From: Cylicocyclus nassatus
Lineage: Eukaryota; Nematoda; Chromadorea; Rhabditida; Strongylidae
Length of the DNA: 64,000 bases
Assembly (NCBI GenBank): GCA_958299035.1
Contig: CATQJL010000223.1
Coordinates: forward strand, 80,679,322 to 80,743,321
Direction: 5' to 3'
A program made the translations under genes and the position numbers. A model generated the notes under the pieces. It had not been told where the DNA came from, did no database searches, and saw only the letters and a list, made by a program, of their open reading frames with translations. Below, piece by piece: positions 1-64,000 of the stretch; positions within the stretch are counted from its first letter, which is position 1, and each line of letters starts with the position of its first letter.

Positions 1-208
1 CACCCTGTATGTGATCAGCGTGCTAAACAACATTCTAGACAAAATTTTAGCGCTATTTTCACTTTACGAGTTAACTAATTTAAATTAGCGCCAGAGCGGC
101 TAACGGCGACTGACAGCTGCTGAAGATGGTTAACGACTGCTATCCGTGGCTGCCGGTGCGGTAATGGAGGCACCCTTAGCTTAGGCGGTCAGCTACAAAG
201 TGCTCTTA

Positions 209-667
209 CAAAGGAACGATACTTGATCAAAGTGCAGTATCCATGCGAGATGTATGTTGTCATACAAAGTACGGAACCCTGATTCCAAATCTGTTTTTAT
301 TATCTGCAAAACGCTTCTAGGATGGGAGTTATGAGAACTTCTTGAAGCAAAAATTTAAGGTTTTGGCTAGGGTAAAAACGCGGTTGAGGTCTTTCCAGCG
401 CTTGAATGGAGTAACAACTAGTTTGAATTATTGAACTGAAGGTATTGACTGCACGAAGCGCCTTGGCCATTCAAGTTTACAGACAACACTTCTGTATAAT
501 TTTATGGTAATTAAGCCTTAAAATTTTTGCGAAAAAAATATCCGTAACTCCCTTCCCAGAAGCGCTTTGCAAATACTGAAAACAGATTTGGAATCAGCGT
601 TCCATGCCCTATAAGAATGTACACATTTTCTGTCGAAAAGCCACTTTGACCAAGTATCCTTTCCTTG
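209..667. mobile_element. PIF/Harbinger-like MITE, 459 bp
   Basis: Inverted ends CAAAGGAACGATACTTG and CAAGTATCCTTTCCTTG are flanked by direct TTA repeats (206-208 and 668-670). The TTA/TAA 3-bp duplication is the signature of the Harbinger group. The inside is palindromic and non-coding. The same family recurs at 29517-30167 and 44397-44777. The superfamily name rests on target-site type only. Confidence 0.75.
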
Positions 668-2744
668 TTAGAGTACATTACTCAAAACGAAGTACGAACT
701 TACCGCGATGGCTAGGTAGGCTGAGGCTGCTCACTACATTTAATGCCATTTGAAGCATGACAGTCTACACAAAATGAACGTTTGAAAACTTGACCACTGT
801 AATGATCAAAGCACTGAACCTTTCATGGTACACAAAGAGTGTGTCAGCTATGTCATGGAAGTGGACGATTTTCTTAATACAAGGTTGTATGAGTTGCGCA
901 CATTGAGAATCCGGACGTTATGGGTTTTATGTATCCGAAAATAGAAATGAACAAAGAGTAAAACCCTGGCTGCATTCTGAACCAGCAATTTTATGTTCAA
1001 TAAAAATGCAAATTTGAGAACGTAGGGAAAAAGTAAAGAAAAAGTTTTTGTTGTTTCTTGAATTAGACATGGCATTTTGGTTGAAGCGAATTGAGAGTCT
1101 ATTACCTGTATGCACGCACTCTTACCGTCGAAAAGGAACTTGGAAAAGCAGCTTCAGATTTTTTGCTTTGAAGACATGCAATAGCAATACTCATTCCAGT
1201 CAAGCTGTAAATTTCGGTGTTTTGTTAATTTTTGGGGGATCAGTGAGGGTCCATGCTCATTTTAAAAGCGTTTGTTAATATAAAAAGAAAATACGGCGAT
1301 AGTGTTGAGAGAGTTATCGATTCCTCGAAAGGATGTTGTGAAAATGAAGCCTCTTATGAACCACAGCTTGCAGATGGGGGTAACGAATATGGGATGACTT
1401 CACTTCGTTTGTACAACAAAAACATGCTTATCACTATCGTGGATCTCGCCAACAGTTCTCTATTCCTAGTAAAGGAGTGTGAAGGAGTGTCAACGAACTG
1501 AAAAAAAATTTAAACATCCGTGAAACACTAGTCGGATCCGCTTTGCTGCCCGTAGCATGCCATGACTCGAACGCGAACAGCGCACGAATTTTGACTCAGC
1601 AACAATAAAATTGTTTCTCTCCTCTTGCGGCTTGTCAAAAAATTCTTCATCCATCTCTTTCTACTGACCTGACTCGCTCTTCCCTCCCTTTCCCCGTCCC
1701 TCACGGCCCTTTTCCAATACAAGCTTGCTAATGCCTTTTTTGAGTAACGGCATCGTGCCAATCGCCAAATGAAAAGAGCTCTACTGCTTATTTTTAAGAA
1801 ACTATGCAAGTATTTTGAATGCAATCCATAAAAAAATCATTCTCACCGCAAGGTGCCAAAAATCAACAAGAGAAGAGCTAGCAAATCGCCCCAAAAAATA
1901 ATCTAAAACCTTCTCGAGGTTGAAAACATATGTTTGCAGAGTTTCAGCTCAATCGATTCACGCATAGAGGAATGTATAGAAAACATCCTCAAACATTCAT
2001 AAATAGATTAACTGGCTAAACTTTCGTACAACTTTGTAAAATATGCTTTTAGAGACGAATAGGCTCACTCAAAGATGTTAGCTATATGAGACTGTTTACA
2101 GACTTTTCAAGCTACCGCAATAAAATGAAAGTTGCATGAAAAAGCAGGATAGCCGCATGCTCTATTATATGTGCTGTTATGAAAGTTTATAATAACAATT
2201 CGGTATTAGTCAAAAGCTAAACAGCCCCTTGTCCTATAACGTTTACTCCCAGTGTGGGTCTATGAAAAAATTACAATCAACGTTTACTAAAGCTATCACA
2301 CTTCCAATTAAGCGCTGTGTTAGGCCATTCAAAAAGCCCTGTCAGTCCCTTGAATGAGGTTCATTATTGAGTGCAAGCGAAATGCGCTGGCTCAAAGTGT
2401 ATTCTTAAAAGCAGCGTCTGAGCACAAAATTCCAGAAAATCCACTTACCGGAGGTTATCCGCAAATCCGAAAATCCACATTGGAAGATGCTCGAACATAA
2501 GCAATTTGAACGTTTTACCATTTCCTCTATAGTATCCGCTGCTATCCACTCGCCCATCCTTCCACGACTAACATTTCACAGCGCCACTAACTTAAGCGAT
2601 CCGCGGTCATCCTGGGAAACCATCACTAGTAACTTTTTCCAGAAGATCACTGAGCAGTTAAGGGACACGGATTTGGTATTAGTGCACGAAGACCAGCACA
2701 CCCCACTTCGACCCAGCGTCCTTCCCTTGTTAGATTGACTCAAG
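668..2744. other. Unassigned AT-rich DNA
   Basis: Only short open frames (below 100 codons) on both strands, none with a motif I recognise. No exon chain with convincing splice sites and no clear inverted repeats were seen. It may hold old transposon debris or intron sequence. Confidence 0.5.
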
Positions 2745-3616
2745 AGGTGAGGGAACTTACATACACCGATAAGGTTGCCGCAGCCTAGTTAGCGGAGTTC
2801 ATGAGAGGTCATGAACTGTCAGCAACGCTAATTTGCGCTCAATTTCACCGAAGATGAGCTGATTCTGCTCACAGTAACTCCGTCATCATCCTGCAGCCTA
2901 TGAAACCGGAATTTTTTGATATTTGAATTCAAAGTTCAGTAGTGAAATCAATCTAATTAGGGCAAAAACTTGTACTTAGGGAGATTTTATCACACTGATT
3001 CCCAATATGTTAATCGTTTTGCTTGAAACCTAGGATTTTTTCTTTTTGAATTGAAACTTGTTTTCACAAATAAAAATTTCAAATTCTATGTAACGGTTTT
3101 CTGACATGCTGTTTCCAAAAAAGCTGATGGTTTTGCACGAAACATCGAAATTTTTCTATTTTGAATTTCAGACCTTTTTCGGATTTGGTGATAACAGCCA
3201 CAGGCATGCCCCGAGAATCTGACGATAACAGAAGGCCATTCATATTCGTTTTATTTTCTCCATAGCAGATTTTTTCCGTTTGTTTTCCAGGTTTATCAAA
3301 TTTGCAAAGAAATTTCCGAAATAGAGTTTAAAATTCAAAATAAAAAATTTTTGAGGTTTCAAGCAAAACCATCAGCTTTTTCGGAAACAGCATGTCAGAA
3401 AACCCTTACACATAGAATTTTTGAGATTTAACAAGTTCCAATTCGAAAAAGAAAAAATCTTAGGTTTCAAGCAAAATGATTAACATACTCAGAATCTTCG
3501 TGTTAGAATACCCCCAAATATAAATTTTTGCCTTATTCGGACTACTACTGAACTTGGAATTCACATTTCAAAGAAATTCCGGTTTCAAGGCTGCAGGATG
3601 TTGACGGAGTTACCGT

Positions 3617-4673
3617 CAGGGTCAAGCGTGGGGTGCGGCACGCCACACCTGGGGGGGTCGTATTGAGGAGTCAAAAGGGGAGGGGGTCGTAATTGGGTAA
3701 TCTGATAATAGTGATAACATGATATTTGTATCATATCCATAATTAGCATGTCAATTAACCCCTGTAGACAAAGTGTGAGCGAATTCTAAAAATTCGAGGT
3801 ACTAAGCTACCTAAATGAGGTCAAATTCCAACATGGTTAACTTTGTTTCAAAGGTGTATTAGCTATCCGTTTTTGCACTCAAGACAAAGCACTACTCCTT
3901 CTTTGTCCACCTCAGGAATTCCGTTTCAGAAGACCTGCAAACTGTGGAATTAGAAGCCAACCAAAATCTCGCTTTTCCCATTTTTCGCTTTTGATCGCTG
4001 TGATTTCACCTAATATTACTTAGAGCTAAGAAGACAAATCAGGCTCCAAACAGTCCTATGGAATCTACAAGGTTTAGGCTATCGATTCATATAAACACTG
4101 TCCGCTAAAAATGTTTTTTGATATAGTTAATGGGGTGCGGCACACCCCCTTAAAAGCTGCGGCTGCCGCAGCTTTTAAGGGGGTGTGCCGCACCCCCTTA
4201 ACTTGCCTTCAAAATCCAGAAAGCGCTTTATTGCTGGTATGAGTATTGAGCACATAGCTTCTTTTTGCTACACTGGAAATTTGGAGCCGAACGCCCCACC
4301 CATAAGAAAATTATGGCCCTTTCAATATGCCCATTTAGATCAAAATCAGCCGTCAAATTAAGTGTGATTGTAAAGTGCAGTCACAGAAAATCGGGCGTAC
4401 AGCTTTCAGAAATCTGAAAACTCTCTAGAAAAAGCTGGTGTACTTAGGAATGTCACACTTTGAGGTCCAGAGGTTAAGAGGAGGAAGAAGCGGTCGTTTG
4501 AAGGCTTTCATGGGAGGGGGGTTGTTTTCGAAAGACTTGTGCCTGACCTCTTTCTCAGCTCTGGTAATGCTATCTTAGGTATATAGTTCAGGGGGGGGGT
4601 TTATTGAGACAGCAATCAGGGGGGGGGGGGGTTGTAACCAGCGATCGTGTGCCACACCCCTTGCTTGACCCTG
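3617..4673. mobile_element. hAT-like non-autonomous element with 8-bp target duplication
   Basis: Ends are CAGGGTCAAGC and GCTTGACCCTG. The 8-bp sequence GTTACCGT is present exactly at 3609-3616 and 4674-4681. The foldback's other arm shows the uninterrupted site, so the borders are firm. CAGGG ends with 8-bp duplications are typical of hAT transposons. There is no transposase frame. Inside are a perfect 65-nt palindrome (4132-4196) and long G runs near the right end (about 4589-4631). Related copies lie at 29108-30868 and from 43247. Confidence 0.85.
4132..4196. repeat. Perfect 65-nt palindrome at the centre of the hAT-like element
   Basis: Two 32-nt arms pair perfectly around a single central T at 4164. 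The arms begin GGGGTGCGGCACACC and end AAGCTGCGGC. Equivalent, slightly imperfect hairpins sit in the middle of the copies near 30276-30340 and 44225-44288, so the hairpin is a family feature. In those copies the halves on either side are inverted copies of each other. Confidence 0.9.
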
Positions 4674-4813
4674 GTTACCGTGAGCAGAATCTGCTTATCT
4701 TCGGTGCAGATTGAGTGCAAATTAGCGTTGCTGACAGTTCATGACCTCTCATGAACTCCGCTAACTAGGCGGTGGCAACCTTATCAGTGTATGTAAGTTC
4801 CGTTCCCCTGACT

Positions 4814-5680
4814 CAAGGGTTCACTATAAGACGGACAATAATACTCAACGAAGATTTTATTGTCGTTGAGGGCTGCAAGGCACATTTTGCCAGATGGTAA
4901 ACCTGCAGAGCTAGCAGATCTGCAAAACAGCTCGTGCAGCGCTTTTCAAACTTCCACAGCGATAATTGACTAACGCTTCCCGGTGTTTGGGGCTTCAAGA
5001 CATAATCAACTATAGGGTTCAAATCTCGAAGTCAACAGCATCGTTACGCAGCCGCTTTTTCAGAAGAACTCCTCAGTGATATGTCTTCTATGATTGCCAG
5101 CACACATGACCAAAAATTGTCGATCTGCAACCTCTGACGAATGACATTTTGATGCATGAGTAATGTACGTTCCTCATCTTGCAGTGTTAAGATGGCCATG
5201 AAGCAGATAATTTGATAGGGCAAAGAAAGCTTTACAAGATGGCACTTGAACAACCTCAAAGAGTTCTTTACATTTGAACTGTGAAAGAACATCGAAAATC
5301 TCAAATACCTAAAGGCAGAGCTCTGTTTAAAAGGACTGCAGATCTCTAGTTTGCTTAGAAGGTTACTTACGGCGTAAGCTAATTACTTCTCACATCTGTT
5401 ATTTACAAGTTACTTACCGCATCTGGCAACTCCAATAGAATTGGTGCATGCACAGTCTACTTCTCTGTAAATTATAGTGGAGGATTGAACATAAAATGAG
5501 AATGGAACAATCGTTAGAATCTAGTGTTGATCGAAACGCTCACGAAAATGGCTCATATGGAATTGCTCTGCAATCCGTTTCTTCGTTCTGTTTCACTTCT
5601 GAGTACACCATGATTCAGATTAATGATGCAGGAAGAGGTTACCCTGCTGTAGCTTTTCTCTTTGCTTTTTTCATTGTATC
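4814..5680. other. Unassigned DNA
   Basis: No frame longer than 86 codons and no motif or splice structure recognised. No repeat relation to the rest of the window was noticed. Confidence 0.4.
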
Positions 5681-6453
5681 AGGTTGTCCCAAAAGTAAAC
5701 TCCTTTTTTGAATAATTCAAGCTGTTTTTGTTTTCCTAGAATATTTAGGGTGTCATTCGATAGAGCAGATCAAGCTCTGCAAAATGACCGCCAAGGTTCG
5801 CCTAAATCGCCTTCCATGCTATGTTTGAAGCCCGAGAAAAATTTTGTCACCTGGAAATTGGATTTTTGCGGCAAAGAATCCTACAGACCTCCAACTTGGT
5901 CATTATACAGAAGGCATATAGTAGTACAGAAATATGCCTTTACCGAATTTTCTCCGAGCATGAAAAGGGAGAAAAAAAATGTCCAAATGGCAAACTCCGC
6001 CCCCAGCCCCTCCCATATATGTCATTGTATACTACAAGCCTTTCTAGTACAATTTCAAAACCTTAGCCCTGTAGGTGCTCTTATAATCGAGAAATGCCAA
6101 GTTTTACATAAAAATCTGAAAAAAGTGACATTTTGGCATTCTGGGACCCTCTTTGTTTCTCAATTTTGAGCTCCAGAAAAATTCACTAAACACATTTTTG
6201 GGTACTACTATGTGTCTACTGTATAAGGACCAAGTTGGAAGTCCGTAGGAATTTTCTGGAAGGAGATCCGATTTTCAGGGTAGCTGAAAAACTTCGACTT
6301 TGGCTCCAAAGTTTACCTAGGTTACAATTTAGGTGGAGCTTGGTAGTCTTTTTGTAGAGCTTGCTGCGCTCTACCGATTGGTACCCTAAATCTGTCAAAA
6401 AACCAAAACAGCTCAAGTTATTTGTAAAATGGAGTTTACTTTTGGGACAACCT
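5681..6453. mobile_element. Mariner-type MITE, about 770 bp
   Basis: Inverted ends AGGTTGTCCCAAAAGTAAAC (5681) and GTTTACTTTTGGGACAACCT (to 6453). The internal block 'ATAGAGCAGATCAAGCTCTG' is shared in diverged form with the elements at 8079, 33196 and 57487. No transposase. The left TA flank has apparently mutated. Confidence 0.75.
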
Positions 6454-6695
6454 AATGAAATGCTCATGTCTCTGTAGAACTCTGGTATACATGTGTAAAG
6501 TAACATTCATTCTATGACTAGGAGACGCGAGACCGTGCGCACGTTGTTAAACAAGCTTAATCGGGTATTTAGCAAGTTTATGATTGTTATTTACTTCGTC
6601 CAGGTTTATCCACTCTGGAAACAGGGAAGAACAAACTTAAACTTGTTAAGACAGTGTCCGCAATGCGGTCTCGCTTCTCCTAATCATGGAATAGA

Positions 6696-6970
6696 CTAGT
6701 TGGCAAACCCGGCTCCGCCCGGGCCTGTCAATAATATATTTGTAATCAGCATGCTCGATTATCCCCCTGTGCCAACTCCCAGCCCTGTAGCTCAAATTTT
6801 GCAAAAAATCGATATCGATCGATAACGAAAAGTAGCTTATGACACGCCCCTGCCCCGAAGTATATGTGTGCCAAGTTTGGTCCCGATCGGTTCAGAAATA
6901 AAAATTTCTATTCCGCACATACGTACAGACATACAGACATACAGACAGACATTCAGCTTTATATATAAGA
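6696..6970 (-). mobile_element. Short non-autonomous Helitron, 275 bp
   Basis: Read on the minus strand it starts TCTTATATATAAAG after an A (6971), and ends with a hairpin (CCCGGgcggagCCGGG), a short spacer and CTAG (6696-6699), followed by T. No target duplication is present; the host joins as A|T. These are the classic Helitron termini. The 3' half is closely related to 52860-53079. Confidence 0.85.
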
Positions 6971-7019
6971 TGATGGAGACTTAATATCGTTAATGACTCT
7001 TAGCTTGAAGAATTTTCTG

Positions 7020-7720
7020 ATGAGCAGGCTTTAGCACACCCACTGCTCTTCATTACAAAGTTTACAGCACTGGCAGTGCCGCTTTTCAAAGCTGCGTTTT
7101 AAACGCAATAATGCGCCGGAAGTGCCGCATTGCTATAACTTTTTTCAGGTTACTCCTCTCGAGCTCTGGTTCAAACATTCGAAACCAGCGCTGTCTGGTG
7201 CATCCGATAATATGTTTGAAAATCAGAAAATTCACAATTTTTTGTGCCCTGCGGCGCAATAGACGCGATATTGCGTCGTAAGTGCCGCATTCGAATAACT
7301 TTCCACAAAACTACTCTATCTGATTTTCGTGGTTATATTTGGACTCAGCACTGATTGCTCTATCCGACCATATATTCAAAATCTGAAAAATTCAATTTTT
7401 TCATGTGCCGCAGGGCAGAATAAACGCGTTTTTGCGTCGGAAGTGCCGCATTGTTATAAGTGCTTTCATATTTATACCACAAAAATCTCGTTTACACAGT
7501 TGTCATCAGTGTCCCTTGAGCTATCCGCCAATGTGTTCAAAAGTTTGAAAATCTCAATTTTTAGTGAATTACACGTTCTAATTTTTTTGGTCCCTTTTTT
7601 TGCACTGATAAGCTGATAACGATCTTCAAAGTAACCGTACAAAATTCTAAACAGCATAGTTGAAATCAGCTCTTCGCAAGCTATCCAGTGATATACGAAC
7701 TGAAACATCATCCCCTTCCT
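7020..7720. repeat. Diverged tandem repeat, about 165-bp units
   Basis: The block 'aaacgcN..tgcgYcggaagtgccgcat' recurs near 7095, 7262 and 7425, each followed by an AT-rich stretch containing 'tatccg' and 'attcaaaatctgaaaa'. The same sequence borders the N-terminal ends of the PLE copies (46740-47060 and 48980-49310), so this is probably a detached PLE leader or pseudo-LTR. Confidence 0.6.
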
Positions 7721-8078
7721 AAAAAAATTCCAATTACGTAATCCAACGATATAGAGTTCCTACCTCTGCACGCAGTACCATGAACTTTCTACTATGTCTC
7801 GAGGGATAGCACGGAGGGCTACAAATTTGCGCACCGCAACATAAGAAGAATAAGGAGATTATGATAACTGTGTCTCTGAACTGGATTAGGCTTCTTACAG
7901 CAACAATATCACAAAGAGCAGCATCAATAACTGAAAAGCACCTTAGAAAACCACAAGTGCCTGCATTTTAATCACTTTCTGCGCTGCCAAAAACTAATGA
8001 AGTGTGGGCATCAAACAATGAACCGTTTTGGCACTCCAATCAAAACGTTGATAGAAAAGATTCAACTTATGTTTGTTT
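7721..8078. other. Unassigned DNA
   Basis: No coding or repeat structure recognised. Confidence 0.4.
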
Positions 8079-8965
8079 AAGTCTTGTTACACTTTAAATT
8101 CTTACGGCGACAAGTCATGCACCTCGCACTATTTAAAGGACTGCACGGTACCATTCAATAGAGCAAAGCAAGCTTTACAAGATAACGTGCAAAATCACCA
8201 ACTCCAACCCACCGTAACTTGCATCCGGAATGTGAGTCGCATTGAAGGCTCAAAAATTTAGGAAAAATTCAGATTTTCCTTCAAAAAAATCCTATGAATC
8301 TCCAACTTGTTCATAAGAATTGCACACTATATCAGACACTCATATGTACCGTTACTGTATTTCTTCCCCATCTAGAAATCGACAAAACGAAAACTTCCTC
8401 GTTTTCACAAAAAAGCTATGCTGTTTCTATCCAAGTAGCTGTATAGTACAGACCCTTGTAAGTGTAACCGTAAAATTTCAGCTTTCCGCAAGTCCTGGTT
8501 TTCAAAAATTACCGAATTTGGCATTGACACCCGAGTAAGAAAAGCTAGATTCGGTATCTTCCAAAAACTAGGGCTTCTAGGAAGCTGAAAATTTACGGTT
8601 ATACTTCTAAAGGCTTGTAGTATACAGCTACATGAATAGAAACAGCATAGCTCCGTTTTTGTGAAAACAAGAAAATTTTCGTTTTTCCAATCAGGTGACG
8701 AAAACTGTGGGGTGCAATGTGCGTGAACAAGTTGGTGATGCGGAGGAGGGTTTTTTTTAAATGAAAATATGAATTCCCTTATTTTTGAGCCTTCAATGCG
8801 ACTCATATTCTGGACACAAACCTAGGTGGGTCGGAGCTGGTACGAAATTTTGCACACTATCTTGTAGAGCTTGCTTGCTCTATCGAATGGGACCCTGGAG
8901 CCCTGTAAAGAATACGAAGTGCATGACTCATTTCCGTAAGAATTCAAAGTGTAACAAGACTTACG
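8079..8965. mobile_element. Foldback mariner-type MITE, about 890 bp
   Basis: The left arm begins TAAGTCTTGTTACACTTT and the right arm ends AAAGTGTAACAAGACTTA. Pairing continues inward (for example 'gaatgtgagtcgcattgaaggctc' against 'gagccttcaatgcgactcatattc', shown here in the two orientations) to a centre near 8520. It shares the 'attcaatagagcaaagcaagcttt' block with 5681-6453. Frames in it are shadows of the palindrome. Confidence 0.7.
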
Positions 8966-9505
8966 TAACAACCTAATATAATGATCTGCATGTAACTGGA
9001 TAAGGATGAGTAATTAGTGCTTTCGAATTAAAATAAACTTGGGGCGCTCTTTCATGATCTAGCTGTGATATAATGAAAACGTACCATTACGGGCACATAC
9101 AGTCAAAATGATGCTGACTTAGAGTGAGAAAAGTTCGACAAAGCTGTGTTCGTATTTATTCTTTGAGAATGTTTAAAGTTCAAACAATTTTGCTATAGCT
9201 ATACAAATAATTTGAGCGCCCTTGTAGTTGTTATTGAATAACTCAATACACTTGGTTAAAGATATCTGTTGAGTATAGGAAATAATGACTGTGCTCTACA
9301 ATGTTTATGTATTTTACTTTGCCCTCAAAATTGACGTTTTCTCTGTTGTTTGTACAACGGTACAATACAATACTTGTTTCATCCTCACATTGTAAACTTT
9401 GCGAAATTAAGGCACATATGTACTCAACTTCCCCCACAATGGTCGGCCGCCTCAACGTGGCGCGGGGTGACCCTGGGTGTCGAAATGCGATGTACAGCCA
9501 TGTGT
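8966..9505. other. Unassigned DNA upstream of the RTE
   Basis: AT-rich to about 9420, then GC-rich. The GC-rich part at 9430-9505 probably belongs to the RTE 5' leader. No gene recognised. Confidence 0.4.
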
Positions 9506-9537
9506 GATCCTACCAGAGTGTATACTCTGGTAGGGTC
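9506..9537. repeat. Hairpin in the RTE 5' leader
   Basis: GATCCTACCAGAGT (9506-9519) pairs with ACTCTGGTAGGGTC (9524-9537) around a 4-nt loop, with one G-T pair. It lies in the GC-rich leader upstream of the endonuclease. Confidence 0.7.
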
Positions 9538-9894
9538 TCCCAAGCTGTGAAGGAGTTCGACGTTTCTGGTTTCGGCCGGATGCCTCGCTAAGAGCCGACC
9601 AGGCCAGATCCGCCGCCGCCTGATTTCCCCGCCGCTAGGCGGTACTCCCCGCTCCACACCGGGATCAGCGATCGTCCCGTGGACATCAGAAATAGGCATA
9701 GTAAGTCTGCTCTTGTAGAGAAAAATTCTTAATCGCTCCGCCAGCCAGAAGAATAGAAAGGAACCTGCACGTCGGATTCCGTCTACGGAGCCGGGTAGTA
9801 GCAAGAACGATGTCAGAGTCTTCAGAGCGTTTTTTTGGATTGACAAAAACGACACGTCTACCCGGACGACACGCCATTGGAGACTGCCTCATTC

Positions 9895-10222
9895 TCTGCA
9901 CTTACAACGCAGGGCTGTCCCCACGAACGCTGACCTTCACGCTCTTCTAGACGCTGCAGATCATAAGTACCACATTATCGCTCTGCAGGAAACGAAGTCC
10001 AAAAAGAAGGACGTGCGACCGATGAGTTATGGGACACTCACTGTTCGTGGTGAGAAGGTTCCATCATGAAATGTGGGAGGGTTGGCTTTGCCGTCCACCC
10101 ATCTATCGTCCATTTTATCGATTCTCACGAGATCCTATCACCCCGACTAGCCATTCTACGACTGCGATCTCCACGTCAGAAGGCCATCATCAAATGCTAC
10201 TCACCAACATCAGCAGCCGACC
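9895..10222 (+). pseudogene. RTE AP endonuclease, N-terminal part
   Basis: The frame reads NADLHALLDAADHKYHIIALQETKSKKK and so on (here only the start is given): the segment ADLHALLDAA is followed by IIALQETKS, the conserved catalytic-Glu motif (QET) of APE-type endonucleases, and then by AVHPSIVHF and [11 protein letters not shown] frame change near 9905 and a stop near 10066 disable it. The foldback at 10229 cuts the domain. Confidence 0.8.
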
Positions 10223-10228
10223 ACTAAG

Positions 10229-10936
10229 GGCCGCATGCACTAACCTCCCCGCGGGGAGGGGATTGCAGCTTAAAAGAAAGCTTTATATTTCGAAACTCCA
10301 ATACCTGGATTTCACGTTGTGTACCTATCCGTAAGTATTTCTGCTACCCTTCACTATGAACATGTTAAACAGGAGCGAGAAGCTGCACGAACCGCATTTT
10401 CCAGCTTTTGTATGATCCCTGATGATCCCCGGCGCTTTTCTTTAAAGTCATTTTTCTTTCTCCGAAGTTAACGAAAAACTTCCAAAGTTGTGCAGATTAT
10501 CTAAAGCGACATTGCTAAGCATGCTGCTGATAAGAACGAATGATGTTTTGAAGTCATGAAATTTCCGATGATCCACAGGTCGAAATTTGGGGTTTACCGA
10601 AAAATTCGACTTTTCGAAAACTCATTTGTTCTCATCAGCAACATGCTTAGCACTGTTGTGTTAGATGTTCAGTACAACTTTGGAAGGTTTTCGTTAATTT
10701 CGGAGAAAGAAAAATGACTTTAAAGAAAAGCGCCGGGGATCATCAGGGATCATACAAAAGCTGGAAAATGCGGTTCGTACAGCTTCTCGCTCCTCTTCAA
10801 CATGTTCATAGTGAAGGGTAGTAGGAATACTTACGGATAGGTACACAACGTGAAATCCAGGTATCTAGAGTTTCGAAATATAAAGCTTTCTTTTAAGCTG
10901 CGATCCCCTCCCCGCGGGGATGTTAGTGCATGCGGC
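10229..10936. mobile_element. 708-bp foldback element inside the RTE
   Basis: Arms of about 350 bp begin GGCCGCATGCACTAAC and end GTTAGTGCATGCGGC, with a centre near 10585. The direct repeat ACTAAG flanks it (10223-10228 and 10937-10942). Removing it restores the RTE reading order. No coding capacity. A diverged copy lies at 15666-16318. Confidence 0.85.
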
Positions 10937-10944
10937 ACTAAGAA

Positions 10945-11340
10945 TTAGTTGCTTTCTACGAAGATATGAAGGAGGTCGGTCGTCCGCAGCGGAAAGTCCT
11001 CCGACAAGTATGTTGTGGGCGACTTAAATGTGAATACTGAGATGTTACTAAGAAAAGAATACAGGATCGGGAAGTTTGGATATGGGCTCCGAAACAAAAA
11101 CGGCAACCGTCTCGTTGGGTTTCCCTCCGCCGCACGACTCTTCCATGGAAATGCCATCTTCATGAAGAATGAACATCGTCGGTGGACATGGAAATCGCCG
11201 AATGGAACGACTCACGCGAAGATCGATCACATTTTCACCAATCGAAGGTGGAGCTTGCTCGATGTTTCAGTAGTTTTATCTATCTGCAGTGGCTCCGATC
11301 ACCACCCCTTCGAGCGAAGATACGACTCAGTCAAAAATCG
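10945..11340 (+). pseudogene. RTE AP endonuclease, C-terminal part
   Basis: The clean frame 11015-11325 shows GDLNVNTEML, EYRIGKFGYG, NKNGNRLVGF, HRRWTWKSPNG, AKIDHIFTNRRW and finally SGSDHHP. The GD-N and SDH motifs are the catalytic Asp/Asn and Asp/His of the APE domain. A frame break near 11280 precedes SGSDHHP. This directly continues the 9895-10222 part across the insertion. Confidence 0.85.
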
Positions 11341-11399
11341 AAAAAAAGTCTATCACAGTGCCGCAGGAAGGAATGAAGTCGTTTAAGACGGTAACAGGC

Positions 11400-12436
11400 T
11401 CATATCAAGTTGTGACTGGTTCATCGAGGAGGAGTCAACGTACGATTACGACCGGCTTCTGAAAGGATTGCGAGTCTGCGGTGAGTGCGCCTCAGGACTT
11501 TTCGGAAGATCTTGGAACGTATTTCGAAGACCACCAAGGAATTGCTCCAAAGAAGAAGTTTTCTGAGACAGGATTCGAATGCAACCCATCTTGAGAGACT
11601 GATAGCCAACGCCAGATGCAGAACAGATTTGCAGGAGGATAGGATCTCAGGAAGTACAGGCAAGCCAAGATATTGGAAGCAACCGAAGGAAGACCGAAAT
11701 CTCTAAAGATGAAATATATCGCGAAAAACTTCTACACCAAGGCCTTCTGCTCATCAGCACCGTGCCGATGCCCGTTTTTCCCACTGGGGAAGTACCACCA
11801 CGAATTCTACCTGCTGAAGTTTAATTCAGACTATAGAAGACGTCCACGGCTCCAGGACCAGACCATCTTACCGTCGAATGTCTGTGAGCCGGAGGACAAT
11901 GTTTACACGAGATTCTCGCATCGCACCTGATTTAACTTCAGAAGCAGAGGATTCTCGACCAGTGAAGAACGTCAAGAACCGTCCTTCTCTTCAAGAAGAG
12001 TGAACGGGAAGATTTTCGGAATTACCGTTTAATAAGCCTGCTGAGTGTGCTGTACAAGCTTTTCACAAAGATAATCCTCGTTCGCATATCTACGACACTG
12101 GATGAAGCCCAATCCCAAAAACAAGCTGGTTTCGCAAAGGGTTCAGCTGCATTGACCACATCCAGACGGTTTCGAGGGTCATAGAAGTCTGCCGGGAGTA
12201 CCGACTGCCTCTCGTCTTAACCTTCGAGAAAGCCTTTGACAGCGTCGAAACCAACGCCATCCTGTCAGCGCTAGTCGATCAAGGAGTGGACCCAGCTTAC
12301 GTGACAACGTTAGCAGAGGACTACTACAAGGACTAACGACGATACAAGCTATTCCATCGTCCCCTGGCATTCCCAATTGAGAAGAAGAACAAGGCGACAC
12401 ATCTCGCCAAAGCTATTCACCGCCTTTGCAGTGGGT
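11400..12436 (+). pseudogene. RTE linker and reverse transcriptase, truncated
   Basis: Pieces in three frames: RISKTTKELLQRR (about 11519), LERLIANARCRTDLQ (about 11592), a damaged fingers region, then IDHIQTVSRVIEVCREY followed by FEKAFDSVETNAIL (about 12152-12260). The AFDS segment carries the RT motif A Asp. It stops soon after FHRPLAFPI, before motif B and the catalytic DD pair, so it is inactive. Confidence 0.8.
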
Positions 12437-12689
12437 GATGAAGCGGCATGGACATAATCAATGCAATCTTTACGTTTTTCATGGAAACTTGAACATAAAG
12501 CCAGATTTGCTGCGGTGATGAGCGTCACGGCCGTGATACTGGCAAGTACGAGGTATAGATGAAATATGTTCTACATACACCAAAGAAACACATTATCAGG
12601 CAGAAAAATGGTCAATTCTGACAAGTTTTCCGTTTACTTCCCCATTCCAAAGTATTGCAGTACTGGTTTCATTCCACTTGTATAATCTA

Positions 12690-13610
12690 AAGTTTCTTCC
12701 AGTTCAAGATGCGTGCAATGGTTTTGCATTCATCCGCATTGCACTTTTGAGTTTCAACGTTCAAAAATGGCCGCATTTCGTTTGTGGTTCCTTGTAAAGG
12801 CCTAAGAGTGTAAATTTCGTGTTGAACAAAAGGCTTGTGCCGTTGTGTGTGGAAAGTTTGAGTAACATGTTGACTCAACCCTTGACGCAGATGTAGCGTC
12901 CTCGTATCGCTATAAGAACTACATTGCAACCAAAGTCGGTGTACTGTTCTAATTCAGTTGTTGTAACTCCCCAAGCCAACATGGTAGCTAACGCCATTTT
13001 CATGTACATCACCGGCCCGTCATTGCCTTCTAATGTTGTAACGCCATCTGGTAAAACTAATGGCCTAGATGCCATTCATGAGAACACTTACGTTATTAGA
13101 TTTGCAGTTACAAATATTATTTACTATAATGCATGTAAAATCATCTTTTAAGTGTTTTTTATCGTAAACGTAGCCTCAGGGATGATTGCCGCGTTCTTTC
13201 CATTCCCTAAAATTGCTTTGACAGCATCTTCGGTAATGCTATTACCGTAGTTACTCTCATCGTAAGTTTCTCAACTGTTTCGAACTATGCGGTTTAGCTC
13301 TGACATTGTTGAGGTTAACTACCTTTTCGGTTTCTGTGAGATTCTTGGTAACTATTTCCGCTACTAGTCCCGATGTCGAGCACTGGAAAATTTCAAAGAT
13401 TTTGTTACTTTCAGGACCATGATAAAAACGATAAGCTAAGCATCCTGTGGATGGGAAACCGCAGGAGCAACCTTTACCTTCACAAGATTCCGTGCAAAAA
13501 GTTATTCCAGTGTAGTTGCTCGCATACCTTTTCTCGACTTTGCTGTTTGGAGTGATATGTGCGCATGCCCCAGTGCGCATATGCGGACATCTCATGCGCA
13601 CCCAACAATC
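12690..13610 (-). pseudogene. Glycoprotein fragment resembling retroelement envelope (phlebovirus G2-like)
   Basis: The minus frame 13601-13257 is Cys-rich, with CTESCEGKGCSC, PSTGC, then a Tyr/Phe-rich stretch and FEIFQCS. This spacing resembles the class-II fusion glycoproteins found as Env in nematode BEL/Pao elements. Related pieces continue at 13075-12875 (VLPDGVTTLEG) and 12929-12687 in other frames, so it is broken by shifts and stops. No LTR or pol sequence lies next to it. It could instead be part of a decayed host membrane protein. Family assignment is from memory of the Cys pattern only. Confidence 0.35.
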
Positions 13611-14556
13611 TGGTTGCTAAATTGGAATATTCGGAAATATGTCTTTCTTGTCCCCTTACTCGAATGAAAGTTACTTTGGTGAATGCCGCGCTCTGCTTAT
13701 TGTTAGTAGACTTGTTGCTTTTTATGTTCTTACATTACTGAGTAACAACCAAAATCTCGATTCTTCAGCATTTTCATTATGTAAATTCTTGAAAAATTGT
13801 TTGCAGTTTACATGAATCTATCAAATTACTTCAAAAACACCTTTCTGTGATTGGCAAGCCTAATCTTTAACAAACTATGATGTAAGAGGAGATGACGAAG
13901 CGTTAGCACAGGCTAACGTTCCTCAAAAAAGACGACATCAATTTCATATCAACGGACGTAATGGTGCCAACTTGAACTTGTAGGCTCTGCCCTGATAAGT
14001 GTGACCTTTTTATTTGTCAAGGCGTTGGAGACAAGTTGGTGGCTTCTTTGCGGTAAGATATGACAAAGACACACTCTGAAGGGAGTGGAAGTTAAGCAAA
14101 GTAAAACCTTTTTTTCTGTTGTATTGAGCATACGTTGTCCTTCACACTTGCTGAGGTAATCATCGTCCTTTCCAAAGGCTGTTGCATGCAATCCCTCACT
14201 GTAGTGACATGGCGCGAACTACGGACATTGAGTAAGGTAACACTGATGACAGTACATTTGTGATAGAAAAAAAAACAGTTTGAAGCACAGATACTATTTA
14301 AACTGTCTGCATCATTCCATTGACGTCATCTGAATGTTTGAAGCACAGTAGCTATGCTATTACTTCACAAAATTTGTGTTGCTGTGATTCCGTCGCACTT
14401 TGAAAATATGAACCTGATTTTGTATGATTGACCACGTCGCTCATGGCCATAAAGATCCCTCAAAAAGCCGGGCAGTAAGAGCGTCGATAATTCTTCTCGC
14501 TCGGTTTCGTAAAATTTATGTGGTGCTTGTGTGTAGGTCATCAAAATAATTTGTGC
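13611..14556. other. Unassigned DNA
   Basis: Short frames only. It may contain the promoter or upstream exons of the gene at 14564, but no promoter element was recognised. Confidence 0.4.
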
Positions 14557-14562
14557 TTTCAG
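14557..14562 (+). promoter_or_regulatory. Splice acceptor, candidate SL trans-splice site
   Basis: TTTCAG ends one base before the ATG at 14564. Nematode trans-splice acceptors often lie this close to the start codon and have this consensus. It could also be the acceptor of an ordinary intron in the 5' UTR. Confidence 0.45.
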
Positions 14563-14563
14563 A

Positions 14564-15396
14564 ATGAAACTCCTCCCCCTTTTTATTCTGTGTTTGATAC
14601 TTTTGATGCTCCTTGAAGAGTGTGATGCTGCCAAGAAAGGCGCCAAGAAAGGCGCCAAGAAAAAAGGGCGAAAGGGAGCAAAGCGACCTAAAAGGCCAGC
14701 TAAGCCAAAAAAAACACACCGAAGGCCAAGACCACCACCACCGAGACCACCTGCGCCAAAACCACCACAACCGCAAAGACCAGTTGTGCCGGAACCACAA
14801 CTACTGTGCGGTGGTGAGTCAACAACATTACTTTGAAAAATACGGAAAATATGTTATGTCAGGTTTCACTCTGCTTCGATAACGCTCGCACTGTTATCAC
14901 GTAAAGAGTTAGAGTAGACTTAAACTTTAATAGCTTGTTTCTCACATAACCACCCTCGCTATCTGATATCACTCAAAGTATTGTCATTACTCACTGTAAT
15001 TGCGTAACGGACAACTCCACACACCTCAGAAACGACTTATTATCATAATACTTACCATTCAGCCATTAAAATCAGTTTTTGTGAAATGAGAGTAATTGAG
15101 GAGAGGTAAGATAGTACAAAGCATAAATGCAAAGTAAAAGTTTTTCGGCATCGATTTTTCGGTAGCGTAGCGATAAAAAATGCTTTTCAGCTCTTTATGT
15201 GACAGATAAAAAAGGACTATATATCTTCCATCAGATAAACAAAAACGTAGGTTTATTTGCTGGTCTATGCATTAATGTATGTAGTTTATTGGGTATAGGC
15301 GGAGATAAAAATACGTCTCGAAGATTCTTCTCTCAAAGGCAACGAATCGTGCATCCAACCCGCGAAGGAGAAAAATATTTCGCCTGGATTTGTTGA
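14564..15396 (+). CDS. Putative secreted Lys/Pro-rich basic peptide, two exons
   Basis: Model: exon 1 14564-14813, intron 14814-15190 (GTGAGT...CTTTTCAG), exon 2 15191-15396, 151 residues. Exon 1 encodes a clear signal peptide (MKLLPLFILCLILLMLLEE, likely cut after CDA), then KKGA repeats, a Lys/Arg run and a Pro-rich tract (RPRPPPPRPPAPKPPQPQRP). The phase-1 junction keeps exon 2 open; exon 2 encodes a moderately hydrophobic segment and a basic tail ending FAWIC-stop. The start is supported by the acceptor one base upstream. A second small intron (15399-15448, GTAAAA...TTTTCAG) falls just after the stop, so exon 2 may really splice onward in another form. No family recognised; secretion is inferred from the leader. 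This is the only likely host gene in the window. Confidence 0.5.
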
Positions 15397-15398
15397 AG

Positions 15399-15448
15399 GT
15401 AAAAAATTCTAGTAATGCTCACTAGGATTAGTATTGCACTGTTTTCAG
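15399..15448 (+). other. Candidate 50-bp intron downstream of the secreted-peptide stop
   Basis: Donor GAAG|GTAAAAAA and acceptor CTGTTTTCAG are close to nematode consensus and the length is typical. It lies 2 bases after the TGA. Either the 3' UTR is spliced, or the coding model upstream is incomplete. Confidence 0.35.
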
Positions 15449-15665
15449 GTAGATTCATTCGGGAAAATCTCCTCGCAGTATTTGTAGTTTCGCAGTGCTT
15501 TGGAGAGAAATCGGAAGAATCGGAAGAATGCAAACGGCGGAACCGGGACAAAACAATCATACCTTCGTACACTCTGCTGTCGGAGTAACGTTTCTTTGCA
15601 CCGGATGCTTCTTCTAAGTTCATACCCACTAACGTGTTAAATCTTGTTTGTATGACCTTGTAAGA

Positions 15666-16318
15666 GCCGCATGCATCGATATCCCCGCTGGGGAGGAGAA
15701 CACAGCTCAGAAGAAGGCTTCATTCTCTGAAGCTCGGAGCATCTGGGTTTCTCACTGCCAATTCATCGTAGATGTTTCTACTACCCTTCACCATAAACAT
15801 ATCGAAAAGGAGAGCTAAGTTGTAGAAGAGGCATTTTCCAGCTTTTACTTGATCCCCTGGGTCTCAGTCTTTTTTCCGAAATCATTTTCTTGCTGCGAAC
15901 TATGGGGAAAGTCTCGAAAGTTGTACGGACTATATGATCCAACAGCGCTAAGCATGCTTTCAAAAAGAACAAATGAGTTAATGAGATTTGATAAACTCTG
16001 ACTTTCGGTTAGAAGAGCACTGTTGGGTTCGATAAAGTAAATTTTGGAGTTTTTCTACTAACTTTGAACGAAAAACATATCTTTGTAGAGAAGAACCCGG
16101 CCGGAGAACACTAGGAGATCATATGGAAAGCTGGAAAATGCGGCTTCTACAACTTCTCGCTTCTATTCGATATGTTTATAGTATAGGGTAACAGAAACCC
16201 TTGCGAACGGTATGACATGGAGGAATCCAGGCATCCAGAGCTTCAGAATTTGAAGCGTTTTTATAAGCTGCTTATGTCCCCCACCCCCCTTCCCAGTGGG
16301 AATGTCATTGCATGCGGC
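15666..16318. mobile_element. Foldback element, second copy of the 708-bp family
   Basis: Begins GCCGCATGCATCG and ends GCATGCGGC, with shared internal blocks ('cattttccagcttttac', 'gaaagctggaaaatgcgg', 'cacccttc..' type) matching 10229-10936. About 653 bp, more diverged than the RTE-resident copy. Target duplication not evident. Confidence 0.75.
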
Positions 16319-16680
16319 TTCAAAAGTAGGGCTTATTCAAAAACCATTAGCCGGTTTTATACGTCTTACTGCTCTACTTTCACTTTTTATTTACTCAATG
16401 AAAACTAGTCTGCACCCACCAAATTTTCATCTGTTAAGGTGAGCACTGGCTTAATCTTGGTTTTGGTTAAGGCTGTTGTTTTTCTTAGAGGGTTGGGCTC
16501 CTTTCTGTAGTCGGCGAGGTGTTTGATCGGATAGTTTACTCATGTGTCTTAGACTTTTCAGACTCTGAAGAAGGCGAGTTCGCCGAAACGTTAGTCTGAA
16601 TTTCTGTGCGATAAAGTTCTGTACCAATCTTGGACTTCGCTCAAGCAGCTAGCAAGAAGAAAACTAGTTTTTTCTATTTC
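16319..16680 (+). mobile_element. Detached PLE-type tail with a hammerhead-like core
   Basis: No coding sequence. It contains CTGAAGA, a GGCGA/CGCC stem, GAAAC, GTTA and GTC in order (16565-16596), the conserved core of hammerhead ribozymes found in Penelope-like retroelement termini. The remainder is AT-rich. Confidence 0.45.
16565..16596 (+). ncRNA. Hammerhead ribozyme-like core
   Basis: CTGAAGA fits CUGANGA; then A, stem II GGCGA-gtt-CGCC, GAAA, and a minimal stem III (C..G) ending in GTC. All invariant core bases are present. A convincing stem I was not seen, so activity is uncertain. Confidence 0.5.
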
Positions 16681-16815
16681 TTTTATCGTAATGCCCACAG
16701 AGGTCGGCAAGGCAGCAAATTCACAGCCAGTTCACAACATTAGAATGTTCTTCGTTCATGGACTTGTGTACTATATTCAATATTCCTTCTGTTTGCCTAA
16801 AGATCACTTCTATTA

Positions 16816-17130
16816 AGGTGATCCAAAAGTAATGGGGCACCTAAAAATTATTGCAGTTTTCTCAAACAAAAAAGTTGGAAGCCCTAGTTTGGCAGGTGTT
16901 ATACATAACAAAACCTTCTGATTGAGGTTTGTAAAAAATCAAAGTCTTCACTTTAAGTAATTTTGATCTTTGAGCAGCACCGCCGCAGTAAAATGAGATT
17001 ACCAAAGATATCTGCGCAGCAGAACTGCCATCAAATCCACAGTAGTTTGTTGGTCCCAGCGCTTTGAAACATAAAATGACCAGCAATTTGAACGCCTTTG
17101 TATGAGGTGTCCCATTACATTTTGATCACC
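16816..17130. mobile_element. Mariner-type MITE, 315 bp
   Basis: Left end AGGTGATCCAAAAGTAATGG, right end CATTTTGATCACC, flanked by TA (16814-16815, 17131-17132). It is a short diverged member of the family that sits inside the Ty3 arms (32324-33190 and 38913-39779), sharing 'aaaccttctgattgaggt'. Confidence 0.8.
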
Positions 17131-18242
17131 TAATACGTTACACCTTTCGGACTTACGCGCTGGTGTCTCCGCCATTAGATCGGCCAATAAAATTGTCAGT
17201 TATCGCAAAGCTCTCGCATTTGTTTTACTATCACGAAACCTCATCTTCCAAAATCTGCTAATCAAGCAAGCCGCAGATCGCTGAGCTTACGATCCAGCGG
17301 TAGAGGATACCGTTTATAATGATGATAATATTTTAAAAGTATTTCCAAGAAGTTTCGACGGCAGTGACTCTGCAAAAGGAGCTCTTGTCAGCTGGATCTA
17401 ATTGTAATATAGTAGACGCTTCAAGTAGACGAAGCTTGAGCCCACTCTTTAGTCCGTGCGCTAAATTCCGAAAGCATGCTTCAAGTTTTACTATTAACGC
17501 CCAACTCCAGTCTGCGTGGCTAATGCAGGTGCGAAACACGCTTTCAGGATTTCGTAAATAAGGTAGGGCTGAGGCTACGGTGTACTAGGAGATTTATCAT
17601 CTCAAACCACTTCGTAGTATACATGGTTTCCCTAAATAATGTGCACACTGCTTGATCTTTTAAAACTCTCCTTCCTCAACGTTTGTCGTCCTCTAGATAC
17701 CATTCCGCGAAGCCGGCTTTAATTTGTTATAGATGTAAAGTCTCCAATCTTTCTTCATTGCTTCAAAATTACGGTAGAACCTTGAGAAGGATTTCAAGGC
17801 GTCAAGATCGTATTTTGCTTCAAACAGGAACCCAAACATATACTGCTACGTCGTCTGCTGGAGCAGCAACCAAGATGTCATAAAACTTCATTCAAGCGGC
17901 CAAACATCAGTTCCCAGATAACATTCTTCCCGTGACCACTAAGCCCTAGTAAATTGACGGACAGCCAGAACTCATTTTGAACAACAGATAGGATATGCAC
18001 CTTCACCTCTTTTTATTGTGGCCGTGTGGCCTTGGCCTGATATCAAAATCCAAGATTGATATGGCTAAGGTTCGGTCGCGCATGGGCACGAGTTCTTTGG
18101 CGACAAAGGCGAGTTCATTGATCACAAGCCTTCCTTCCAAAAGAGTGCCTCGTGACCAATAAACTTAACAAACCCAACTTTAAGTTAAATGCTCTTTTGT
18201 CTTGAAATCTGGGCATGGTAAGATGTCAGTGCAATAATTATG
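17131..18242. other. Unassigned DNA
   Basis: No frame above 70 codons and no motif seen. The last 80 bases contain PLE-tail-like 'aacaaacccaacttt', so the PLE 3' tail may begin slightly before 18243. Confidence 0.4.
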
Positions 18243-18284
18243 TCAGTAGTTTGTGCCTTCAGATTCTGTGGTGGAGAGTTTATT

Positions 18285-18322
18285 GACCTTACGTTTCGAC
18301 AATGTCGTCGTCATTAGAGGTC
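18285..18322 (-). ncRNA. Hammerhead-like motif in PLE tail, one core base changed
   Basis: Read on the minus strand: CTAATGA (consensus CTGATGA), CGACGACATTGTC, GAAAC, GTAAG, GTC. The other tail copies at 19896 and 53599 carry the consensus CTGATGA. PLE tails are known to encode hammerhead motifs. Confidence 0.45.
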
Positions 18323-18519
18323 TGAAAACGGATTGTAGGCTCTTTGACTTGCTCACCATACCTTCAAGCGCCTCCTCCCACTCTGTCAGTCTAGACCTAG
18401 TCTGAGACTCGCAGCATGAGACCCTCAAGGCCACGAAACGAACGAACCTCGACTCCACCGGCCAGCGACAAGCCCGCACATTTGGTCGTAATGGACGTCA
18501 CTGAGTGTCACCCAATGAG

Positions 18520-19305
18520 TCAAGTCCTTTTATGTGCGACGCTAAGCCCACATAATGATATGAATGGAGCTAAGTCACTACTGATAGACAAGCACTCATT
18601 TTTGACATTCATCTTTGGATTTCTGACAGAAATCCACGCGGCTTCAAATACTTTCCTTGTGCAAATTTCAGTCTCGCATGTCAACATCGTGCATTTGACT
18701 TCGTAATCATTTCCGCAATGCGCCTCTATCTTGTGCCGTCCCAACGGTGCTGTTGGAGTTTCTCGTCTTTTATTCGCTAAATGCGCTTTCAACCGTACAC
18801 CTAGACCTCTACCCGTTTCTCCGATATAGCATTCTTGGCAGCTGAGACATTCTAGTTCGTAGACCACACCTGTCTTTGCACAATCTCCTATTCTGCCGTA
18901 CGGACAAACGATGCAATGCTCCATCATGCACTCATTATCATAGAGTCTGTTTCGCACCAACTGCCTCTTCAAACTGTTATTCGGGATGTTAACAAGCATT
19001 ACATCTTCCTGCAGTTGGGCTCTAGAAATGCATTGCTTAATTTGCCTACTAATTTTGTCTGAAATAAAGGGAATGCAAAGAGGGATCTTATCGCATTGCA
19101 TTCGGACATGCTGTGTGGAACGCGTACGTAATCTACGTTGATGTTCTTGTAACGCAAACCCATTGTTGCGTGCGATTTGTGATGCAAACTCTCGTGACAC
19201 AAGCCGCTCTTCGTAAACCGTGCACACCGTCGAAGCAGTTCTCATCATATTATGAATCACTGCTCTTTTCATTTCTGCGGGGTGAGCTGATCTTGCATGG
19301 ACCAA
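18520..19305 (-). CDS. PLE C-terminal protein: linker and GIY-YIG endonuclease
   Basis: 261 uninterrupted codons, unusual among the decayed elements here. The start is only the first Met inside a larger former ORF. It contains a Cys-rich linker (EHCIVCPYG), then VYELECLSCQECYIGETGR, which is the GIY-YIG core, followed by LGVRLKAH (catalytic Arg) and a conserved GRHKIEAH. PLE endonucleases of this type are fused behind RT and nick target DNA. The RT half is missing, so it is not autonomous, but the intact frame points to recent insertion. Confidence 0.8.
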   Translation of the reverse strand: MVHARSAHPAEMKRAVIHNMMRTASTVCTVYEERLVSREFASQIARNNGFALQEHQRRLRTRSTQHVRMQCDKIPLCIPFISDKISRQIKQCISRAQLQEDVMLVNIPNNSLKRQLVRNRLYDNECMMEHCIVCPYGRIGDCAKTGVVYELECLSCQECYIGETGRGLGVRLKAHLANKRRETPTAPLGRHKIEAHCGNDYEVKCTMLTCETEICTRKVFEAAWISVRNPKMNVKNECLSISSDLAPFISLCGLSVAHKRT

Positions 19306-19342
19306 GATATTCTTGCAGCTTCCTCTACGATACCATTTGCCA

Positions 19343-19693
19343 GGTTTGGTCTACGAACTAGAATGTCTCAGCTGCCAAGACTGCTATATCGGAGAAACGG
19401 GTAGAAGTCTAGGTGTACGGTCGAAAGAGCATTTAGCGAGTAAAAGACGAGGGACTCCAACAGCACCGTTGGGACGGCACAAGATAGAGGCGCATTGCGG
19501 AAATGACTACGAAGTCAAATGCACGATGTTGACATGCGAGACTGAAATTTGCACAAGGAAACTATTTGGAGCCGCGTGGATTTCTGTCAGAAATCCAAAG
19601 ATGAATGTCAAAAATGAGTGCTTGTCTATCAGTAATGACTTAGCTCCATTCATATCATTATGTGGGCTTAGCGTCGCACATAAAAGGACTTGA
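19343..19693 (+). pseudogene. GIY-YIG endonuclease domain of PLE, 5'-truncated
   Basis: Contains VYELECLSCQDCYIGETGR, LGVRSKEH, the GRHKIEAHCGND block and the same C-terminus as the minus copy. Starts abruptly at the junction, so there is no genuine initiator. Confidence 0.8.
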
Positions 19694-19895
19694 CTCATTG
19701 GGTGACACTCAGTGACGTCCATTACGACCAAATGTGCGGGCTTGTCGCTGGCTGGTGGAGTCGAGGTTCGTTCGTTTCGTGGCCTTGAGGGTCTCATGCT
19801 GCGAGTCTCAGAATAGGTCTAGACTGACAGAGTGGGAGGAGGCGCTTGAAGGTGTGGTGAGCAAGTCAAAAAGCCTACAATCCGTTTTCAGACCT

Positions 19896-19927
19896 CTGAT
19901 GACGACGACATTGTCGAAACCTAAGAT
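19896..19927 (+). ncRNA. Hammerhead-like motif in PLE tail
   Basis: CTGATGA, stem II GAC-gacatt-GTC, GAAAC, CTAAG, ATC. The core is complete but stem III has decayed relative to the 53599 copy (GTTAGGTC). Confidence 0.5.
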
Positions 19928-19985
19928 CAATAGACTCTCTACCACAGAATCTGAGGGCACAAACCACTGACACAATCATTCTACA

Positions 19986-21204
19986 AACCTAACTTTGTTA
20001 AGTTGGGTTTGTTAGGTTCAACTTTTGGATTCTTTGGCCTCTAGTAAAACCCCGAAATATGTCATAGAGTAAACAAAGTGAATTCAAGACCTGTACACTA
20101 AAGTACATGCTGTCCATGATTGTGCCTTTGTCGCCGCAAAACTCGTGCTCACGCGCGGTCGAACCCATCGATGCTCGTCGACGGCGCGCACTGTCACCGC
20201 GCTATGAATATCTCTAGGCTATCACAAACAAGCGAACAAGTGAAGCTAAGGTGCGGCGTGAGTAGCGGCTTGCAAAAGCTGGACCGTGTAACAGGTTTAG
20301 CATATGTTGATAGGCGAGCTTCAATGTGTCCTAGCCTGTATTTGTAACAGTCGTAAAAATGTGCAATGCCTCTGCCATGTTCACAATGAGAGCATATTGA
20401 TATCCACATAAGCACTGGGGATTGTGCAGCGCAAGCGTCGGCGCTGAGCTAAAGGTGGAAGGCGCAACTCCCCACTGATACGATTTGTCATGCAGTTGAT
20501 TATCATGTTGTCAAGAACTTACTAAAAGTGAGGGAGAAATAGCAGTGTAAAATATTGATTTACAAGAAAATGGAAGACTGCAAAAAAAATTACCAGTTTA
20601 GCTAATAACTATGAGTTATCTCAGTATCCATAACGCCGACTGTCCCTCTCTCAAAATAGAACGGAGACGTAGGAGCACAGTCAAACAACAGCAAATCAAC
20701 ATACACGTGTGTTGATGGAAAGTGTTGAAATAAAAGGAGTGAGAAGATTTGACAACAAGGATAAATTCGTTGAGGAAATGGATTCGAGTGCGAGGACAAA
20801 AAGGAAAACAGCTCAATCTCAAGATTTATACGACTAAGAAGACTTCTTTTATATTCTGCAGAAAAAACCCACTTTCTTTCAAAATACAGGGCATAGTGCA
20901 ACAGCAGAAAATAGAGATTTGCTTAGCGCTTTGACATTTGGGGCATTTGTCAGCTGTATCAGTCGTATTTGGCATGCGTTGAACCTAGTGATGTGTGCCT
21001 ACGATGCTTGCGCATAGGACGAATTCAGCTACTCGACCCCCAGTCGGGTGTCCTCCTGCTTCTCCATGCTGGGAGCACTATTTTTCTTTGTGTGCCCGCG
21101 AGTGATGACGTTCATGACATGCTGTCCTATCCCCTAAGTTACAATAAGGTGCTATATAAAAGTCGTCGTCTTTCTTTGATAACAATCTTCAACATGTAAT
21201 GATA
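19986..21204. other. Unassigned DNA
   Basis: Short frames only. No element boundaries or splice structure recognised. Confidence 0.4.
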
Positions 21205-21440
21205 CAATCTTCTTATCTTCGCATCTTCTTCGGAAAGACCACAAAGAGTAGGATATGATTCTTCTTACAGCGTTGGAGGAAGATTATCGACTGTCTTACT
21301 GCAATCACCCGCTGGCGAAGCGAAAGGGCTTCGCGTACAAGAGAGAACGAATTTGGCTGTATTTCGGTCAGTAAACTCAAGTCCTCTCTCTGAATCTGGG
21401 CATTGGTGTTCAAGTTAAATGTGTAGAGTGTTTTGCTGCC
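21205..21440 (-). pseudogene. PLE N-terminal fragment, inverted
   Basis: The minus frame has FSLVREALSLRQRVIAVRQS, matching the PLE N-terminus at 49278 (LVREANSLRQ.IVALRQS). It lies head to head with the RT part that starts at 21489, so the N-terminus has flipped relative to the rest of this copy. Confidence 0.65.
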
Positions 21441-21443
21441 GAT

Positions 21444-21516
21444 AACCGTGATTCTTGAACTTGCGCAATCATTTGATGCTCCAAATGATTGCTAGATGCA
21501 AGAATCACGGTTATCG
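21444..21516. repeat. Inverted-repeat junction between PLE halves
   Basis: 'GATAACCGTGATTCTTG' and 'CAAGAATCACGGTTATC' face each other, with 'caatcatttg' and 'caaatgattg' near the centre. Both arms encode the same PLE stretch (ITVIGS), so the inversion breakpoint duplicated a short piece. Confidence 0.8.
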
Positions 21517-23650
21517 GTAGCATTCAACTAACGCCGCAAGCTGTTAAATTTCTCGGGCTATCGTTAAGTCTCGGGCCATCGTTCTCGCCTTCGCAAAATA
21601 TCAGTGCTTCCACTTGTCGCAAGGTAGTCGGCAGCTTACATAGATTGCGAGATATGCTAAGGTTCAAAGATGCACAAGAAGCTTCCCTTTTGCCAACAAC
21701 GGTCAATTTTTTGCTAATGTCTATACCATTCCCACGTTCTTACTACAAAGAACCAAAACCAGTGCTCTCCGTTGATTCTAAATTCCGTGTGCTTTCGACT
21801 GAAATTGCCAAAGTTTTGAATGGTTTCAAACGCCAGACTAATCTGACGCAAGAAGAATGGCAAGGCTTTAAAGATGTGCTCAGTTTGCTCAATCAAAAAA
21901 CCATCCGCGTCTCAGTTAGTGACAAAGGTGGCGAGCTTCTAATAATGCCGCAGTCCTTAGATCGAGAGATTGCAGAATTGCACCTCTCAGACGCGACAGT
22001 TTACAAGCGGACTCAAAACGAGACTTCCAGATGCAGTGCCAAAAGTTGAACGAAGTCTGGGTTGATGTGGCAAAAGCTGCAGGGCTTGACAAGAAGTTGA
22101 TCGGCAGATTGAAATTGGACAACCCAAACTGTCCAGTCTTCTATCATCTGGTCAAGACTCACAAGTTATCATCGGCCGAGCACCACTCTATGTCACCAGC
22201 TGCCTATAAAATTTGCCCCATAATAAGCTGTGTTGGCGGACCCATTGATAGAATATCATGGTTTCTCAAAAAGATCTCAAGCCAGCTGCTACCAAAGGTG
22301 CCATCGCATTTGTTCAACACTCGTCATTTTATAAAGCAGTTGCGAGATGGGAATATTGAACATAATAGTGCATCGAGTCTTTTGACGTAACATCTTCGTA
22401 CACTAATGTTCAAAACGATGCCGCACTGCAAGCACTCTCCGAGATGCTGGACGTCTACTACAACGATATGGTCACCTTTGGACTTAGCAAAGTGTGCATA
22501 CTGACCCTCATCCAGGAATGTTTGAAGTGTAACATCTTCAAATGGTCTGGGAATTACTACGCCCAGATCAGAGGGCGCTATGGGTCAACGACTTGCGCCA
22601 GCCCTCGCGATTTGTTCTATGAGTAAGATAGAGGAGCCAGTACTAGCACGCTTCCCCATAATGTACTGTCGCTACATCGATGACTGCTGCGTAATAACAT
22701 CAACACAGTCCGAAATGGACGAGTGTTTCGAGCTCTTAAATCAGCAGTCACAGTACATTCGATTCATCAGAGAGACCCCGCACGATGGGTGGCTTCCCTT
22801 CCTGAACGCACAGATACACCTGTCTCGTGCTACGTTTCAAATGAAGTGGTACAGGAAAGGAAGCTCGAAGAATATTCTATACACGCCAAGTCAGCGCATC
22901 CTACAGCAATTAAGTGCGCGGTTCTTCGGAACACGTATCGAACGGCTGTAGAGGTAAGACTCACGGTAGACGTTTCTGCTAGCTGTTTCGATTCAAGACG
23001 TTCCTGTCTGTTTCGATTCAAGACAGGAATGTCTTGAATCGAAACAGCTAGCACGGAAATTGCGCATAGTAACGGCTACACATGTCTAAGGACTCGAAAA
23101 CGACCACAATGTACGATCCGTAGCCAAACTATACCCGACGACAAAACAAAATCCCACTTTGCGTACCTTTCATCTCCGACAGAGTAAGTGCGGCTATAAG
23201 ACAGTACATTGTCCGAGCAAAACCGCAGAATGATGTTATGCTGGTGAATATCTCAAATGGAAGCAGTTAGTGCGAGACAGGTTATACGACGTAAAGTGTA
23301 TATCATAGCGATGTATTGTTTGCCCACACGGAAAGGTAGGAGATTGCGCGAAGTGGGGAGTTGTAGAAGTAGCCCTACCCATATAAAGACGTGACACACG
23401 AGTGACACTTAGTGCCGTCCGTCTACAACATCAGTGTGCGGCTACCGTCCAGTACTTCGGTGCGGACTACTAACATCAATGTCACGGTGAATCGAGGGTT
23501 GGTTTCTTCTTCGAAGTGCGTCCCAGTACGTTGTGCATGGGAAAACGTCTTGACTCGATGAGTACGGGAATGGCGTTTGGCGGCGTAGTCTCACAGATCA
23601 AAACTGCAATCTTCTTTCAGGCCTCCGAAGAAGAGCTGGGCTCGGCAAAA
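21489..23650 (+). pseudogene. PLE reverse transcriptase copy, frameshifted
   Basis: N-terminal linker (SLGPSFSP, 21489-22040), RT beginning (NCPVFYHLVKTHK, ISCVGGPIDRISWFLKKISS, 22031-22390), motif A FDVTS.YTN (about 22378), motif B MGQRLAPALA (about 22580) and motif C YCRYIDDCCV (about 22664). At least three frameshifts. It is then broken by a hairpin insertion at 22977-23053; a decayed tail follows to about 23650. The RT catalytic YIDD is retained, but the protein is not intact. Confidence 0.8.
22977..23053. repeat. Long hairpin inside PLE RT/linker
   Basis: A 77-bp near-perfect palindrome: GCTAGCTGTTTCGATTCAAG pairs with the same sequence inverted, with an inner stem TTCCTGTC/GACAGGAA. 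It looks like a small foldback or a local templated inversion, because the loop repeats TTTCGATTCAA. Confidence 0.85.
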
Positions 23651-25416
23651 CACTCTACACATTTAAGTTGTTTCGGCTTCTTCAAAATGGTGTCATATTT
23701 TCGACAATTTTTCTCGACTGCTAGTTTCACTGCAGCTTAGCAGTACTTCGAAATTTAGAATTTAAATTTAGCTAAGAAATTTCGCTGATGTAAGAATGGC
23801 AATCGCCTAGTGTATTCGATATGGGAGGAATATCGAAGATGTAAAAGCGTAAGGCAACACATCATGATATTACTTCCGATGGCGAAGTTTTGGTCAAGAG
23901 AGCCAACCGCGCAGCGGAACGCAAGTGATTCACTGCTCGCATTCTAAGAGGAAAAAGTCAGATATCTGATTTTCGTAGGGCTGTACTGCATCGCTGCAAA
24001 ACGAAACAACTGATAAACAACTGTCATTATGAGATAAGCCATCAGCCGGTCTGTATCTTTCAGTGCAAAACAAAATAACCGCAAATACTTTTGAGTGCAT
24101 TTATGTGTGCTAAAGATGTTAGACGTACCAATTAGCCTAGGAATTCTGCTTCCGAAATCTCATTGAAGTCTCACACACTCGACAAAAGTGCACATCTAGA
24201 TCAACAACCGTCAGTAATTTTAAATCTTTCGTGAATCTTTTTGTAATGCCATCTGTACAGCCGTTATAATTTATTTGTACTTTAGAGAAGTCCTATTATT
24301 ACTGTGCAAAATCTGATGTTTTTTTGTAAATTGTGAATTTTCTTATGACATTATGTATAGTAGCAAAAAATGAGAAATGAGGGTCGTATCTGGGTCGTAT
24401 CCGAATTTCTTTGGAGCTGTCGGAGCTTGTTGGCTGCAATTTTGCTGTAATACGAGGCCATCCTGTAGCTTCTACCATGAAAATTTCAAGCTGTTTTATA
24501 AGTTCTCCGATAAGTTACAAAATTTTAAGCTTAAAAATCCCAGTTTTGCTTTTTAGGATCGCATCTAAATTTGCGAGAGTCGCAGATTTTTTCGAGCTCA
24601 CTGCTCCTTAATGGCTGAAACTATTTCTGTGGATAGTCTGGGCACTATACTACAACCTGTTCGTTGCAGCCTCTCAGTCTTTCTCTGGCCTTACTTACGA
24701 ACTTTCATGTGCTCATGCACTTTTTTGATATCGTTCTGGATGGCAGGGAGCGGATTTTTTTGCAGGAAAATCTATATAGGAAATGGGAAATGAGCTTTTT
24801 AGTCGAAAACATTCTTTTAAGTTTCAAAGATGTCGTTTTTTTTCTCTCTGCAAAAAATGGTGTCTCGTGCAGGGATAGAAAACGAGACTATAGTTCTGGA
24901 AATCAGAAAGTCCTAGACTATAGTAATAGTCTAGGGCTTTCTAATTTCCAGAACCATAGACAATATTCTAAAAGAACCATAGACAATATCTATCGGTACC
25001 ACGGAAACATGAATGAGTTATGCCGAATATTTATAGATGATAGAAGAATTTATTAGCTGTCACTTGAAAATGAGTTATTAATATTCAATTATAATGACTA
25101 GAGTGAACCGTTCCGTAATGCTGAATTTATTTTTGGGTTCTTACTATATCCTCATTTTCAAGCGTCTAGGTAGAGAACAGCTTAAATATCATTCAAATCA
25201 AAATCGATGTTCTGCTTCGTCAGACGATTTCCTTTCCATCCATATTTTCCCGAACATAATAAACACAGCTAAATATTTGTGAAATTTTTTGTGAGATTTT
25301 GAGAAGTTAAGCATCACTCGCACGCATTATTTCCCAGTTTGTAAGTAGTTATTTTTTTCTGAACCTATCATTTGACTAAGGTCCATTGGCAGGTAAAAAA
25401 AGCGAAAAAAGTGGGC
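23651..25416. other. Unassigned DNA
   Basis: AT-rich. The longest frame (130 codons at 24664) crosses the hairpin at 24888-24959 and has no motif, so I do not call it. No gene recognised. Confidence 0.4.
24888..24959. repeat. Hairpin, 72 bp
   Basis: 'CTATAGTTCTGGAAATCAGA' pairs with 'TCTAATTTCCAGAACCATAG', and the inner parts CTAGACTA and TAGTCTAG also pair, with a short loop. Two or three mismatches. Confidence 0.8.
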
Positions 25417-25497
25417 AGGGGAGGGGAGGGGGTAGATGGGGACGGGGGGAGGGGGTCGTACGGGTGAGTAACTTTAAGAAGGGGGGGGGGGGGTGAG
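25417..25497 (+). repeat. G-rich tract, possible G-quadruplex
   Basis: Successive runs of four or more G (GGGGAGGGGAGGGGG, GGGG, GGGGGG, and a run of about 13 G). This satisfies the four-G-run pattern several times over on the plus strand. Similar tracts lie at 28261-28302 and 59373-59431. Confidence 0.6.
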
Positions 25498-25986
25498 GAT
25501 CTCGGATCGCATCAACACGCTCGACCTTGCTGTGATCTCTGCGGCCGAATGCCCCGAAGATTCCAGCGTCAGGCTGCCCTTCCAAAGAAAGGCATGCGAC
25601 AAGCCGGCTGAGAAACGCCCGTCACATCAAGTTTAGACATTTCTTCTGAAGAATACGGATAAAGGTAGGGGCAGATCCCGGGCCAACGCGCACTTGGGCT
25701 CGACGAATGCGAACAGTGGACAAGGGTTACGTCTCTGCAAGGTGAACGGAAACGGCTCGGCTAATTTCCCGGAGACAGCGGTCCAAGGCTTCACTCGGTT
25801 TAGCCACCATCAATACGAACCCGATGGGTTAAGCCTACCCTGGGTAAGTCACCCTACAAAATACCGCCATACCGGTATTCACGCAAAAGCTTCATTAAAT
25901 TAGCTTACTAGTACTGATAGCTACGAAAAAGCTCACCTGAAACTTGTGGGTTTTGGTACTCACTATTCGTGGGTTCGCCATACCTC
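25498..25986 (+). other. Unassigned, with a moderately GC-rich open frame
   Basis: The frame 25694-25903 (starting MGSTNANSGQG, containing ANFPETAVQGF and ending AKASLN) has balanced, protein-like composition, unlike its AT-rich surroundings, but no recognised family or gene structure. It may be a fragment of an unrecognised transposon. Confidence 0.25.
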
Positions 25987-26191
25987 CTCAGATAATCGCC
26001 GGGGGCAGACAGCCATGCGATTTTTGGGCGAGTGGCACTGGAAAAATAGTTAGCTGATTCCTTGCGGTCCGCTTGCAGAAATCTGGAAGAACATTGGCCA
26101 ATTTTTAGACGAATGCTCGGAGAACATTTGCGGTTTCTTATAGATTAATTGCGGCGCAGTGGGCGCATTATCGCGGGACTCTCCGCGAGAA

Positions 26192-28351
26192 TCTATATCT
26201 TGCTATAATATAATCTGGTAACTGCCAAAGCGATGCGACGGGGGTACTCTCCTCCCCATATGCTTTACTGTTGTGCTAATTGTTCTCTTACAGTGTTAAC
26301 AGCAAATTCGAGGGTAGTGTAGATTATATGTCATACAAAAACTAACTGCGGCACATGAACTAACAAGGATGTGCAGAGAAACGCTCCGCCTCGCCGAGAA
26401 AGTAATGGTGAACGCATGCACTCAATTAGGATTCATATGGTTTGCATGACAGCGACATAGTTGACGGCATTTGTACTTGGTTTCCAGACTGTATGCACTT
26501 TAAGCGCAACTTATAGAGCTTTCTCTGCATGGAAAGTGCAAATATGAGTAATGTCGGCAAATCGTCAAAGATCACCCCCTCAGTTCCAAAGGACATGAAA
26601 CAAGGGATCAAGTGCATGTCATGTACAAACCTCAAACAACAACGTTCGGGAAACATTGATTCCAGACTGCCAAGTTAGTGCAAATGTCTGGCCACCGTTG
26701 CTAATAACTTGGAAACTGCCGCTTTTGCTTCCTACCCTGTCTAATGCTTCCTACATAAAAATAATTTCCGAGAAGAAGTCATGATTTTGAAAGCATTATG
26801 TAGTTTAGTTGAAATAGGGTGATTAATCCAATAATTTTACGGGAATTCGCTGAAATTTCACTCTTGAGTGTTTTTACTTTGCGAAAATATTGCTTTTGCC
26901 TCTGGAAACAAAAAGCAGTTAGCCGCGTTTTGTTCGAAGAAAAGAACAGTCACTTGATGCGGCATTACAATTTGCTAAACTTCTAGGATTCAATGCTGAA
27001 TGTCACAAAAACCTGCTAGATACTTTTGGGTGCTTCTACCTTGTGAAAATATTGTTTTTGCCTCTAAAGGCAAGTGAGCAGAGGGAGCTCGGTATGCTGG
27101 AAGGACCCAAGAACTCCATGGAAACACTTGCCAGCTAGATTTTGATGTCAAATTTCACCGCAACTTGTTGAACATTCGTTTTTGGCTCTTCTACTTTGTG
27201 AAAATCCTACTCTGTAAAAAACAACAGAGCAGAGGGAGCAAGCCTTTAGGGAAGAAAAAGACTCAGTGAGCTTATGCGGTAGGACACTTTTGATATGATT
27301 CTTTAGGTTCAGCGGTGAATCTCACAAGCTGCTTGAGATCCGCGCCGCTTACTTCGCAGAAATCGTACTTTTGCTTCTAAAAGCAGAAGAAGCAAGGGGA
27401 GCTTGATCTTGGGGGAAGGAAGACCCAGAGGCTTCATGCGGCAGGACATTTTTGCTAGGCATGTCCAAGAATATGCTGTCCAAGAAAATGCTTTAAGCGA
27501 GCTCTGGTCTCGCTTTAAGAAATGACCGTTTCTTAGCGAGACAGATAAGGAGAGTATTGGACTGTGCATGATTGCGAAGGTCGATGTGTTTGCGGCCGTT
27601 GCACAGTTCCTGAGTGTCAGCCTGAGTTTTGAGTTGTATCAGCTGTTCTACATACTAGATGACTGCTGAGGTGGTCTCCATCTCTAGAAGCTGTGTTATC
27701 TGGGGTAGGGTGTTTGCAAGAAGAACAACATAGTTAATTTGGAATTCACCAAGTGTCTAAAGTTTCTTTGAGAGTATGATCTTGCTTCGACTACTACTTA
27801 CCGCCAGAGATAGAGAAAATGGAAACTTAGTCTCTTGCAATTCTTAGTTGCATGCAGACTTTATCAATGATCTGCTCCAACCCACTACTAGCGACCCCTA
27901 GGGTCGCTAGTATCTATAAAACTCAATCTTTGTAAGTGGGTTCGTTTGTTCTTCGTTATAAAAACGCCCGCCAATAAACCGATTAAGCTGCAACTTTGCA
28001 CACATATGTTCGACCCCGGAGGCGGTTTAGCGCTACTTTTTGCGGCGATTCGAAGGGCCATTCTATCGATTTATTGATTTTTGGCATAAGAATGAGTTCG
28101 TGACATCGGCTAACAACTCATTTCCACGATCTCGTGTCAATAGCAGTAGGGTTCATTCGATTTTCGCGGTAAGAATGGTGCGGTGATTCAAGACGAGTCT
28201 ACAGCGGGTGAGTTACTTTGATTTGAAACCCCTTGCAGCGCAGCATAACGGCTAGGTGAGAAGGGGAGGCGGGGAGAGGGGAGGGGAGGGAAGGGAGTGG
28301 AGTAGGATCAGCTGAAGCCGCGACCCGGGCTAGACCGGGAAAAGCAGCTAG
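26192..28351 (+). mobile_element. Helitron, 2160 bp, inserted in the SL element
   Basis: Starts TCTATATC after A and ends with hairpin CCCGG-gctaga-CCGGG, spacer and CTAG (28348-28351) before T. Comparison with the 62713 copy shows the host joined exactly at A|T with no duplication, the Helitron hallmark. No Rep/helicase frame seen. Contains internal Helitron-like termini near 27908-27914, suggesting two elements in tandem. Confidence 0.9.
27914..28351 (+). mobile_element. Possible second, nested or tandem Helitron
   Basis: TCTATAAAACTC after A (27913) has the AT-rich 5' end and 'ccgattaag..tttgcacacata' block typical of nematode non-autonomous Helitrons. It shares the 3' terminus at 28351. 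Just before it, a palindrome (ACTAGCGACCC/GGGTCGCTAGT, 27888-27912) ends in CTAG, like another Helitron 3' end. Confidence 0.5.
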
Positions 28352-28452
28352 TATGCAAAATCACTGAGGGTCGCACGGCCCTGTGAAGGAGACCGCACAG
28401 CCCTTAGGTAGCTTCCGCTAAAGAAGGTACCCCAAACTCGGGTAATTAAACC
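28352..28452 (-). ncRNA. SL1-like spliced-leader RNA gene, copy A, 3' end cut off by the Helitron
   Basis: The leader lies at 28452-28431 on the minus strand: it begins GGTTTAATTACCC, continues GAGTTTGGG, 20 of 22 matches to nematode SL1, and GT follows directly. Downstream are a stem (GGTACCTTC/GAAGCTACC, imperfect), a second stem, and GATTTTGCAT as a weak Sm-like site. The 3' hairpin lies on the other side of the Helitron (26191-26166). The SL RNA role is to donate its leader to mRNAs by trans-splicing; this copy should be dead. Confidence 0.65.
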
Positions 28453-28708
28453 ATCACAATCTGCGACATAGAGTCTCATCTTTGCTCAACGTATGCCCGA
28501 AACTATGTTAGAAGAGTCCGAGCGCTTGGTGAAGGTTCGGTCGTTGAAAGAAATTGTTTGCCAAGCGATGTGCAGAAAATGCTGTATTGAGATTATGCGA
28601 CAGTAAAGGAAGTACCGCCCTCTGAAGTTTGGCTACGCCCAAAATTCTGCTGACCGCCTGCAGAAAAGTGCAAGTTTGCGGTCCGCCTGCCCCCTGCGAT
28701 TATCTGAG

Positions 28709-29107
28709 CAAGCACAGAAGGAAAATTGCAATGGATATCAAAAGGAGTATGGTCTCTCTTTAAGCGTTAAACTTTATGAAGCAGCAATGGCTATAGACAG
28801 TAGCATTAGGTTGTAAAGAAAGTTCCCTAGCATTTTTGAAACTTTTATTTTCTGATGCATTTTTTTGGCGCTCGATCGGACTCTGACAACAAGATTTTTA
28901 TACAGTTCAGTAGAGTAAAGCATCAAATTTTCAGAATCGCTTCCGATTGTTATGAACATCAAATCATGTTTGATCTGCACATTAAAAAAGAAAATCTTTT
29001 CAACCATAAAAATTTCACAATTTTCCTTTCTGCTGTCATTTTACTGTGCAATGCCAAGAATTTCGTCCAAATCATAGGTAATGAATGAGGAGCCTTTCAC
29101 TTTTAAC
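28709..29107. other. Unassigned AT-rich DNA
   Basis: Short frames on both strands without motif. No repeat relation noticed. Confidence 0.4.
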
Positions 29108-30868
29108 CAGGTCAAGCGAGAAGTGTGGCGAACGATCGCTAGTTACGACCCCCCCCCCTTATTGCTGTCTCAATAAGACCCCCTGAACATTACTTGAAGG
29201 CCCTGTCAAAAATAACGGGCAACATATCCATGAATGTCAATTAACCCATGTAAACAATGTTTGAGCGAATGCTGGAGTTTCAAGAAAATGGTCACCTGAG
29301 TGAAATCGCCATTTTCCAGCATGATCAAATTTGTTTCAAAGGTGAAGTAGCTAGCTGTCTTTGCTCAAGACAAAGCTCTACTCCTTCTTTGGCCACTTCA
29401 GAAATCTTCGCTCCAAAACACCTCCTGACTTTGGAATTAGAAGCCAACCAAAATCTTGTTTTTCCTTCATTTCGTTTCTAATGGCTGTGTTTTCACCAAA
29501 TATTACTCAGAGCTAACAAGGAAAGGATACTTAGTCGAAAGCACCAATCCAAATGAGACATATATCATCTTAAAGCGCTTGAAACGCTGATTTCAAATCT
29601 GCGGTTTCTACCTGCGGAGCGGTTTTGCAGAGGGGGTTATGAGGGGTGTTTCCCTCTAAAGTCGAGGCCCCCTCACCATGTCTCCCCTACCTATAAGCAC
29701 TGTAGAGAAGTACCAACTGGTGGCAACTGGCTTCATGGTAAGTAACTTGAATGAAGATTAAGTAAAGACCATAATACTCTTATTACTTTGGTTTTTTAAC
29801 ACTTCTATAGCATCAATATCATTACAAATTTCAAGCTTTAGAGCTTCAAAGCCATTTGAAAGCTCAATTTTGCAAAAACTGAGACAAAGTTGCATGCGAA
29901 GAGGACTAAGACCTTGACACCCTCCTTAGCAAGCACGTCACTTACTGCTAGGTCAGTTGCCACCAGTTGGTACTCCTCTACAATGCTTATAGGTAGGGGG
30001 AGAAATAGTGGAGGGCGCCTCAACCCCAGAGGAAACACCCCTCATAACTCTCTCTACAAAACAGCTCCGCAGCTAAAAAATGCAGATTTGGAATCAGCGT
30101 TTCAAGCGCTTCAAGGTGATATATGTCTCATCTGGATTGGCGCTTTCGACTAAGTATCCTTTCCTTGTAAGAAGACGAATCAGGCTCAAATTACTCCTAT
30201 AAAATCAACGAGGTCTAGGCTATCGATTCACTTAAATAGCGTTGGCTAAAAATGTTTTTTTTTTCAATATAGTTAATGGGGTGTGGCACTACCCCTAAAA
30301 AGCTGTGGCTGCCACAGCTTTTTAGGGATGGTGCCGCACCCAATTAAGTACCTTCGAACAGATCAAATAGCTGCGTTTTTCATATCGCTGTTACTGATTA
30401 ACCTTCTTCTTCATATAGCAGAAATTTCATTTGAAAACATTTCTTCAATAGTAAGACATAATCGTTTTCCTTACCTATGCAAATGTAAAATACTGATAAA
30501 ATACTGCGAAAATATTGGGAGTAACATGCGATGTCTGCGCTACTACGTGAATCGCAAGGAAATGCGACAAGAATGTATATGTTCAATAGCCCAAACCTCG
30601 TAATCTAAATTAGAGTGATTTGAGCGTGATTGGTCTTCTCTAGCCTGAGATAATGAAAATGCAACTTGTGACAAGCGAGATTTTGACTTGCTAATTCCTT
30701 GATTTGGAGGTCATTTGAAGTAGGATTCCTAATGTGAGAAAGAAAGTAGTTCTTTGTATTAAGCGCAGAGAGAAGTAGTTAGCTTACCTTTGAAACAAAG
30801 TAACATGTTTGAAAGCGACCATCTCACTTAGGTGGTCCTGTGTATGGAAACCTCAAATTCGCTGAAAC
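29108..30868. mobile_element. hAT-like foldback element, left copy
   Basis: Starts CAGGTCAAGCG. It consists of two head-to-head halves around a hairpin at about 30276-30340, each half related to 3617-4200. It is interrupted by a Harbinger MITE (29517-30167). Its right end was lost in a deletion at 30869. The 8 bases before it (CTTTTAAC) match 7 of 8 with the inverse of those flanking the end at 43247, as expected if both ends derive from one insertion. Confidence 0.75.
29517..30167. mobile_element. PIF/Harbinger-like MITE, 651 bp
   Basis: CAAGGAAAGGATACTTAGTC ... inverse ending CTTTCCTTG, flanked by TAA (29514-29516, 30168-30170). The uninterrupted site is visible in the hAT copy near 4030. 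The right-hand copy of this MITE (44397) is cut by the palindrome boundary. Confidence 0.85.
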
Positions 30869-30874
30869 AGCCTA

Positions 30875-31194
30875 ACCGTTTGAAACAAAAATGGTTTATC
30901 AAAATTGACAAACCGAAGAGGCTGAATACAACAGAAATATGAGAACAATAACAAGAGGAATGAAAGGCTGCAAAGAATGAGCAAAGGAAAAACAAAGATC
31001 AGATCACAATCGAACGAATCAACAGCCTGAGGCCGGCAACCTGAGATATGGTGCAGCGTATGCCTCACAGCTACGCCCTATGGTCTTATACACTCAATAA
31101 AAAAAAACTAGACTGCTAGAAAAACCTAAAATATGTAACTACTTCAATCTAACCTTATCCTAACCTAAGTAAGCATGGCCTTGGCTTAGCTACA
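30875..31194 (-). repeat. Ty3-like 3' LTR, inverted copy
   Basis: Mirror of 40901-41211. On the minus strand a polypurine tract (AGGGGGGACA) directly precedes TGTAGCTAAGCC. The LTR end is not defined because the deletion junction follows (30869-30873). Confidence 0.6.
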
Positions 31195-31237
31195 TGTCCC
31201 CCCTGAACATAAGTGTCTTCCCGACACTTAGTAGGGT

Positions 31238-32279
31238 CTATAGTGATATCCCCGGTCGCTTCCTCGTCTGTGTCCCCAACCTAGATGTCGATACTGTGAC
31301 CGCGTCCTGGCTCCAGTCCTCGTAGTTTTCTGCCTGGTCCGTTTGGTGCGTGTCCTCTTCTTCCAGTTGAACTTCGATCATGTAATCGATATCCATATCC
31401 ATCACGTGAACGATTCCCATACTGGTGACGGTCCGCTTCACGATGTCTGTTCTCCTTCTGCTCATGTACCTGTGTGAGCGGCTCTAAGGGCATGTCCCCT
31501 TTTACGTAATCCAGCAGCGTGCTCAGGAAATCCCAAATCATCGTGCGTAGATATCCTGTCCATTCATTTTTCCAACCGTGTTCCTACAGCAAGTGCTGGC
31601 TCGGTCACAGAGGGGGCTTGCGGTATCTTCGTTACGACGTTCGCTCTAGTGGCGTACACGGCTTCTCTCACTGTGTTCATCAAGTCAATCACTTTCAATC
31701 GCATCGCTTCTCAGTTAGCTTCACCTCGTGGTGGTGCAACCGCGACAATCTTGGAGCCTCCTCGTGCTGCGTTGGTGAAGGCCATGCTGAGCCTCATCCA
31801 CTCTCCTTCAGATGGCACTTCATTGCACGTAGATCTGATAAAAATTATGTTGTGGGGCTTTTGGACTTCCCGCAGCTTCTTGCAGATATCCGACAGATTC
31901 TTATAGATGAATGGCGTAGTGTTTTCCCCAAACTGCACTGCGTGCTTGAACCATGTGAATCCTTGGGGTAACAAGAATATAGCCTATTCCTTCTTCTTTT
32001 CGACTCTGACATCTGTCCACGAATTTGTTACTGCAAATCGATCACCTTCGTTCATCAAAGAGTTTACTTGGTCGATCTTTAATCCCGAGTTGCCATCGTG
32101 TCGCATTAATAAACTGCTGCCATCGTGGTGCATCAAATCCCGCATTGTATGTAGACAGTGGCGTTTGAAGTAGACGTAGGCTCTGGGATCTTCTGGGATC
32201 TCGAGGTTGTTACAAAAATGTAGTTCTTGTCCCTCATCAAAAAATTCCTTTTGTCGGCATCTCGTTCTTGTTCGAAGAT
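31238..32279 (-). pseudogene. Ty3-like element: region after integrase, inverted copy
   Basis: Mirror of 39814-40857 with the same frames and nearly the same residues. See that entry for the description. One visible difference is Ser versus Asn in the Arg-rich part. Confidence 0.6.

Positions 32280-32323
<44 letters not shown>
32280..32323. repeat. TA microsatellite, left arm
   Basis: About 21 TA units next to the MITE insertion; the right arm has about 16 (39780-39812). The 8-bp length difference agrees with the offset of flanking homologous positions. Confidence 0.9.
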
Positions 32324-32324
<1 letters not shown>

Positions 32325-33190
32325 GGTGATCCAAAAGTAATGGGGCACCTAAAGAATAAGTGCAGGTTTTTCAAACAGAAAAGCTAATTGGAAGTCCAAG
32401 TTTTGGCAGATGTTAGTACATAACAAAGCCTTCTGATCGAGGTCTATAGTTGGGCACGGTCACAGGGCGTTATTTTTATAAGCGCTTGAAATTTTAGCTT
32501 ATCACTTCTAGTAATTTTGAACTTTGAGCAGCAGCGCAGCAGTAGAACAAGTGTGTCTACCAAAGATATCTGCGCGGCAATGGGTGAGGGGACTGCCACC
32601 AAATCCACGATAGCTCGGTGGTCCCAAGGCTTTAGAACAGAAGCTATAGCATTGGGTATCAGGAGACATATTACTTAATCTTTCATCAAGGTAATCAAAT
32701 AAACTCAATCTTAACAGTTGTTTTCTAGTAGTGCTTTTTACGCTCTATTCATATATATGCAAACTACTTCGACTACTCTCATTTTCACAAAATTGTAGGT
32801 CAAAACATGGATTTTAGTCTGAAAATCTGCGCCATACACAGTACTTTTTCGAATAAAGTGCCTATTTTGTACGAAATAATGGGCAGTTTTTGAATAGTCA
32901 AATGTTCATTAGAAAGAGCTTGGAAAGCTCTTTCGAATGGTGTGCCATATGTCAAGGGACTTCCAGGTGCAGCAGCATAAATTCGGATGGCGTTCAAAAA
33001 AGTCTGTCTGACTTCTTTAAAGCGCCGCTCAAAGGAATGTCGATGAGATGCTGCAAGATGCTGTCAGGATAACCTGCGCAGGTCACTTTATACAAAAACG
33101 TTCAGAATGCTGGTCGTTCATAGCTAATCAGAAAAAAATCTTGAAAAATGTTTAACAAAATCAATGTGCCCCATTACTTTTGGATCACCC
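32324..33190. mobile_element. Mariner-type MITE, 867 bp, left-arm copy
   Basis: GGGTGATCCAAAAGTAATGG at one end and its inverse ending GGATCACCC at the other, flanked by TA. An equally long copy sits at the mirror position 38913-39779, so it inserted before the palindrome formed. Internal frames are not transposase. Confidence 0.9.
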
Positions 33191-33195
33191 TAATA

Positions 33196-33871
33196 CAGGG
33201 TGTCCCAAAAAAATGTGAACACTGTTTGATTGTTAGTAACTTCCTTGCTTTGGTGTCTTTCGCCGAGCTTGAGGCACCATTCTATAGAGCGGGGTTTAGC
33301 TTAGATCTACAGTATGGAGCGAACCGTCGATCGCTCTGTATTACTGTAGGATTACGGTAGGAACTTCGGCAAAGATTTTAGGCCACTGGAGGCCATATCT
33401 CCTCGGAACAGAACCAAACAAGCCAAAAACTTCTATACAGTGGTAATGGAAGCCGCTGAGTTCGAATATAAAATTTCCACTTTACTGTGATGCTTCTTTC
33501 CAAGGTTATCCCAGCTAAACCGTAATAATGAATTTCCAGCATTTGTCAGAAATGTGACTACACCGTCAAAAAAGCTAAAAACACACGTAAAAAGTTGTCT
33601 AATGGAATCATCGTGCGCGAAAACCCTAGTACAGGACTTTTCAGATTTTCTGAAAAAATTTTTGTCAAGTGGCATATTTCACAATAGATCCACATGCTAG
33701 AAGTTTATACCGTAATCCTACAATAACGAACAGAGACCGGTGATTTGCTCCACACTATAAATCTAAGTTGAACCTTGCTCTACAGAATGGTGCCTCAAGC
33801 TCGGCGAAAGACATGAAAGCAACGGAGTTATTAACGATCAAACAGTGTTCACATTTTTTTGGGACACCCTG
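33196..33871. mobile_element. Mariner-type MITE, 676 bp, only in the left arm
   Basis: Ends CAGGGTGTCCCAAAAAAATG and its inverse, flanked by TA (33194-33195, 33872-33873). The right arm shows the uninterrupted site near 38905-38912, giving exact borders. It inserted after palindrome formation. Related to 55931-57044. Confidence 0.95.
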
Positions 33872-33879
33872 TATATATC

Positions 33880-35154
33880 GGGCCAATGAAAAGATGCTTG
33901 TGACTGGCAATGTCGATATCACTGGATCTACCACCAGGGACCACGTCACCAAAGGTCTTCCCTTTTATGCCGCACTCGAACTCGTCTTCGCCTTGTATTC
34001 TTCCCGGGCACGTGTGGAAAAGACTCAATGCGGAATTATCCGAGAAGTCTGACGATGTTGCCCTGCAAAAAATAGCAATACTCTCATTGTTTGTAGGCGC
34101 TAACTTTTTCCTACTCCATCTTTTTGTTTTTGTTCAAATTTGTTTATCGCCTATTTCTCTCGGTACCTTTATCAGCATGTTATATTGGACTCTGATAGGC
34201 TCATCATTACTGTTTAATCGCGATAAAAGTGCTGATTTTCCACTTACTTTCAACACTCTAAAGAGACCATTCCATTCAATGCAGATTTTAGGGTATTCTC
34301 CCACGCTTTTTTCACGCGGCAGCTTAAAAACACTCTGTCACCTACCCATGGGTAATCCTTTCGCCCAACATTGAATCTTTTGTCGTAACTTTCCTTCATT
34401 TTAACTCTCATCTCTGAGTTATGCTCCTGCACTGACTTCTGAATCATCTCTAGGCTACCTAGGAGCTCATATTTATAATCTTCAAGATCTACATGGTTAA
34501 ATGAGATTTTTCTTGGGGAATTACTTTAGACGGGAATCTAGGATCGAATGCGTGTAGTATATAAAAGGGACTTTCACCTGTAGCTTTATGCGGAGATGAG
34601 TTATATGCAAAAACCACCATTGGTAGCTATCTATCCCATTCCGCGGGTACATCTGTCTTTTTCTTTAACATCCTAGTCAGTGTACCGATGACTCTTTCTG
34701 TGATACCATTCTCCCGTGGGTTATAACCCTTGGTCACGGACTGGTCTATACCCACAATATCACAGATTTCCGACAAGACATTGTTTACAAACTCCGGTCC
34801 TTGATAGGAGTGTATTGCTTTGGGCCAGCGGCAACCTCCGCATACCCATCTTTCAAAGAAGGTTCTTGCTACTGTTTCAGCTTTTTTGTCTGCAGTGGGG
34901 TACGCTCCCACAAATTTGGAGAAACGATCAATCACTACTAATGCGTACTTATTTCCCCTTTCTGTACATCCTAACTCCACCAAATCCATGCCTACCAGCT
35001 CAAACGGTGCGTTGGTCACAATTGGCTTGAGTGGAGGAGTGTTCTTTTCGTGGACTCTTGTCAAAAAGCGCTTTGTACAAGCTTTTGTCCACTTGCCTAG
35101 ATTTTCTCGCATTCCATTCCAGAAAGGTCTTTTCTCAGCTTTCTGTACAATTTC
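33880..35154 (-). pseudogene. Ty3-like integrase, inverted copy in the left arm
   Basis: Mirror of 37627-38900. The minus frame 35112-34627 holds the core (VGMDLVELG, HSYQGPEF, ENGITERVIGT). The second catalytic Asp is Tyr, as in the other arm. A Gly/Arg versus Ser difference (CTERGN/CTESGN) is among the few arm differences. A fragment of the C-terminal domain lies at 34447-34250. Confidence 0.9.
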
Positions 35155-35205
35155 GTCGGCAAGAAGCTGTTTGTCGGCAAGAAGCTACTGGTCCCGGCAA
35201 AAGCG

Positions 35206-35987
35206 ATGAACATGGAAGTAGAAGCTCTCATCGATACTGATTCAGAAACATCCATAGCGCCATTGAATCTTTTCAAAAAGGCCGATGCAGAGGGCGTTGA
35301 TCTGGACTCCATTGTAGAAAGAGTTCCAGGAACGAGAGAAATTACAATACATGATGCTTCTGATAATAGAATGGAGATTTTGGACGCGATCAGAATGCCG
35401 ATGGAAGTCTTTGGTAAGACCGAGAAGATTGCTCTGTACGTGAACAGATCCTTGAAGGACATCTTCATACTGGGAACAAACGTGTTGAGCAAATTTGGCC
35501 TCAGGGTGATGCGTAATGATATCAATGGCGACCTGCTCATAGATGCCAAGGATGAATCACAAGCATGCCCAGCTATAGTAAAGCAGCGGACGTATATACC
35601 ACCAGGAGCAAGCAAAGTGGTAACGGTATCGTACATGCAAGGAAGCCCAGCATGCATGTTCTGCTCAAATCGGAAAAGATACCAGATGGAGTGTGCGAAC
35701 AGTCAGCAGAAGGAGAGACAAGAATACCCGTTACAAATAAAAGTAGCGAACCGATGGTGCTGCAGAAAGGGCAAGCTATCGGAGAGTTTGAAAAAGGTGA
35801 CAGGGTCGACAGCAAGTGGCTTGAACCAACTGCGGATGTATTGGATCTTCAAAATAAAGCTAGTAAGACGGAGAAGCAGAGAATGCAAGAAGTAATGAAA
35901 GCACTTCCAAGAAGCGACAAGCAGCGAAAACCTTTGCTGCATCTTGTTAAGGAGTACTCAGATGTGTTCGCTGTGAACGACTCTTAA
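35206..35987 (+). pseudogene. Ty3-like protease and linker
   Basis: The frame from 35206 has an aspartic protease active-site segment ALIDTDSETS; the family consensus is DTGSET, so Gly is replaced by Asp at a key position. ILGTNVLSKFGL follows as the second protease motif. The frame shifts near 35640 to a linker (QKGQAIGEFEKGDRV, HLVKEYSDVFAVNDS) that ends just before RT. The N-terminal side was removed by the inversion. Inactive as it stands. Confidence 0.75.
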
Positions 35988-35999
35988 TTAACCCAAACA

Positions 36000-36615
36000 G
36001 ACCTGGTTGCGCACAACATCGACACGGGGAATCATCCGCCAATTAAGCAGAAGACGAGACCTGTGCCCCTAGGAGCACGTCAAGAATTCAAACAGATTAT
36101 CAAGAATCTGGAAGAAAGAGGAGTAGTACGCAGAAGCCGATCTGATTGGGCTTCGCCAGTGGTCTTAGTGAGAAAGAAAGATGGAACGCTAAGACTTTGC
36201 GTAGACTACAGGGAACTGAACAAAGTGACCAAGCACGATTCCTACCCCTTGCCTTCCATCGATCTGATACTACAGAGTCTGAGTGGGAAAAAGTATTTCT
36301 CAACCCTAGATATGATATCAGGATATTGGCAGATCCGCTTGTCTGAAGAGGCAAAAAGGAAAAGTGCCTTTACCACCGGTAAAGGCCTTTTCGAGTTTGA
36401 AGTTTTGCCGTTTGGATTGACAACCAGCCCTGCTGAATTTCAGCGAATAATGGATATGGTATTGAAGGGCTTGGAGTGAAAGACAAGCAGGTCTTGTACA
36501 TAGACGACATCTTGATTGCTACGGATTCGTTGGAAAGGCACTATGTCGTCCTCGAGCTTGTTCTGAAAGCTTTGAAGAAAGTGATCTTAAGCTCAAGCCG
36601 CAGAAATGCGAACTT
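36000..36615 (+). pseudogene. Ty3-like reverse transcriptase, one frameshift
   Basis: LEERGVVRRSRSDWASPVV, LRLCVDYRELNKVT, motif A FSTLDMISGYWQI, motif B FEVLPFGLTTSPAEFQ, then a frameshift near 36475 and motif C LYIDDILIA (YIDD at 36497-36508). All catalytic Asp residues are present. The single shift just before YIDD breaks the protein. Ty3/gypsy assignment is firm from motif order and wording. Confidence 0.9.
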
Positions 36616-37200
36616 TTGAAGCCGCAAGTGGTTTTCCTCGGTCATATAATTGATGGCAAAGGCGTGCATACCGGTCCGGATAAGGTTAAGAAGCTTGTCG
36701 AGTACCCTGCTCCAACGAAGTTGAAGGAACTTCGTACTTTTCTTGGTATGGCCGCATACTATCGGAAATTCATATTGAGCTTCTCAAAGATAGCTAAACC
36801 GTTGTACACACTCACAAGTCCCAAGAATCCTTGGAAGTGGTCGCATGAAGAAGAAGAGGCATTCGACGTCTTGAAGCAACAGCTGACTACAGCACCAGTG
36901 TTAGCCCAGCCAGATGTGAATGCAGCAAAAGAAGGGACTCGTCCGTTTATAATCTATACTGATGCCTGCGTGGAAGGTTTGGGTGCAGTTTTATGTCAGG
37001 AGAGCACTGATAAGATGTTGCATCCCGTATACTTTGCTTCAAGAGGGCTGACTAAAGCCGAAGGTACCACATAACAGATCTGGAAGCCTTAGCCCTAGTT
37101 TTTGCTTTGAAGAAGTTTCATTTCTTTGTCTATGGAATGAAGACTATACTCAAAACAGACCATTGCCTCTTACAAGTCTGTTCAAAAGGACAGCAATTTT
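36616..37200 (+). pseudogene. Ty3-like RT connection and RNase H
   Basis: VVFLGHIIDGKGVHTGPDKV, LGMAAYYRKFI and SKIAKPLYTL are typical of Ty3 RT ends; FIIYTDACVEGLGAVL is the RNase H start (catalytic Asp), continuing in another frame with LEALALVFALKKF (Glu) and KTDHCLL (Asp). Frame break near 37073. Confidence 0.85.
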
Positions 37201-37559
37201 TGCAAGAGTGCTAAGATGAGCACTAGAAGTACAGAAGTACAATCTAAAGATACAGTATGTCAAGGGAAGCACAAACGCGGTGGCAGACGCACTATCGCGC
37301 ACACTTGTTCCGGTAGATACAGCATGTTGCGAAGAGAATGCCACAGTCGTGTGCACTGTACAAGCCGACACAGAATGGCTGGAAGAGTTGAAAAGGACAA
37401 AGACTATACAAAGGTCTTTGAAGGACTGGAACAAGTTAGCATGGAGGAAGAAATCCAACTAGCAAGATGAGGAAGAAAACTCTATGTAGCAGGTTTCCCT
37501 TATAAGCGAAGGACTGCTCATGATGATGGACGGGGACAAGCCGCTAAAAGTCGTTCCAA

Positions 37560-38660
37560 AGTCCAAGAGCAAAGAGTTGTTTGACGAAACACATTCAAGT
37601 GCATTAGCAGGACACCTGAGTGCAAAGAAATTGTACAGAAAGCTGAGAAAAGACCTTTCTGGAATGGAATGCGAGAAAATCTAGGCAAGTGGACAAAAGC
37701 TTGTACAAAGCGCTTTTTGACAAGAGTCCACGAAAAGAACACTCCTCCACTCAAGCCAATTGTGACCAACGCACCGTTTGAGCTGGTAGGCATGGATTTG
37801 GTGGAGTTAGGATGTACAGAAAGCGGAAATAAGTACGCATTAGTAGTGATTGATCGTTTCTCCAAATTTGTGGGAGCGTACCCCACTGCAGACAAAAAAG
37901 CTGAAACAGTAGCAAGAACCTTCTTTGAAAGATGGGTATGCGGAGGTTGCCGCTGGCCCAAAGCAATACACTCCTATCAAGGACCGGAGTTTGTAAACAA
38001 TGTCTTGTCGGAAATCTGTGATATTGTGGGTATAGACCAGTCCGTGACCAAGGGTTATAACCCACGGGAGAATGGTATCACAGAAAGAGTCATCGGTACA
38101 CTGACTAGGATGTTAAAGAAAAAGACAGATGTACCCGCGGAATGGGATAGATAGCTACCAATGGTGGTTTTTGCATATAACTCATCTCCGCATAAAGCTA
38201 CAGGTGAAAGTCCCTTTTATATACTACACGCATTCGATCCTAGATTCCCGTCTAAAGTAATTCCCCAAGAAAAATCTCATTTAACCATGTAGATCTTGAA
38301 GATTATAAATATGAGCTCCTAGGTAGCCTAGAGATGATTCAGAAGTCAGTGCAGGAGCATAACTCAGAGATGAGAGTTAAAATGAAGGAAAGTTACGACA
38401 AAAGATTCAATGTTGGGCGAAAGGATTACCCATGGGTAGGTGACAGAGTGTTTTTAAGCTGCCGCGTGAAAAAAGCGTGGGAGAATACCCTAAAATCTGC
38501 ATTGAATGGAATGGTCTCTTTAGAGTGTTGGAAGTAAGTGGAAAATCAGCACTTTTATCGCGATTAAACAGTAATGATGAGCCTATCAGAGTCCAATATG
38601 ACATGCTGATAAAGGTACCGAGAGAAATAGGCGATAAACAAATTTGAACAAAAACAAAAA
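37560..38660 (+). pseudogene. Ty3-like integrase
   Basis: Zinc-binding start (HSSALAGHLSAKKLYRKL, then KACTKRF, where the second Cys of CxxC is Arg), core 37669-38154 with VGMDLVELG, HSYQGPEF (consensus SDQGPEF: the second catalytic Asp is Tyr) and ENGITERVIGT, and a C-terminal domain (VGDRVFL, RVKKAWE at 38334-38537, then ALLSRLNSNDEPIRVQYDML in another frame). It is inactive and both arms share the Asp-to-Tyr change. Confidence 0.9.
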
Positions 38661-38912
38661 GATGGAGTAGGAAAAAGTTAGCGCCTACAAACAATGAGAG
38701 TATTGCTATTTTTTGCAGGGCAACATCGTCAGACTTCTCGGATAATTCCGCATTGAGTCTTTTCCACACGTGCCCGGGAAGAATACAAGGCGAAGACGAG
38801 TTCGAGTGCGGCATAAAAGGGAAGACCTTTGGTGACGTGGTCCCTGGTGGTAGATCCAGTGATATCGACATTGCCAGTCACAAGCATCTTTTCATTGGCC
38901 CGATATATATTA

Positions 38913-39778
38913 GGGTGATCCAAAAGTAATGGGGCACATTGATTTTGTTAAACATTTTTCAAGATTTTTTTCTGATTAGCTATGAACGACCAGCATTCTG
39001 AACGTTTTTGTATAAAGTGACCTGCGCAGGTTATCCTGACAGCATCTTGCAGCATCTCATCGACATTCCTTTGAGCGGCGCTTTAAAGAAGTCAGACAGA
39101 CTTTTTTGAACGCCATCCGAATTTATGCTGCTGCACCTGGAAGTCCCTTGACATATGGCACACCATTCGAAAGAGCTTTCCAAGCTCTTTCTAATGAACA
39201 TTTGACTATTCAAAAACTGCCCATTATTTCGTACAAAATAGGCACTTTATTCGAAAAAGTACTGTGTATGGCGCAGATTTTCAGACTAAAATCCATGTTT
39301 TGACCTACAATTTTGTGAAAATGAGAGTAGTCGAAGTAGTTTGCATATATATGAATAGAGCGTAAAAAGCACTACTAGAAAACAACTGTTAAGATTGAGT
39401 TTATTTGATTACCTTGATGAAAGATTAAGTAATATGTCTCCTGATACCCAATGCTATAGCTTCTGTTCTAAAGCCTTGGGACCACCGAGCTATCGTGGAT
39501 TTGGTGGCAGTCCCCTCACCCATTGCCGCGCAGATATCTTTGGTAGACACACTTGTTCTACTGCTGCGCTGCTGCTCAAAGTTCAAAATTACTAGAAGTG
39601 ATAAGCTAAAATTTCAAGCGCTTATAAAAATAACGCCCTGTGACCGTGCCCAACTATAGACCTCGATCAGAAGGCTTTGTTATGTACTAACATCTGCCAA
39701 AACTTGGACTTCCAATTAGCTTTTCTGTTTGAAAAACCTGCACTTATTCTTTAGGTGCCCCATTACTTTTGGATCACC

Positions 39779-39779
<1 letters not shown>
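38913..39779. mobile_element. Mariner-type MITE, 867 bp, right-arm copy
   Basis: Same length and ends as 32324-33190, in mirror orientation, TA-flanked. It interrupts the retroelement between the integrase tail and the downstream reading region. Confidence 0.9.
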
Positions 39780-39813
<34 letters not shown>

Positions 39814-39815
<2 letters not shown>

Positions 39816-40857
39816 ATCTTCGAACAAGAACGAGATGCCGACAAAAGGAATTTTTTGATGAGGGACAAGAACTACATTTTTGTAACAACCTCGAGATCCC
39901 AGAAGATCCCAGAGCCTACGTCTACTTCAAACGCCACTGTCTACATACAATGCGGGATTTGATGCACCACGATGGCAGCAGTTTATTAATGCGACACGAT
40001 GGCAACTCGGGATTAAAGATCGACCAAGTAAACTCTTTGATGAACGAAGGTGATCGATTTGCAGTAACAAATTCGTGGACAGATGTCAGAGTCGAAAAGA
40101 AGAAGGAATAGGCTATATTCTTGTTACCCCAAGGATTCACATGGTTCAAGCACGCAGTGCAGTTTGGGGAAAACACTACGCCATTCATCTATAAGAATCT
40201 GTCGGATATCTGCAAGAAGCTGCGGGAAGTCCAAAAGCCCCACAACATAATTTTTATCAGATCTACGTGCAATGAAGTGCCATCTGAAGGAGAGTGGATG
40301 AGGCTCAGCATGGCCTTCACCAACGCAGCACGAGGAGGCTCCAAGATTGTCGCGGTTGCACCACCACGAGGTGAAGCTAACTGAGAAGCGATGCGATTGA
40401 AAGTGATTGACTTGATGAACACAGTGAGAGAAGCCGTGTACGCCACTAGAGCGAACGTCGTAACGAAGATACCGCAAGCCCCCTCTGTGACCGAGCCAGC
40501 ACTTGCTGTAGGAACACGGTTGGAAAAATGAATGGACAGGATATCTACGCACGATGATTTGGGATTTCCTGAGCACGCTGCTGGATTACGTAAAAGGGGA
40601 CATGCCCTTAGAGCCGCTCACACAGGTACATGAGCAGAAGGAGAACAGACATCGTGAAGCGGACCGTCACCAATATGGGAATCGTTCACGTGATGGATAT
40701 GGATATCGATTACATGATCGAAGTTCAACTGGAAGAAGAGGACACGCACCAAACGGACCAGGCAGAAAACTACGAGGACTGGAGCCAGGACGCGGTCACA
40801 GTATCGACATCTAGGTTGGGGACACAGACGAGGAAGCGACCGGGGATATCACTATAG
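39814..40857 (+). pseudogene. Ty3-like element: region after integrase with Arg/Gly-rich end
   Basis: Consecutive frames: 39814-40111 (FKRHCLHTMRDLMHHD), 40121-40384 (GFTWFKHAVQFGENTTPFIYKNLSDI), then an Arg-rich segment near 40620-40814 (NRSRDGYGYRLHDRSSTGRRG). The basic, Arg/Gly-rich end resembles a nucleic-acid-binding tail such as a Gag nucleocapsid, but its place after integrase is not where Gag belongs. It ends about 40 bp before the polypurine tract. Function unknown; it could be a permuted gag or an accessory ORF. Confidence 0.5.
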
Positions 40858-40900
40858 ACCCTACTAAGTGTCGGGAAGACACTTATGTTCAGGGGGGACA

Positions 40901-41211
40901 TGTAGCTAAGCCAAGGCCATGCTTACTTAGGTTAGGATAAGGTTAGATTGAAGTAGTTACATATTTTAGGTTTTTCTAGCAGTCTAGTTTTTTTTATTGA
41001 GTGTATAAGACCATAGGGCGTAGCTGTGAGGCATACGCTGCACCATATCTCAGGTTGCCGGCCTCAGGCTGTTGATTGTGATCTGATCTTTGTTTTTCCT
41101 TTGCTCATTCTTTGCAGCCTTTCATTCCTCTTGTTATTGTTCTCATATTTCTGTTGTATTCAGCCTCTTCGGTTTGTCAATTTTGATAAACCATTTTTGT
41201 TTCAAACGGTT
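40901..41211 (+). repeat. Ty3-like 3' LTR (start defined)
   Basis: A polypurine tract (AGGGGGGACA, 40891-40900) directly precedes TGTAGCTAAGCC. No matching 5' LTR is in the window. The right border is set only by the end of arm homology. Confidence 0.6.
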
Positions 41212-43246
41212 GTGCTGGGTCAGTGGAACCTGCGGATCTTTCTGCCCGTTAATCCTTATTTGTACTCCTGCTCACCACAAGGAGTAATTCGCCTTGTCTC
41301 TGAACGTCTGTACAAAGTCTTCATTCGCCCCCGTCTCGAATGCTGCTCCCAAGTTTGGAATCCCGCGCGGAAAAAAGACATTTGCAAAATAAAAAAGTGC
41401 AGAAAACCTTGACGCGTCTCTTGTGCAGGCAACTCTGTTCTGGCAACATTATACCAGTTATAATGTTCAACTCAGAAAGACCAAATTGCATAGTCTTTTC
41501 TTTCGTCGCATTCTCTTAAATTTAGGGTTTTGTTTTCAAGTTTTAAACGCTAGAAATCGCAGTCTGCTCGCATATCAAATATTCATGCGAGCTAGTAAAA
41601 GATCAGGAGGATTGAACTTGCATTATGCCAAAGTCAAAAAGTACAGTCTTGCAAAAATGCACAGTACCTTATCCTGAAGGTGGGCTTTCAGCGGTTGCAC
41701 ATGGGTGGAATGTGCTCTTAGACTGCACTCCTCCAGAGCTGAGTAGCTGATACACAGTTTGCATCTCTAAGCTTTCTAGAATGGTTTTAATTTGCCGTTC
41801 ATCATTACCACTTCATTCTCTTCTAGGCTTTACTAAACTGGTGTTAACTAGATGTCATTTGTCAATTTTTGGAGCAGAGTCTTGATGTTCTGCAGTTGTA
41901 CTCAATATTGTAGTCGGTTCTAGTCTTTGACTGTTACTACCATAGGCATCACTAACAACTGACCAGCCCGGCTAATCGTCAGGAGCTTTATCACATCTTG
42001 TTACCTCAACAAAGCCTAGTTTCCCTTTTAGGGCACCCAGATTTTGTCCATATAATGAAATGCCTTCTGAATTAGGTTGGTAGGTGTTTACTTCCACTCT
42101 AAATCGGAATCTTGCTATCCTCTAAAATAAGTCTTTTGTGGAGTCAGTCAGCAAACCTTACCGGCGGTCTCGTTGACACCCAAAAATGGCTCTTTTTCAC
42201 TTCCAGAGTATGCAAGATTTTCGAGATCGTTTTTTTTTGACTAAGTGTTCGTTCGTTCAACATTACAAGCTGAGTCTAAAGCTTCGTGTTTTGTTTTCCC
42301 ATTCGTTTCTTCTTTTACCTTCTCTTGAGGCTAAGGGCGGCTGGTTTCATTTGTTTGGACCTTCTTTCAATTTTTTTTACATTCTGGTGCATCTCGAGTG
42401 TATTTACAAAATGAAAAATTAATAAACTTTGAGCAGAGCGTTTCTTGTTTGCAAAAATGTGACTTTCTGCTTCAAAGAAATCTTGAAATTTTCGGAAAGT
42501 GTGTGATAGCTAATAATTCAGCTTTTTGGTGAAGTGAATTAGTAAATTGGCCTTTGCTGTAAAAATTTTTTCTTAGGAATTTAAGAACAAAAAACTTTGA
42601 TGTCTAAATAGGAATAATGGTGTTTTTATGGTCTACTAGGTCTTAAAGAAAGTTTCCTGGCACTGGCAAAAAATCTTTTCAAATCGCTGTAGCTTCAAGC
42701 ACATTGATCCGTTCTCAGAGCAACAAACTTCTTTGCAAAGGCAGTTTTATCCACAACAAATATTTGTCTTGTTGGCTTTTCAGCGCCTCATTGCGGTCCA
42801 CCGTGCCCAAAAGAAAAGAAAGTCGATGCGAAAAATAGAATAGCCTATTTGTGCGGGATTATCTCAGGCAGGATGAGAGCAGAAGAGCCCAGATGCTGTA
42901 GTTATATAGAGGTCTCCTGAGGGTACTAAGGGACCATTCATGTTCTTCAAGGACCACCTGCAAAAAATTCTCTTCAAAAAGTATGAAAAATTAACCATTT
43001 TTGCCTCCAAAACTTCATCATTTTAAGTGACTTCAAAGTCTTCTAGTTTTTCACAGAACGGGCCAAATCTTTGATTACTGGATACATTGTTGTGGTAACG
43101 CCTTGCACATCTTTTATACCCGTTATCCAGGCCAGGCAATTTCCGGAGAAGCGGCGACGTCACAAGAGCTGCGGTCAAAGGCAAGTTCATCGGCTTGTAA
43201 TTTTTAAGCGCAAATCGCGAAACGCTAATACACTGTGGGTTAGAAG
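41212..43246. other. Right-arm-only DNA, ancestral flank of the Ty3-like element
   Basis: Absent from the left arm. Contains a CR1-like RT fragment at its start; the rest (41700-43246) is AT-rich with no recognised gene. Because the hAT-like end at 43247 and its target duplication are preserved here, the left arm lost this DNA rather than the right arm gaining it. Confidence 0.7.
41275..41680 (+). pseudogene. CR1/jockey-type reverse transcriptase, C-terminal fragment
   Basis: LYKVFIRPRLECCSQVWNP, then KKDICKIKKCRKP, stop, and in the next frame a Leu/Arg-rich end (LRKTKLHSLFFRRILLNL) typical of the RT thumb of CR1-group non-LTR elements. 5' truncated and frameshifted. Confidence 0.65.
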
Positions 43247-44396
43247 CAGAGTCAAGCGTGGGGTGTGGCATGCCACACCTGAGGGTTGTATTGAGGAATC
43301 AGGGAGGGTGGTCGTTATCAAGGCGTCCGCTGTTCGCATAACATGATGTTCGTTGACAATGTCAAATAGGCCCGTCATGCAAAATACTAGCATTGATGTT
43401 TGAGCATAAGGGCATCGTTTTGTGCAAGTAGAAACCCCTGTGGCCTAAGTTTCAGCGAATTTGAGGTTTCCATACACAGGACCACCTAAGTGAGATGGTC
43501 GCTTTCAAACATGTTACTTTGTTTCAAAGGTAAGCTATCGTTCATTCGTTGACCGTACGGACTGCCGACCGCGTGGCGACTGCGACGCGTGCCTTCTAAA
43601 CTTGCGAAAAAGTGATAAGTTGGACCGTGGCTTAAGATGAGAAGAATTCTTTGCTTCTTCTCTACATTATAAAGATGAGAAGAATCCTCTGTTTTCTTCC
43701 TATTCATCTTTTCTACGAAAACATCATGCACGCGCAGCGGTCGCCGCGCGGTCAGCAGTCGTTACGGTCAACGAATAAACGATAACTACTTCTCTCTGCG
43801 CTTAATACAAAGAACTACTTTCTTTCTCACATTAGGAATCCTACTTCAAATGACCTCCAAATCAAGGAATTAGCAAGTCAAAATCTCGCTTGTCACAAGT
43901 TGCATTTTCATTATCTCAGGCTAGAGAAGACCAATCACGCTCAAATCACTCTAATTTAGATTACGAGGTTTGGGCTATTGAACATATACATTCTTGTCGC
44001 ATTTCCTTGCGATTCACGTAGTAGCGCAGACATCGCATGTTACTCCCAATATTTTCGCAGTATTTTACCAGTATTTTACATTTGCATAGGTAAGGAAAAC
44101 GATTATGTCTTACTACTGAAGAAATGTTTTCAAATGAAATTTCTGCTATATGAAGAAGAAGGTTAATCAGTAACAGCGATATGAAAAACGCAGCTATTTG
44201 ATCTGTTCGAAGGTACTTAATTGGGTGCGGCACCATCCCTAAAAAGCTGTGGCAGCCACAGCTTTTTAGGGGTAGTGCCACACCCCATTAACTATATTGA
44301 AAAAAAAAACATTTTTAGCCAACGCTATTTATGTGAATCGATAGACTAGACCTCGTTGATTTTATAGGAGTAATTTGAGCCTGATTCGTCTTCTTA
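43247..44396. mobile_element. hAT-like foldback element, right copy
   Basis: Starts CAGAGTCAAGCGTGGGGTG, an intact version of the end found at 3617. It continues through a hairpin (44225-44288) to the Harbinger MITE at 44397. The 8 bases before it (GTTAGAAG) are the near-exact inverse of those before 29108. Interrupted by the 245-bp MITE. Confidence 0.75.
43538..43782. mobile_element. 245-bp TA-flanked MITE, only in the right arm
   Basis: Ends TCGTTCATTCGTTGACCGTA and inverse ending GAATAAACGA, flanked by TA (43536-43537, 43783-43784). The left arm has the empty site (30777 region), giving exact borders. Terminal repeats extend about 55 bp. It inserted after the palindrome formed. Confidence 0.95.
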
Positions 44397-44777
44397 CAAG
44401 GAAAGGATACTTAGTCGAAAGCGCCAATCCAGATGAGACATATATCACCTTAAAGCGCTTGAAACGCTGATTCCAAATCTGCATTTTTTAGCTGCGGAGC
44501 TGTTTTGTAGAGAGAGTTATGAGGGGTGTTTCCTCTGGGGTTGAGGCGCCCTCCACTATTTCTCCCCCTACCTATAAGCATTGTAGAGGAGTACCAACTG
44601 GTGGCAACTGACCTAGCAGTAAGTGACATGCTTGCTAAGGAGGGTGTCAAGGTCTTAGTCCTCTTCGCATGCAACTTTGTCTCAGTTTTTGCAAAATTGA
44701 GCTTTCAAATGGCTTTGAAGCTCTAAAGCTTGAAATTTGTGATGATATTGATGCTATAGAAGTGTTAAAAAACCAAA
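44397..44777. mobile_element. Harbinger-like MITE truncated at palindrome boundary
   Basis: Mirror of 29787-30167. Homology with the left arm stops at 44777, in the middle of the element, marking the outer breakpoint of the inverted duplication. Confidence 0.85.
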
Positions 44778-45151
44778 CATGCCGGCGGCATTTTTGCGGC
44801 AGTTCTCCGCCTCGGCCCCTGTAGAAACGATATCCCCTTTGCATTCCGCGCTAAAAACGATATCCAGCTTGACCCGGTGCCAGCTGTGCTGAGCCCTGCA
44901 GTCAACTTATCATTTATACCGACATTTTTGAGGGAAATTATGATCTGTTGAAAACGAGGTTTCCGAAAAAAATTTTGCTTATTAATCCATATTTTTCCAC
45001 CGATTTGCGACGTTAACATAAGTTAGTGTGTAGAAAGAGGTTTGATGCCTCTGATGAACTTCGCCGCACTGAAAAATAAGGAGGTTTTTAGAAAGTTGTT
45101 GCACGTCAAAGTGAGAACTCGCAAAACGCGCATTACTTTTGAACCAACCTA
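44778..45151. mobile_element. Mariner-type element, right-end fragment
   Basis: Ends 'cgcattacttttgaaccaacc' before TAA, a mariner-like terminus. The left end is lost at the palindrome boundary. No coding frame of note. Confidence 0.45.
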
Positions 45152-45726
45152 ATACTTCGGACAAGAGTGTGTGAGGCAATTTTGTTTTGCGAAAGTTTTA
45201 GTTGCAAATTTCTACAAATCATTCACATGTAGGAGTATTTTTGAGTTACCAGGTTTAACCTAATTCAATGTAGATTCAAGCAGTTATTAATGTAGTTTTG
45301 TTCGATCATAAAACGCTTCATTTCGCGGTAAGCAGAAACTGATTGAGTCCACTTTACTACTGACAAGGGATAGGTAAATAAAGCAAGTGATAAGGAGGCA
45401 GAATAGGCGTGTTTTCGCCTCCATAGGAGTTATAGATACATATACAGATTAGCATACTAACAGCCCTGCTGGAGGCTAATCTGTATATGTACTTCACATT
45501 ACAAAATAAAGCACATTCTATTTACTAATTTCTTCCATCATTTTCCTATGCTTAATCCATTTTTGTAAATCTCATTTTCATTTTTCTTCATGTAATGCAA
45601 AAGCAATTTCTCTACAACTACATTTCCAGATAAGATTTTTTATTCTGCAACTGAACTAGTGTTTGAAATAAAATTTTCATCTACCCATATCTAGCCTCAG
45701 GTTTTGATTTTGGGTTTTTTTATTCT
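45152..45726. other. Unassigned AT-rich DNA
   Basis: Includes a small inverted repeat, 'catatacagattagc' with 'gctaatctgtatatg' (45437-45491). No gene seen. Confidence 0.4.
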
Positions 45727-47500
45727 GATAATCCTTTTTAGACGCAGGCCTATAGACTGTCGTGTCTGCTAGATGTAGCTCAGCGATTTTCTTGTCTAAG
45801 GACTGCGGCATCACAACAAATTCGCCCTTGTCGCTTACAGCATTCGGATTGAGTGTTTTTCGACAGATTCACATAACTCTTTGAACCCTTTCCATGCGCA
45901 TTGTGTCAAATTAGTCTTGCGGTCGTGTGCGAACCTTTTCAAGACTTTATGGGTTTCCAGCGAAAGAACACGGAATCTGCTATCAGCATCTAGGGTAGGT
46001 TCGGCTTCTCTATAGAAAGATCGAGGGAACGACACCATTGGTAAGGAATTACTAGTAACTTGCGTTGTCATGTGAGAGTCGCTTTTGCATCTAACTCGAC
46101 GTCGTAATGAATCACGTAAGCGGTACAAACTTCCCACCACCTTGCGATAAACTGAGGGACCGATGTTTTGTACTGGAGAAAATGAGGGACCGAGACTGAG
46201 AAATTTCAGTGCGCACGAGGATAATTGAGCGTTGCCTACCACAGTGACTTTGTTGGCTTTCACTACATCCTGAGCTAAACTTTCAAGCTTGGGAGGCGTA
46301 GGTCTGCTGTTCAAGGCATGTTGATGGTTCTCAGACTGCGCGCCCGTGAGTCGGTCGTACTTGTTATGCAGTTTAGATTTAGCACTAGAACGCATCGAGT
46401 CGCATATCTTCCGCGATCCGTCCTCAATCCTCATCCAAGTCACGTCTGGCAGAAGACGTTTACACGCTAATTCTTTCGCATTACATTTCAAAATGCAACT
46501 ATACAATACATGTTCCTTCTCTTTGATGATAATGCCCAGCATCGACCGGTAGATATTTCGTACTCTCGGATCATTATCAGACACTCCACAGGTTAGTTCA
46601 ATCTTCTTTTTTGATATGAATGCCGGTATAGTGTTTTCTTCTTGCACCTTCGAAGAAAAGTGGACAGATTGTCGTAACGCTGCAATCTTCTGTCGAAGCG
46701 AATTTGCTTCGCGCACCAGCGAGAGCATGTGTGGCGGTACAGCACCGGCAGTGCCGCTTTTCAAAGCTGCGTTTTAAACGCAATAAAGCGCCGGAAGTGC
46801 CGCATTGTTATATCTGCTTTCATATTTATCGCACGAAAATCTTGTTTACATAGTTTTCATCAGTGTACCTTAAGCTATCCGCCAATGTGTTTAAAATTTA
46901 AAATCTCAATTTTTAGTCAATTACATGTTCTAAATCTTTTTGGTCCCCTTTTTTGCGCTGATAAGCTGATAACAATCTTCAAAATAGTCGCACAAAATTC
47001 TGACAACATACTTGAAATCAGCTCTTCGCAAGCTATCCAATGATGTGTTTAAAAACCTAAAAATCTCAAATTTTTTGTTTCCGATTTTATTGGTCCTTCA
47101 TAGTGGTATTATTGGCTAGGCTGGCCCCGGCCCCTGGCTGCCGTGACCTATCAATATCGATCATTGTTAAAGATTCATTTTTTGTATTATGGAAGCAAGT
47201 ATTTACACGTCGACTTCGGAGTCCAAAGGTGCGCTATGTAGTGGAACATAAAAATGGAAGCCATGAACTTCAATTTTTTGAAATTCGTTGAAAATGCAAA
47301 ATTACATCTAATTGATTTAAAAGTCCCAAGACACAGTAACAGTATTTTCCGATTTTTACTTTGATACTGAATCGCCAGTACAACTTTGACTTTTCAATCT
47401 GAAATTTTTGAATTTTTTAGAATAAAATTCAAACATCTCAGCAGTTCCAAGATACAGTAACGAGCAAATATTGAGGTCAGAGTGGTATCCGAGTTTCCAT
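45727..47500. repeat. Left arm of the PLE palindrome
   Basis: Pairs with about 48560-50345. The outer part (to about 47110) is near-identical between arms; the inner part (47110-47500 against 48600-48930) is clearly diverged. The spacer holds SL element copy B. Confidence 0.85.
45835..46764 (-). pseudogene. PLE N-terminal region, inverted copy
   Basis: 309 codons matching 49278-50205 almost completely (LVREANSLRQ, GPSFSPVQNIGPSVYRK, SFYREAEPTLDADSRFRVLS). It stops where the palindrome's PLE similarity ends and RT is absent from this side. Confidence 0.85.
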
Positions 47501-47778
47501 CTCGTTTCTGAAGATTATAGCCAGTCGGGCCCTGAATAAGTTCAAAACTTTAGAAATTCTTAGGAGAACATTTTATCATTAAATTACAGTTTCATAGCCA
47601 ACGTTATCCCATTACACAGTCCCTCTTCCCCAAGAACAAAAATCTTCTATGTCTTGAGAAATTATTAGCGTCTTGGGCAATTAGGTTCGCATCAATTAGA
47701 TTATTCAACTTTAGTGTTGTCTTTCACTAGAGAGCTCAGGTGCGCCTGCACCCACACTTGTGACCTGCTTCGCACCTT

Positions 47779-48367
47779 CTCAGATAATCGCCGGGGGCAG
47801 GCGGTCCGCAAACTCGCGCTTTTCTGCAAGCGGTCAGCAGAATTTTGTGGCGTGGCCAAACCTTCAGCGGGCGGCACTTCCTTTACGGTCGCATATTCTG
47901 CCAGCGGGCAGCAAAACACCATTTTTTGCAAGCGCTCGGCAAAAAAATTCTTTCAGCGAGCGCTGGTCAAACTTTCAGCAAGCGCTCGGACTCTTTTTAT
48001 GCAGTTTCGGGCGTACGCCGAGAAAAGATGAAACTCTAGGTGGCAGAGGTACCATCGATGGTTTTATTACCCAAGTTTGGGGTACTTTCTATCAGCGGAA
48101 AGTACCTGGGGGTTGCGCGGTCCTCCACAAAGGACCGTGCGGCCCTCGAAATTTTTGCATATTCTCGCGGAAAGTCCGCGAGAATGCGGCCACTGCGCCG
48201 CAGCTAATCCATAAAGGAACCGCGACTGTTCTTCAAGCATTCGTCTTTAATTCCGCCAACTTTCTTCCAAATTTCTGCAAGCGGGCCGCAAAAAATCAAC
48301 AAACTATTTTTCCGGTGCCCGCCTGCCCATAAATCGCATGGCCGCTTGCCCCCGGCGGTTATCTGAG
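47779..48367 (+). mobile_element. SL-RNA-bearing TIR element, copy B, 589 bp
   Basis: Ends CTCAGATAATCGCCGGGGG and CCCCCGGCGGTTATCTGAG, with TT on both sides (47777-47778, 48368-48369). It is GC-rich (unlike its AT-rich surroundings) and carries an SL1-like RNA gene at 48060. No transposase, so it would be moved in trans. It lies at the centre of the PLE palindrome. Confidence 0.9.
48060..48190 (+). ncRNA. SL1-like spliced-leader RNA gene, copy B
   Basis: Leader 48060-48081: starts GGTTTTATTACCC and ends AAGTTTGGG, 20 of 22 matches to nematode SL1. The donor GT follows at 48082. Then come stem GGTACTTTC/GAAAGTACC (48081-48089 with 48098-48106), a second stem CGGTCCT/AGGACCG (48118-48136), an Sm-like site AAATTTTTG (48149-48157), and a perfect 11-bp hairpin with loop AAG (48161-48185). 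This order (leader, stems, Sm site, 3' hairpin) is that of SL snRNAs, which donate the 22-nt leader to mRNA 5' ends. Size about 125-130 nt compared with about 100-110 in known nematodes. Expression is not shown. Confidence 0.75.
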
Positions 48368-48559
48368 TTGTTACGAACGCGCAAGAGCTCAGCCTTGCGT
48401 GTGAGCTCATGATCCATTGGATAGAAAAAATAGAGCTTTCCATTGATATTTCGATTTTCGGACCGTCTCCTAAGACAAACCTTTCCTTGCTACAAGGCAA
48501 ATGAACTGAAGTCCTACATTAGCTAAATAATATGAACAACATCATGAATTGGAGTTTGG

Positions 48560-50345
48560 GTTTCCAAAAATCAGAAATTATGATTTTTGCTACTGAATTT
48601 CACTATAGGTAGGGGGAATTATCGGTTTATAATTCCAAATTGGAAATGCAAGAAGCTGGCAATTTCTATCTCAAAGCAGAAAAGGAAAATCATTATATTT
48701 CACAGTGATTTGGAATTTTTGAATCAATAAGAGTAATTTTTCAATTTCAACGAACTTCACAAATTAAAGTTTATGATCCCAAATTTCAAATTCCGGTATG
48801 CACCGCACTTCTGGTTGTTGAAGTGTCGACATGTAATACTACTTCCATATTACAATACTAAAATGAATCTATTAACAAAAATCGATCTTGATAGGTCACG
48901 GCAACCAGGGGTCGGGGCCAGCCTAGCTAATAATACCACTATGAAGGACCAATAAAATCGGAAACAAAAAATTTGAGATTTTTAGGTTTTTAAACACATC
49001 ATTGGATAGCTTGCGAAGAGCTGATTTCAAGTATGTTGTCAGAATTTTGTGCGACTATTTTGAAGATCGTTATCAGCTTATCAGCGCAAAAAAGGGGACC
49101 AAAAAGATTTAGAACATGTAATTGACTAAAAATTGAGATTTTGAATTTTAAACACATTGGCGGATAGCTTAAGGTACACTGATGAAAACTATGTAAACAA
49201 GATTTTCGTGCGATAAATATGAAAGCAGATATAACAATGCGGCACTTCCGGCGCTTTATTGCGTTTAAAACGCAGCTTTGAAAAGTGGCACTGCCGGTGC
49301 TGTACCGCCACACATGCTCTCGCTGGTGCGCGAAGCAAATTCGCTTCGACAGAACATTGTAGCGTTACGACAATCTGTCCACTTTTCTTCGAAGGTGCAA
49401 GAAGAAAACACTATACCGGCATTCATATCAAAAAAGAAGATTGGACTAACCTGTGGAGTGTCTGATAATGATCCGAGAGTACGAAATATCTACCGGTCGA
49501 TGCTGGGCATTATCATCAAAGAGAAGGAACATGTATTGTATAGTTGCATTTTGAAATGTAATGCGAAAGAATTAGCGTGTAAACGTCTTCTGCCAGACGT
49601 GACTTGGATGAGGATTGAGGACGGATCGCGGAAGATATGCGACTCGATGCGTTCTAGTGCTAAATCTAAACTGCATAACAAGTACGACCGACTCACGGGC
49701 GCGCAGTCTGAGAACCATCAACATGCCTTGAACAGCAGACCTACGCCTCCCAAGCTTGAAAGTTTAGCTCAGGATGTAGTGAAAGCCAACAAAGTCACTG
49801 TGGTAGGCAACGCTCAATTATCCTCGTGCGCACTGAAATTTCTCAGTCTCGGTCCCTCATTTTCTCCAGTACAAAACATCGGTCCCTCAGTTTATCGCAA
49901 GGTGGTGGGAAGTTTGTACCGCTTACGTGATTCATTACGACGTCGAGTTAGATGCAAAAGCGACTCTCACATGACAACGCAAGTTACTAGTAATTCCTTA
50001 CCAATGGTGTCGTTCCCTCGATCTTTCTATAGAGAAGCCGAACCTACCCTAGATGCTGATAGCAGATTCCGTGTTCTTTCGCTGGAAACCCATAAAGTCT
50101 TGAAAAGGTTCGCACACGACCGCAAGACTAATTTGACACAATGCGCATGGAAAGGGTTCAAAGAGTTATGTGAATCTGTCGAAAAACACTCAATCCGAAT
50201 ATCTGTAAGCGACAAAGGGGACAAAGCGGCAATTTGTTGTGATGCCGCAGTCCTTGAACAAAGAAATCGCTGAGCTACATCTAGCAGACATGGCAGTCTA
50301 TAGGCCTGTCTAAGGAATAGGGAAAAAGGAAGGATTATCAGAATT
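48560..50345. repeat. Right arm of the PLE palindrome
   Basis: Mirror of 45727-47500. The outer part includes the PLE N-terminus and the 165-bp-type leader sequence; the inner part is an older, diverged inverted repeat. The right copy has a few small insertions near 50230 and 50320. Confidence 0.85.
49278..50273 (+). pseudogene. PLE N-terminal region
   Basis: 331 codons. Begins MKSGTAGAVPPHMLSLVREA, contains CGVSDNDPRVRNIYRSM, GPSFSPVQNIGPSVYRK and an RT-proximal ISVSDKG motif, after which the frame slips. In intact PLEs this runs directly into RT. The Met at 49278 lies in leader-type repeat DNA and need not be the true start. Confidence 0.75.
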
Positions 50346-50349
50346 AATA

Positions 50350-51257
50350 TAGAAAACTAAGCGACATTTGGACTAATGTGGCTAGATGCGCTGGTCTAGA
50401 TGAACGATTTGTAAGTAGGTTAAAGTTAGACACTCCAAATTGTCCAGTTTTCTATCATCTGATAAAGACGCACAAAATCGCGTCGCAAGATTTACATTCT
50501 ATGTCGCCCGAAGTCTTTAACATCCGACCCATAATTAGCTGTATTGGAGGACCGACAGATCGTATTTCGTGGTTTCTAAATAAAATCGTGAGCCAGCTCT
50601 TGACAAAAGTCCCGGCACACTTATCTAACACTCAGCAATTCCTAGAGCTATTGCACAACACGAAGCTTGAACCTAGTGTTTTCATGGAGTCCTTCGATGT
50701 AACTTCCTTGTACACTAACGTTCACAACGATGATGCATTACAAGCTCTCTCGGAAATGTTAGATAAGCATATAACAACCATAAGTACCTTTGAACTGAGT
50801 AAAACGCAAGCACTGACCCTCACACGAGCATGCTTGAGTTGTAACATCTTTAAATGGTCTGGAAGATACTTCTACCAGACCCGAGGACTCGCAATGGGCC
50901 AGCGCTTAGCGCCAGTCCTTGCTGTGTGCTTTATGAGTAGAATTGAGGAGCCAGTGCTTGCGCGTATGCCACTGATATATGTCGTTACATCGATGACTGC
51001 TGCGTAATAACGTCTACTCAGTCCGAAATGGATGAGTGTTTCAAGTTGCTAAACCAGCAGTCCGAGTACGTCAAGCTCACTCGAAAAACCGCACGAAACG
51101 AATGGCTTCCTTACCTTAACACTCAGATTAATTTTTTCGGTGGTGTTCTCCATGTTAAATGGTACCGTAAAGGAAGCTGCAAGAACATCTTAGTCCATGC
51201 CAAATCGGCTCACCCTACAGAGATGAAAAAAGCGGTTAATCATAATATGATGAAGAC
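50350..51257 (+). pseudogene. PLE reverse transcriptase
   Basis: NCPVFYHLIKTHK, IRPIISCIGGPTDRISWFLN, motif A FDVTSLYTNV, motif B GLAMGQRLAPVLAV, motif C CRYIDDC (YIDD 50986-50997, after a frameshift near 50980), then WLPYLNTQINF and WYRKGSCKNIL. The Penelope hallmark is the absence of any LTR-type RNase H. Cut at 51257 by an inserted element. Confidence 0.9.
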
Positions 51258-52588
51258 CATACCCTCGATACATAGAGCCACGTACTCTGGTAACCTTCAC
51301 TATGAGGGCTATGAGGGGACACAACCTTTACCTGGAAAAAAAACAGAAGTCATCCGGGACGAAGCCTCGGTTGTTATTATCCTAACTATATCGAAATGAA
51401 TGTTAATGAAGCAGATATAGGGAATAGTTTTCCTAGGTTATCACAGCGAAACCGATAATTTGCTTTATAGCCATTTTTGTGTTAAAAAGAATGTTTTTGT
51501 GGAATTTTCGCCACAATTCAAGACAAGATTTTTAAGCTAACCTCTCATTTGACCAAAATCGGGTTTCAGAAGTTTAGGAAAGCTATTGGAGCTAAATAAA
51601 AAGGAGAAACTGCGCTTAAATCTTGCGCAAAAAGTCGCGCACGAAAACGCTGGTCTATCTCGTTAATGAGTGATTTTCAAAGCTTGGGACGTTGTCAGTT
51701 CTCCTCGCCGTGAAATGACGATTAAAATGATATATAATGTTACGGGATTTCGTTGAAACCCCGCGGAGATCTAGACCAGAGCCAAATGCCCCGTCGGCTC
51801 TGGTCTGTCTCCGCTGCTCGTCTGCGTCTCCGCGCGCTGCGCGCTACCTCGCCACCCAAAACGCGGGGCGCGGGGCATTTGGCTCTGGTACCCCTTTCCT
51901 CGCTGTTTCGAACCCATTTTTAGCAAGCTATATATCATTTTGAAGCTCTTGATCTCTATTTTCACGCTGACAACGTCCCAGAACCACATTTTTTGATTTG
52001 ATCGATAAATCCGGCAAAAACCTTGTTTTCAAAAATCTCTTGTTTTTCTTCTAGTTTGACTCTTTTCACGCGGATTTTTCGTGCATTCTATAGATCTTGC
52101 TTCTGTTCATAATGCAGACAACCACCCAGCCCTTACCTTTTCGATTATAGTAGAATTTTTTGCGAAACATAGTAAAAAGTGCGTTTTTCTTTACCTTGTT
52201 CCATTTTAGTGCCTTCGCATCGATTTTTTTCCAGCTTGGGCGATTGTTGCTCAGAACAATAAGCGCAACAATCCAGACAACGTCCCAGAAAACAGAAACG
52301 TCAATGTGGGGGTAAAAATTTAAAGGACGCATCAAAATTCAAAACCCCTTGTTGCGAATTTCTGGTCCTGGAACGAAAACTTGCACTTTGAAAAGCCGCC
52401 AAATGAAAAATTTCAAACCTCATTGCATCGTTTTTATCCAGTTTTCAGTAGTTTCTTTTGCTTTTTACATTTGTTTTACGTCATTTTCTCTTCTCTGATC
52501 TTCCTTGAACAACTTTCACTATTTATGACGTCAGATGCTCAAACAACCTTCACTTTTGACGCCCTGTCTCGAAACTATCGAAGGTATG
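51258..52588. mobile_element. 1331-bp TIR element with 8-bp target duplication
   Basis: Ends CATACCCTCGATA and TATCGAAGGTATG (12 of 13 inverse match), flanked by ATGAAGAC on both sides (51250-51257, 52589-52596). The PLE reading resumes on the far side. The inside is partly palindromic ('gacgttgtcag' at 51689 with 'ctgacaacgtc' at 51967). No transposase. Superfamily unclear; 8 bp would fit hAT. Confidence 0.8.
51776..51889. repeat. GC-rich hairpin-ended segment within the 1331-bp element
   Basis: CCAGAGCCAAATGCCCCG faces CGGGGCATTTGGCTCTGG across a GC-rich centre, in AT-rich surroundings. It could be a tiny nested MITE. Confidence 0.6.
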
Positions 52589-52596
52589 ATGAAGAC

Positions 52597-53390
52597 TGTT
52601 TGGTGTGCACGGGTCACGAAGAACGGTTTGAGTCACGAAAGCTTGCATCGCAAATCGCGCGCAGCAACGGATATGTTTTGCAAGAACATCGGCGTGTCAA
52701 ACAACATCCCGAAAATCATATCCGAACTCGACGCGATTAGATCCCTCTTTGCATGCCGTTTATTTCTGACGAAGTTAGTAAGGCAATCAAACAATGCATT
52801 CATAGAGCCCAACTGCAGGATGATATGATGCTTGAGGATTCCGAATACAATATTAGTTATCAGGATTATCGATTACTTTTATCAATTTCATCAATTTTTT
52901 GCAAAATTTGAGCTACGGGGCTGGGAGTTTGCATAGGGGGTAATCGAGCATGCTGATTTCGAAAACAACACAGCAAACGGGAAATGAAGTGTAGAAGTGG
53001 GCACAGGGAAAGGCTGTACAGGGATGAGACCTTTATTACAGTGTTCACAGAGCCGGGCGGAGCCGGGTAAGCAACCTAGTAACTGTTATATCGGAGGGAC
53101 GGGTAGAAATCTAGGTGTAAGGTTAAAGGAACACTTAGCCAGCAAAAGACGAGGGACTCAAACAGCACCGTTGGGACGGCATAAGACTGAGGTACATGGC
53201 GGAAATGATTATGAAGTTAAATGTACGATTCTGATCTATTAAACTGAGATATGCGCCAGGAAAATTTCGAAGCCGCATGGATCACTATCAAAAATCCAGA
53301 GCTGAATGTCAAGAATGAGTGCTTGTCTATCAGTAGTAAGTTAGCTCCATTCATATCATTATGTGAGCTTAGTGACGCACATAAAAGGCC
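52597..53390 (+). pseudogene. PLE linker and GIY-YIG endonuclease, interrupted
   Basis: Linker pieces (SRKLASQIARSNGYVLQEH, then SNNAFIEPNC in another frame) up to about 52845; a Helitron end with loss of host sequence follows; then CYIGGTGRNLGVRLKEH and APLGRHKTEVHGGNDYEVKC from 53081. The G of GET has become GGT and a stop follows VKCTIL-Y. Inactive. Confidence 0.8.
52846..53079 (+). mobile_element. Helitron, 3' half
   Basis: Shares 'gcaaaatttgagctac' and 'aatcgagcatgctgatt' with the inverse of 6696-6830. Ends with hairpin CCGGGcggagCCGGG, spacer, CTAG (53076-53079), then T. The left border in the PLE is ragged, so it is 5' truncated or the host lost sequence. Confidence 0.75.
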
Positions 53391-53598
53391 TTGACTCACT
53401 GAATGACACTCAGTGACGTCCGTTACCATCAAATGTGCGGGCTTGTCGCTAGCTGGTGGAGTCAAGGTTTGTTCGTTTCTTGGCTTTGAGGGGGTCTCAT
53501 GCTGTGAGTCTCAAACTAGGTCTAGACGGACACAGTGGGAAGAGGCGCTTGAAGGTATGGTGAGCAGGTCAAATAGCCTACAATCCGTTTCCAGAAGT

Positions 53599-53631
53599 CT
53601 GATGATGACGCCGACGTCGAAACGTTAGGTC
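53599..53631 (+). ncRNA. Hammerhead-like motif in PLE tail
   Basis: CTGATGA, stem II GACGccgaCGTC type, GAAAC, GTTAG, GTC: every core base present. Stem I is weak by eye. Same position in the tail as 19896. Confidence 0.5.
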
Positions 53632-53640
53632 AATAAAGTC

Positions 53641-54911
53641 TCCACCGCAGAATCTGGTTGGCAAACACATTACTTACTGACATGACCTTGAATGGTTTAT
53701 TGTGCAAGTGACATATAATTGTAAATGATTTGTAAATGATTCAAATGTCTTTTCAAAATTTTGTAAAAATTGTAGCGATGTGAGAAAAATTCGGACGTGG
53801 TCGCCATTCTGTCCCTTTTTTTTAAATTTCGGTTTTGAGCCCGCAAAAATCCTTGGAAGCATCCCAAAAGAAATCGAAGTTCGTAGCTAACGCGCTCACC
53901 CTCATCGGAAAATTTTCGGCCTACCCATTTCCCCTCCCAAAAAATCTCACGGTGAAGCATTCTGAAGGTGCTTGTAGTAAAAAAAGATATAGAATAGAAA
54001 TATGGTTAGGGGAAGCCGGCATAGACATTGGATCTACCGTATAAAGGAAAAGAAAGGCGAGTTGACCTTAGCATCAGCATTATCAGATGTAAGGACTGGT
54101 TTCATAACTTTCATTATTCATTAAATTTATTGCAGAATCGGTGAAGCTCTATCTAACCCTCTTACTTGTATTTTCTTTGGTCAAACAGTCAAGAATACCA
54201 AAATCATGAGTGCTACCTAGAACTTTTTTACTGCTATAACCTCTCATACGCGAAAAGACCGTACAAGGATTATTCGAATAAATCATAACAAGTTACGCGA
54301 CCTTTGATGATGACACCGATAGTAGCATATATGCGCGAACGCACACTCATGCATAATCCTAGATCACCACCTCCATGTTCCAAACTTTTATTGATCGCAG
54401 CCAATCTTTTGGAAATAGATTGCGAATCTTTCAATTATTGTATTAGAAAAAAGCTAACTCTGAGAGAATGTACAAAACTGGTTTGTCGTGGTTTGATGTG
54501 ACGATTTGTTGCAAAAAATAGAAAACGTCTGTCGAAACGTCAGTCATTCTGTATGCGTTTACCATCATCAATGTAAGATCTATACCGATTGTTTACTTCC
54601 CACTAGCTTTCATTCACAGTGCCGTTTTCGATTGTTTACTGCTCATAATTTTTCGAACATTCCATCATCACAAAGCGTCTTTATGTTTGCACGATCACAT
54701 AACATTTGAGATTTTGAGCAAACGTCAACCCCTTTCTGCTACCTATACGTCACGGTTTGCTCATAAGTCTTGCAAATGCTTTCCGGAAACTCTTGTCCTC
54801 CCTCCAGTTTCGAGAATTTCTTTTGATTACTTACAGAGAGAGACAATCTTGCGCTTTTGGTACTACTGGTATTTAGCAGTGTTGACAATATTGACAATAA
54901 AGTATATATAA
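53641..54911. other. Unassigned DNA
   Basis: Short frames, no motif. No strong inverted repeats seen. Confidence 0.4.
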
Positions 54912-55925
54912 GGTCATTCCAAAAGTAATTTCGCTTTTTTCAAACGGACGCCACATCTGATGGAACAAAAATTTTCAAGAGATCTTGGAAGCATTCGATG
55001 CAGCATTTCATTCTCTTTCAAATAGTTATGGAATTGTTGCAAAACAGTCAATGAACTTTCAGAAAATAGCCAAAATCTGCGACCCATGCTTTTTGAGATG
55101 GTCAAGTTTCACGATTTTTTAAACCTTTCATATCAATCCTCAGAGGAAGTTCAAGTAAGGATTTGATAAAGTAAACCCCATATAATACAATACTACTTTT
55201 TTCCCTTTCTCATAGCTCGCCCTAATTTTTTAAAAGATTTTTTAACAGAACCATCGGATTTTGGCAGGCCCACCTCAAACCACAATCGCATCAAACATCA
55301 CAATTTTTCGGAATTTGAGACTACCAAGATGGTACTATGAGTTAGCATTGATTTTACAAAGCAAGTGAGAGTTTACAGGCTTGAAATATCAAATTTCGAG
55401 TATTTCGGGTACAGCCTGGGGCTCGCTAAAAAATGAGTGATAGTGATTTTATCCCCGGAAACTAAACGAATCGGAAACAAAAAACAACCATTAGAAAGAA
55501 AAGAAAAAGCTGCATCGAATGACACCCAAACTGCTCAAGGTTTGATGTTCTACGAGGATTAGTTGTCCAAGTATGGAAATCGGTAGCATCAGTTAAAATT
55601 CTGTAAAAAATGTATGACAAGCTATGGTAAAGAGAATAAAATTGCACTGTATTCTGTGAGCTTTGCTTTATCGAACCATCACTTGAACTTCTTCTGAGGA
55701 TTGATATGAAAGTTTTGAAAAATTGTGAAACTTGACTATCTCAAAAAGCATAGGTCGCAGATTTTGGTTATTTTCCGAAAGCTCGTTGACTAATTTGTAA
55801 TAATTTCATAATCATTAGAAAGAGAATGAAATGCTGCATCGAATGCTCCCAAGATCTCTAAGAAACCTTTGTTCCATCAGATGTGGCGCCCCTTTGAAAA
55901 AAGCGAAATTACTTTCGGAATGACC
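54912..55925. mobile_element. Mariner-type foldback MITE, about 1014 bp
   Basis: GGTCATTCCAAAAGTAATTT at the left and its inverse ending GGAATGACC at the right, TA following. The arms pair along their whole length ('cacatctgatggaacaaa', 'ttgaggatt..' type blocks), centre near 55420. No transposase. Confidence 0.8.
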
Positions 55926-55930
55926 TAATA

Positions 55931-57044
55931 CAGGGTGTCCCAAGAGTAAGTACACACTTTTTAATCGTCAATATCTCTCTTCTCAATGGGTCTTTTTTCG
56001 CCGTTTAAGTACCATTCTGTAGAGGCTTCAACTTAGGATTACAGTAATGAGCGAATCACTGACCGCTCTTCATCACTGTAGGATTAAGGTAAGAACTTCC
56101 AGCAAGTAGAATTATTGTGAAATATGCCAACTGACAGAATTTTTTTTCAAATCTGAAAAATAGTGTATTAGGGTTTTCGCGCACGCTGATTCCACTACAA
56201 AACTTTTCATGAGTGTTTTCAGCTTTTTTGACGGTGTAATCTATTGAGAATTTGGATATAATCGTTTTCCTGGGATAACATTAGAAAGAAGCATCGTAGT
56301 AAAGTGGAAATTTCATATTTGAAATCAGCAACTTTCATTACCTTAGTATGAGTTTTTGGCTTGTTTGGTGTTGTTCCGAGACAGAATATGGCTTCTAATG
56401 GCCTGAAATCTTTGTCGAAGTTTCTACAGCTATCCTACAGTAATGAAGATCGGTCGGTGATTCGCTCAATACCGTAAATCTCACAGGGGAATGGTCAGAA
56501 GTCGAAGTGGCCAATCCAAACAAGCTGCACACTATTCGATGCAGCATGGAACGCTCATTTCAAATCTTCTTTCCTTATCTGTAGAGCGCCTTTGTAGGCG
56601 AAGTTATAAGCAGTGTTACAGCGAAAAAACCGTGCTTAAAAATTGCGAGATTAGGCACACTACTACCCTTTTAGCTCACCTTTGAGTACGGCCCACATGA
56701 AGAGACCTAGTCGCATGTTTTGGTCCATTACTGAGCCGAGGGTGGCTCGGTATGGCCAAGTTTGACCTTTACACGCACGTTTTCTTAGCAAAATTATGGT
56801 CTCTAAAGGCTTACAATTTCATCAACAAAAGAGTTCTGCAGATAAGGAAAGCAGACTCAGAGTCAGCGTTTCACGCTGCATCTAACGGTATGTAATTTGC
56901 TCGAATTGGCCACTTCGATTTCTGACCATTCCCTTGTAAGCTGAAGCCTCCTCTACAGAATGGTACTTAAATGGCGAAAAAAGACACAATGGGAAGAGAG
57001 ATATTAACGATTGAAAAGTGTGTACTTACTTTTGGGACGCCCTG
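55931..57044. mobile_element. Mariner-type MITE, 1114 bp, with a nested Harbinger-like MITE
   Basis: CAGGGTGTCCCAAGAGTAAG and inverse ending ACGCCCTG, flanked by TA (55929-55930, 57045-57046). Diverged relative of 33196-33871. It begins only five bases after the preceding MITE. Without the nested element it is about 660 bp, like its relative. Confidence 0.85.
56484..56936. mobile_element. Harbinger-like MITE, 453 bp, nested
   Basis: CAGGGGAATGGTCAGAAGTC and inverse ending CCATTCCCTTG. Right flank TAA, left flank TCA (one base changed). The host MITE's other arm shows the empty site (cctaagttgaagcc). Different family from 209-667. Confidence 0.75.
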
Positions 57045-57486
57045 TATATTATATTGTATTATTAATAATGTCGTTGACAATAAAGATAAAGAAAAAAAGC
57101 TGATGAAACTGATAAAGAAGGCACTTAAATCGTAGTTTTTGCATTCAGTGTTAGTAAACACAAATCAGAATCCCAATATCCAATTTCAGGACTGATGGTT
57201 GCAGTTTCACAACTTCATATTAACTTTCAGCCAAGCACATTTACCTAATTGGAAAGGTTGGTTTCTACGATTTCGATTTTGTTCTAAACCTCTAGCATGT
57301 ATAGTAAGGTACAAAATGCAGTACAGCTTCTTGAAGTATTGGAATAAGCTGCAACTTGCAGGAAAACCTAAGATAAAAGATATGTTTTTACATAGTTTTT
57401 GTGCAGAATTTGCGGATCAGAGCAATAATTTTAGTCTTACAATTCTTATTCTCCTTAATTGCATACTGATCTATTCTATTATATTA
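57045..57486. other. Unassigned AT-rich DNA
   Basis: One open frame of 110 codons at 57199 with no motif; its last codons run into the next MITE. Not called. Confidence 0.35.
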
Positions 57487-57986
57487 GGTTGTCCCATAAG
57501 TCTTTTCATACCTGACTTTTCAACGACATGAATCAGTTCTTCTTGAACTTCTGATAAATTGCAGGGTACCATTCGACAGATCAAAGTAAGCTCTACAAGA
57601 TGGCTTCAAAAGTTCGCACTAAGTCCAATCCGCAACATGCTCCAAACCAAAATAAAAAATTTTTCCGAATTTCCGAAGAAACGAAAATCATCATATCTCA
57701 GTTCAAAACAGCTCTGCAAATTTCCTATTTTTTCATGCATATACTCTCCTCATCGGATATTTATAAATGCACTTGCTGCATTTTTCTGATGGCTAGAAAC
57801 CAAGAAAAAAATAATGCGCTCAATTTTCAAACTTTGCCTGTATCATTTCTGTATTCCCCGCAAGTAGGTGATTATATAGCTTATTCGCTCAGAATTACTG
57901 CCAAAAATTTGCAGCCTACTAGGTGCTGTAGTTCCTGAGAAAAATCGAATTGAAGGTCCGAATATGAAAAAACTTATGGGACAACC
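57487..57986. mobile_element. Mariner-type MITE, 500 bp
   Basis: GGTTGTCCCATAAGTCTTTT and inverse ending AAACTTATGGGACAACC, flanked by TA. Internal 'accattcgacagatcaaagt' is shared with 5681-6453. Confidence 0.9.
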
Positions 57987-58211
57987 TAATAACACACCTA
58001 GTCCGAAATAAAGTAAATACGCTGCGAGGAAAACTGTCTAAGATCGAGCAACAAGCATCCATTCCTTCGTACTTTAGAGAAAGATACTTTTTTCTAACTC
58101 AAGAAATTCGCAACCCATTCTAAAACTGCTGGTTAGATAAAAAAATGAAAGGTTGGGGTAGCCTTTTCCTCATTTTATCAGCTATTCTTTGCACTTGTCA
58201 GACATGTATTA

Positions 58212-58914
58212 GGCTGTACCGAAAGTTCGTTCGCACCATTTTCAAAAATTCATAACTCTTTAAATTCTCAACGAATTTGTACAATCTAAATTTTGCATGA
58301 GAGAGGAACTCATGCCCCTTGCATAAGTACCTGAACTATTCGTTAATGTGTACAAACGAAGGAGATAGAAGCTCAAAACCAAAATCACTCAAAATTTGAA
58401 TTTTTCGTGTAGGGTCATAAAAATCGGAAACTTGCAGTAAACATCGGAGCTGTCAATATTGCAGGTTATTTTAGCTGCTCTTTCTAATTGTGCAAAGTTT
58501 GCGCCGATTGAGCATCCCTATGAAAAATTACGATTTTCGAGCAAGCAATACAAAAATGCGAAGTTGATTTATTTTGGCATTTTTCAGGGAAATCATAACT
58601 TTTCATAGAGACGCTCAATCAGCGCAAACTTTACACTGTTAGAAAGAGCTTGTGAAAGAACCTACAATACCAACTGCTTCGATTTTTGCTGCAAGTTTCC
58701 GATATTTTCTATAACCCTACACGAGAAATTCAAATTTTGAGTGATTTTGGTTTTGAGCTTCTATCTCCTTCATTTGTGCACACTAACGACCAATTCAGGA
58801 ATAGATGCAAAGAGCATGAGTTCCTCTCTTAAGCAAAATTTTGATCATACAAATCCGTTCAGAATTTAAAGAGTTATGAATTTTTGGAAATGGTGCGGAA
58901 CTTTCGGGACAACC
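58212..58914. mobile_element. Mariner-type foldback MITE, 703 bp
   Basis: GGCTGTACCGAAAGTTCG and inverse ending CGGAACTTTCGGGACAACC region, flanked by TA (58210-58211, 58915-58916). The arms pair throughout, centre near 58560. Confidence 0.9.
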
Positions 58915-59897
58915 TAATACTTTTTCTTTTCTTGTCAGTCAGCAAGTCATATTCTTTGTCAGTTTAACTACGAATTGCCTTGTATAATCAAAAAGAAAAA
59001 ACAATTCCATGATCTTGCAATCTTGCAATTATCATCATAATGGGAACTAGTTGTTTGATGGTTACCACTCCAGCTATCTCGATAGATTGTTTATGAAGTA
59101 ACAATCCTTAATCATGGAAAGGTATTTTTGTAATTTTTTGTTTCAAAAGTTTGATAGAAACAAGGACATTCCTGCAAACTGGTGGTCTTTTTTTCAGCCA
59201 GTGATCTTTGATGCGTTTGGATTATATCTTTGTAAATTTTCACATCCTGCAAGTAATTCTTTGATAAATCGCGGAATTGCCTGCAGACCTTGTTCAATTA
59301 ATCAAAGTGAAACAATGCTACTGCAGATTGAAAGCTCGAGGTAAAAAATTTAAGGTAAGGCAGTAGCGTCCCGGGGGGGAGGGGAGGGAGGAGGAAGCGA
59401 AACGTGAGGAGGAGTGAGAAGGGGGGGGGGAGATTCATATGGCTTATGAAATCAAGCAACTATGGTTCTAATTCCAGTGATTGAAACGGCTAATTTTACA
59501 AAAATCTGAGGTGCTCAAAAATTCTTACTAATAGGACTGGCAAGGTGAAAAGATGAAGGCTGTTTTCTCAACAAAAAAAATCCGGTTTATTGACTAACAA
59601 AATCTGCAGCAATCCAGACCCTTCCATTTTTCCCGAAAATATTCTTGGAGAGTCATAAAATTGACTTTTTTAAGGCAAACGCCAGAGACGATCTTCGTAT
59701 TCATGATTATTTTACTCCAAGAAATCATCTTACTCATATTGTTCAAAACTCACGAATGCTATTTTACTAAATTACAAAGCACGTGGATGCATCATATTCA
59801 GCAACTAACAAGTAAGTTGTAAGTTCAAAATTTTGTAGACTCTCGTATAAAAAGGTTTTACCACACAATTACTCACTGTGTAGAAAATATATATATA
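58915..59897. other. Unassigned DNA with a G-rich tract at 59373-59431
   Basis: No gene recognised. The G-rich tract has several runs of three or more G. A TA run (59887-59898) abuts the BEL LTR. Confidence 0.4.
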
Positions 59898-60392
59898 TGT
59901 AGCTTAATATGTTGCCACGCGGGTCTTAGTCTCGAATTGTGTGCTACCTCAAGGTAACGAAAAACTTTATTAGTATAGAACACAAGTTAGTCGACACACA
60001 AAGAGTAGAGTCCTACCGAACTTGTGTCGATGTTGCTTCTTACGGAGAACTTGTGGAGAACTTCGGATGACCTCCCAACTTGTGGGATGAACTTGTAGAA
60101 GACCTATCCCACCTAACTCACCCATCAATATTTATACCCGATCATTCTTGACTGTATATGTAATCATTATCAACTGATAAGTTAATGAGATCGGCCAAAT
60201 GAGGTTCTGTAGTCAAGGGAATGATATGATGGGGAGACTGACTTGTTCACTTGTCTATCCGATTTCTTCCATTGCGGTATAATGATCTTACATAAAAAAG
60301 GTTTTATCGAAACAAACAGTGAAATATAAATAAAACAATATATATATACAAAAGATCTAATCATATTTTCCTTCAAGGTCGCTTTAGCGACA
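59898..60392 (-). repeat. BEL/Pao 3' LTR, 495 bp
   Basis: Read on the minus strand it begins TGTCGCTAAAGCG directly after a purine run (GAGGCGGGAG), has a TATA box (TATAAATA, 60136-60129), an AATAAA signal (59971-59966) and ends TTAAGCTACA. TG/CA ends and internal signals fit an LTR. The partner 5' LTR would lie beyond 64000. Confidence 0.7.
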
Positions 60393-60492
60393 CTCCCGCC
60401 TCAGCATGTGTTCTCTCTTCTGTGTCCTTTCATATTCGTGATCTCCCTCTTCAAACGAATATACCGCTCCTTTGCATCGTTCACCCATCTCC

Positions 60493-60855
60493 TCAGAACC
60501 TCCTTCTTATCAGGTACACTAACAGAGACTTGTGGTGTCCTGAGTCTCGTGGCATTAATCTGGCTGCGATTGTGCCTTTCACTTTTTTACAGTAAAAGCA
60601 GGGCCGCGGTCGAAACTGGCACCTTCCTGGTGGACATTTTTCCAGACACATGGGGCATAAATTCTCCCTTCGTGCAAGCTCGTAACGCTCATTACCGTCC
60701 CTAACGAAGGGGCAAGAATCCGAATAATGGAGGCCAAAAGCTTCACAGAAAGCACAAAGCAATTCTACATAAGTACCTCGTGTTGTTTCAGCGTATCTCC
60801 GATACGGGTACACATGTATCATTTGATCGAGCTCGTCGATCTCGTCCATAAGCAT
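60493..60855 (-). pseudogene. BEL Gag-type zinc-knuckle segment
   Basis: Begins MLMDEIDELDQMIHVYP, then ETTRGTYVELLCAFCEA, HYSDSCPF, CPMCLEKCPPGRC and CFYCK: the Cys/His clusters of nematode BEL Gag proteins, which bind RNA. The reading frame connects upstream to the long ORF 60819-62402 through a one-base shift near 60880-60905, so it is the broken continuation of that protein. It ends shortly after the last Cys cluster. Confidence 0.7.
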
Positions 60856-62402
60856 CCTGCACTCTTCTTGTTTTCTTCGTACTTCTTCGTCTCCCTTTCC
60901 GGCTCCTTTTCGGGTTCGTCTGTGCCCTCGGCTTCGCTAATTAAGCGGCCTAAATATTCTTCATCAGTTACTGGTTCCTCTTCGTTCGGGCCATCTTCGT
61001 CCAACAAGACAAGCGAGTCGTCCTTTTCGGATATCTCGTGCTCTCTTGACGCCTCCTTGGTCCCTGCTGCTTTGAAAGCATGTTCGAAATCAAATTCATC
61101 CGTCTGAGACTCAACGCTTGATACTACAGGTGCGGCTTGACATCCCAGATGTGAACTTGTGACTATGCGCTGTGGCTCAGAGGACGACTTAGCTATCTTA
61201 GCCTTCAGCTGGAAATTCTCTAGCTCGCACTCCGCTAACTTGTCGTTGAGAATCCTGATGATGCGTTTATCTGCTTCTGCGTTCTTATTCGCTACGGAGC
61301 GAAGCTTCCCCTCGGCGATATGTTGTTTTTTCTCTACCTTTTGTGCGGTCTTTTCCATCGCTTTTACTTGTTTGTTCATCTCCTCTAGCGGGAGTTCTTG
61401 GAAATCGTGCACATTGACTTGTCGTTCTTGATGTAATTGAAGAGTATAATACTTGTAAAGTAGGCAGTAGCGGGTACATAGAGTAAGGTAGCGTTCTTTG
61501 TTTACTTTTGCGGCAAGGAGTAGTCGAGTTGTCACTAATAGTTGATCGCGTGGATCGCCTTCAAAAATTTCTTCGTTTTTAAGGTGTTCAAAGTCTGCTC
61601 TGATAGAATCCGCGGTAACTACTTGTCGCCATATCGATTCTCTACTTAGCCTGAGGTGTTCTTGTAAGGCGGTCTTCGAGTTTCCTCCAGTTAGGGTCAT
61701 CAGGCATCTGATGTCGTCGTCGATGCTTCCGAGAGACATGCTGAAAATAGATAGTTTCACTTTAATGTAAGTCATACAGGTGATGTTGTATCTTGTTGTG
61801 CTACACTGGTTTCTGATCAGCGATTTTTCGTCTTGGTTTGATTCAATTCTTTGAATATAGTTTAAGTGCGTCATGTTTGCGCTGGAACACAACAGTGCTG
61901 CAAATTTGGCTCTTGGACACCACGATACTTGTGTTTGGCAAAAGAGTTCGCAGGCGAATGCTTTGTGAGCGTAGGATGTCGCACGTATATGTACTGAATG
62001 CAGAGGCGTAGCTACGTAGCACTCTTTGTCTTTTGACAAATATACTTGTTGTGAGAATCTACACAGAGATAAAATGCTAACAACTAGGGCGATATATGGA
62101 GACATTCGGAGGTGTAGAGCGTTGCTTACTACATTGCGATCAGCTCTTTGGCGTGGTCTTAAGTTAAACATGGATTGAGATGGTTCTTTCTGATTTTGAT
62201 TTTTGTTCAGATTGGCCTCTTTTGCAGTTCTGTCCTCCAATTCAAGGGGTATCAAGAGATTCACTGGTCTGCGTATCTGTTTTTTGATGGGAGGATCACT
62301 ACTGCTTCTCTTATTTCGCCATCTTCGCCCGTCGCTAGTTTTCTTATACGGCCCATTCTTCAGGAATGTCTGGGTTGGACGGCATCCGTAATGAGCACGC
62401 AA
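60819..62402 (-). CDS. BEL fused ORF: integrase tail, envelope-like start, Gag-like coiled coil
   Basis: 527 codons, the longest frame in the window. Residues about 13-60 are the integrase end (RRPVNLLIPLELED). From about residue 87 (MFNLRPRQRADRN) there is one hydrophobic segment (YIALVVSILSLCRF) and a Cys-containing stretch resembling the start of a retroelement envelope protein. From about residue 231 (MSLGSIDDDI) it is helical and charged, with coiled coil around LEEMNKQVKAMEKTAQKVEK and an acidic tail. The last 19 residues are out of frame relative to the zinc-knuckle segment. The open first Met lies inside integrase, so it is not a natural start. Function of the middle part is inferred by position. 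Confidence 0.6.
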   Translation of the reverse strand: MRAHYGCRPTQTFLKNGPYKKTSDGRRWRNKRSSSDPPIKKQIRRPVNLLIPLELEDRTAKEANLNKNQNQKEPSQSMFNLRPRQRADRNVVSNALHLRMSPYIALVVSILSLCRFSQQVYLSKDKECYVATPLHSVHIRATSYAHKAFACELFCQTQVSWCPRAKFAALLCSSANMTHLNYIQRIESNQDEKSLIRNQCSTTRYNITCMTYIKVKLSIFSMSLGSIDDDIRCLMTLTGGNSKTALQEHLRLSRESIWRQVVTADSIRADFEHLKNEEIFEGDPRDQLLVTTRLLLAAKVNKERYLTLCTRYCLLYKYYTLQLHQERQVNVHDFQELPLEEMNKQVKAMEKTAQKVEKKQHIAEGKLRSVANKNAEADKRIIRILNDKLAECELENFQLKAKIAKSSSEPQRIVTSSHLGCQAAPVVSSVESQTDEFDFEHAFKAAGTKEASREHEISEKDDSLVLLDEDGPNEEEPVTDEEYLGRLISEAEGTDEPEKEPERETKKYEENKKSAGCLWTRSTSSIK

Positions 62403-62656
62403 TCATCTTCTCGAGGCAGCGCTTTCGATTTGTTGTGCCCTACTTCCAACTTGTGTTTCTCTCGCAAGGCTGTGAGGTATTGCGTCTTCCAAACTTCCCA
62501 GAACTTGTCAGTAGACTTGCGAAATCTTTTTAGAGCTTGAATGCTTTGTAGCTTCGTGCGAAGTACCATTTGTTCCTCAGATGACAAGTAAGGTGGGTCA
62601 TCCGTGTTTGAAGTAGCTATTTCGATTGGATAATCGAGAGTGATATTATTCTGCAC
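62360..62656 (-). pseudogene. BEL integrase, C-terminal domain
   Basis: NITLDYPIEIATSNTDDP, FRKSTDKFWEVWKTQYLTAL, then VLITDAVQPRHS and a frameshift near 62370 into the 527-codon ORF. Standard BEL integrase tail, separated from the core by the SL element. Confidence 0.85.
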
Positions 62657-62712
62657 GAAGTCAATTGGTCTGATGATGGTTTCGTTGCACTCATCCGAGC
62701 TTATATAAACTA

Positions 62713-63300
62713 CTCAGATAACCGCCGGGGGCAGGCGGCCATGCGAATTTTGAGCAAGCGCGCACCGGAAAAATAGTTCGTTGATTTTTTGCGGCCCGCT
62801 TGCAGAAATTTGGAAGAAAGTTGGCGAAATTAAAGACGAAAGCTTGAAGAACAATCGCGGTTTCTTTATGGATTAGCTGCGGCGCAGTGGCCGCATTCTC
62901 GCGGACTTTCCGCGAGAATATGCAAAAATTTCGAGGGCCGCACGGTCCTTTGTGGAGGACCGCTCAACCCTCAGGTACTTTCCGCTGAGAGAAAGTACCT
63001 CAAACTTGAGTAACTAAACCAACGGTGACCCTCTGCCACACAGAGTCTTGCCTGCGCTCGACGTACGCCCGAAAATGCCTAAAAAGAGTCCGAGCGCTTG
63101 CTGAAAATTTGGCCAGCGCTCGCTGAAAGAAATTATTTGCGGAGCGCTTGCAGGAAATTTTGTATTGCTGCCCGCTGGCAGATTATGCGACAGTAAAGGA
63201 AGTACCGCTCTCTGAAGGTTTGGCCACGCCCCAAAATTCTGCTGACCGCCTGCAGAAAAGCGCGAGTTTGCGGACCGCCTGCCCCCGGCGATTATCTGAG
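62713..63300 (-). mobile_element. SL-RNA-bearing TIR element, copy C, 588 bp
   Basis: Ends CTCAGATAACCGCCGGGGG and CCCCCGGCGATTATCTGAG with TA on both sides (62711-62712, 63301-63302). Removing it and one TA restores the BEL integrase reading through the conserved NTRPL segment. This is direct evidence of transposition into a coding element. About 28-bp terminal repeats; no ORF for a transposase. Confidence 0.95.
62890..63020 (-). ncRNA. SL1-like spliced-leader RNA gene, copy C
   Basis: Leader 63020-62999 on the minus strand: GGTTTAGTTACTC then AAGTTTGAG, 20 of 22 matches to SL1, with differences at other positions than copies A and B. GT follows. Stems GGTACTTTC/GAAAGTACC and CGGTCCT/AGGACCG, Sm-like AAATTTTTG (62931-62923) and a perfect 11-bp 3' hairpin are preserved. 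Architecture as in copy B. Confidence 0.75.
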
Positions 63301-63949
63301 TAGAGGCCTCGTATTGAGTAAAGCTTCAATCTCAACAAGAGTAGTTGACATTTCTTCAAATGTGGGTGTCGATCCTTCCAAAGTCTTGTAGAGCGCGTAT
63401 TTAATTGATCTAATCAGGCGCTCATAAAATCCTCCTTGCCATGGTGCGAATGGAGTGATGTGCTTCCACTCGATTTCGTGATCGCTAATCTCTCTTGCGA
63501 CTGTTGTCTCGTGGTGCAAGTTTTTGGTGCCTGTTAAAATCTCCTCTCCCAAGAGAAATGTGGGAGCATTATCACTTGTGATAGACTTCGGGACTCCCCT
63601 TCTCCCGAAAAATCGTCGGAGCATGTTTAGGAAGGCTATGGTTGAAAGATCCGTCACTACCCGTCACTACATCTAGATAGACAAGTCTAGTTACCGTGCA
63701 AGTGATAATGGCTCCGTAGCATTTACTTGTGTTGTCTTCGTTGCCTTTTATTGTCAGCGGTCCAAAGTAGTCTAACCCGACGTGCTGAAATGGACTCGTC
63801 TGCTGTACCCTTACTTGTGGCAAGTCACTTTGATTAGGGTACTTGTATGGTCGACTGTTGAAGCGTTGGCATTCTACACACCGTCTGATGAAGCGGGTAA
63901 CTTGTGCTCGTAATTTTGGTATCCAAAACTTTTGACGAACAAGTGCCAT
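63292..63949 (-). pseudogene. BEL integrase, zinc-binding and catalytic core
   Basis: FWIPKLRAQVTRFIRRCVEC (CxxC of the zinc finger), HVGLDYFGPL (first Asp), SDNAPTFLLGEEI (second Asp), PWQGGFYERLIRSIK (catalytic Glu), EALLNTRPLL. The DDE residues are intact. The frame is broken by a 10-bp tandem duplication (CCGTCACTAC twice, 63651-63670). It then ends at the SL element. Confidence 0.9.
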
Positions 63950-64000
63950 TGTATGGCCTATGCCGGGATGTCCTTTGCGGTGATTTTCTCTAATTATTGC

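Follow-up and report, generated by a model that had tools for sequence, protein, structure and literature searches.

The nematode Cylicocyclus nassatus, a horse cyathostomin, carries a mobile family of short DNA elements with terminal inverted repeats (TIRs), the interior of which holds a module laid out like a spliced-leader (SL) RNA gene of the SL1 type. SL RNA genes make a short leader that is joined to the front of many worm mRNAs; they occur in several arrangements, and their leaders diversify between lineages. The TIR ends, target duplications, leader retention and host-like module together suggest that a non-autonomous, MITE-like TIR transposon captured an SL1-type RNA gene and amplified it, the gene being mainly a passenger, a reading to which we assign a probability of roughly 0.75.

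Three elements, designated E1, E2 and E3, were located in the window, that is, the whole stretch of 64,000 nucleotides analysed (Table 1). The end motif CTCAGATAAYCGCC, which occurred six times in the window at no more than 3 mismatches (chance expectation 0.00), bounds all three; each possesses TIRs of 26 bp, and a 2-bp target duplication was observed in two of them, no such duplication being present at the flanks of E3. Elements of about 590 bp with the same ends had been described in the initial annotation, which fits E1 and E2, whereas E3 has been enlarged by an insert.

Table 1. Positions of the elements, their SL RNA-like parts and the interrupted integrase frame, in window coordinates
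Feature	Position	Strand	Remarks
Element E1	47779..48367	+	589 bp; flanks TT/TT; from TIR pattern and length
Left TIR of E1, 26-bp	47779..47804	+	24/26 identical to right end
Right TIR of E1, 26-bp	48342..48367	-	
SL1-like leader of E1, B type, GGTTTTATTACCCAAGTTTGGG	48060..48081	+	2 mismatches to SL1
GT splice-donor dinucleotide of E1	48082..48083	+	
Stem I of E1	48080..48107	+	donor in 5' arm; from fold
Stem II of E1	48108..48147	+	from fold
Sm-like site of E1, AAATTTTTG	48149..48157	+	
Hairpin III of E1	48161..48185	+	perfect 11-bp stem; from sequence and fold
Element E2	62713..63300	-	588 bp; flanks TA/TA; sits in integrase frame
SL1-like leader of E2, GGTTTAGTTACTCAAGTTTGAG	62999..63020	-	A type with one further change
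SL RNA-like region of E2, 131-nt	62890..63020	-	leader, donor, stems I/II, Sm-like site, hairpin III
Integrase frame broken by E2	63292..63657	-	PF13683, E 0.0004, under curated cut-off
Element E3	25987..28708	-	2722 bp; old copy; flanks TG/GA; insert in hairpin III
SL1-like leader of E3, GGTTTAATTACCCGAGTTTGGG	28431..28452	-	2 mismatches to SL1
Insert dividing E3	26193..28351	-	about 2.2 kb (~2.16 kb); borders approximate

The frame interrupted by E2 returned 11 matches, hookworms and strongyles among them, the best at 57-64% and several named integrase, and it reads on across the empty E2 site after one TA is discounted; we take it to be of the BEL/Pao type. Two further kinds of sequence were noticed in the window. 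Nested inverted duplications (29787-44777 and 45842-50200), with arms of about 0.9-1.3 kb that are 99-100% complementary and lie around 37 kb and on either side of E1, may be recent palindromes or assembly artefacts. Fragments at 18520-19305, 45835-46764 and 50378-51007 were read as Penelope-like elements; one GIY-YIG and one reverse-transcriptase match were obtained, both below the Pfam cut-off, the third frame had no Pfam match, and the frame at 45835-46764 matched two proteins of Ancylostoma ceylanicum and one of Cylicocyclus nassatus.

In the genome searched (514.7 Mb), exact TIR ends were found 2896 times (1437 + 1459), enough for about 1450 elements, and the reversed control gave none. 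Five 10-kb stretches at chosen positions contained a single old element fragment, in one of the five, and the copy number is therefore that given by the TIR count only. Of 37 full-length copies retrieved with E2, itself included, 29 had identical 2-bp flanks, the majority target being the near-palindromic CACCTA/TAGTTG; among 28 elements selected solely by their ends, 26 had 2-bp target duplications. Most elements measured 578-589 bp. Eight of 30 young copies differed from their own consensus by only 0-4 substitutions, indicating recent movement. Copies lie on six large contigs; in addition, the element is spanned, with different flanks, by two ENA open frames located on contigs of 720 and 505 bp. 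Neither hallmark of retrotransposition, a tail or LTRs, was found in the element, which has TIRs and 2-bp duplications instead. No transposase was seen in it, and the one 4.3-kb end pair inspected as a possible autonomous partner contained no ORF longer than 127 aa; mobilisation would be by a transposase located elsewhere. The TIR pattern, SL1 followed by GT, and a pattern for the intron of the element RNA, which is recognisable by GTACTTTCT..AAATTTTTG, each had no match in a viral contig collection. Three matches of the TIR pattern in a collection of genome contigs, all in bacterial records, were taken as chance.

The leaders of E1, E2 and E3 each share 20 of 22 bases with SL1, a degree of match that did not occur in 100 shuffles, and each is directly followed by GT; both observations had been made in the initial annotation and were reproduced at the same places. 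Its further remark that the mismatches differ was correct as to the two per leader, but these largely reflect subfamily differences that recur in other copies rather than random decay. Downstream of the leader, all three elements have two stems and an Sm-like site. The SL-snRNA layout proposed earlier, including hairpin III, is whole in E1 and E2, but in E3 hairpin III is split by the insert. The Sm-like site of E3 aligned poorly (5/9 identical), yet reads GATTTTG. Folding of the 131-nt RNA region gave z scores of -8.0 in E1 and -6.6 (-6.56) in E2, and of -0.4 in E3, where the scanned stretch runs into the insert. When windows were slid along the whole copies E1 and E2, the sense-strand fold peaked at the RNA region (-8.6 and -8.1), with a weaker antisense peak at the same region (-5.8 and -6.6, respectively). 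With the insert omitted from the alignment, a by-eye tally indicated that 40 of the 46 pairs of the E1 fold can form in E3 and that, of 11 pairs with changes, 6 are disrupted.

Leader variation was surveyed in a sample consisting of the first 100 ends among the matches listed, all on one contig (C1), which yielded 28 paired-end elements and 44 single ends, 40 of which were kept (two overlapping neighbours and the last two were omitted). Sixty-seven of these 68 end-drawn loci matched the element, some of the single-end stretches containing only part of one. A leader with up to 4 mismatches followed by GT was present in 47 of the 68. In 32 the set was complete: the leader had at most 2 mismatches and was followed by GT, an Sm-like site was present, and the donor lay in a stem. 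Two leaders predominated: the A leader, GGTTTAATTACTCAAGTTTGAG, identical to SL1 at 21 of 22 bases and present in 20 exact copies with GT, and the B leader, identical at 20 of 22 and present in 13. Exact SL1 was absent among the sampled element leaders. One of the ENA frames, P0015, is compatible equally with the A leader and with exact SL1, because the difference between them is synonymous there. E1 is probably a mosaic of the two types, since its leader and about 80 bases before it are of B type and the remainder is nearer to A type (1/109 differences in the RNA intron).

The genome contains 470 matches to exact SL1 followed by GT, and the control gave none. The 100 such places listed include at least two runs spaced about 680 bp on C1, which were taken for ordinary host SL1 RNA genes; one 680-bp tandem array of host SL1 RNA genes spans C1:30138576-30172831 (L054-L063), and scanning of two tandem-array loci (L054 and L058) revealed no 5S RNA. 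A tandem SL1 RNA of the host scored 37.5 bits against the Rfam model RF00198, the gathering score of which is 75. As the host gene itself falls short, failure of the element to reach that score is not counter-evidence. The relation to SL RNA that a covariance search was expected to reveal was recovered in part: RF00198 aligned E2 end to end and in register, but at 19.8 bits, and OxyS and mir-512, which matched the E2 region on its opposite strand, had better E-values. E1 scored 15.5 bits with a shifted register, and of 20 other copies scanned together one was matched at E<=10 (L079, 20.8 bits). Over the whole window, no Rfam family was matched at gathering thresholds and no SL family at E<=10. 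These low RF00198 scores (15.5-20.8 bits) were counted against the preferred reading.

The alignment of an A-type element RNA with a tandem SL1 RNA of the host scored 87, whereas 300 base-by-base shuffles of the element intron averaged 55.2 (sd 5.4) and never reached 87. Among the first 10 intron bases, 7-9 were identical to those of the host in six element sequences, versus 3-7 in a comparison set of 20 SL1-bearing loci outside the element, in which GT was fixed by the search. Similarity of the intron beyond that of shuffles is fair evidence, if not proof, that the module descends from an SL1-type gene, and its source would be a host SL1 RNA gene.

Capture of such a gene is shared with a second reading, which we consider possible but rather doubtful, namely that the copies function as mobile SL RNA genes whose transcripts bind Sm proteins and donate A or B leaders to mRNAs, with transposition spreading variants and dosage. 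A DNA transposon family would then spread working SL RNA genes, each insertion founding a new one and subfamilies having their own leader, a proposition that we hold equally tentatively. The complete anatomy in nearly half of the end-drawn loci and the two common leader haplotypes accord with it. Constraint on the leader was examined on a tree of 53 copies built without the leader, with 455 other windows for comparison. For leader plus GT, 50 changes were counted versus 59.1 expected in all copies, and 37 versus 47.9, 20 versus 39.0, 17 versus 27.0, 11 versus 17.5 and 5 versus 10.0 in five younger subsets, the age cuts having been picked after the data were seen. As changes fell below expectation in all six cuts, the leader may be under some constraint; however, 161 of the 455 windows changed no more than the leader in the full set, and 77, 11, 57, 92 and 74 did so in the five subsets, respectively. 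The rate of the leader thus appears to be about that of the element average. Conservation of the leader, proposed as a check in the initial annotation, was seen as retention, 26 of the 28 end-pair-drawn elements keeping a leader with at most 3 mismatches to SL1 (4 mismatches in one, leader absent in one); leader and donor were not clearly conserved above the element average.

The stems gave a similar picture. Of the stem changes on internal branches, 22 of 37 kept pairing, and on terminal branches 64 of 138 did so (p 0.20), so that no significant bias towards kept pairing was detected on the 53-copy tree, and some slid controls showed a stronger contrast than the real stems. Thirty-seven genomic matches to the A leader lacked a following G; the eight inspected were all copies of the element in which a donor base had changed, so that none of them was a processed retrocopy of an mRNA with the A leader, in a test that had no positive control. 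These three indirect tests, of leader rate, stem pairing and retrocopies, do not demonstrate use in trans-splicing. The transposable SL RNA gene of the initial annotation hence stands as an SL1-type module in a mobile TIR family, whereas working genes are so far unsupported.

Three further calculations were set aside. Depletion of E1-E2 differences in the RNA intron (3/109 versus 48/479, p 0.013) was dropped because E1 looks mosaic, its intron being of A type; a test for conservation of the leader inside each of the types A and B (p 0.0006 and 0.0008, respectively) was dropped as circular because the types are assigned by the leader itself; the tree tests above took the place of both; and one variant of the tree test, from which copies had been excluded partly by leader alignment, was left unused.

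SL1 followed by GT also occurred in sequences of other kinds. On C1, L034-L053 carry it inside LTR-like sequence, e.g. in L037/L038, L041/L042 and L046/L047; three LTR-like pairs 7.8-9.7 kb apart have 339-657 bp in common at 98.8-99.7% identity. In many of these loci SL1 is preceded by an AT-rich and frequently AATAAA-like sequence, and a stretch read as a primer-binding site lies downstream in several. They are putative LTR retrotransposons, the RNA of which may begin with SL1; SL1 has reportedly been noted in nematode LTRs. At positions 1411-2053 of L053, an SL1-bearing LTR-like stretch of ~643 bp interrupts the SL RNA-like gene of one TIR element copy and is bordered on both sides by positions 340-344 of the element. 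Another locus (L137, C1:31164900-31166800) has eight exact SL1+GT 24-mers on both strands, mostly about 65-90 bp apart, within a palindromic repeat rich in TGACGTCA, and belongs neither to the tandem SL1 array nor to the TIR element family described here.

Sharing of the SL1 sequence alone, as a transcription-start signal for the element with hairpins unrelated to those of SL RNA, is an improbable reading. SL1 may play the same part in the SL1-bearing LTR-like sequences of this genome. In Ascaris the SL sequence itself acts in SL RNA gene transcription. This reading would suit the finding that none of the 20 dispersed loci with exact SL1+GT that were inspected, out of the 470 matches, is a leader of the TIR element, the matching LTR-like pairs being among them; the Sm-like site, hairpin III and the intron similarity to the host SL1 gene argue against it. 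Derivation of the leader from a trans-spliced mRNA or retrocopy, rather than from an SL RNA gene, is very unlikely even though dispersed retroelement-type SL1 sequences occur in the genome, because mRNA copies lose the intron, whereas in the element GT adjoins the leader as in a gene and the intron resembles that of the host. Chance resemblance or assembly artefact, to which the near-perfect inverted duplications in the window might lend some colour, has next to no probability, being refuted for the leader by the shuffles and opposed by the copies on six large contigs and by the ENA frames from other contigs.

Capture and amplification by the transposon most likely proceeded as follows. An SL1-type RNA gene would have been taken into the interior of a short TIR element; a transposase supplied from elsewhere would move the element; and successive founder copies would have been amplified, leading to different leaders fixed in different subfamilies. 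The RNA gene would be mainly a passenger, intact copies perhaps being transcribed and occasionally spliced. In C. elegans, snRNA-type genes, including an SL2 RNA gene, have a PSE-type upstream motif (PMC2527325). Intact element copies could plausibly be transcribed from a promoter that they carry; conservation in the 80 bases before the leader does not exceed that of the element as a whole, at 2.59 changes per site versus an average of 2.37.

A cut-and-paste vehicle of this kind would let SL genes exit tandem arrays and diverge, and it would extend the known associations between small-RNA genes and mobile DNA to SL RNA genes and TIR elements. If working genes were spread, the leader repertoire of the worm would be partly written by a transposon. 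Caution is also advisable in leader-based searches for SL genes, which can collect many transposon copies. No description of an SL RNA gene within a DNA transposon was found in the open-licence literature by titles and abstract starts, and neither the three window leaders nor one further string occurred in that literature.

Among known systems, the nematode SL1 RNA genes (RF00198 and the 680-bp tandem genes of the host on C1) resemble the element module in leader, GT donor, downstream stems, Sm-like site and 3' hairpin. The module differs from them in that it sits in a dispersed TIR element, the donor is paired in stem I to intron rather than leader bases, its RNA is ~131 nt versus the 103-nt RF00198 model, and its leaders are variants, none of those sampled being exactly SL1. 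With MITE-type TIR transposons the element has in common short length, TIR boundaries, target duplications, high copy number and the lack of a visible transposase; unlike them, it carries a structured RNA gene module. Pristionchus has several SL1 variants (PMC7986045). SINEs, Cassandra (5S), Helenus and Ajax (PMC10886601, PMC10853983, PMC7215508) are retroelements derived from small-RNA genes and, like the element, place a cellular small-RNA gene in a multicopy mobile element; they transpose via RNA and contain Pol III sequences of tRNA or 5S type, whereas the element has TIRs, 2-bp duplications and SL RNA-type sequence. U1 and SL RNAs have been described as behaving like transposable elements (PMC4233971). 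Those families share with the element the dispersal of SL or snRNA sequences, but the passages concerned deal with retrotransposition and pseudogene families, without a TIR vehicle, whereas here the SL RNA-type sequence is dispersed within a TIR element.
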